This document shows, piece by piece, positions 1 through 34,719 of a stretch of 34,719 nucleotides of DNA. Each line of letters starts with the position of its first letter. The first letter of the stretch is position 1. This DNA is from Terriglobales bacterium. GTDB taxonomy: Bacteria > Acidobacteriota > Terriglobia > Terriglobales > Acidobacteriaceae. Position numbers and translations under genes: made by a program. Under the pieces are notes generated by a model, which ran no database searches, was not told the DNA's origin, and worked only from the letters and a program-made list of their open reading frames with translations. Location: NCBI GenBank assembly GCA_035624455.1, contig DASPRM010000024.1, positions 1-34,719 of the forward strand. Direction: 5' to 3'.

Positions 1-1361
1 AGACTGTCAGTGCTGATCAGTACCGTGCTCGTCGAGCTCTTGCTGTTGTCATCAGTGACGGTCAGTTGTAACGCATACGTGGCGTCACCCTGATCCGCCT
101 GGAATGTTGGATTCCCCGCATTCGGATTGGAGAGCGCCGCCTGGCTTCCGCTGGGCAGGGAAGTGAAACTCCAGGCATACTTGAGCGGGTCACCAGAAGA
201 GCCGCTGGCTGAGCTGGTGCTGACGCTGGCAGTTGCCGAGCCATTCTCGCCGCTCACGGCAACAAAGTGAGAGCCACTGGCGTCGAGTTGGACCGTGCTG
301 CCCGATGCCACGTGCTGGTTCAGGCCTGCATTGGCCAGGGGCGGAACTGAGCCGACATTCGGTGATGTTGCAGCGCTGATCGTGACAGCAGCCGTCGAGT
401 TGTTTCCTTTTCCGTCGTTAACGGTCAGCTGCCACGCATAATCGCCGTCCACGTCGGGAACAAATGTTGGCGTCACACTGGAAGCATTGCTAGGTGCTGC
501 TGTGCTGCCTGATGGTTTGGAGGCCAGTACCCAGTTGTACGTGAGCGTATTGCCAGAAACGTCAGTCGAACCACTGCCATCCAGTTGCACGGTGCTCTTG
601 GTTACAACCACCTGATCGGGTCCTGCATTCGCGAGCGGCGGCGCTAGTGTCGTGCTGACGAGGACCGCGGCAGAGGTGCTCTTGCTCGATGCGCTATCGG
701 TGACGGTCAACTTAATAAGGTAGTCGCCCGTTTTGTCGGCAGTGAAACTGGGATTCACGGCATTGGCGCTGGAGAATGCAGCCCCGCTACCCGAAGGCGT
801 GGAGAGAAAAGTCCAGGCGTATACGAGCGGGCCGCCGGTGGGATTGGTCGAGCCGCTGCCATCCAGATGCACGGTGGCTCCCACCGCCACCTGCTGATTC
901 GGTCCGGCATTCGCCGCAGGCAGTCCGGGATTTGTAACGAAGAAGGTTGCTGCCGAGTTGTGTCCGCCGGTTGCGACAACGATGAAGCGTGGTCCCGGTG
1001 CTGCGTTGGCGCTGATCGCCACCTGCGCAGTGGCACTGCTCGGACTATTCACAGTGACGTTGGTGAAGGCTGCGTCTGCGCCGCTGGCTACCGTAGTCCC
1101 TGGCCCAAAGCTCGCCGTGGTTTGGCCCTGTATGAAGTTCGTAAGATTGCCGGTGATTGTAACGGTGACGGTGGCGCCGGCCGCGCCGGAATTGGGACTC
1201 AACGTGACGCTGGCTGCGGGATCCTGGTGATTATCTTGACTTCCACCATTACCACCGCCCCCGCCCTGCTGTTGAGAACTGGAGGAGCCGCAACCTACGA
1301 GTACCGAAATACAAATAATTAAGACAAGAGCCGAAATTCCCCGAACCCAACATTTCGTCAT
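1..1361 (-). CDS. PKD-domain lipoprotein, N-terminal part (cut by window edge)
   Basis: The frame is open from an ATG at 1361 to the left edge, giving 453 codons without a stop, so the C-terminus lies outside the window. The first ~24 residues form a lipoprotein signal (a hydrophobic stretch ending in lipobox LVGC, then GSSSS), so export and lipid anchoring are predicted. A Gly/Gln/Asn-rich linker follows, then a ~90-residue IPT/TIG-like beta domain starting near ASVTLSPNSGAAGATV. After it come at least three PKD-type Ig-like domains, each opening with ANAGPNQ or a variant, then VxLDGSGST, a central YxW, and LTVTD near the end. A GAGG stretch lies about 11 bases upstream of the ATG. PKD domains usually mediate surface binding or spacing; no catalytic domain is visible in this part. 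The PKD units closely resemble those at the start of the giant protein at 7144-15228. Confidence 0.85.
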   Translation of the reverse strand, partial: MTKCWVRGISALVLIICISVLVGCGSSSSQQQGGGGGNGGSQDNHQDPAASVTLSPNSGAAGATVTVTITGNLTNFIQGQTTASFGPGTTVASGADAAFTNVTVNSPSSATAQVAISANAAPGPRFIVVATGGHNSAATFFVTNPGLPAANAGPNQQVAVGATVHLDGSGSTNPTGGPLVYAWTFLSTPSGSGAAFSSANAVNPSFTADKTGDYLIKLTVTDSASSKSTSAAVLVSTTLAPPLANAGPDQVVVTKSTVQLDGSGSTDVSGNTLTYNWVLASKPSGSTAAPSNASSVTPTFVPDVDGDYAWQLTVNDGKGNNSTAAVTISAATSPNVGSVPPLANAGLNQHVASGSTVQLDASGSHFVAVSGENGSATASVSTSSASGSSGDPLKYAWSFTSLPSGSQAALSNPNAGNPTFQADQGDATYALQLTVTDDNSKSSTSTVLISTDS

Positions 1362-1838
1362 AGACCGGCACCTCAGCGCCCGAGGCGGTGGCACGCCTGT
1401 AAAATCCAAATTCAGTACTAAAAGAAGCCCTGGGAGAATTAGGGGCCCGGAACCCGACAGCGCAGTCACGCTCCGTTACGCTCGACTTACGCTGGTCCCT
1501 GCGCTTGATTGTTTGCGACCCTGCTTTGACGCGCGCGCGCTAACGCATCAATCGCAGAAAAAACTTGAAACCAGAACCTGCCCGTGGCTCATACAGCAAT
1601 TCCGCGGCCAAAAGAGTGTTTTGAAAAATAAGGGGATTAGCCCAACTGTAGTAGTACACAAATGCAAGTAGCTGCACATGCAATGGAAACCTCAGTCAAC
1701 TGTTTAAGGATTTTCAGCAGCAACGGCGGCAGCCAATGCGAAACGCGGAGTGCTTTCGCCGAGATTAGATCTCAACGTCACGCCGCGAAGACACTAATAC
1801 CGTCTGCGCCAGAACGTGCTTTAAGCGCGAGGAGAATG
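1362..1838. other. Intergenic region between two minus-strand genes
   Basis: I see no convincing gene in these 477 bases. The part next to 1361 should carry the promoter and leader of the PKD lipoprotein. Visible small elements are GATTAGCCCAA at 1635-1645, which resembles motifs at 2867 and 2894; a short alternating CG run near 1531-1541; and a small inverted repeat GAGAT-tag-ATCTC at 1761-1773. No hairpin followed by a T-run was seen downstream of the STN gene. Confidence 0.5.
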
Positions 1839-2771
1839 TCAGTGCTGAACCGGCAGTGCCTGATCCCAGAGCGTTGTTGGCACTGTCGCCGGTCGTGGTG
1901 TTGGCGCCGGTGGAGGTCCGGCGTTCTGAATCAATTGCATTATGTTCGGCGGATACAGAGTCCAGATCTCCGGCGGAATTCCGCGCGGCAGTGCCGGATA
2001 ACCGCCCGGGGGCGGCGAAACGGCGACTGGTTGCGTGTTTTGCGAATTCCGCGCATTTTGCAGCGGAGGTATGTTCTCCGGTGTCAAATTCGGCGTCGAA
2101 AGCCCGGTGTTCTGCTGCAGTAGTTGTGGATACAAATTCCACATCTCGGAGGGAATTCCCGGCGGCAGCGCGGGACGATTGGTCGGAATTGCGTCCGCAG
2201 TCGTACTTGGCCGGTTGCGTTCATCAACGCGCGAAGCAATGTTCTCGCCCACCGAATTTCGACCCGACTTTTCCACAGCCTTGGCAGCAAGGTGATCCGC
2301 AGTCTCTAATCTCGCCATTTCTGCGGTGTTGAGCTTCTTCGTCAGAACAATGCGATTGATTTTTTCGGGGCTCTCTGCCGAGGTGGTGATCAACAAATTA
2401 AATGGAGTGCCGTATACCAAATCTCCAAGAATCGTGTGGACACTTCCCGGACCGAGATGAGTTGCTAGGCGAATCGAATCGTCGATCGCTGCTCCTTCGA
2501 TGCTTGCCCCGGTCTGCACACGAATGGCGTCGAAGATTTCTCGCAAGGTCGAATTCTCTGACGAGATCGTCAGCTGGCCATTCTGATAAACAACCTGGGG
2601 TGGCGCCGTGTGTATGCTCGGAGCTGCAGCCGCTGTGTTGGCATTTGTGGTCGCACTGATTTGATTGACTGCCGGAGCGGCCTGATCCTGTGCTGGCGCA
2701 GCCAAAGCGAGGTAGGAAAGCAGCGCGGAAGCGACCACAGAGATTACGGTCCCACGCGTGAAGCCTTGCAT
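1839..2771 (-). CDS. Secreted STN (secretin/TonB short N-terminal)-like domain protein with proline-rich repeat tail
   Basis: The frame extends upstream to 3005, but I place the start at the ATG at 2771. There a GAGG lies 5 bases upstream and the product (310 aa) begins with a good Sec signal peptide, MQGFTRGTVISVVASALLSY, with cleavage near ALAAPAQ. Residues ~59-146 read like an STN domain: QLTISSENSTLREIFDAI, then a short beta/alpha unit and a FNLLI strand, as found at the N-terminus of secretins and TonB receptors. No secretin pore or TonB barrel follows. Instead there is a low-complexity Pro/Asn tail with two copies of PALPxGIPxExWxLYP (residues ~200-215 and ~259-274). A periplasmic interaction role is plausible but unproven. 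It is divergent from the LuxR-type gene at 3054. Confidence 0.75.
   Translation of the reverse strand: MQGFTRGTVISVVASALLSYLALAAPAQDQAAPAVNQISATTNANTAAAAPSIHTAPPQVVYQNGQLTISSENSTLREIFDAIRVQTGASIEGAAIDDSIRLATHLGPGSVHTILGDLVYGTPFNLLITTSAESPEKINRIVLTKKLNTAEMARLETADHLAAKAVEKSGRNSVGENIASRVDERNRPSTTADAIPTNRPALPPGIPSEMWNLYPQLLQQNTGLSTPNLTPENIPPLQNARNSQNTQPVAVSPPPGGYPALPRGIPPEIWTLYPPNIMQLIQNAGPPPAPTPRPATVPTTLWDQALPVQH
1950..2174 (-). repeat. Two copies of a PALPxGIPxExWxLYP peptide motif
   Basis: Within the tail of the STN-like protein, PALPPGIPSEMWNLYP (about 2127-2174) and PALPRGIPPEIWTLYP (about 1950-1997) match at 12 of 16 positions. The 43-residue spacer between them is Asn/Pro-rich. This conservation inside a low-complexity tail suggests a short functional motif, perhaps a partner-docking site. 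That role is inference. Confidence 0.7.
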
Positions 2772-3053
2772 GAAGCCCTCACAGATTTTTGTCGGACGCG
2801 CGGAACAACGCCAGCGCGCGCTTGGGAGTTCACAGCCAGCACTCCCACGTAGCAAGTGAACCACCTGATTAGTCCAAATGCAATCGCCTAATGGCTTAGT
2901 CCAATGGGGTAGTTCAGATAGGCTTATCCATCTTTCCTCACAGTGGGTGAGGTCAAATCCTTGACGCGAGGTAAATCCTAGACTACTAATTCCACACGAC
3001 TTCAATTCATCGGCCAGCTTCGGGTTAGCAGTAGAAGCCGAAAGGAGGGTCGC
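2772..3053. promoter_or_regulatory. Divergent promoter region with repeated TTAGTCCAA motifs
   Basis: This 282-base gap separates the STN gene (-) and the LuxR-type gene (+). It contains GATTAGTCCAA (2867-2877), GCTTAGTCCAA (2894-2904, starting 27 bases later), a degenerate GGCTTATCCA (2921-2930) and GGGTTAG (3022-3028). TAATGGCTTAGTC (2889-2901) recurs with one mismatch at 4040-4052, upstream of the secreted Cys-rich gene. Binding by the adjacent LuxR-type regulator is inference. AGGAGG at 3043-3048 serves the gene at 3054. Confidence 0.45.
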
Positions 3054-3599
3054 ATGTCGAGTTCAGCTGTGGGCTTGATACTGCTGGACTCCGCCTTGAA
3101 CCCGATCACCTCGAACCAGGAGGCTCTGCGCATCCTTGCATTTCCCACCAACCCTGAAAGCATTGACCGGATCGACCTGTTTCTGCGCGACAAGGTGCAG
3201 GCCAACTTGATACAAGCGCGCAAGGCACCCACTGACCCAACCTTTGTAGCGCAGTTTGGATCTGGAAACCGTCGTTACTTTTGCACCGCATTCTCGGTTG
3301 AGGCTCATCTTAGCGGACCGTCTAACCCCGCTGTGGTCCTGCTGCTGGAGCGAAACGCGCAGCCCTTTCTGGACATGTCGCGATTGGCGGCACGCTTTCA
3401 TCTCACACCCCGGGAACGTGAGACGGTGGAATACTTGCTACAGGGCTTGCCCACAAAGACCATCGCCCGGCGTATGAAAGTCAGCCCCAGCACGGTAAAT
3501 GCGTTCCTGCGAATGGTCATGGTGAAAGTGGGCGCCACCAGCCGCTCCGGCGTGATCGGGAAGTTCGTGCATCCGAATCCGAAAATACCTAACAATTAA
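3054..3599 (+). CDS. LuxR/NarL-type HTH regulator with PAS-like N-terminus
   Basis: This 181-aa protein starts at an ATG placed 5 bases after a perfect AGGAGG. Residues ~1-105 resemble a small PAS-like sensor fold (GLILLDSALNPITSNQEAL at the start, VVLLLERN at the end). Residues ~115-170 form a GerE/LuxR helix-turn-helix: LTPRERETVEYLLQGLPTKT, then IARRMKVSPSTVNAFLR as recognition helix region. There is no CheY receiver, so it is not a classical response regulator; it probably senses a ligand or partner through the N-terminal domain. The next gene, a PilZ protein, follows after 17 bases and is probably co-transcribed. Autoregulation through the upstream repeats is possible. Family assignment is firm; targets are unknown. 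Confidence 0.88.
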   Translation: MSSSAVGLILLDSALNPITSNQEALRILAFPTNPESIDRIDLFLRDKVQANLIQARKAPTDPTFVAQFGSGNRRYFCTAFSVEAHLSGPSNPAVVLLLERNAQPFLDMSRLAARFHLTPRERETVEYLLQGLPTKTIARRMKVSPSTVNAFLRMVMVKVGATSRSGVIGKFVHPNPKIPNN

Positions 3600-3616
3600 A
3601 CTAGCCCATTTGCAGA

Positions 3617-3961
3617 ATGGACCGCGGCGTCCCTGGGGCGGATCATAAGTCGATGCCCCGCACCGATTTGGAGAGACGGCAGTTCACCCGATACCCCCAC
3701 GTGCTGGACGTACAGGCGCGGGAAGTGTCTCCCTTGCTGAATGCCAAAATGGTACACACGGTTCAGGGCAGAATTCAGAACGTCAGCCGCGGTGGACTCT
3801 GCATTCTGAGCAGTGAACCCATAGGGAGCCCCCTGGTGCTGTGCGAGATCGTGCTGCCGGAAATGCCGGTGTCTATTCCCGCCTTATTGAATGTCCGTTG
3901 GTCGGAGAAACGGGAGGTTGCGCAAGATAGCTACCTTTCGGGCCTGCAGTTTGTCTTCTGA
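3617..3961 (+). CDS. PilZ domain protein (predicted c-di-GMP receptor)
   Basis: This 114-aa protein is essentially one PilZ domain. The arginine motif RRQFTRY (RxxxR) lies near residues 20-26. The second motif, NVSRGG, matches D/NxSxxG, and the domain closes with a typical final strand SGLQFVF. Both c-di-GMP-contact motifs are present, so nucleotide binding is likely. Neither candidate start (3617, or an in-frame ATG at 3653 giving 102 aa) has a good ribosome-binding site, so the exact start is uncertain; both retain the whole domain. It lies 17 bases downstream of the LuxR-type gene, suggesting a two-gene operon linking transcription and c-di-GMP signalling. Stand-alone PilZ proteins usually act by protein-protein contacts; the partner is not evident. 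Confidence 0.87.
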   Translation: MDRGVPGADHKSMPRTDLERRQFTRYPHVLDVQAREVSPLLNAKMVHTVQGRIQNVSRGGLCILSSEPIGSPLVLCEIVLPEMPVSIPALLNVRWSEKREVAQDSYLSGLQFVF

Positions 3962-4191
3962 TTCCCGCCGTTACCCCTCAGCGAATTTCTGACTAACCCA
4001 ATTGATTAGCTGCTCGGGTTAATTATGCGGGTTAGACCGTAATGGCTAAGTCATAGAGCTTGGTTCAATCGAGGTAACGGCGACGGCTAGGACAATTGGG
4101 GAATTGTCAGCGCCGGAATGCGGGTGCACTCTCTCACCCGAGCTGTTGTTCCCCCAACCGCATGGCCACAACATCAAGGAGGATCCTCAGT
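3962..4191 (+). promoter_or_regulatory. Promoter/leader region of the Cys-rich gene with TTAG-type repeats
   Basis: The 230 bases contain CTAACCC (3993-3999), GATTAG (4004-4009), GGGTTAA (4016-4022) and GGGTTAG (4029-4035). The first and last form a widely spaced inverted repeat. TAATGGCTAAGTC at 4040-4052 matches 12 of 13 positions of 2889-2901 in the neighbouring regulator's own promoter region. I infer common regulation of the STN, LuxR-type and Cys-rich genes. AAGGAGG just before 4192 sets the start of the next gene. Confidence 0.4.
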
Positions 4192-4788
4192 ATGAAGAAA
4201 GTCATTTCGTCCGTGGCCCTGGTGCTCATCATCGTTGGCCTGGCGTCGTTCGCATCGGCGCAAGGCATCAGTGATGTGTACTGGGTCAACTACTACTCCC
4301 ATCGGTATCCCAGCTACTCGGCCTTGGATCAGACCGTCCGGGTTATCAACCCTGGCGAGCAGGGCACCCCGATCAGTGCCGGACATGGCACCGTTTGCGC
4401 CGACATTTATGTGTTCGACAGCAATCAGGAAATGTCCGAGTGCTGCTCTTGCCCGATTACGGCCAATGGGCTGCTGATTCTTTCCGTAAACAACGACCTG
4501 ACGAGCAATCCGCTGACCGGCTGGCCGCCTGCCACCGATGGCGTGATCAAGATCGTCTCGGACAACCGTTCGAATTGCGATCCCACCAGCCCGGTTCCGA
4601 CACCTGATCTCCGCGCGTGGGCGACCCACCTGCAGGAGCCAGGGAATGGCTATTCGGTAACCACCGAAGAAGAATTCGCTCCCGCTGCTCTGCAGCAGGA
4701 CGAACTTTCCTTCCTGGGCCAGGCTTGCTCGTTTGTGCTGTTCCTGGGTAGCGGCAAGGGTTCTTGCAGCTGCGGTAACGTTAGCTAG
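4192..4788 (+). CDS. Secreted Cys-rich hypothetical protein
   Basis: The frame is open from 4096, but the start at 4192 is supported by AAGGAGG upstream and a clear signal peptide MKKVISSVALVLIIVGLASF, cleaved near ASAQG. This leaves a mature protein of ~174 residues. That region has eight cysteines, including a CCSC cluster (ECCSCPITANGLL) and CSC near the C-terminus, so multiple disulfides are likely after export. The remainder is polar with no motif I recognise. I cannot assign a function. A strong terminator follows directly, so this is probably a monocistronic, well-expressed gene. The next gene downstream is a DsbA-like oxidoreductase, which could help fold it (inference). Confidence 0.8.
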   Translation: MKKVISSVALVLIIVGLASFASAQGISDVYWVNYYSHRYPSYSALDQTVRVINPGEQGTPISAGHGTVCADIYVFDSNQEMSECCSCPITANGLLILSVNNDLTSNPLTGWPPATDGVIKIVSDNRSNCDPTSPVPTPDLRAWATHLQEPGNGYSVTTEEEFAPAALQQDELSFLGQACSFVLFLGSGKGSCSCGNVS

Positions 4789-4820
4789 TTAGGGCTCAGA
4801 TCGAAACCAGATGCTCCTTC

Positions 4821-4856
4821 GTGCCAAGCGGCGAACCTGCCGCTTGGCACATTTTC
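4821..4856 (+). terminator. Rho-independent terminator after the Cys-rich gene
   Basis: A perfect 12-bp stem (GTGCCAAGCGGC at 4821-4832, GCCGCTTGGCAC at 4839-4850) encloses a 6-base loop and is followed by ATTTTC. It lies 33 bases after the stop at 4788. Confidence 0.85.
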
Positions 4857-5047
4857 GACTGGCAACAGGTGGTATCCGATTGCAAGAATGTAGCAAAAGA
4901 TTGCACAGGGTCAGAGCCGGCGTTCTTTCGCTGGTTGAAGTTTTCGTAGTAACACCAAGCAGTAACGCTTCCTTCCCTGGCTTGGAAAATTGGCACTTAA
5001 TCTGCTGCTGCCACAATACATCGCTACTTAAAAGGGAGTGTGCCTAA

Positions 5048-6082
5048 ATGCAGTTCATGCGGAGCTTGCTTCATGGAGTTCTGGTTTCAACCTGTCTGCT
5101 GCCGCTTAGTGGCCTTGCCACTGCCCAGGATGCATCCGAGGTTGTTTCAGAGGTGAATGGCGTAAAAATCACCCGGGGTGAACTGGAACAGAAGGAAGCC
5201 AATAGGCTGCTGCAGGTTCGATATCAAACCTATCTAGCGGAATCGCAGGCGCTGGAAGACCTAATTGACCAGCACTTGCTCGAGATGCAGGCCGCTAAAG
5301 AGAAGATCACGGTCGATCAACTGCTCGATCGCGAAGTCAACAGTAAGGTCAAGAACCCAACCGAAGACCAGTTGCAGGTGTACTACGAGGGTCTGGGGAC
5401 CAAAGAACCTTACGAGTCAATGAAAGACAAGATTCTCGACCACATTCGTCAAATGCGTCTGGCCAAAGCCAAAACGGCCTACTTGCAGACCCTGCGTACC
5501 CAGGCCAGCATTGTTACGACCCTTGCTCCGCCGAAGGCCGACTTTGCTCTGGGCGATGCTCCACGCCAGGGGCCGGAGAGTGCTCCCGTCACCCTGGTGG
5601 AGTTTGCTGACTTCGAATGTCCCTACTGCGCCAAGGTCTATCCCCAGCTAAAGAAGCTGCGCGAGGAATTTGGGGACAAAGTGAGTATCGCTTTCAAGAA
5701 TTATCCCTTGCCGATGCATGCGCACGCTGAAAAGGCAGCAGAAGCCGCTCGCTGCGCTGGCGATCAGGGCAAGTACTGGGAGTATCACGACCTGCTGTTT
5801 ACGGAAAAACAACTGGAATTGCCCCAGCTAAAGAAATACGCAACCGAACTGGGACTCGACGCAAAGAGCTTTGACAAGTGTCTGGACTCGGGACAGCACG
5901 CCGCCGAAATACAAAAAGAAGTAGCCGAAGGGCGGCAGCTCGGCATTAATGCCACCCCGAGCTTCTTTATTAACGGCCACTTTTTTACCGGCGCCGCTGA
6001 CTACAACACCCTGCGCAGCATGGTGGCTCAGCAGCTTGCCAATGCCAAACCGGCTCCACGGCAGGTCTCGGAGAATAAGTAA
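5048..6082 (+). CDS. DsbA-like thiol:disulfide oxidoreductase with SurA-like N-terminal region
   Basis: This 344-aa protein begins with a signal peptide (cleavage near GLATAQ). Residues ~30-155 are helical and charged and resemble the N-terminal chaperone region of SurA/PpiC proteins (VVSEVNGVKITRGELEQKE), without a rotamase domain. Residues ~165-335 form a DsbA/thioredoxin_4 fold: VEFADFECPYCAKVYP places the CPYC active site at 191-194, and INATPSFFING carries the cis-Pro loop near the C-terminus. A periplasmic role in making or isomerising disulfides is well supported by the motifs. GGGAG lies ~9 bases upstream of the ATG. The Sel1 gene follows after 80 bases. The neighbouring Cys-rich secreted protein is a candidate substrate (inference). 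Confidence 0.87.
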   Translation: MQFMRSLLHGVLVSTCLLPLSGLATAQDASEVVSEVNGVKITRGELEQKEANRLLQVRYQTYLAESQALEDLIDQHLLEMQAAKEKITVDQLLDREVNSKVKNPTEDQLQVYYEGLGTKEPYESMKDKILDHIRQMRLAKAKTAYLQTLRTQASIVTTLAPPKADFALGDAPRQGPESAPVTLVEFADFECPYCAKVYPQLKKLREEFGDKVSIAFKNYPLPMHAHAEKAAEAARCAGDQGKYWEYHDLLFTEKQLELPQLKKYATELGLDAKSFDKCLDSGQHAAEIQKEVAEGRQLGINATPSFFINGHFFTGAADYNTLRSMVAQQLANAKPAPRQVSENK

Positions 6083-6162
6083 TAATGAAGGCTGCCCGGG
6101 TAGCTTGCGCCGATCCGCTTGGCCGGCGAACCGCAAATGAAGGCAAACAAGGAGGACAACCG

Positions 6163-6852
6163 ATGCGTCGGTGTTTAGTCGTAGGTGCGATGTTGGCTGT
6201 ACTTGGAAGTTCGATCGTAATGCTGGGTCAGGATCTGGCGACTCTGCAGAAACAGGCGCTGGCTGGAGATGTGGCCGCGCAGAACAAACTGGGTGAGATG
6301 TACAGCATTGGGACGGGGGTGACTCGCAGTTACACCGAAGCTGCCAAGTGGTTTCGCATGGCGGCAGACAAAGGCGACGCCGGAGCTCAATTCAAGCTGG
6401 GAATCATGTACGAAGGAGGCTTCGGGGTTACCAAGAGCGGTAAGGAAGCGATGAGCTGGTATGAGAAGGCAGCCGCCCAGAAGAACACAGAAGCAATGTG
6501 GAGACTGGCGACTGCCTACCAGAACGGCCGCGGGGTAGAGAAGAACCCTAAGGAAGCCGTGAAGTACTACCGAAAGGCTGCCGAGCAGGGTTACGCCAAG
6601 GCCCAGGTGCGGCTGGGAGATATTTATCGCGACGGACTGGATCCCATCCAGCACGATTACACCGAGGCCCTCAAGTGGTACAGGATGGCCGCAGATAAAG
6701 GAGATGCTGCTGGCCAATATGGGGTGGGCTTTATGTACCAGGAAGGAATGGGAGTTCCCGCAAGCACGGATGAAGCTGCCAAATGGTACGAATTGGCGGC
6801 CAAGCAAGGAAACGTGGACGCAGTAACGGCGCTCCACAATCTGAGACGTTAA
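6163..6852 (+). CDS. Secreted Sel1-repeat (TPR-like) protein
   Basis: The frame is open from 6085, but the start at 6163 is favoured because AAGGAGG sits just upstream and the product (229 aa) then begins with a signal peptide, MRRCLVVGAMLAVLGSSIVM, cleaved near MLGQ. Five consecutive 36-37-residue Sel1 units follow, each of the form GDAxAQxxLGxMYxxGxGV then EAxKWYRxAAxKG, plus a partial sixth unit at the C-terminus. Sel1 proteins form alpha-alpha solenoids used as scaffolds for protein-protein contacts. There is no catalytic motif. It lies 80 bases after the DsbA-like gene on the same strand and could be co-transcribed. The specific partner is unknown. Confidence 0.87.
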   Translation: MRRCLVVGAMLAVLGSSIVMLGQDLATLQKQALAGDVAAQNKLGEMYSIGTGVTRSYTEAAKWFRMAADKGDAGAQFKLGIMYEGGFGVTKSGKEAMSWYEKAAAQKNTEAMWRLATAYQNGRGVEKNPKEAVKYYRKAAEQGYAKAQVRLGDIYRDGLDPIQHDYTEALKWYRMAADKGDAAGQYGVGFMYQEGMGVPASTDEAAKWYELAAKQGNVDAVTALHNLRR

Positions 6853-7143
6853 ACCATCAACCTGCGCCACAGGAAGGATGGAAACAAACTAAGTTTTCAA
6901 AATCTCGTGTGAAGTTGTTGTGGGTGAGGCCCACGAGGATTTGACGGCCTGTGCGAGAGACCCGCTGCCGGCTTGCACAGCGAAAGTTGGTTGCAAACGC
7001 AGTATGGGCTCTGAGTTGGACCTGTGTCATCGCGGCGAGCGATGAACGCCAATCAGCCTTGGCTCGAGTCGACTCCCCGATGTCTCAGGCTAGCGATGCG
7101 CGCCTGGTGCTTGTCCGGCCAGCGCCGCAAGAGGCATTGACAT
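6853..7143 (+). other. Leader/promoter region upstream of the giant PKD/ASH gene
   Basis: These 291 bases carry no convincing gene. Two small perfect hairpins are visible: GTGGG-tgagg-CCCAC at 6920-6934 and TCATCGC-ggcga-GCGATGA at 7027-7045. Neither has a T-run, so neither looks like an intrinsic terminator. AAGAGG at 7129-7134 is the likely ribosome-binding site for 7144. A regulatory leader is possible but not demonstrated. Confidence 0.35.
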
Positions 7144-10100
7144 ATGGGCAAGGCCCTCACCCCAGCGAACCCTCGTGGTGTCGCATCTTCCGCGCTCCTG
7201 CTCGTACTCCTTGTACTGCTCTTCTGGGCCGCGTTGTCGGCCGGTCCTGCGCCTCCTACGGCTAATCCCGGGCTTCCTCAACTCGTTTCCATCGGGAGCA
7301 CGGTGCATCTGGACGGCGCCCAGTCAACCAGTCCCAGTGGCGCTCCGCTTACATTCCAGTGGTCCTTCGTGTCCGTTCCCGCGGGCAGCAGCGCTGCCTT
7401 TGCGAATGCTGCCGCAGTGCATTCAAACTTCGTTGCCGACAAGGCAGGCAGCTACCTCATTCAGCTAAGTGTCAGCGACGGAAGCAATACCTCTTCCGCC
7501 ACCGTTCTCATCTCGACTCAGCTCGTGCCGCCCATTGCGGGTGCCGGTCCCAATGAACCTGTGAACGTCGGCAGTGTAGTGCGCCTTGATGGCAGCCGAT
7601 CCACTGACGCTTCCGGGAATTCGCTGAGTTATCAGTGGACGTTTATTTCCACTCCTGCCGGAAGTGCAGCAACGCTCTCCAATCCTGGGGGAGTAACGCC
7701 AACATTCGTCGTGGACCTGGCTGGAGATTACGTCATTCAACTCGCGGTGAACGACGGACACGGAAACACTTCGACCAGCACTGTGATCGTGAGCACGCAA
7801 TCTATTCCTCCCATCGCCAATGCTGGGCCGAATCAGACCCTGGCCAACGGCAGCCTGGCGCAGTTGGATGGAAGTAAGTCGTCCGCGCCGAACAGTGACT
7901 CGCTCACATATTTCTGGGTGCTGATCTCTCAACCAGTTGGGAGCACCGCATCGCTCAATAACGCCAATGGCGTCAACCCCACATTCACTCTGGATGTAGC
8001 CGGTACTTACGTCGCACAACTAACCGTCGCTGACAGCAACACCGGACTTACCGCAATCGACACCGTCGAGATCACTACAGACAATCTGCCACCGCAGGCC
8101 AATGCGGGAGCCGCACAAAATATAGCTTCCGGCAGTACGGTTCATCTAGACGGCAGCAAGTCGAGCGATCCTAACGGCCACGCCCTGACGTATTCTTGGA
8201 CGCTGCTGAGCAAGCCGGCGGGGAGCAATACCTACCTGAAGAACACGACCAGTTCCAGTCCTTCGCTGGCTTTGGATCAGCCTGGCCCATACGTGGTGCA
8301 GTTGATTGTTTCCGACACCCTATTCACGAGCGCTCCCAGCACCGTGCTGGTGGTTGGTACTGCGGCGGCAATCAGCATTAATCCGACATCGGTTAATTTC
8401 CCGAGCCAGGCGCTGAACACGACCAGCAACTCTCAAAGTGTGACCATCACCAACAGTGGCACGGCGGATCTGTCAATTTTCAGTATCGGATTGTCAGGAT
8501 TCAACAACGCGGAATTCGCGGTAAGTACCCCGGCTTTGCCCCTTAGCATCGGCGCAGGCGCCTCAGTGAACTTCACGGTCACCTTCACTCCCGGTGGCCT
8601 GGGCCAGCGATCAGCAACGCTCAAGATCTCGGATAACACAAGCGCTGGCCTACATTCGATAGCCCTTTCCGGAATTGGTGGACCCGCCGCTTCAGGGCCG
8701 ACGTTTACCGTAAGCCCGAACAGCAACGGTGGTCCTGTCAACTTCGGCAGCCAGGCGGTGAACAGCACCAGTGCGCCCACCACCTTCACCGTCACCAATT
8801 CGGGTGGGTCAACGCTGTCGATCACCAATCTGCAAAGTTCCAACCCCGCGGAATTCAAGATCTCACCTGGGTTTTCAGGCACTATCAACATTCCGCCGAC
8901 CGGCACAAACACCTTCAGCTTTACGGTGACTTTCACTCCATCGATCGCCGGCACGCGTACGGCGACGATTAGTGTTGCCGATAACGCCAGTGGAAGCCCG
9001 CATACCATCCAGTTGACCGGCAATGGAACCGCTGCGGCCGCGGGGTTCAGCATCAGTCCGAACAGCGCTGCCGGTCCGGTCAATTTTGGAAGTCAACCGG
9101 TGGGCACGAGCACGGCTCCAACTACTTTCACCATCACGAATACTGGGAACGCGGCGCTCACTATTAACAGCATTCAGAGTTCGAACTCCGGCGAATTTGC
9201 AATCACGCCTGCGTTCCCGGGTTCCGTGAACGTGCAGCCAACCGCAGGGAGCAATTCTCTCAGTTTCAATGTGATTTTCACGCCATCTGCGAACGGCACG
9301 CGGAGCGCAACGATTACCATCGCCGATTCAGCCAGCGGCAGTCCGCATACGGTTCAGCTCACCGGAACGGGAACTGCGGCAGCTCCCGGCTTCAGCATTA
9401 CGCCCAACAGCTCCGCTGGTCCGGTCGATTTCGGCAGCCAAGCACTGAATACCAGCAGCACCGCGAAAGTATTCACGATCACGAATACGGGCAACAGCAG
9501 CCTGAATATCAGCAGCGTGACTTCCAGTTCTACCGAATTTGCAGCCACGCTTAGCGGTCCCAGTCAGGTTGCAGGCGGAGCCACGACGGCTGTCAGCGTG
9601 GTATTCACACCCTCGGGGACGGGCCTGCGCAGTGCGACCCTGACCATCGCCGACAACACCAGCGCTGCGCTGCATAAAATCAGCCTCAGCGGAACAGGAG
9701 CAGTTGCTTACATCGGGCTCTCCAGCACCAGCATTGCTTTCGGCAATCAAGCGGTGAACACTACGAGCAGCCAACAAGTGCTCACGGTGAGCAATACAGG
9801 CAGCGGCAATCTGGTCATCACCGCCATCAGTATTGCGGGAACGAACGCTTCTGATTTCGGCGCGAGCCCCTCCTCACCCGCCATTTCCATCAACAGTCCG
9901 CTTGTCGTAGCGGGAGGCACGAGCACCAATATCAGCCTCACGTTCACACCCGCTGGTACAGGGTCGCGTACCGCTGCGCTGAAGATTACAGACAACGCTA
10001 CTAACAACGGCGGCAGCCCGCATAGTGTCACTCTTAGCGGCACGGGGACGGGCGCTGCGCCCAGCTTCGGCATCAGTCCGAACAGTTCGGCTGCGCCGGT

Positions 10101-13100
10101 AAACTTCGGAAGCCAGGCGGTAAACACAACCGGCGCCGCGACTGTCTTCACCATCACCAACACTGGGAATGCGCCCCTCACTGTCACCAATATTCAGAGT
10201 TCGAATTCATCGGAATTCGCGCTTACTCAGGGATTCGGCGGACAAATCAATATCCCGGCTGCGGGCAGCGGCACGAACACCTATACCTTCGGTGTGACCT
10301 TCTCACCGTCCGCCGGTGGCACACGCACCGCGACCGTGACCATTACCGACAACGCCAGTGGCAGCCCGCATTCGGTTCAGCTCACAGGGAACGGCACGGC
10401 GCCTGCGCCGGGATTCGCGATCAGCCCCAACAGTTCCGGAGGCGCAGTTAATTTCGGAAGCCAGCCTACTGGCACCGGCAGCACCCCGATCACTTTCACC
10501 ATCACGAACACGGGCAATGCGCCGCTGACCATTAACAGCATTCAGAGCTCCAACAGCGCAGAGTTTGCCATCAACCCGGCCGTCTCCACGCCGGTGGTCG
10601 TGCAAGCGACGACAGGCAGCAATACCTTCAACTTTTCCACGGTTTTCACTCCGACGTTGAAAGGAACGCGCAGCGCCACGCTTAATATCACCCATAATGC
10701 CGCGGGCGGCTCACAATCCGTTCAGTTGACCGGCACTGGAACCGCTGCGGCTCCGGGGTTCTCGATCACTCCGAATAGTTCTTCTGCGCCAGTCGATTTC
10801 GGCAGCCAGGCGGTGAACACGACCAGTAGTCCCATGATCTTCACCGTGACCAATAACGGTAACGCCCCTCTGAACTTGAACAGCGTCAGCTCATCATCGG
10901 CTGAATTCGCAGCCGCGTTGACGGGACAGAATCCGGTTCCCGCGGGAGGCACGACCACCATCAGCGTGACTCTGAAGCCGTCTGGTACCGGACTGCGCAC
11001 AGGGGTTTTGAACATTTCGGATAACACCAGCACCGGCCTGCACAAGGTTTCTCTCAGCGGCACCGGAGTAGTTCCGTTTATCAGCATTTCGCCAACCAGC
11101 CTGAATTTCAATCTCCAGCAAGTGAACACTACGAGCGCGCAGCTGCCGCTCACAATCAGCAATTCCGGAAATGGCGACCTGCTGATCACCGGTCTGACGA
11201 TGACCGGCGCAAATCCCGGTGACTTTGCTACGGTGCCGGCAGGAGCCAGCGTTTCCGCTGCCAATCCGATTATTGTGCATCCCAACAGCAATACCGCCGT
11301 GAATGTGGTGCTCAGTCCCTCGGCCACGGGGTCGAGGTCGGCGACGTTGAATGTTGCTGATAACGCCAGCGGCAGCCCGCATTTGGTTTCGCTGTTCGGA
11401 ACCGGATCGGCTCCTGTTTTCACTATCTCGCCCAACAGCGCTCCCGTGGATTTCGGCTTTCAAGCCGTGAACGCTACCAGCGCCGCGAAAACATTTACTA
11501 TCACCAACACCGGTAATGCACCGCTGACCATCAACAGCATTCAAAGCTCGAATCCGGTGGAATTCGCGCTCAGCCAGGCTTTTTCCGGGCAGGTGGTGAT
11601 CCCGGCCGCCGGAAGCGGAACCAATACTTTCAGTTTTGGCGTGACCTTTACCCCGGGGGGGGAAGGAACTCGCAACGCAACGTTGACCATCGGCGATAAC
11701 GCGACCGGCAATCCGCATTCGCTCTCTTTGGCCGGCACGGGAGCCGCGCCTCTGTTCAGCATCGCGCCGAACAGCGCGGCGGGCGCTGTGGATTTCGGAA
11801 ATCAGTCTGTGAATACCACGAGTGTCGCCAAGGCATTCACGATCACCAACACCGGGAATGCTCCTCTGACCATTACCGGTTTACAAAGCTCCAACTCTCC
11901 CGAGTTCGCCATCACGACCTCATTCTCAGGGTCTGTCACGGTGCCCCCGACAGGGGCCAATACTTACAGCTTTAGCGTGACTTTCACTCCCCCTGCGGTC
12001 GGTTCCCGATCGGCCAGTGTGACCATCACTGATAACGCCAGCGGCAGTCCTCATACGGTTCAACTGACGGGAACTGGTACGGGACCGATCTTCAACATCT
12101 CTCCGAACAGCGCCAGCACTCCGGTTGATTTCGGCAATCAGGCGGTGAGCACGGCCAGCTCTCCAAAGACGTTCACTATCACAAACACCGGAAATGCACC
12201 TCTCACGATCAATTCCATCCAGAGCACAAATCCTGCGGAATTCACGATTAATCCGCCTATTGCGGGTTCAGTGAGTGTCTCCGCTACGCCGGGCAGCAAC
12301 ACTTTCAGCTTCACCGTGATCTTCGCGCCCGGAGGTACAGGGACGCGCACCGGGGCAATCACGATCACCGATAGCGCAGGCGGTAGCCCGCACACGGTGC
12401 AACTCATCGGCGCGGGGCAGGTGCCAGGGATCAACTTCAGTCCTTCCGGCCTGACCTTCGGCAATCAAATGGTGAATAGTGCCAGCGCCCCGGTCACACT
12501 CACCATTACCAACACTGGGGTGGCGAACCTGGTAATTACCGGCCTGTCTATTTCTGGTGCGAACCCGGGAGACTTCAGTTCCGTGCCTGCGCCCGCCAGT
12601 GTTTCTCAAGCCAGCCCGATCGTCGTTGCTCCCAATGCCTCTACGACGATCACCGTAACGTTCACAGCTCAAGCTACCGGCAACCGCACTGCAAATCTCA
12701 TATTGGCGAACAACGCCCCCAGCAGCCCGCAACTGGTCTTGATGACTGGCACCGGCGTGTTCCCCAACGTCAACCTAAGCCCGGCGAGCATCACCTTTAC
12801 CAACAGCCAACTGGTCGGGACCAGCAGCAACCCAATTACGCTCTCCATCAACAACACTGGCAACGGTCCATTAACGGTATCCAACATCAGCATCAACGGC
12901 GCTAATCCAGGGGACTTCTCTTTCAGTCCCGCTTTCAATCCCAATTCGCCGCTCGTGATTCCAGCGAACAGCTCTGCGAATTTGAGCATGACATTTAATC
13001 CGACGGCAGCAGGTCAGCGCACCGCTACCCTTAGTCTTACCGACAATGCCGCGGGGAGTCCGCATACTGCTTCGCTCACCGGGACCGCAACCTCCAATGG

Positions 13101-15228
13101 AACGATCACGATGCCTCCAGTGACCCTGGGCGCAAACCTGGAAGTGCTGGCTACGGCTTCCCTCGACAACGCGCCTTCCAGCAACCTGCAAGTGAAGGTC
13201 ACAAGTTCGGACCCCGGCAAGGTGTTGGTCTCGTCCGATACCAGCGGTACAGTCTCTGGTTTTGTGTTTATCACCCTGACCGTACCCGCGGGACAAACGA
13301 TCCTGCCCGGCTTCTACATTCAAGCACTGGCTCCTTCTGGAACAGTTCAGTTGACCGTTACTGCGCCGGGCTACACTTCTGCGGTGACGACGGTGACCCT
13401 CACTCCATCGGGGTTCGTGCTGACGAGTCCCACCGGGCAGGGTCAGGACTTCTCGACCAGCGTCCTCTCAGCGGATACAGCTTTGACCGTTTCTGCGCAA
13501 CGACTCGATAATGCGCTGAACGTGGTACCAGGCCCGGCCCCTAGAGTTCGTGGCGGTCTGACCGTAAGCGTGCCGATAAAGAGCGCCGATACGAGCAAAG
13601 GCACGATTCTGGGCTCGTCCTGCTCGCCCGCGCCGTTCCCCTGCGCGGTCATCCTCGGCGGCTCAAACAGCGGGAGCGTAAATTTCCACCCGGTTTCGCA
13701 AGGCACAACGCTGGTGAGCATCGACTTTGCTGACATTTCTACTAATGTGCCGACGGCGCCATTCAGCACGCCTGTAACCAGTACACAGCTAAACGCGAAC
13801 GTTACCGCTCCTCAGATGACTGTCAATCCAGCAACCGTGGGAGTGAACCTGCAGGCGAGAGGGGCTGGCGTTTTGCAGGCGCCTGCTCCGAATGGTGGTG
13901 TGACGCTCACCATCAGCGTTCAGAACGGCGACCCCAGAGTCTTACTCTCCAGCGACAACACCGGCACGACCGCAGGCTCATCCAGCATCAACCTGCCGAT
14001 CTCCGCTGGAGCCACGGCAATCCCGACGTTCTGGATCCAGGGTGTCTCGCCTACCGGGGCGTCGCCTGTGACTCTGACCATCAGCAGCACCCCGCCGGTT
14101 TACACCAGCACAACCACGAGTGTCGCGGTAACGCCTTCTGGGTTTGTGCTGACCACCGCGGCGAATCCCATCAACACCACTACCATCTCGCTGCACACTC
14201 CCATCACGTTAACTGTGTATCGGCTGGATCCCGCGAACAACCCGGTTGCCCCTGGGATCATTCGGGGAGGTCTCAGCGTCACGATCCCAATCGCGACTTC
14301 TGACAAAACCATCGGCAGCGTTGATGACAGCCCTGCCAATCTCGCGGCCGGAGGTTCGTCGACTCCAGCGACTGGCGCCAGTGCCTTGTTCTTCCATGCT
14401 GTGGGGCAAGGAACTGTGACGGTCTTCGTTGACCCAACCACCGTGACGACGAGTCCATCGGGTTCACCTTTCAGCGTACTTGCGGGAAATGCCGGCCAGC
14501 TGACCGCAGTAGTCAGCCAGCCAGCCATTACGCTGAACGCCGCGAGCACGACGGTAGGTTACAACCTGCAAATTCAAGCCAATGGAGCTCTGACGGCTAA
14601 CGCGCCCAGCTCTCTGACGGTCACTATCAGCAGTCCGAATGGCAATCTGGTTCTGCTTTCTACTTCTCCTTCTTCGGCGGGCTCTCTACGAGCCGATGGA
14701 ACAAGCCAGATCAGCATCAATCTCTCGCAAGGTCAGGGTGGAGGCGGCATTGGGTTTCCACCGTTCTTCGTACAGGCAATGGCGGCCTCCGGCACGGTGA
14801 CGCTCACGGCTACTGCTCCCGGCTATGCTCCGGGAACACTCACTGTGAACCTGGCTCCTTCTGGATTCGTGATTCATTCCCCCAACGGAATTGGTCAGGA
14901 TTTCGCGACCAGTTTGGCGCAAGGAGCTAAGAATCTCACCATCGAATCGTGGCAACTGGATTCCTCCACTCTTCAGCGTGTTGCTCCGCAAGGGCTTCGG
15001 GGCGGGGCATCGGTTGGCGTCCCGGTGAGCAGTAGCTCGACGGCGGTGGGGAGTCTGTCGCCGGCTTCGGTGTTATTTAGTGCTGGTGCAGGCGTTGTCA
15101 ACGTGACGTTCACGCCGGCAAGCGTGGGAACGACTCAGCTTGCTTTGACCGAACCCCCCGGCTTTGCGACGCCGACCGACACAGGCGTTACCAGCGATAT
15201 CCAGATCAACGCGAATGTCAGTCAATGA
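7144..15228 (+). CDS. Giant secreted PKD / choice-of-anchor-D (ASH) repeat surface protein
   Basis: The 2694-aa product starts at an ATG 9 bases after AAGAGG. Residues ~14-35 form a hydrophobic signal or anchor segment (SSALLLVLLVLLFWAALSAG). Four PKD-type Ig-like domains follow (about 7265-8365), each with VHLDGxxS and a central W. Then come 14 tandem ASH/SPD-2/Hydin-type (choice-of-anchor-D) domains of ~112 residues (about 8370-13098), typified by VNFGSQAVNTT, FTITNTGNAPLTI and SGSPHTVQLTGTG. The C-terminus (13099-15225) has three copies of a ~237-residue beta-rich module with PSGFVL and RGGLxVxVPI. No catalytic site or C-terminal sorting motif was recognised. It is nearly free of Cys and rich in Ser/Thr/Asn/Gly, as expected of an extended extracellular fibre. 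The stop overlaps the start of a protease gene. An adhesin or matrix role is inference. Confidence 0.9.
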   Translation: MGKALTPANPRGVASSALLLVLLVLLFWAALSAGPAPPTANPGLPQLVSIGSTVHLDGAQSTSPSGAPLTFQWSFVSVPAGSSAAFANAAAVHSNFVADKAGSYLIQLSVSDGSNTSSATVLISTQLVPPIAGAGPNEPVNVGSVVRLDGSRSTDASGNSLSYQWTFISTPAGSAATLSNPGGVTPTFVVDLAGDYVIQLAVNDGHGNTSTSTVIVSTQSIPPIANAGPNQTLANGSLAQLDGSKSSAPNSDSLTYFWVLISQPVGSTASLNNANGVNPTFTLDVAGTYVAQLTVADSNTGLTAIDTVEITTDNLPPQANAGAAQNIASGSTVHLDGSKSSDPNGHALTYSWTLLSKPAGSNTYLKNTTSSSPSLALDQPGPYVVQLIVSDTLFTSAPSTVLVVGTAAAISINPTSVNFPSQALNTTSNSQSVTITNSGTADLSIFSIGLSGFNNAEFAVSTPALPLSIGAGASVNFTVTFTPGGLGQRSATLKISDNTSAGLHSIALSGIGGPAASGPTFTVSPNSNGGPVNFGSQAVNSTSAPTTFTVTNSGGSTLSITNLQSSNPAEFKISPGFSGTINIPPTGTNTFSFTVTFTPSIAGTRTATISVADNASGSPHTIQLTGNGTAAAAGFSISPNSAAGPVNFGSQPVGTSTAPTTFTITNTGNAALTINSIQSSNSGEFAITPAFPGSVNVQPTAGSNSLSFNVIFTPSANGTRSATITIADSASGSPHTVQLTGTGTAAAPGFSITPNSSAGPVDFGSQALNTSSTAKVFTITNTGNSSLNISSVTSSSTEFAATLSGPSQVAGGATTAVSVVFTPSGTGLRSATLTIADNTSAALHKISLSGTGAVAYIGLSSTSIAFGNQAVNTTSSQQVLTVSNTGSGNLVITAISIAGTNASDFGASPSSPAISINSPLVVAGGTSTNISLTFTPAGTGSRTAALKITDNATNNGGSPHSVTLSGTGTGAAPSFGISPNSSAAPVNFGSQAVNTTGAATVFTITNTGNAPLTVTNIQSSNSSEFALTQGFGGQINIPAAGSGTNTYTFGVTFSPSAGGTRTATVTITDNASGSPHSVQLTGNGTAPAPGFAISPNSSGGAVNFGSQPTGTGSTPITFTITNTGNAPLTINSIQSSNSAEFAINPAVSTPVVVQATTGSNTFNFSTVFTPTLKGTRSATLNITHNAAGGSQSVQLTGTGTAAAPGFSITPNSSSAPVDFGSQAVNTTSSPMIFTVTNNGNAPLNLNSVSSSSAEFAAALTGQNPVPAGGTTTISVTLKPSGTGLRTGVLNISDNTSTGLHKVSLSGTGVVPFISISPTSLNFNLQQVNTTSAQLPLTISNSGNGDLLITGLTMTGANPGDFATVPAGASVSAANPIIVHPNSNTAVNVVLSPSATGSRSATLNVADNASGSPHLVSLFGTGSAPVFTISPNSAPVDFGFQAVNATSAAKTFTITNTGNAPLTINSIQSSNPVEFALSQAFSGQVVIPAAGSGTNTFSFGVTFTPGGEGTRNATLTIGDNATGNPHSLSLAGTGAAPLFSIAPNSAAGAVDFGNQSVNTTSVAKAFTITNTGNAPLTITGLQSSNSPEFAITTSFSGSVTVPPTGANTYSFSVTFTPPAVGSRSASVTITDNASGSPHTVQLTGTGTGPIFNISPNSASTPVDFGNQAVSTASSPKTFTITNTGNAPLTINSIQSTNPAEFTINPPIAGSVSVSATPGSNTFSFTVIFAPGGTGTRTGAITITDSAGGSPHTVQLIGAGQVPGINFSPSGLTFGNQMVNSASAPVTLTITNTGVANLVITGLSISGANPGDFSSVPAPASVSQASPIVVAPNASTTITVTFTAQATGNRTANLILANNAPSSPQLVLMTGTGVFPNVNLSPASITFTNSQLVGTSSNPITLSINNTGNGPLTVSNISINGANPGDFSFSPAFNPNSPLVIPANSSANLSMTFNPTAAGQRTATLSLTDNAAGSPHTASLTGTATSNGTITMPPVTLGANLEVLATASLDNAPSSNLQVKVTSSDPGKVLVSSDTSGTVSGFVFITLTVPAGQTILPGFYIQALAPSGTVQLTVTAPGYTSAVTTVTLTPSGFVLTSPTGQGQDFSTSVLSADTALTVSAQRLDNALNVVPGPAPRVRGGLTVSVPIKSADTSKGTILGSSCSPAPFPCAVILGGSNSGSVNFHPVSQGTTLVSIDFADISTNVPTAPFSTPVTSTQLNANVTAPQMTVNPATVGVNLQARGAGVLQAPAPNGGVTLTISVQNGDPRVLLSSDNTGTTAGSSSINLPISAGATAIPTFWIQGVSPTGASPVTLTISSTPPVYTSTTTSVAVTPSGFVLTTAANPINTTTISLHTPITLTVYRLDPANNPVAPGIIRGGLSVTIPIATSDKTIGSVDDSPANLAAGGSSTPATGASALFFHAVGQGTVTVFVDPTTVTTSPSGSPFSVLAGNAGQLTAVVSQPAITLNAASTTVGYNLQIQANGALTANAPSSLTVTISSPNGNLVLLSTSPSSAGSLRADGTSQISINLSQGQGGGGIGFPPFFVQAMAASGTVTLTATAPGYAPGTLTVNLAPSGFVIHSPNGIGQDFATSLAQGAKNLTIESWQLDSSTLQRVAPQGLRGGASVGVPVSSSSTAVGSLSPASVLFSAGAGVVNVTFTPASVGTTQLALTEPPGFATPTDTGVTSDIQINANVSQ
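8698..12762 (+). repeat. Three ~1.35-kb higher-order tandem units, each of four ASH domains
   Basis: ASH domains 2-5, 6-9 and 10-13 start at 8698, 10060 and 11413, and domain 14 starts at 12763. The spacings are 1362, 1353 and 1350 bases. The first two units follow the same subtype order: two PNS-VNFG/SSNxxEF domains, one short domain with AEFAA and LHKxSLSGTG, and one domain with a GTN/GANPxDF insert. In the third unit the third position is a PNS-type domain instead. This suggests growth by duplication of a four-domain block. Confidence 0.75.
13099..15225 (+). repeat. Three tandem copies of an unnamed ~237-residue module
   Basis: Copies span about 13099-13812, 13813-14520 and 14521-15225 (714, 708 and 705 bases). 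Each has, in order, an opening with VGxNLQ or LGANLE, a VLLSSD/VLVSSD-type strand, a FxIQ or FFVQ strand, PSGFVL/I, an LTVxxxxLD strand, and RGGxxVxVPI. The order is kept although the sequences have diverged considerably. I do not recognise a named domain family covering the whole module; the first half resembles Ig-like folds. Confidence 0.7.
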
Positions 15229-16322
15229 GGTATAGTTCGGGAGAAGACCGGCAAATCCGCAGAGTCGTAACTACTGTGCCAAAGTCCAGACTGTCTTTAC
15301 GTAGAAAGCAGCGAGTCTGCTTGCTAACTATCCTGATGTCGTCTGCTTGCCTCTGGTTTCCAGTCCGGCGAGCTGCCGCGCAAGTGTTGGACAAATCCGT
15401 GCTTAACAGCACCGTGTTGCTCACCTACGAAGTTGAAGCTACCAGTGAACCGAGCACCTCCTCCAAGGACCAGTCCCGAGGGCAAGGGGCGAGCCACGGC
15501 AGTGGCGGACCACTCGTAGTCCGGGGCACTGGATTCCTTATCTTCAGCGGGCTTGGCATCACCCATGGTCAGGTGTACCTAGTCACCAATCGACACATTC
15601 TGCCGCCCGAAGGAAAGAAGCAGGACATCAAAGTCCGCGTGGTGGTCGGTTCGCGTGAGGCTGGCAAGGAGGTAGAGAAGGTAGAAAACATCAGTGTTCC
15701 GGTCGTAGGAGATGATGGGAAGTACCTTTCCTCGGTGCGTCTTCACCGTGACCCGAGCACAGATGTGGCGGTCATTAACATTGCGCCGGCAGCTTTTGGC
15801 AACAAGTTCAGAGTTTTGATCGATGCGGTCCGTACAAAGAAATATCTGGATACATCCATGCTGGCTTCCTCGGAGACGATTGGTTCCCTGGGGGTGGGGG
15901 TGGGGTCACAAGTCTATCTGCTGGGATATCCCGCCGCTATCTTTGATCCGCGAAATGTATCGCCGGTTCTGCGAGTTGGGGTTATCTCCACCGATCCCAA
16001 GCAGGGATTCGATTTCAACGAGGAAGTCCGGCGAATTGTAAATGCTCCGGAGCATATCAACGGATTCCTGATAGACGCAAACATCTATCCCGGGTCGAGT
16101 GGCAGCTTGGTGGTAGTAGATCCGAATGCTGCTAAGTGCGACTGCCAGTCCAGCAGCGCTTCGGCGTCAAAGCCTCCCGAGAAGCGCCTGCAAATCCTGG
16201 GAATCGTGGCTGGTTCCATTCCTATTTATGATGTCGGTCTCAAGTCCTATGAACGCATCGGGCTGGGCATCGTTTACTCTGCGGACACCATCCGCGAAGT
16301 AATCAACAGCTTCGAACGTTAG
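15225..16322 (+). CDS. Trypsin-like serine protease, secreted
   Basis: The 365-aa frame starts at an ATG inside the stop of the giant gene (ATGA, 4-base overlap), indicating translational coupling. A long basic n-region precedes a hydrophobic segment (VCLLTILMSSACLWF) and a cleavage site near RRAAAQ. The protease domain shows the S1 triad: H124 in VTNRHIL, D180 in DPSTDVAVINI and S292 in YPGSSGSL, with GTGFLI before the His. This is the DegP/trypsin_2 type of domain, but no PDZ domain follows. An insert with CDC and Ser/Ala/Lys lies near residues 303-325. The product probably acts outside the cytoplasm; the co-translated giant protein is the obvious candidate substrate or partner (inference). 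Confidence 0.87.
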   Translation: MRYSSGEDRQIRRVVTTVPKSRLSLRRKQRVCLLTILMSSACLWFPVRRAAAQVLDKSVLNSTVLLTYEVEATSEPSTSSKDQSRGQGASHGSGGPLVVRGTGFLIFSGLGITHGQVYLVTNRHILPPEGKKQDIKVRVVVGSREAGKEVEKVENISVPVVGDDGKYLSSVRLHRDPSTDVAVINIAPAAFGNKFRVLIDAVRTKKYLDTSMLASSETIGSLGVGVGSQVYLLGYPAAIFDPRNVSPVLRVGVISTDPKQGFDFNEEVRRIVNAPEHINGFLIDANIYPGSSGSLVVVDPNAAKCDCQSSSASASKPPEKRLQILGIVAGSIPIYDVGLKSYERIGLGIVYSADTIREVINSFER

Positions 16323-16386
16323 CGCATTTTCCAGGCCGGTTGTTTTCTGGGTAGCCGAAGCTCTTGTTGCTTGCATCGAACGGCTG

Positions 16387-17588
16387 ATGCCAAGAAGACC
16401 TTCCTCGTCCGCCCAAGAGTCTGCAGACTCGGTCCGCCTCGGAGCTCTGGCGTCCGAGGAACTGCAACAGCCATTTCCCGATATTCAACTGCCGATTCGG
16501 CCGCCGTATCCTCCCGCCGATGCCAGATCTGTGAGCGAGATTCCCGAAGGTCCCGGCTGGCTGTATGAGCCCAAGTGGGACGGATTTCGCTGCCTGGCTT
16601 TCCGAAATGGAGATGAAGTCCTGCTTCACTCGAAGGCAGGACAACCGCTGGGCCGGTATTTTCCAGAATTGGTGGCTGCATTAGCGGAATTGCCCCACAA
16701 GAGATTTGTGCTCGACGGCGAAATCGTCATTTCTTCCGGCGAGCAGCTTTCGTTTGACAACCTTTTATTACGCATCCATCCGGCAGAATCACGCATTCGA
16801 AAGCTGTCCAAGGAAATACCGGCCACCATGCTGTGCTTCGATCTGCTGGTAGATAGTCAGGGGAAATTGCTGGTTACACTGCCACTCGGGGAGCGGAGGC
16901 AGAAGCTGGAACATTTTTTTAAGCCGCTAACCGCGACTGACAAAATTCGCCTTTCCCCTGAACCCCAGAACTCGAACAGGCTGCGCGCTGGATGCGCGAC
17001 CTGGCCGCCATGGGTCTCGACGGAATCATTGCCAAACGTGTTGACGAGCCCTATCGCTCTGGTGAACGCAGTGCCATGGTGAAAATCAAGCGCATTCGTA
17101 CAGCCGATTGCGTGGTAGGAGGTTTTCGCTACGCCGAAAAAGGAGGCATCGGATCACTCCTGCTCGGCCTGTACAACGAGGAAGGCTTGCTGGATCACGT
17201 CGGCTTCACTTCCAGTTTCAATTCGGAACAGCGCAAGGAACTAAAGTCAGTTGTAGAACCGCTGATCGGCGGTCCGGGTTTTAGCGGAAAGGCTCCGGGA
17301 GGTCCTAGCCGCTGGAGCACGCGGCGATCCGATGAATGGAAAGCACTTGAGTTAAAACTCGTGTGCGAGGTGCAATACGATCATTTCTCCGGCGGTCGTT
17401 TTCGCCACGGCACGAAATTTCTTCGTTGGCGGCCAGAGAAGAAACCAAACCAGTGCAGGTCAAACAATCTTCGAGCCGTGGCCTACGATCATTTGCGGAA
17501 TCGTCGGCAACCAGCATCGCTGGCTAACATCCACCAGAAAACCAACGCATTACTACAAGTTTCCCACAGGGACACACCGACCCGATGA
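16387..17588 (+). pseudogene. ATP-dependent DNA ligase (LigC-type), split by a frameshift
   Basis: Two overlapping frames together spell one ligase. The first (16387-17082) carries the nucleotidyl lysine motif EPKWDGFR (K63), FVLDGEIV and IRLSPEP. After about 16965 it becomes nonsense (CATWPPWVSTES). The second frame, open from about 16962 and continuing to the stop at 17588, reads LEQAARWMRDLAAMGLDGII, AKRVDEPYRSGE and VKIKRIRTADCVVGGFRY, then an OB-fold part with RFRHGTKFLRWRPEKKPNQC. The second frame has a stop at 16959-16961, so the missing base lies in the short tract just after it, around 16962-16968. Restoring one base would give a ~400-aa LigC, an NHEJ-type or repair ligase. No Ku or LigD gene is in the window. 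The last ~40 residues extend beyond the usual end of the family. This is either a real inactivation or a single-base assembly error. Confidence 0.82.
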
Positions 17589-17660
17589 CAGAATCTCTCT
17601 TCAGCCAACCTTTACTATCATGGCTGCACCTTAGCATCAGCATTTATAGGAGGAAAGAAA

Positions 17661-17903
17661 ATGAAGGCCTTCTTAACAGGGCTGGGAATGGGAGTTGGTT
17701 TGGCATTGTTGTTTGCACCGATGACCGGAAAAAAGATGAGGAGGCAGATCTCCGATCGGGCGAGCGATCTCGCGGAAGCTGGCCGTCAGCGCTATGGAGA
17801 TATGGCGGAGACGGCTCGTGAGCGTTACCAAGAAGTTCGTGACAACGCTTCCCGTGCCATGGGTTCAGTGCGGGAAATGGGGAATCAGATCACCGGCAGC
17901 TAA
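17661..17903 (+). CDS. YtxH-domain small membrane-associated protein
   Basis: This 80-aa protein is preceded by TAGGAGG 9 bases before the ATG. Residues ~4-24 (FLTGLGMGVGLALLFAPMTG) match the YtxH/general-stress family: a glycine-rich single transmembrane segment ending in FAPxxGxxxR. The rest is a charged amphipathic helix with ARERYQEVRDNASRAMGSVR. It is probably a membrane-tethered stress protein of unknown mechanism. It ends 10 bases from the convergent histidine kinase gene, with no terminator visible in between. Confidence 0.82.
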   Translation: MKAFLTGLGMGVGLALLFAPMTGKKMRRQISDRASDLAEAGRQRYGDMAETARERYQEVRDNASRAMGSVREMGNQITGS

Positions 17904-17913
17904 CCCTCGATCT

Positions 17914-19395
17914 TCATCTCGGCGCGGCCCATCCCGCAGGCACATAAGTCTCCACCTTGGGTCCGGTGGTGGCGGCCTCACTCCAGACTCGTGCCGCCTC
18001 GAGCCGCACGCGCGTGCCTTGACCGGGAGAACTGGTGACCTTGACCTCGGCCCCATAGGCCGCTGCGATCGACTTCACAATCGACAATCCCAGGCCGCTT
18101 CCACCGGTTTCGCGAGAGCGGGCTTTGTCAACGCGGTAGAAGCGATCGAATATGTGCGGAAGGGCCTCGTGGGGGATGCCAATCCCGGAATCGGAAATCT
18201 CAAGAAAAGCCTTGGGACCATCAGATCCTACGGTAACTTCGATAGTTCCACCTTCAGGAGTGTATTTGATTGCGTTGTCCAACAGATTGACCACAATCTG
18301 CTTGAATCTTGAGGGATTGCCCTGGACCAGCACGTCGGCTTGCAATTTACTTACAAGCGCCAGCCCTTTTTCTTCCACCATCAATTGCATCTGGTCCGCA
18401 GTGGATTTGACTAGTTCCCCGAGATCGATCACCTCCTTAGGAAGGCTGTCATCTCCGGCATCCAGACGCGAGAGCGCCAGCAACTGATCGATGATGCGTG
18501 TGAGCCGTTCAACCTCTTCCAGGCAATTGCCGGCGATTTCCTGCACACGTGATGCCGGGCTCGAGTGCCGCATCAGCGATTCCAGTTCCCCACGGATAAT
18601 CGTCAGCGGCGTGCGCAGTTCATGGGAGACGTCTGCCGAGAAGCGGCGTATATGCTGGAACGCGTCTTCCAGGCGGTCGAGCATTCGATTCAGGGCCCGC
18701 GACAAGTGCTCGAGTTCGTCGCCAGTCGGCGCCACTGGCAAGCGTTCCTCGGCCCTCAGCAAGCTGATCTGCTCCGCTGTTTCAGTGATGATTCGCACCG
18801 GCACCAGCGCCTTCTTCATTACGATGAATCCGCCCAAGCAGGCCGCTGCCAGCATCACCGGCAGCCCGATCCCGAACAGCAACAGCAATCCATTCAGAGT
18901 AGAGCGGATCTGCTGATGCGTAGTGCCGATTTCGATCAGATAGCTCCAACCATCCTGAGCGCGATAGGGATAGGAATACACAAAGACGGGCAGCGAGCTT
19001 GTTTCAACTTCCCAGCTGAAGCCTGAATTCGCATGTAACCACTGCTGGATGGGCACGCCCACGATCCGGCTCGGATCGAAGCTGTGATCTGCGGGTGGCG
19101 CGGATTGGTATACGACGGAGCCATCGTTGCGGGTTACCCGAATCAGGCGGGAGTTGACCTCGGGAGCAAAGCTTTCCTCGATCTCCTCGGTAACGTAGCC
19201 GTTTCCCCGCGCGGCCGCATCATCCAGCAGCTTCTCGCCAATCGAGCGGGCATCGGCCGCGAGTGAGCTCCGCAAGTTCCACATCAGGTAACTGCGGAGT
19301 CCAGCGTAGATTCCAGCGCCAAAGAACAGGAAGGAGGCAGTAAAGATCCCTGCATACCAGCTGATCACTCGAAATCGCAAAGATCGGCGGTTCAT
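17914..19395 (-). CDS. Sensor histidine kinase, CusS-like
   Basis: This 493-aa protein has two transmembrane segments (residues ~10-32 and ~168-190) bracketing a ~135-residue periplasmic sensor region. A HAMP linker follows (~190-245), then a HisKA domain with FSADVSHELRTPL (phosphoacceptor H258), then an HATPase domain with the N box (NLLDNAIKYTPEGG, N374), G1 DSGIGI (402-407), F box and G2 GGSGLGL (431-437). The length and layout match heavy-metal-type (CusS/IrlS) kinases. Its ATG overlaps the stop of the response regulator gene (ATGA), so the pair is co-translated. The adjacent divergent efflux operon is the likely target. The signal is not readable from the sequence; no obvious Met/His metal-binding cluster stands out in the sensor region. 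Confidence 0.9.
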   Translation of the reverse strand: MNRRSLRFRVISWYAGIFTASFLFFGAGIYAGLRSYLMWNLRSSLAADARSIGEKLLDDAAARGNGYVTEEIEESFAPEVNSRLIRVTRNDGSVVYQSAPPADHSFDPSRIVGVPIQQWLHANSGFSWEVETSSLPVFVYSYPYRAQDGWSYLIEIGTTHQQIRSTLNGLLLLFGIGLPVMLAAACLGGFIVMKKALVPVRIITETAEQISLLRAEERLPVAPTGDELEHLSRALNRMLDRLEDAFQHIRRFSADVSHELRTPLTIIRGELESLMRHSSPASRVQEIAGNCLEEVERLTRIIDQLLALSRLDAGDDSLPKEVIDLGELVKSTADQMQLMVEEKGLALVSKLQADVLVQGNPSRFKQIVVNLLDNAIKYTPEGGTIEVTVGSDGPKAFLEISDSGIGIPHEALPHIFDRFYRVDKARSRETGGSGLGLSIVKSIAAAYGAEVKVTSSPGQGTRVRLEAARVWSEAATTGPKVETYVPAGWAAPR

Positions 19396-20072
19396 CCGTT
19401 GCCTGCCTCGCGAATCGTGTAGCCAACACCCCGCACGGTCTGAATCAGTTTTGGTTCGAAGCCTTCATCCACCTTATTGCGAAGATGACGCACGTAAACA
19501 TCGACAATGTTCGTGAGGCCGTCGAAGCTCTGGTCCCAGACATGTTCGATGATCATGTGGCGGGAGAGCACCCTTCCCGCATTCAGCATCAGATATTCCA
19601 GCAACGCATATTCCTTGCCGGTCAGGTCAATGCGCTTCCCGGAACGCTTGACCTGCTGGGTGAGGCGATCCAGTTCCAGGTCCGCAATTCGCGCTGAACT
19701 CGCCCGGCTGACGGGGCCGCGCCGCAACAATGCCTTGGTGCGGACCAAAAGTTCGGCAAAAGCGAAAGGCTTGGTCAGGTAATCATCCGCTCCAGCTTCG
19801 AATGTCAGGACTTTGTCGTGAACCGCGTCCCTGGCCGTCAAAACCAATACGGGTACATTTGCGTCCCGGCTTCGAATGCGCCTCAACACTTCGGCGCCGT
19901 CGACCCTCGGCAGCATCAGGTCCAAAATGATCAAGTCGTAGTGATAGCTGGAAGCCAGTTGCAGCCCTTTTTCCCCGTCTTCGGCACTGTCAACCGCATA
20001 TCGTTCGGCCGTCAGGCCTCGCACCACGAAGTCCCGTACTTTCGGTTCGTCTTCAACCAGCAAAATCCGCAT
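19392..20072 (-). CDS. OmpR/PhoB-family response regulator, CusR-like
   Basis: I place the start at the ATG at 20072, where MRILLVEDEPKVRDF begins the receiver domain; the frame extends upstream to 20168 but those residues are not receiver-like. The product is 226 aa. The receiver has D8/E9, phosphoacceptor D51 in LIILDLMLP, T79 in VLVLTARD and K101 in YLTKPF. The C-terminal winged helix runs from about residue 125, with LTGKEYALLEYLMLNAGRV and VYVRHLRNKVD, ending in TVRGVGYTIR. No strong ribosome-binding site is visible upstream. It is expected to bind tandem direct repeats; three TTCAT-like elements at 11-base spacing lie about 105-132 bases upstream of its start. Confidence 0.92.
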   Translation of the reverse strand: MRILLVEDEPKVRDFVVRGLTAERYAVDSAEDGEKGLQLASSYHYDLIILDLMLPRVDGAEVLRRIRSRDANVPVLVLTARDAVHDKVLTFEAGADDYLTKPFAFAELLVRTKALLRRGPVSRASSARIADLELDRLTQQVKRSGKRIDLTGKEYALLEYLMLNAGRVLSRHMIIEHVWDQSFDGLTNIVDVYVRHLRNKVDEGFEPKLIQTVRGVGYTIREAGNG

Positions 20073-20166
20073 GTGTGACAGAAACCCGATTCTGCACGTC
20101 CGAAGCTGGAGGATACCTGCTCCGGGTCCTGTGGACAGAATCATACCGCTGCCGGCAAGGTTGAAC

Positions 20167-20204
20167 ATGAATAGATTTTCATCCCTGATTCAGAAAAGGC
20201 TCAT
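20167..20204. promoter_or_regulatory. Candidate response-regulator binding repeats in the divergent efflux promoter
   Basis: TTCAT (20178-20182), TTCAG (20189-20193) and CTCAT (20200-20204) are direct repeats with an exact 11-base period. That geometry is typical of OmpR/PhoB-family dimers binding head to tail. ATGAA at 20167-20171 forms an inverted arm with the first repeat. The repeats lie in the 289-base gap between the two-component system and the TolC-like gene. Binding is inferred from spacing and context only. Confidence 0.45.
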
Positions 20205-20361
20205 AAACACGGGCTATTCTGGCTGCGGAGAGGTCGCTCTGGGAAACTCATTGCTCATCCGGATTGGGGAAAGGATGGACAAACCAACTGCAAGGATGGG
20301 GCAGGAATCGAACAACTCTGGACAGGTGTGACAAGAGGTTTGTTAGCGCTCTGGAGAGCAC

Positions 20362-21801
20362 GTGAAATACACATTGGTTTCTGTAAGTATCCTGGTTTCG
20401 ATTCTTCCACTCTCTCTGGCACAAACCACCGATCTGCGGAGTCTGGTGGCGAATTCTGCGGCTGTTCAATTGCAATTGCCCATCCCAGCGGCTCAAGCGG
20501 AACCTCAAATGCCGCCCGCAGCGACACAGACCGGCCCCGCGCCCCCTGATCCCGCGGTTCCCCCAACCCCCGGCGCGCCGCGTACCATTACTCTGAGCGA
20601 CGCCCTCGCGCTGGCGCGCGCCAACAATCCATTGCTTCGCGCCGCAATCACCGACGTGGGTGTGGCTCGCGAAGATCGTGTCCAGACTCGCGCTGCCCTG
20701 CTTCCGGCAATCAACTACACCACCCAGTATCTCTACACCGAAGGCAACGGAACACCCACCGGCGTGTTCATCGCCAACAACGCGGTTCATGAATATCTGA
20801 GTCAAGGAAACGCGCACGAGGTTTTGAATCTCGGTCCGGCGCAAATCGCTGCCTATCGCCGCTCGTCTGCGGCCCTGGCGTTGGCGCGTGCTAAGCAGGA
20901 GATCGCCTCACGCGGTCTGGTCGTTACTGTTGTTCAGGCCTACTACAGCCTAGTGGTTGCTCAACGCAAGTACGCCGACTCGCAGCAAGCTTTCTCCGAA
21001 GCCCAGCGATTTCTCAAGATTACTCAGGAACTTGAGAACGGCGGTGAGGTCGCGCATTCCGACGTGATCAAGGCTCAATTGCAGTTCAACGATCGTCAAC
21101 GCGATTTACGGGAAGCGAACCTAAATATCGAAAAGACGCGGCTGGCGCTTGCCGTAATGCTATTTCCAAACTTTGAGGAGAACTTCTCTGTCGTCGATGA
21201 CCTCCGACTGGCCCCCGCCCTACCCGGCTTTGACGAAGTCCAGAGAATGGGCGCTCAGAATAACCCTGACCTGCGGGCCGCGGTGTCGGCTCTGGATGTT
21301 GCAAATCGTGACGTGCAGATCGCCTGGGCAGCGCACCTGCCTACTCTTACCCTGGATGCCTGGTATGGAATCGATGCTGTCCATTTCGCTACCTACACCG
21401 GCCAAATTCAGAACCTGGGATATGCCGCCTCAGCAATGCTCACTATTCCGGTGTGGAGTTGGGGAGCCACCCAGAGCAAAGTGCGACAGGCGCAACTGAA
21501 GCGCGACCAGGCGCGCGTCGAACTGAGCTTTGCTCAACGCGAGCTGATCGCGAATCTCCGCACTTTCTATGCCGATGCGGATGCGGCTCGCAACGAACTC
21601 GAGACGCTGCGAAGCTCAGCCGAGTTGGCGGCCGAGAGCTTGCGCCTGACCACCCTGCGATACAGGGCTGGGGAAGCGACGGTGCTGGAGGTGGTGGACG
21701 CGCAGAATACTCTCGTGATGACGCGAGCCGCGTTCGACGACGCGCAGGTCCGTTATCGTGTGTCGCTTGCCAACTTGCAGACTATAACAGGGAGCTTCTG
21801 A
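20362..21801 (+). CDS. TolC-family outer-membrane efflux protein
   Basis: The 479-aa product starts at a GTG (20362) preceded by GGAG at 20351-20354. A signal peptide (KYTLVSVSILVSILPLSLAQ) is followed by a proline-rich linker of ~50 residues (PPDPAVPPTPGAP). Two OEP repeats then form the alpha-barrel and beta-barrel halves: TLSDALALARANNPLLRAA opens the first, and MGAQNNPDLRAAVSALDVA the second. The end, LRYRAGEATVLEVVDAQNTL with RYRVSLANLQTITG, is typical of the family. It is the first gene of the efflux operon, 16 bases before the adaptor gene. It should provide the outer-membrane exit duct for the RND pump encoded downstream. The long Pro-rich N-terminal linker is unusual. Confidence 0.92.
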   Translation: MKYTLVSVSILVSILPLSLAQTTDLRSLVANSAAVQLQLPIPAAQAEPQMPPAATQTGPAPPDPAVPPTPGAPRTITLSDALALARANNPLLRAAITDVGVAREDRVQTRAALLPAINYTTQYLYTEGNGTPTGVFIANNAVHEYLSQGNAHEVLNLGPAQIAAYRRSSAALALARAKQEIASRGLVVTVVQAYYSLVVAQRKYADSQQAFSEAQRFLKITQELENGGEVAHSDVIKAQLQFNDRQRDLREANLNIEKTRLALAVMLFPNFEENFSVVDDLRLAPALPGFDEVQRMGAQNNPDLRAAVSALDVANRDVQIAWAAHLPTLTLDAWYGIDAVHFATYTGQIQNLGYAASAMLTIPVWSWGATQSKVRQAQLKRDQARVELSFAQRELIANLRTFYADADAARNELETLRSSAELAAESLRLTTLRYRAGEATVLEVVDAQNTLVMTRAAFDDAQVRYRVSLANLQTITGSF

Positions 21802-21817
21802 TCGGTTGCGACCGCAA

Positions 21818-23110
21818 ATGAGCATGACAAAACACAAACGGTTGAAGCGGTCGCTTAAACGCACCATAGTCCCGCTGATCTCGGGTACGGCTGCCATTGT
21901 CCTGACGGCCTGTTCCCATGAACCAGCAGAGAAAGAACCGGTCGTAGCCGTACAAACAGCCCTGGCCGTACAGAAGCCCATCGAACAGGTGGTCTCGACT
22001 GAGGCAGTATTGTTTCCTCTCAAGCAGGCTGCCCTGACACCCAAGGTCTCCGCTCCGGTTCGCCAGTTCTTTGTGCAGCGGGGAGGTAAAGTTCACGCCG
22101 GCCAATTGCTGGCGGTGCTTGAAAATCGCGATCTGGCTGCCGCCACAGTAGAGAACAGAGGCGCATACGAGCAGGCCCAGGCGGCTTACGAAAGCGCTAC
22201 CAAGGCGACTCTTCCAGAGGAATGGCAAAAAGCTGAACTGGATGTGCAGGCCGCCAAGGACACTCTCGATGCCCAACAAAAGATTTATGAGAGCCGAAAA
22301 AATCTCCTTGCCCAAGGCGCCATCGCCCGCAAAGACGTCGATGCTGCCGAAGTGGCATACGTTCAAGCTCGCAATGCCTATGAGATCGCCCAAAAGCATC
22401 AGACCGCCCTGCAATCGGTTGGCAAACAGCAGGAGCTGAAATCAGCTGCCGGCCAATTGACCTCCGCCAAGGGCAAATACATGGGCTCTGAGGCTCAGTT
22501 CGGATACACCGAAATCCGCAGCCCCATCAGTGGCGTGATCACTGACCGGCCACTATATGCGGGAGAAATGGCCCCGGCTGGGACGCCTCTGATTACCGTG
22601 ATGGATACCTCCCAAGTCGTCGCCCGAGCTCATGTTCCGGAGGAGCAGGCTGCCTTGCTGAAACCAGGTGATCATGCGTCGATCACTGCCCCAGGGATCT
22701 CGGAACAAATTCCTGGCACTGTGACCATCGTCAGCCCGGCGACCGATCCCAACAGCACTACGGTTGAGATTTGGGTGCAAGCCGCAAATCCGGCTCAGCA
22801 ATTACGACCGGGCACTACGGTACAGCTATCGATCGTAGCGCAGCGAGTTGCGGATGCCACGGTGATACCGGCATCCGCTCTGCTGAAGTTGGCCAATGGT
22901 GGCGATTCGGTGATGCGCGTCGGGCCGGATCAGCGAGCTCATCAGCAGGAGGTTCAGGCGGCCATTCGACAGGGGAACGAAGTGCAGATCGTGTCTGGGC
23001 TGAAGGCGGGAGACCGCGTGGTGACCAACGGAGCTTACGGTTTACCAGACAACACTAAAGTCCAGTGGAACACGACCGCTGCCACTGAGTCGAAAGGCGC
23101 CGAACCCTGA
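21818..23110 (+). CDS. RND efflux periplasmic adaptor (membrane fusion protein), lipoprotein
   Basis: A TTG at 21806 is in frame, but I prefer the ATG at 21818 (430 aa); another ATG lies at 21824. The N-terminus is a lipoprotein signal with lipobox LTAC (VLTACSHEPAEKEP), so the adaptor is probably anchored by lipid in the inner membrane. Domains in order: a barrel-sandwich half with VRQFFVQRGGKVHAGQLLAV, a long helical hairpin (about residues 100-220), the second lipoyl half with IRSPISGVITDRPLYAGEM, a beta-barrel with VPEEQAALLKPGDHASI, and a membrane-proximal domain with IVSGLKAGDRVVTNGAYGL. It lies between the TolC-like and RND genes with 1-base spacing to the latter, so coupled expression is expected. 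Confidence 0.92.
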   Translation: MSMTKHKRLKRSLKRTIVPLISGTAAIVLTACSHEPAEKEPVVAVQTALAVQKPIEQVVSTEAVLFPLKQAALTPKVSAPVRQFFVQRGGKVHAGQLLAVLENRDLAAATVENRGAYEQAQAAYESATKATLPEEWQKAELDVQAAKDTLDAQQKIYESRKNLLAQGAIARKDVDAAEVAYVQARNAYEIAQKHQTALQSVGKQQELKSAAGQLTSAKGKYMGSEAQFGYTEIRSPISGVITDRPLYAGEMAPAGTPLITVMDTSQVVARAHVPEEQAALLKPGDHASITAPGISEQIPGTVTIVSPATDPNSTTVEIWVQAANPAQQLRPGTTVQLSIVAQRVADATVIPASALLKLANGGDSVMRVGPDQRAHQQEVQAAIRQGNEVQIVSGLKAGDRVVTNGAYGLPDNTKVQWNTTAATESKGAEP

Positions 23111-23111
23111 G

Positions 23112-26100
23112 ATGAGCGACAATCCCAAGCCGAAAACAGAGGCGCGGGTCGAGGAAGCTCCGCCTCGAACCTACTGGTTTGCACGATTCTCCGGCCCGGT
23201 CATCTTCCTTATTATTGCGGCCGCGCTCATCGGCGTTTATCTCGCATTCAGTATCCCCATCGCGGTTTTTCCGTCGACGAATTTTCCCCGCATTGTCATC
23301 GGCGTCGATAACGGGGTGATGCCGATCGACCAGATGCTGGTTACCATTACCCGTCCGCTCGAAGAAGCGGTGAACAGCGTCCCCGGTTTGCAGCAAGTGC
23401 GTTCCACAACCAGCCGCGGCTCCGCCGAAATTAATCTGTTCTTCGACTGGAACGTCGACATGTTCCGGACACTACAACTGGTCGACTCGGCTGTGGCGCG
23501 TGTCCAGTCGTCCCTGCCGCCAACTGCGAAGATAGTAAGCAATCGGCTCACTTTTGCTTCCTTTCCTATCCTTGGCTACAGCCTGACGTCCGATTCTGTT
23601 CCCCAATCGCAGCTCTGGGAGCTCGCAACCTATGACCTGAAGCCGCGCCTGAATCGCTTAAATGGCGTATCGACGGTGATCGTTCAGGGAGGCCAGGTTC
23701 CCGAGTTCGAGATCACTCCCGATCCCGCTAAGCTTCTGGCTGCCAGCACCACGGTTACGGAGATTCTCGATGCTGTCCGGCGCACCAACCTCATCGACTC
23801 GCCCGGACTGCTCGAGCAAAATCACCAGTTGTATCTGGGCTTGATCAACGGACAAGTTCGCGATCCCGCGCAGATTTCCAATATCGTGATCAAGTCAACG
23901 CAGGCGGGCATTCCCATCCACATTGGAGATGTCGCTTCGGTCAGCCAGTCGGTCAAACCCCAATACACGATCGTTACCGCCAACGGAAAGCCGGGGGTAC
24001 TGCTCAACATCAATCGTCAACCGGATAGCAACACCGTAGCGGTTGCCGACGCAGTCCACGCCGAGGTCGAAGACATTCGCCGCTCACTCCCGCCCGGTAT
24101 TCAGATTCAGTCGTTTTACGATCAATCTACGATCGTGCGCGAATCGATCAAGAGCGTGCGGGATGCCATCCTGCTCGGCCTCGTGCTGGCCTCGGTAATT
24201 CTTGTGCTATTCCTTCGCGATTGGGGCAGCTCCGTCGTGGCTGGATTGGTGATTCCGGTTACGATCCTCATCACCCTCATCTTTCTGAAAGTCCTCGGCG
24301 AGAGTTTCAATCTGATGACTCTGGGCGGCCTGGCCGCCGCCGTAGGCCTGGTGATCGACGACGCCATCGTTGTTGTCGAGAACATCACTTTGCATCGCGA
24401 TGCCGGGCAGTCTCGTCTGGAGGCCATTCACAGCGCACTTCACGAAATCACTATTCCCCTTGTTGGCTCGACTCTCACCCCGGTTGTCGTCTTCCTTCCC
24501 TTGATTTCGATTACCGGCGTTACCGGGACCTTCTTCCGCGCCCTGGCAGTCACCATGGCGGTGGCATTGTTCAGTTCGCTGGCGCTGGCGCTCACCTGGA
24601 CCCCAAATTTGAGCCAGTATTTTGTGCGCAGGAGAGCCGCCGCTCCACCTGAGGACATTTTGAAAGCCCTCTCCGCCTCCTCATCGGAGACCGAACGCCT
24701 GCTGGCGGCCGAAGAAGCGTCAATGCGGGGCTTTTTTGGCCGCGTCATCAGCTTTTATGAGAAATGGGTGAAGCGCGCCCTCGAGCATCCTCGCTGGCTG
24801 GCCGGACTGGCGGCAGGCTTGATCGTGATCTCTTACCTGTCCTATCACGCGCTTGGCTCCGACCTTTTGCCGGAGATGGATGAAGGCGGCTTTGTCATCG
24901 ACTACATCATGCCCGCGGGCAGCTCGCTGCAGGAGACCAATCGCGTTCTCACACACATAGAGCAAATGCTTCGCGGAATACCCGAGGTTGAAAGCACCTC
25001 GCGCCGCACCGGCCTGCAGTTAGGGCTCGCTGCGGTGACGGAAGCCAACACTGGGGACATCTCCGTAAAGCTGAAAGGCAAGCGGGATCGAGACATCGAA
25101 GAAGTGATCTCCGATGTGCGTGCCAAGATTGCCGCACAGGAGCCTGCGATTAATGTCGAATTCATCCAGGTGCTGCAAGACATGATCGGCGACCTGACCA
25201 GCGCACCCGAGCCCATCGAAATCAAGTTGTTTTCTGCCGATCCTGAACTGCTTCGCCAGTGGGCGCCGCGGCTAGCTGATTCGATTCGCAAGATCCCTGG
25301 TGTAGTGGATGTGCTAGACGGGATTGAGAACACAATCAGCGGCCCGGCAGTGATGTTCCAGGTAAATCCGCTCATCGCCGCGCGCGCCGGATTTACGCCC
25401 GAGGAAGTTGCCACGGACGCTGCCGCAATTCTGGAAGGCGAGCCTGCCGCGCTTCCGGTCATCGTCAACGATCGCGCCTACACGATTCGCGTGCGTTTTC
25501 CGGAGGGGAATCGGACTTCACTCGACGCGATGAAGAACACGTTGCTGACCAGCAGCACCGGCAAGACTGCAACCCTAGGCTCTCTAGCCAGCCTTAGCGA
25601 ACTCCCGGGACAGACTGAGATCAGACGCGAGAATCTTCAGCGCGACGTGGCGGTTACCGCTCGCTTGGAAGGACGTGATTTGGGCAGCGGTATTGCGGCG
25701 GTGAAGAAAGCCGTGGCTGGCCTTCACCTGCCATCGTCGATCCGGGTTCAATACGGTGGAACTTACGAATTGCAGCAGAGCTCCTTCCGGGATCTGGTGC
25801 TAGTTCTATTTCTCGCGCTGATGCTGCTTTTTCTCGTCCTGCTGTTTGAATTCCGCACCTTCTCGGCTCCCTTGGCCATACTCGCTTCGGCATTGCTATC
25901 GACGTCGGGCGTATTTTTTGCCCTGCTGATCACCCGCACTACCTTCAACATCGCTTCGTTTATGGGGCTGATCATGGTTGTCGGCATCGTTGCCAAGAAT
26001 GGAATCTTGTTGCTCGATGCTGATCAGAAGTTCCGAGCAGCCGGCTTTTCAGCAGAAGAAGCCATGATTCAGGCAGGACGCCGCAGACTGCGACCGATTG

Positions 26101-26285
26101 TGATGACCGCGCTGGCATCGGTGGCTGGGATGCTGCCGCTCGCGCTGGCGCTGGGCGCCGGATCCCAGATGCTGCAGCCTCTGGCAATCGCCGTTATCGG
26201 AGGGATTCTCATCTCCATGGTTCTTTCGCTAATCGTAACCCCGGCGGTGCATTTCTACTTAACGCGCGATCGACAGGCAGCGTGA
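23112..26285 (+). CDS. RND-family inner-membrane efflux pump (HAE-like)
   Basis: The 1057-aa length and architecture fit an RND proton-antiport pump: TM1 near residues 29-48, a large periplasmic loop, a TM2-TM6 cluster with FLRDWGSSVVAGLVIPVTIL, a second loop, and TM8-TM12 at the C-terminus. TM4 reads GGLAAAVGLVIDDAIVVVEN, with the adjacent Asp pair of the proton relay found in AcrB-type pumps. Heavy-metal pumps such as CusA have a different TM4 (VDAAIVMIEN), so I favour an organic substrate despite the CusRS-like neighbours. ATG follows the adaptor stop by one base; no good ribosome-binding site is visible, suggesting coupling. With the two upstream genes it makes a complete tripartite system. 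Confidence 0.93.
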   Translation: MSDNPKPKTEARVEEAPPRTYWFARFSGPVIFLIIAAALIGVYLAFSIPIAVFPSTNFPRIVIGVDNGVMPIDQMLVTITRPLEEAVNSVPGLQQVRSTTSRGSAEINLFFDWNVDMFRTLQLVDSAVARVQSSLPPTAKIVSNRLTFASFPILGYSLTSDSVPQSQLWELATYDLKPRLNRLNGVSTVIVQGGQVPEFEITPDPAKLLAASTTVTEILDAVRRTNLIDSPGLLEQNHQLYLGLINGQVRDPAQISNIVIKSTQAGIPIHIGDVASVSQSVKPQYTIVTANGKPGVLLNINRQPDSNTVAVADAVHAEVEDIRRSLPPGIQIQSFYDQSTIVRESIKSVRDAILLGLVLASVILVLFLRDWGSSVVAGLVIPVTILITLIFLKVLGESFNLMTLGGLAAAVGLVIDDAIVVVENITLHRDAGQSRLEAIHSALHEITIPLVGSTLTPVVVFLPLISITGVTGTFFRALAVTMAVALFSSLALALTWTPNLSQYFVRRRAAAPPEDILKALSASSSETERLLAAEEASMRGFFGRVISFYEKWVKRALEHPRWLAGLAAGLIVISYLSYHALGSDLLPEMDEGGFVIDYIMPAGSSLQETNRVLTHIEQMLRGIPEVESTSRRTGLQLGLAAVTEANTGDISVKLKGKRDRDIEEVISDVRAKIAAQEPAINVEFIQVLQDMIGDLTSAPEPIEIKLFSADPELLRQWAPRLADSIRKIPGVVDVLDGIENTISGPAVMFQVNPLIAARAGFTPEEVATDAAAILEGEPAALPVIVNDRAYTIRVRFPEGNRTSLDAMKNTLLTSSTGKTATLGSLASLSELPGQTEIRRENLQRDVAVTARLEGRDLGSGIAAVKKAVAGLHLPSSIRVQYGGTYELQQSSFRDLVLVLFLALMLLFLVLLFEFRTFSAPLAILASALLSTSGVFFALLITRTTFNIASFMGLIMVVGIVAKNGILLLDADQKFRAAGFSAEEAMIQAGRRRLRPIVMTALASVAGMLPLALALGAGSQMLQPLAIAVIGGILISMVLSLIVTPAVHFYLTRDRQAA

Positions 26286-26575
26286 GTGAGTTCTAGCGGA
26301 TCTCAGATACAAAAAGAAATCCCAGCCAGCGGCCAGGGATGCTGGCTGGGTACCTCAACGCTCTGATGAGCCTAATTTAGGGGCACGGAGTGGAGGCTCA
26401 CCAGTTATGGAGACGAACAATATGTGCGCACTCTACTGGGACTCAGGGAGCCACACAATAGTGAAAAAATACTAGGTTTCAAAACCGATTTATTGGGATA
26501 GCCGATAGCTTCTGACTACTTATCCGAGTGAATGGAGAGCCCGTTCCTGCGCTGGGATTCGGGAGCCCCAGACTA
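26286..26575. other. Intergenic region between convergent RND and propeller genes
   Basis: No gene is supported in these 290 bases. Besides the hairpin at 26321-26350, there is an 11-base palindrome CCTAATTTAGG at 26371-26381 and a small hairpin GGTTT-CA-AAACC near 26477-26488. The rest is moderately AT-rich without recognisable elements. Confidence 0.4.
26321..26350 (-). terminator. Hairpin, likely terminator for the minus-strand propeller gene
   Basis: CCCAGCCAGC (26321-26330) pairs perfectly with GCTGGCTGGG (26341-26350) across a 10-base loop. On the minus strand it is followed by ATTTCTTTTTG, giving a T-rich tail. On the plus strand the tail is TACCTC, so termination of the RND operon would be weaker. 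It lies about 225 bases beyond the propeller gene's stop, which is rather far. Confidence 0.5.
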
Positions 26576-29500
26576 CTATTCATTTCCCCCGCCCTCGCCT
26601 GCCTTCAAATCCTGCTCAGGCCGAATCTCTGGCAGGTTGGCCTGCCGCAGTTGCCGATTTAATTCCTGCAAATCTGCACCCTTCAGATCGTTCCAGCTCT
26701 TCTCTACGGCAAAAAGACTGCGTTGGGCGACTTCGACAGCATCCACTTGCGCTATGGTGGGGCCCACATCCGCCTGGCCTACGCTGCCGTAAAGCGCATA
26801 GATGTCGCTGTTGACCTGCTCGAGGTTCGGCTCCGCCGGACTATTCGCGCCCGAATCCTTCGGACCTTCCACAACCGCCGTTAGCTTTTTCTCAAAAGCC
26901 CGAATCGATTCACCCTGTGTTCCGCCCACATCTTTGGGCAGTTTTTCGAGTTGACGAGTCGCGGAGCGAGCTTCCAGGAGCGCCCGCGAGCTGTCCGAGA
27001 GCATGGAAGCCAGCCTCATTTGGAGCTTGAACTGCTGCTCCAGGTCGGCCATCGGCGTCTTGACCCGCGGATCCATCTTCAGCGTCAGCGGCTGGGCGTA
27101 AGAACGACCACGGACTGTGAGACGCACCGTGTACTGCCCTGGCAGAGCCAGCGGCCCCAGTGGGACTCGTGGCGTGTCGTGAGGAGTGGCAGCAATCGGG
27201 TATTCGTGACGCGCAGAGAGCGGCGCAGGGTAATGCAAATCCCACACCCAGCGGTGCATGCCAGGCATAATGGGAAGGCTCTGCGGCATGCGGATCCAGT
27301 AGAGCGGGATCAGTTGTTTGTCGAGCTCCTCTTCTGTGATTTCGGGAGTGTCCTTGCTCGAATAGCGGCGCACTGACTTGCCTTGTGAATCAACGATTTC
27401 CAATACTGCGTCATCAGCCGCTGCCAGGAAATAATCGAGGATAGCCCCAGCCGGCGGATTCTGCCCCGCGGGCTCATCGGTCGGCAGGGGAGTATCCGTA
27501 TTGGTGTTGCGCCGTACAAGATAGGCAGTCTGCGGCTGGAAGAGATAGGCATACTCATGCATTAGCTGGCTGCTGAGCTGTCGCAGCGGCGTGATGTCGT
27601 CCAGAATCCAGAAGGACCTTCCGTGTGTGGCAACAATCAGATCATCGTCGTGAATCCACAAATCACGGGCGGAACTGCGCGGCAGGTTCAACTGCAACGA
27701 CTGCCAATGGTCGCCCTCATCAAAAGAAACCCACACGCCCGTTTCCGTTGCCGCAAACAGTAACCCTTTGCGCACCGGATCTTCGCGTACAGCATTGACA
27801 GGGGCATTTTCCGGAAGTCCAGAAACGATCCGCTGCCACGTCTTTCCTGCGTCATGTGTGCGGTAGAGATAAGGACGCAGATCGTCAATGCGCAGGCGGC
27901 TCACCGAGACGTAGGCTGTGTCGTCATCGAAACGCGAGGCGGCGATCTGGGTTACTTTGCTCCACGGAGTCAGCTCTGGAGGTGTGATGTCCTTCCAGTT
28001 CTTTCCGCCGTCTCGCGTCCGCCAAACCAGGCCATCGTCGGTGCCTGCCCAAAGAATATTGACGTCGCGGAAAGAAGGAGCCAGCGCATAGATCGCCCCG
28101 CGCTGCTTATCTGCTTTGGGGTCCTTCGCAGCCATCTTTCCCAGGCTGGAGGGAACGCCCGGATGCTGCCGCGATAAATCGCTGCTGATTGTTTCCCACG
28201 TCCTTCCACCATCGCGCGATATGAACAACACATTCGCCGCGTAGTACAGGATATGAGGATCGACGGGCGAGAACATGATCGGCTCGGTGCGCTCGGTGCG
28301 ATATGTTTCACCACGAATGGGAATGGGCGTAACGTTTTCTACCTGGCCCGTGCTCCAGTGAAAGCGGCTGACCTCGTTTCTCCCGGCCCCATACACGATC
28401 TCTGGATCGAGCGGGTCCGGAGCCGCATAGCCGTACTCAATGACTCCCACCGGATGCCAATCGCGAAACGTGATTTCCCCATCATTGCCGCGGCTCAAAA
28501 TGCACACTGAGCCACTCTCCTGCTGTCCTCCGCAGACCCGGTAGGGAAACGTATTGCTGGTGGTCACGTGATAAAGCTGCGCGGTAGGCTGGTTGTACCA
28601 GGAACTCCAGGTCTGTCCGCCGTTCACGCTGACGATGGCCCCCTGGTCGGCGACCAGAAGAATAATGTTGGGATTGTTCGGATTGATCCAAATGTTCTGG
28701 TAGTCGTCCCCGCCGGGAGCGCCGCGGATGCTGGTCCAGGTTTTGCCACCGTCGGTCGAGCGCACAGTGACAATGCTGGTGCTGTACACCACATCCGGAT
28801 TCGTGGGATCCACCTTGATCATCGGCAGATCGCCGCCTCCGATCTTCATCGCCGGACGCGGATCGCTGGTCGCGTTGTACCAGTTCTCGCCTCCGTCATC
28901 GGAGCGATAGAAGCCCAGCCCCTTGCCGGACCCATAGGTGCTGCTCGTGGTGGTGGAGAATACGGTGTACAACCGATTAGGCTGACTGCTGGCAATAGCT
29001 ACGTGAATCTGCACCAGATCCGCAGGCAACCCATTTTTCAACGGCCTCCAGGTTGTGCCTCCGTCGGTTGACTTGAAAAGTCCTCCTCCGATTCCGCTGT
29101 ATTCGTTGCCGTCCTCCCAAGGGCCCAGGCGGGCTTCCCAAAGCGAGGCGTAAACAATTCTTGGATTCGAGGGATCGATTTCGACATCCGCGCCGCCCGT
29201 GTTCTCGTCCTTGTAGAGCACCTTTTGCCAGGTTTGGCCGCCGTCGGTGGAGCGGAAAATGCCTCGCTCGGTGTTAGGTCCATAAGGATGTCCTAGAACA
29301 GCGGCAAATACCCGGTTAGGATCGTGTGGATCAATCGCAAGCGCGGGAATCTGTTGCGCATCTCGCAGTCCAAGCTGAGTCCAAGTCTTTCCCCCATCGA
29401 TGGATTTGTAGATCCCATCTCCAACCGACAGGTCGGGGCGATGCAAGCCTTCTCCGCTGCCGACATAGAGAGTGTTGGGATCAGACGGCGCTACGACAAT

Positions 29501-29788
29501 GTCGCCGATCGATTGTGTAGGCTGGGCATCAAAAATCGGAGACCAAGTTCGACCGTAATCCTCCGTTTTCCAGACCCCGCCATTGACTACGCCGATGTAG
29601 AACACGTTTGGCTGGCTGGGCACGCCGGTAGCTGCCCGGGTGCGTCCGCCGCGAAAGGGCCCGATCATGCGCCAGCGCATCTCCTGATACAGGCTCTCGG
29701 GGTACTGTTGCGCAGCAACTGCAAGCGGGATCAGGTAGGCGAGGGCAGAGCAAAACACAAGCCAGAAACGGCAATTCCTTGGAATCAC
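26576..29788 (-). CDS. Secreted Asp-box (BNR/sortilin-like) beta-propeller protein
   Basis: The 1070-aa product starts at a GTG (29788) with GGAG 6 bases upstream and a signal peptide cleaved near AVAAQQ. Residues ~35-720 contain about eleven Asp-box motifs (SxDxGxTW), such as SIDGGKTW, STDGGQTW, SRDGGRTW and THDAGKTW, expected to form one or two multi-bladed propellers as in VPS10/sortilin and sialidase-type proteins. After a linker with PAGAILDYFL and MHRWVWDLHYP, a beta domain (GQYTVRLTV) and a helical C-terminal region follow. This architecture recurs in Acidobacteria and Bacteroidetes as putative exported glycosyl hydrolases, but I see no proven catalytic residues, so enzymatic activity is uncertain. 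It lies 104 bases downstream of the malectin regulator on the same strand, suggesting joint control. Confidence 0.87.
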   Translation of the reverse strand: MIPRNCRFWLVFCSALAYLIPLAVAAQQYPESLYQEMRWRMIGPFRGGRTRAATGVPSQPNVFYIGVVNGGVWKTEDYGRTWSPIFDAQPTQSIGDIVVAPSDPNTLYVGSGEGLHRPDLSVGDGIYKSIDGGKTWTQLGLRDAQQIPALAIDPHDPNRVFAAVLGHPYGPNTERGIFRSTDGGQTWQKVLYKDENTGGADVEIDPSNPRIVYASLWEARLGPWEDGNEYSGIGGGLFKSTDGGTTWRPLKNGLPADLVQIHVAIASSQPNRLYTVFSTTTSSTYGSGKGLGFYRSDDGGENWYNATSDPRPAMKIGGGDLPMIKVDPTNPDVVYSTSIVTVRSTDGGKTWTSIRGAPGGDDYQNIWINPNNPNIILLVADQGAIVSVNGGQTWSSWYNQPTAQLYHVTTSNTFPYRVCGGQQESGSVCILSRGNDGEITFRDWHPVGVIEYGYAAPDPLDPEIVYGAGRNEVSRFHWSTGQVENVTPIPIRGETYRTERTEPIMFSPVDPHILYYAANVLFISRDGGRTWETISSDLSRQHPGVPSSLGKMAAKDPKADKQRGAIYALAPSFRDVNILWAGTDDGLVWRTRDGGKNWKDITPPELTPWSKVTQIAASRFDDDTAYVSVSRLRIDDLRPYLYRTHDAGKTWQRIVSGLPENAPVNAVREDPVRKGLLFAATETGVWVSFDEGDHWQSLQLNLPRSSARDLWIHDDDLIVATHGRSFWILDDITPLRQLSSQLMHEYAYLFQPQTAYLVRRNTNTDTPLPTDEPAGQNPPAGAILDYFLAAADDAVLEIVDSQGKSVRRYSSKDTPEITEEELDKQLIPLYWIRMPQSLPIMPGMHRWVWDLHYPAPLSARHEYPIAATPHDTPRVPLGPLALPGQYTVRLTVRGRSYAQPLTLKMDPRVKTPMADLEQQFKLQMRLASMLSDSSRALLEARSATRQLEKLPKDVGGTQGESIRAFEKKLTAVVEGPKDSGANSPAEPNLEQVNSDIYALYGSVGQADVGPTIAQVDAVEVAQRSLFAVEKSWNDLKGADLQELNRQLRQANLPEIRPEQDLKAGEGGGNE

Positions 29789-29892
29789 GCAGTTCTCCGT
29801 CGAAATCCCTTGGTGGCGCCACAGGATAAATCAAAGGAGGAAAAGAGAGGAGGGTTGTTGCCATCCCGGATCAGCCAGGGCACTCTCGTTAC

Positions 29893-31437
29893 CTACTCTG
29901 GCAGAATTTCGATGGCGCTGACTGTTGCGTAATCTCTGACGGGAACGAATTCGAACAGTAGCTTGCCTTGCGAGTTAGGCTCCAGCCCCGTGATCTTGCG
30001 CGTCAGGAGCTGGTTTTCCGCCGCATTTTTCAAAAGGTCTAAATCTCGCACCACCACTCGCCCATTGCAAACCACGTTGAACACCCGGCTACCCAGGCCA
30101 CCTGCGGCTTCATGCGGTGGACCCACGTAGCTGTCGCGATTACCGACCCCAAAGCGCCGCTCCACAAAGTGGAGCACTGCTGTGTATCGTCCCGGCGGTA
30201 CGGGGATGGCGTAAGAGAAGTTTCCCCAACGCTCGCTCTCGTACAATTCCTGGTCATCGGCGCCCGCCACCGATCCTGCACGAACCGCCAACTGCCCTCC
30301 TTTGAAATACTGGTCCGGAGCCCACCAGCGGCTGTCGTCGGAATAGTAAGAGCTGTCGCGCATAACGATACGAACGGGACGGATTCGGCCGCGCACTCCC
30401 GGGACAATCTCAATTCCCGACAGCATTCCGCGTCCTCCGTGCAGGGAGGAGACGTTCAAGTGCAGCAGGCCGTCTCCCGCCGGGGTAACGTCAACCAGCA
30501 CCTTCTCGTCGGCGGTCCTGCTGCCGCCAGCATCGGCCACCACGTCAAAATCATTGAGCAGCGTTTTGCCGTTGACGTTGATGGCCATAATGCGGCTGCC
30601 CTCGCCGCCGCCCGAATCCTCAGGACCGTAATAAGTTTCGGCAAAGTGCAGCCGCAGCTCATAATTGCCGGGCTTCAGTGGAATGTCATAGCTGAAATCG
30701 CCCTGGCGGCTGGAGCGGTAAATTTCCGGATCAAGCGTCCGCCAGATATGCCTCACGGGACTACGAACCAGCATTCCGCCGGAAAAGTACCGGTCGGCGC
30801 TCCATACTTTTCCGGCACGATCAACATAGTTGTGGGTACTCCCTGCAAGAATTCGGACCTCGTCGCCGACTGGCAATCCGATTGGAGCCTCACTCACAGC
30901 GGACGCGGACCTTTGGGGATATGCCGGCACAGTTGTTTTCGTCCTGGGAAGAAAGATCAGAAGGCCGATACCAACCACAACAGAGGCAATGGCGGCTGGA
31001 ATGAACCAGCGCCACACGTTTGACCTCCATCTGACGGCATCGCCCGCTACAGGTTTTTGAGAATCCGGCACGGGCTTGGTTGCCTGGGAAGACTCCCCCG
31101 CGACTGCAAACTGTGGCACGTACTGTCCTACGGGAATTGAAATGTGGAGAGTGTGACCTGCGCCGTCTCCCGCGTAGTACTCTGCTAAGCGCCTACGAAG
31201 CCGGTTGGCTTGTACCCGGACAATAGAATCGGAATCCTGGTCGAAGGAGGCGCCGCGGCCAAAAACCTCTACCGCAATGGAGTACTCCTTAATCTGCTCA
31301 CCTTCACCCGCGAACCACTTCTCGCAGAGATAGGAAAGCAAGTGCGAGAGGGCAGGCGCGCGGACAAACGCCTCTGACTGCAGAACTCTCTGGAGTTCAG
31401 CTCGTTCCGCTTCCACGGACTCTTGAAGGACAGCCAT
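29893..31437 (-). CDS. Membrane-bound regulator-like protein with two malectin domains
   Basis: The 514-aa product starts at an ATG with AGGA ~8 bases upstream. Residues ~10-110 form a cytoplasmic domain (LSHLLSYLCEK, IKEYSIAVEVFG, SIVRVQANRLRRRLAEYY, then HTLHISIPVGQYVPQF). This domain is common in Acidobacteria, fused to TPR or WD40 parts, and resembles a ToxR-like winged helix with an Arg-rich helix. One transmembrane segment lies at ~143-163 (WRWFIPAAIASVVVGIGLLI). Two malectin-type carbohydrate-binding domains follow (~194-348 and ~358-513), with YxSSRQGDFSYDIPLKPGNY and YESERWGNFSYAIPVPPGRY at equivalent places. The order implies an external sugar sensor wired to a cytoplasmic DNA-binding domain, without a kinase. 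DNA binding and ligand are inference. The propeller gene downstream is a likely target or partner. Confidence 0.83.
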   Translation of the reverse strand: MAVLQESVEAERAELQRVLQSEAFVRAPALSHLLSYLCEKWFAGEGEQIKEYSIAVEVFGRGASFDQDSDSIVRVQANRLRRRLAEYYAGDGAGHTLHISIPVGQYVPQFAVAGESSQATKPVPDSQKPVAGDAVRWRSNVWRWFIPAAIASVVVGIGLLIFLPRTKTTVPAYPQRSASAVSEAPIGLPVGDEVRILAGSTHNYVDRAGKVWSADRYFSGGMLVRSPVRHIWRTLDPEIYRSSRQGDFSYDIPLKPGNYELRLHFAETYYGPEDSGGGEGSRIMAINVNGKTLLNDFDVVADAGGSRTADEKVLVDVTPAGDGLLHLNVSSLHGGRGMLSGIEIVPGVRGRIRPVRIVMRDSSYYSDDSRWWAPDQYFKGGQLAVRAGSVAGADDQELYESERWGNFSYAIPVPPGRYTAVLHFVERRFGVGNRDSYVGPPHEAAGGLGSRVFNVVCNGRVVVRDLDLLKNAAENQLLTRKITGLEPNSQGKLLFEFVPVRDYATVSAIEILPE

Positions 31438-31746
31438 TCGCGGGTTCCTGTCTAGAGTCTAGCTCGCATGTAACCGTGAAGAGTGAGGTAACAGCCGCCG
31501 TAACCCTCGGAAAGGGCCAGAATGGGACGGTCAGCACTAAGTTAGTGTTTACAGTCTGCTACAGCGTGGGTCTGTGAGCATTGGCCACAAGTCCCCCCTA
31601 AAGCGTCTGCCTTTAACAGTGTGGTAGCGGCTATAACGTTGTGTACTGCCTTGTCTTCTGCAATAAGGAGTTCGGCTGTGAGCAGGCTTTCCGACCCAAT
31701 AGACAAAGCCCGGTTCGGTGGCGCAACTCCGGCCAAGGAGGCATAT
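31438..31746. promoter_or_regulatory. Divergent promoter region with a perfect palindrome
   Basis: This 309-base gap separates the malectin regulator (-) and the TPR gene (+). It contains CACTAAGTTAGTG at 31535-31547, a perfect palindrome with 6-base arms, and CTAGAGTCTAG at 31452-31462 close to the regulator's start. Either could be an operator. AAGGAGG just before 31747 is the ribosome-binding site of the TPR gene. No small gene was seen. Confidence 0.4.
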
Positions 31747-32526
31747 ATGCGGAGACTATGGCTTATTGGAATCCTCTTGGCTCTTTCCGCTGCTTTGCGG
31801 GCTGACAATTCCGGCAGTTCAGCATCGGAGTCCCAGCCACCCAGCCTGCCAATGTCGCAAATGACGGTTGCACAACTGGAAGCCAGAGGGGACATCCTGC
31901 GTATGCAGAAGAACTACGAAGAATCAATTCGATACTACAATGCCGGCCTGCAGAGACAACCGAAGAATGCCGTCTTATACAACAAGATTGGAATCGCGGA
32001 GCTGCAGATTGGCCAGCTTAGTTCTGCGGAGTACCATTTCACTCGCGCGGTGAAATTCGATAGCAAATATGCTCAAGCCTTCAACAACATTGGCGTAATT
32101 GCCTACATGCAGAAGAATTACGGACGGGCGGTGAAATATTACAAAAAGGCACTGGCTTTGAGCGAAGCAAATGCCTCTATCCACAGTAATTTAGGCACTG
32201 CCTGGTTCGCCCAGAACAAGCTTGAGCGTGCAATCGCAGAATACACGCGTGCCTTGGAGTTGGATCCTGAGGTCCTATTGCGGTCCACCCACGGCGGCGT
32301 TTCTGCCAAGATTTCATCTCCCGAAGATCGCGCCAAATATTCTTATGTGTTGGCTAAGTTGTTCGCAAAACGTGGCGATATCGAACGTTGTCTCGAATGC
32401 CTGAGAAAAGCTAAGGAAGAGGGCTTTCACAATCTGACGGACGTTTATAGAGACGAAGAGTTCGCTACTATCCGGCAAGATGCACGACTGGCCGAACTGA
32501 TCCCACCGCCTGCGGTCAACAAGTAG
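31747..32526 (+). CDS. Secreted TPR-repeat protein
   Basis: The frame opens at 31621, but the start at 31747 is favoured by AAGGAGG upstream and by the signal peptide MRRLWLIGILLALSAALRA that then begins the 259-aa product. Four tetratricopeptide repeats follow between residues ~40 and 175, e.g. QKNYEESIRYYNAGLQRQP, YAQAFNNIGVIAYMQKNYGR and LERAIAEYTRALELDP. The C-terminal ~75 residues, including CLECLRKAKEEGFHNL and the end DARLAELIPPPAVNK, resemble another degenerate helical repeat. It is a predicted periplasmic or secreted scaffold with no catalytic motif. A strong terminator follows the stop. It is divergent from the malectin regulator. Confidence 0.86.
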   Translation: MRRLWLIGILLALSAALRADNSGSSASESQPPSLPMSQMTVAQLEARGDILRMQKNYEESIRYYNAGLQRQPKNAVLYNKIGIAELQIGQLSSAEYHFTRAVKFDSKYAQAFNNIGVIAYMQKNYGRAVKYYKKALALSEANASIHSNLGTAWFAQNKLERAIAEYTRALELDPEVLLRSTHGGVSAKISSPEDRAKYSYVLAKLFAKRGDIERCLECLRKAKEEGFHNLTDVYRDEEFATIRQDARLAELIPPPAVNK

Positions 32527-32534
32527 AACCGTTA

Positions 32535-32567
32535 CTGGGAGAACCACAGGTTCTCCCAGAATTTTTT
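32535..32567 (+). terminator. Rho-independent terminator after the TPR gene
   Basis: A perfect 11-bp stem (CTGGGAGAACC at 32535-32545, GGTTCTCCCAG at 32549-32559) closes on a 3-base loop and is followed by AATTTTTTG. It lies 8 bases after the stop at 32526. Confidence 0.92.
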
Positions 32568-32682
32568 GCAAGCACGCACTCGTCGCTTCGAGTCGCACGA
32601 ACTGCGGCTTTGCACCCTCTCCCAAAGTGGAACTTAATCTCTTAAGGATCAATGAAGACTAAAGCAAGCACCGTTTTTGTCG

Positions 32683-33495
32683 ATGCAAAAGTCAGCAGGC
32701 ACGCAGATGGAAGGTCTGGAATCCGACGTCGTCCTGGAAAACCCTACCAATAACGGTGTCCGGTGCCGCGATTGCGAGCAGCACCTGCGCGAAGCGCAAG
32801 TTCTCCAAGTTTCACTGTTGCCGAGCGCTCCTCTCGCCGAACACTCCTTCGAGTTTGCCTTTCGTTATTCGCCTTTTTTCGAAGTGAGCGGCGACTTTGC
32901 TGATTTCTTCCGCTTACCCAACGGTTTTGTCGGGCTGTATATGGGCGACGTAGTGGGAAAGGGTTTGCCGGCAGCCCTGTATGGCGCTCTGGTGATGGGA
33001 GCCCTGCGCGGCATCCATAAGACCGGCACGGCCACCGCACGCGTGCTCTCCTTGCTCAACGAGCGCCTCCTGCAGCGCCCCATGACGGGCCGCTTCTGCT
33101 CGACGTTGTATGCGGTCTTTGACCCGATAACTCGCACACTTCAATTTTCCAACGCCGGACTGCCTCGCCCACTTCTGGTATCCAAGAGCAGTTGCCAGCC
33201 ACTTGGCGAAGGAGGATTACCCTCCGGAATGTTCCCGAACGCCACCTACGAAGAGCACACTGCGCAACTCTTTCCCGGGGACAGCGTGCTATTTGCCACC
33301 GATGGCGTGCATGAATTGTGCAATGCCGAGGGGATTGAGTTCGGTGAAGGTAAAATCCTGGAGACGTGGGATCGATGCCGGCACCGATCGGCGGGTGAGT
33401 CCTTGGAATACCTGTTCGAGAGCCTGAAACAGTTCTCTAGTCGTGCCGGTCAGCACGATGATGTCACGGTAGTGGTGTTAAGGGTCCCGCAATAA
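32683..33495 (+). CDS. SpoIIE/RsbU-type PP2C serine phosphatase
   Basis: I use the ATG at 32683 (270 aa); a TTG two codons upstream and an internal ATG (MEGLESD) are alternatives, and none has a strong ribosome-binding site. The catalytic domain covers nearly the whole protein: a short helix with RDCEQHLREAQVLQVSLLPS, then FEVSGDFADFF (usually GGDYYDFF), MGDVVGKGLPAALYGALVMG, FSNAGLPRPLL, FATDGVHELCN and HDDVTVVVLR. The acidic metal-binding residues of the PP2C fold are kept, so activity is likely. No receiver, PAS or other sensor domain is fused. Such enzymes usually dephosphorylate anti-anti-sigma factors; no STAS or RsbW gene is in the window. It follows the TPR terminator and likely has its own promoter within 32568-32682. 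Confidence 0.88.
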   Translation: MQKSAGTQMEGLESDVVLENPTNNGVRCRDCEQHLREAQVLQVSLLPSAPLAEHSFEFAFRYSPFFEVSGDFADFFRLPNGFVGLYMGDVVGKGLPAALYGALVMGALRGIHKTGTATARVLSLLNERLLQRPMTGRFCSTLYAVFDPITRTLQFSNAGLPRPLLVSKSSCQPLGEGGLPSGMFPNATYEEHTAQLFPGDSVLFATDGVHELCNAEGIEFGEGKILETWDRCRHRSAGESLEYLFESLKQFSSRAGQHDDVTVVVLRVPQ

Positions 33496-33512
33496 TTCGG
33501 TCGCGCTGACTC

Positions 33513-33737
33513 CTACTTGTTCTTTGGTGGAACCTTTGCGCCCTTCTTACGCGCTTCCGAGAGCCCAATTGCAATTGCCTGCTTGCGGCTTTTCACCCGA
33601 CCCGCTTTACCTCGCTTTCCCGAGCGAAGCGTGCCGCGTTTTCTGCGGCGCATGGCGCTCCCGACGGTCTTGCTTGCACCTCTACTGTAGCGGCGCCCTG
33701 ACTTCTTGCGTGATCTGCTCTTCTTTCTTGCCGGCAT
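33513..33737 (-). CDS. Small Arg/Lys-rich protein, DUF6496-like
   Basis: This 74-aa, extremely basic protein has an ATG at 33737 and GGGGGAAAAG just upstream. The N-terminal half is Arg/Lys/Ser-rich (KKSRSRKKSGRRYSRGASKT). The C-terminal half, VKSRKQAIAIGLSEARKKGA, is the conserved segment of DUF6496-type small proteins common in soil bacteria. Its charge suggests nucleic-acid association, but the function is unknown. It is convergent with the phosphatase gene, with 17 bases between stops. Confidence 0.78.
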   Translation of the reverse strand: MPARKKSRSRKKSGRRYSRGASKTVGSAMRRRKRGTLRSGKRGKAGRVKSRKQAIAIGLSEARKKGAKVPPKNK

Positions 33738-33877
33738 TCTTTTCCCCCGGCACTTGGATTAACTCCGTCATGGAGAGGTTGTGCGTCGCGCATCTTTATC
33801 GTTAAGCCCCCCGCATGGCAAACCTCAAACAAGCAGAGTGAAATCGCCTTTGGAGAAACTGCCTGATTCCCGTCTCT

Positions 33878-34719
33878 TCAGAACAGAAACTTCAAGGCAA
33901 ATTGGACAAGCCTGGGTGGCAAAGCTCCCTGGATCTGACCGAAGGTAGGAGAGCTAATGTCGCTATCCGGCAGCCGGAAATTGGGGTGATTGAATAGATT
34001 GAAAATCTCCCCGCGGAACTGGAACTGCTTGCCTTCCGCCACCCGGATGTTCTTGAGGGCGGAAAAATCCCACTGCATGAAGTCAGGGCCCTGCACCACA
34101 TTGCGGCCTTCATTGCCAAACTGCTGAACAGGAGAATTTGGATCGGGAGTAAGGGCCTGGAAGGCGCTGGTATTGAACCAGCGGGATACCGTATGGGGGC
34201 CGGAATTGGGATTGCCAATCAGATCGGGTCGATTGGCCGAAAACCCAGTAATCTCCGGCGCACCGCCCTGCAGGGACACGTCTCGCGAATCGAAAACGGT
34301 GAACGGTGTGCCGCTCATTAGGGTAGTGATGCCATTGAGTTGCCATCCGCCGAGAATGTGCTGGTACCACGTTTGAGCCTGGCGCCAGAAGGGAAGGCTC
34401 CACTGATAACTCAATACAAACCTGTGGCGGGCGTCGAACATTGAGCGCCCGCGCTCGGCCGCTAGATCGAAAGGATTCTGCGCGAGATCGTTTTCTCCCG
34501 CCACCGGCTGGGCTGCCGAACCGGTGATGTTGAATGAGGAAACATCATCGATCGACTTGGACCATGTGTAGGACGCGAGAAATGAGATGCCGTGGCCGAA
34601 GCGCTTCCGCACGCTGCTTTCAAAGGCGTTGTAAGAGGAATTCGCGATGCCGGAAATCTCCCCCACCGAAGCATAAACACAGTCGTTGGGCTGAGCGAGC
34701 GTGCACCCCGAATAGAGAC
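33878..34719 (-). CDS. TonB-dependent receptor (Oar-like), C-terminal part cut by window edge
   Basis: The frame stays open from the right edge (reading LYSGCTLAQPNDCVYASVGE) to the stop at 33878, so ~280 C-terminal residues are present and the N-terminal plug and carboxypeptidase-like domain lie outside. Typical outer-membrane barrel strands of the acidobacterial Oar-like receptors are visible: YNAFESSVRKRFGHGISFLA, SYTWSKSIDD, RHRFVLSYQWSLPF, GGWQLNGITTLMSGTPFTVF, RGEIFNLFNHPNF, and a final strand ending in Phe (FALKFLF), the usual barrel-assembly signal. A GTG at 34666 inside the barrel is not a genuine start. These receptors import large substrates, often oligosaccharides, through TonB energy; the substrate is unknown. 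Confidence 0.88.
   Translation of the reverse strand, partial: LYSGCTLAQPNDCVYASVGEISGIANSSYNAFESSVRKRFGHGISFLASYTWSKSIDDVSSFNITGSAAQPVAGENDLAQNPFDLAAERGRSMFDARHRFVLSYQWSLPFWRQAQTWYQHILGGWQLNGITTLMSGTPFTVFDSRDVSLQGGAPEITGFSANRPDLIGNPNSGPHTVSRWFNTSAFQALTPDPNSPVQQFGNEGRNVVQGPDFMQWDFSALKNIRVAEGKQFQFRGEIFNLFNHPNFRLPDSDISSPTFGQIQGALPPRLVQFALKFLF

Follow-up and report, generated by a model that had tools for sequence, protein, structure and literature searches.

Membrane-bound one-component regulators of the CadC/ToxR type are described as proteins with an N-terminal winged helix in the cytoplasm, a single transmembrane helix and a periplasmic C-terminal sensor and without a phosphoryl acceptor domain (PMC5430869, PMC5936718). 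The winged helix of CadC has the topology b1-b2-b3-b4-a1-a2-a3-b5-b6-b7, and its DNA complex was modelled head-to-head with few specific contacts (PMC5430869). In the Bacteroidota, SusR-like regulators join a periplasmic sensor to a cytoplasmic DNA-binding part, are often encoded beside TonB-type glycan uptake genes, and have predicted operators that are direct repeats, which for SusR are 67 or 77 bp apart (PMC3878776). According to the same source, the DNA-binding domain of SusR is C-terminal and unlike that of other regulators, and SusR is unique to the Bacteroidetes; malectin is not mentioned there (PMC3878776). Malectin modules are present within bacterial beta-glucuronidases, as part of the enzyme. 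A tandem malectin-type ectodomain is found in the plant CrRLK1L receptors FERONIA and ANXUR1/2, in which one transmembrane helix feeds a cytoplasmic output, a kinase.

The window, i.e. the whole analyzed stretch of 34,719 nt from a Terriglobales bacterium, encodes a protein with the order N-terminal domain, linker, one membrane helix and two malectin domains (Table 1). It resembles the CadC/ToxR-like regulators in the predicted N-terminal winged helix, the single transmembrane helix, the C-terminal sensor and the absence of a phosphoryl acceptor domain. In contrast to CadC, the modelled N-terminal domain lacks the four N-terminal strands, the window protein has no Trans_reg_C match, the sensor is a tandem malectin, and the candidate DNA site consists of several GTTAM words in succession on one strand. 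Compared with SusR by description alone, the predicted DNA-binding part is N-terminal instead of C-terminal, and the repeats have a phasing of about 10.7 bp. The chain order is opposite to that of the CrRLK1L receptors, and, in contrast to the beta-glucuronidases, both malectin domains, predicted to be extracellular, are joined to a winged helix. Because defining features of each class were tested for and found to be absent, the regulator was filed neither as OmpR-type nor as CrRLK1L. In the best reading it would work like the CadC/ToxR-like receptors and have a role like that of SusR. The original prediction had regarded a direct route from glycan to DNA as unusual; this has to be qualified, as a membrane-spanning route within one protein has a precedent in SusR (PMC3878776).

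Table 1. Positions of the regulator gene, its domains, its divergent neighbour and the candidate DNA sites in the window
Feature	Position	Strand	Basis
Transmembrane tandem-malectin regulator gene, 514 aa	29893..31437	-	ORF and translation; E <= 1e-40 matches in 78/399 class genomes
N-terminal winged-helix domain, about residues 9-112, predicted cytoplasmic DNA-binding output	31102..31413	-	AF2, VIA, PF00486 in relatives, hhalign
Transmembrane helix, about residues 145-163	30949..31005	-	Hydropathy, model helix 146-160, TM-like segment in 65/68 relatives
Malectin domain 1, about residues 192-346, pocket residues mostly lost	30400..30864	-	PF11721, VIA, site residues
Malectin domain 2, about residues 353-513, pocket residues retained in most relatives	29899..30381	-	PF11721, VIA, site residues
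Divergent TPR gene, 259 aa, presumed target	31747..32526	+	Pfam; relative divergent in 7/10 of the window's clade
Candidate half-site GGTTAC	31470..31475	-	Family-wide enrichment and phasing
Candidate half-site TGTTAC, one base off [CG]GTTA[AC] (T first)	31488..31493	-	
Candidate half-site GGTTAC	31500..31505	-	
Clade-specific box CAACGTTATAGCCGCTAC	31624..31641	-	Core-pattern match in 9/10 clade regions, 1/58 others

The basic features of the gene were as the original prediction had described them. The ORF list and the translation confirmed the frame with its ATG start, and the quoted stretch HTLHISIPVGQYVPQF is the end of the N-terminal domain. A single hydrophobic segment was found by hydropathy and recurred as a helix in the AF2 model. 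At the threshold used, exactly one TM-like segment was present in 60 of 68 relatives, two in 5, and none in 3. Lysine and arginine were in excess on the N side of this helix in 37 and on the C side in 12 of the 68, and by this positive-inside tendency the N-terminal domain would be cytoplasmic and the malectin part periplasmic. The claimed pair of malectin domains was recovered by Pfam as two PF11721 stretches (127.4 bits versus a cut-off of 23, E 6.7e-37), whereas Pfam found no kinase family anywhere in the protein, and NCBIfam matched only a malectin-bearing enzyme model, far below its cut-off. The full-length AF2 model had a pLDDT of 77.6, with values below 50 in the linker. Both neighbours that had been named are present. 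A BNR/sortilin-type propeller gene (26576-29788, minus strand, 1070 aa) follows in the same orientation after 104 bp, and the divergent TPR gene encodes a protein with an N-terminus that by eye is signal-peptide-like. A promoter/terminator scan of positions 29700-31900 yielded no terminator-like site and two promoter-like sites, both within the regulator gene.

The N-terminal domain had been claimed to be regulator-like, a claim that would fall if it folded as something other than a DNA-binding domain. An AF2 model was built from an alignment of 30 relatives (pLDDT 94.7, pTM 0.87), in which five helices (2-19, 22-25, 28-42, 51-57 and 72-89) are followed by a beta-hairpin (strands 97-100 and 109-112). 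In the structural comparison with VIA, OmpR/PhoB-type DNA-binding domains made up 8 of the first 10 rows (Z 5.7-7.2). The first seven rows (SaeR, PhoB, CssR, Rra) had Z values of 6.2-7.2 over 77-91 residues with rmsd 3.1-5.2, which is below the level that excludes a common arrangement; the values were Z 7.2 and rmsd 3.2 over 86 residues for SaeR, Z 6.5 and rmsd 5.2 over 91 residues for PhoB, and Z 6.3 and rmsd 3.1 over 77 residues for CssR. The ScpB winged helices followed closely (Z 6.1). This comparison covered 141 chains; not all winged-helix families appear in its table, and their absence excludes nothing. A Z value below 8 would not by itself settle the assignment to the winged helices. 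A Foldseek search of solved structures with this domain gave 39 matches, none at E <= 0.001, and a profile search of solved structures with the domain alignment gave no match up to E 10.

At the sequence level, PF00486 (Trans_reg_C) was matched at E <= 1 by 11 of 30 relatives scanned singly, with a best E of 3.4e-5, and any other family was matched by at most 3 of the 30. PF00486, which has a cut-off of 26.2 bits, had no match in the window protein or in its N-terminal domain, and reached 15.1 bits, under the cut-off, in one full-length relative. RE_endonuc matched the window's domain weakly and below its cut-off (E 0.12). An hhalign comparison of the domain alignment with 17 Trans_reg_C domains of the window's own genome yielded a probability of 71 and E 3.7e-5 over 65 columns, among them the wing and the long helix before it. 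Instead of the four beta strands with which the CadC topology begins, the model has helices 2-19 and 22-25. As the fold match and the sequence tests agree and the N-terminal strands are replaced by helices, the domain is called a diverged winged helix, which is predicted to act like an OmpR-type domain without being filed as one. Structure prediction, VIA, PF00486 in relatives and hhalign support the prediction of a regulator-like N-terminus, with the OmpR/PhoB-type DNA-binding domains as its nearest counterparts, and the refuting fold named by the original prediction did not arise.

The distribution of the family was analyzed at two levels. The profile of the N-terminal domain had a match at E <= 1e-5 in 65 of 396 genomes of the phylum, with one copy in the window's own genome, and its sequence matched 277 of 72,556 plasmid records, most of them rhizobial. 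An exclusive occurrence of the domain in this protein or this phylum is ruled out by these phylum and plasmid matches. Winged helices of regulators are commonly found in TPR and NB-ARC-like proteins, and the domain was seen by eye at the head of TPR proteins that look soluble (L018, L025, L030) and of one NB-ARC-like protein (L011). Some plasmid annotation labels proteins with this domain as adenylate cyclase. At E <= 1e-40, the whole protein was matched in 78 of 399 class genomes, from 46 of 136 genera; in some of these 78 genomes the match covers the malectin part only or is cut by contig ends. One frame matching both the full-length and the N-terminal profile was present in 68 of 68 examined loci and in 27 of 28 held-out loci, 95 loci in total, and two malectin stretches were found by Pfam in each of 7 relatives tested. 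The ORF is not a chance ORF, because matches recur in this many genomes of the class and the frame is intact in nearly all loci of both sets.

The 68 loci comprise the window, seven loci from the phylum scan and sixty from the class scan (L033-L039, L126-L185). They were chosen among the best matches, not randomly, and some stop at a contig edge. L128 and L032 are one contig, with the same length and place, and L032 was not counted a second time. L039 differs very little from L038 and was left out of the operator counts, for which 67 loci remain. The held-out set consisted of 28 fetched loci, 27 of which contain the gene (all except L211). The genes were called by us as ORFs of 150 aa or more and are not curated annotation. 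The tree was a quick tree of 67 proteins with SH-aLRT support only.

Quantification of the neighbouring genes revealed a preferred partner. In 33 of the 68 loci, the next gene upstream encodes a divergent TonB-type outer-membrane barrel, typically of about 1200 aa; among 350 further genes of these loci, 5 have a divergent barrel upstream. Divergent barrels were also found in 16 of 27 held-out loci; the criterion for the 68 loci was the next ORF upstream, and that for the held-out loci was a start within 1.2 kb upstream. Three further loci have a barrel upstream with one ORF in between, and in six it follows the regulator gene immediately in the same orientation, one of these six being also among the 33, so that a barrel gene accompanies the regulator gene in 41 of 68 loci in all arrangements. 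The barrels were recognized with an HMM built from six of them, and these six carry PF25183 and a carboxypeptidase-regulatory domain (Pfam). Barrels are numerous in this set of genomes, with 22 in that of the window and as many as 142 candidates elsewhere, 25 of which were scored, but this abundance is insufficient to explain the pairing. The divergent-barrel label is weakly clustered on the tree, with 18 changes versus a mean of 22.7 after shuffling, and a value as low was reached in 19 of 500 shuffles.

Other divergent neighbours were present in 17 loci, ten of which were scanned. They encode PF00756 esterases (three cases), GH1, GH16 with four malectins, a malectin/fn3 protein, ROK, DUF4832, a BNR/sortilin protein and one protein without a family. 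One of these loci has a GH9 gene downstream. Genes for GH3, GH43 and a pectate-lyase-like protein are located near the regulator gene of L037, a DUF2961 gene near that of L038, and a GH10 gene near that of L036. Behind the barrel, ten scanned barrel-type loci contained TPR genes (five), GH30 (one), a ricin-type lectin (one), an NHL protein (one) or nothing known (two). The propeller gene was rejected as a functional partner, as it is not conserved beside relatives: among the direct neighbours in the 68 loci, a propeller relative was found in one other locus, L149, on the opposite strand. A short BNR protein is a neighbour in L178.

The full-length model was compared with solved structures to characterize the sensor. 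The first nine Foldseek rows were tandem malectin ectodomains of FERONIA and ANXUR (E 9.5e-19 to 3.3e-16), one of them the FER-RALF23-LLG2 complex. By VIA, single domains matched most tightly, to the malectin modules of beta-glucuronidases from bacteria (Z 21.5 at rmsd 1.6 over 146) and to human malectin. Malectin 2 (model residues 351-514) matched the module of the B. uniformis beta-glucuronidase with Z 21.0 and rmsd 1.6 over 143, and malectin 1 (187-353) matched human malectin with Z 17.5 and rmsd 2.7 over 155. In Xenopus malectin, the sugar is contacted by Tyr67, Glu87, Tyr89, Tyr116, Phe117 and Asp186, and a partly different set of sugar-binding residues is given for human malectin (PMC13335976). 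Four of the Xenopus sites (Glu87, Tyr89, Tyr116, Phe117) were placed on the domains, with an index shift worked out from the residue names, and aromatic residues, as well as His at 428, were scored as kept. All four sites are retained in malectin 2 of 45 relatives out of 68; 12 relatives retain three of them and 11 two. The window protein has three of the four (E402, W404 and F429), with R428 in the position of a Tyr of the animal pocket. In malectin 1, none or one of the four was kept in 60 of 68; the counterpart of Tyr89 falls into an alignment gap there, and residue 245 was taken by analogy with malectin 2. Because the pocket is kept in most relatives in malectin 2 and mostly lost in malectin 1, sugar would more likely bind at malectin 2, with a protein as an alternative ligand.

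A protein ligand is the alternative that survives best, though it is unlikely. The DNA-binding switch would be the same, but the tandem malectin would sense an envelope protein such as a TonB barrel or the TPR protein, as the FERONIA ectodomain binds a RALF peptide and a co-receptor. The nine plant ectodomains at the head of the Foldseek rows, including the RALF23 complex, are in line with this, as are the lost pocket of malectin 1, R428 of the window protein and the pairing of the regulator with an outer-membrane barrel gene. The ANXUR malectins, moreover, are described as not having kept the sugar surfaces or a sugar site and as binding none of the sugars tried (PMC6038381). However, at least three of the four tested pocket residues are kept in malectin 2 in 57 of 68 relatives, and esterases and glycoside hydrolases are found among the neighbours. 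In addition, the beta-glucuronidase modules match more tightly than the plant malectin pairs, for which VIA gave Z 18.3-19.7 at rmsd 7.4-7.9. A sugar is retained here as the more probable ligand.

The window belongs to a 10-member clade of the tree (SH-aLRT 100) that differs from the other relatives in its partner. A divergent TPR gene is present in 7 of the 10, and among the neighbours looked at a barrel was found in 0 of 10. The original prediction had set the gene between a propeller gene and a divergent TPR gene and had made itself dependent on conserved co-occurrence with neighbours. Such co-occurrence exists, in the form of the divergent barrel in 33 of 68 loci and of the TPR gene in 7 of 10 loci of the clade. 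Thus the TPR part of the proposed setting stands for the window's clade, the propeller part does not, and the commonest partner in the family is the TonB-type barrel. The clade could be taken to have left glycan uptake, its regulator being an envelope-stress or cell-wall sensor that controls the non-cytoplasmic TPR protein and acts on the cell's own envelope polysaccharide. The well-supported clade, its change of partner and the extra clade-specific box in 9 of its 10 members would agree with such a role, which is nevertheless very unlikely. In L134, a member of this clade, a glucuronoyl-esterase-like gene lies downstream on the opposite strand. Furthermore, a TPR gene does not by itself indicate another role, because TPR genes are also found behind the barrel in half of the scanned barrel-type loci.

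The intergenic region between the regulator gene and the TPR gene (31438-31746), which the original prediction had singled out for DNA binding, contains a candidate operator that is common to the relatives. GTTAC repeats were first noticed by eye upstream of the genes of the window's clade, and the word was then defined from counts over all 67 upstream regions of 350 bp. In comparison with 393 upstream regions of other genes from these loci, the words GGTTA, CGTTA, GTTAC and GTTAA ranked top (p 1.6e-16 to 4.7e-19). The word [CG]GTTA[AC] occurred 191 times in the 67 regions versus 46.1 +- 6.4 times in dinucleotide shuffles (largest of 200: 63), a fourfold excess that is optimistic because the word was defined from these same regions. 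At least two copies were present in 51 regions and none in 10. The excess was observed in each group: 107 versus 25.7 +- 5.4 in the 33 barrel-type regions, 34 versus 5.9 +- 2.4 in the 10 regions of the window's clade, and 50 versus 13.5 +- 3.8 in 24 other regions. Relatedness was rejected as the cause of the repeats, as 35 regions with proteins less than 50% identical still contained 98 copies versus 24.3 +- 4.8. For the held-out loci, the word and the region length were fixed beforehand; L197 and L215 were too short upstream, and the remaining 25 regions contained 59 copies versus 17.5 +- 4.4, with similar spacings and with none in 9 of the 25. A general promoter feature of these genomes was likewise rejected, as 396 control upstream regions showed no excess (132 versus 124.7 +- 9.0) and had only four same-strand spacings in the range. 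Six barrel promoters far from any gene with the N-terminal domain had 3 sites versus 2.1, which is too few for use as a control. For 32 relatives whose C-terminal part is of another kind, the excess upstream was smaller (37 versus 15.3 +- 3.9).

The copies on the same strand are spaced regularly. Their distances cluster at 9-12, 20-24, 30-34 and 41-44 bp, with a best period of about 10.75-11 bp. Since spacing pairs from a single region depend on one another, the phasing scores are descriptive. For OmpR/PhoB-type domains, direct repeats in phase with the helix are to be expected, and as the repeats found here suit such domains, the simplest account of these upstream sequences would be that the family binds its own promoter region. 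That the phased GTTAC/GTTAA repeats belong to another regulator and the N-terminal domain has another cytoplasmic role, e.g. in protein-protein signalling, is highly improbable: the modest fold match, the soluble-looking TPR proteins headed by the domain and the adenylate cyclase label in plasmid annotation could be cited for it, but the repeats follow the regulator across all three neighbour types, show no enrichment in front of other genes of these loci, and have the phased, direct form just mentioned.

Taken together, the gene probably encodes a one-component regulator in the membrane, which would recognize phased direct repeats, control its own expression and that of the divergent neighbour, and respond to a periplasmic ligand, most plausibly a glycan. 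The N-terminal winged helix in the cytoplasm would bind the same-strand GTTAC/GTTAA repeats, spaced by whole helix turns, in the intergenic region common to the regulator and its divergent target, and both genes would be controlled. The domains, the family, the pairing of the genes and the phased repeats come from the computations themselves, whereas the DNA binding, the membrane orientation, the ligand and the sign of the regulation are inferred. In the periplasm, the tandem malectin part would sense a ligand, most likely an oligosaccharide, with malectin 2 as the likelier site. In many relatives, the ligand would come from a polymer imported through the TonB-type barrel, whereas in the window's clade it is perhaps an envelope glycan, because the partner there is a TPR protein. 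On ligand binding, the single helix would transmit a change in the dimer or in its orientation, a mechanism proposed for CadC. Because the family is often encoded beside outer-membrane transporters and has a common candidate DNA site, a signal from outside, likely a sugar chain, is probably converted directly into gene control.

A wider generalization is possible, with chances a little under even. The N-terminal domain would then define a large regulator superfamily, which in the Acidobacteria, and elsewhere in rhizobia, would be the counterpart of the SusR/HTCS/ECF control of TonB-dependent uptake in the Bacteroidota. One DNA-binding module acting on phased GTTAC-type direct repeats would have been swapped onto different periplasmic sensors. 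The tandem malectin would be the glycan-reading version, and an unnamed domain of about 250 aa would be another, apparently common one.

Acidobacteria are soil degraders of plant polymers, and no account of such a malectin regulator was found in the open-access literature searched. If the proposed mechanism is true, a sensor, a promoter site and a likely target would be named together for some 95 loci, and polymer sensing by these bacteria would become testable with one purified domain and one 300-bp piece of DNA. The family would also represent a bacterial membrane receptor with a tandem malectin input, the device of plant FERONIA.

The window ends in a C-terminal piece of a TonB-type barrel gene (PF25183), a type of gene that is the commonest divergent neighbour across the family of the regulator, the gene at 29893-31437 (-) that joins an N-terminal domain, a membrane helix and two malectin domains. 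The piece is incomplete, as the contig end interrupts the gene, and as counted from the regulator it lies past the TPR and SpoIIE-phosphatase genes. In two relatives of the regulator (L142 and L180), the divergent neighbour is a large protein with malectin domains of its own. Their coordinates and those of other window genes are tabulated.

Features in the window and at loci of relatives
Feature	Location	Description
ORF, 2694 aa	window 7144-15228	many Ig-like repeats (Cep192_D4, HYDIN/ASH, DUF1573), PKD domains
Trypsin-like peptidase gene	window 15225-16322	next after the 2694-aa ORF
Response-regulator gene	window 19392-20168	adjoins efflux row
Efflux row	window 20362-26285	outer-membrane efflux protein, HlyD-type adaptor, AcrB-type pump
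TonB-type barrel, C-terminal piece	window 33878-34717	(-), regulator's strand; PF25183
L142 divergent neighbour	8943-12398	GH16, four malectin stretches
L180 divergent neighbour	8802-13043	fn3, two malectin stretches
L186, example plasmid N-terminal-domain locus	NZ_CP050087.1 105557-120141	

Among 72,556 plasmid records, 277, mostly from Rhizobium and Sinorhizobium, hold a match to the N-terminal domain, a predicted winged helix; identity is 36-50% among the 40 matches listed. Annotation, where present, names the matching proteins as adenylate cyclase, TPR protein, membrane protein or hypothetical protein. At another locus (L011, G125:C1:2971052-2974375), an NB-ARC/STAND ATPase-like part is joined to the domain, as judged by eye only.

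Relatives of the domain with other C-terminal parts were represented by a non-random sample of 20 loci (L087-L106). Malectins are absent from these proteins, many of which have a helix and an unnamed C-terminal domain of about 250 aa. By reading of the neighbour table, a TonB-type barrel was directly divergent at 11 loci, adjoining on the same strand at three and separated by one gene at one, while five had no such arrangement. Divergent pairing with the barrel is thus also frequent for malectin-free proteins in this sample.
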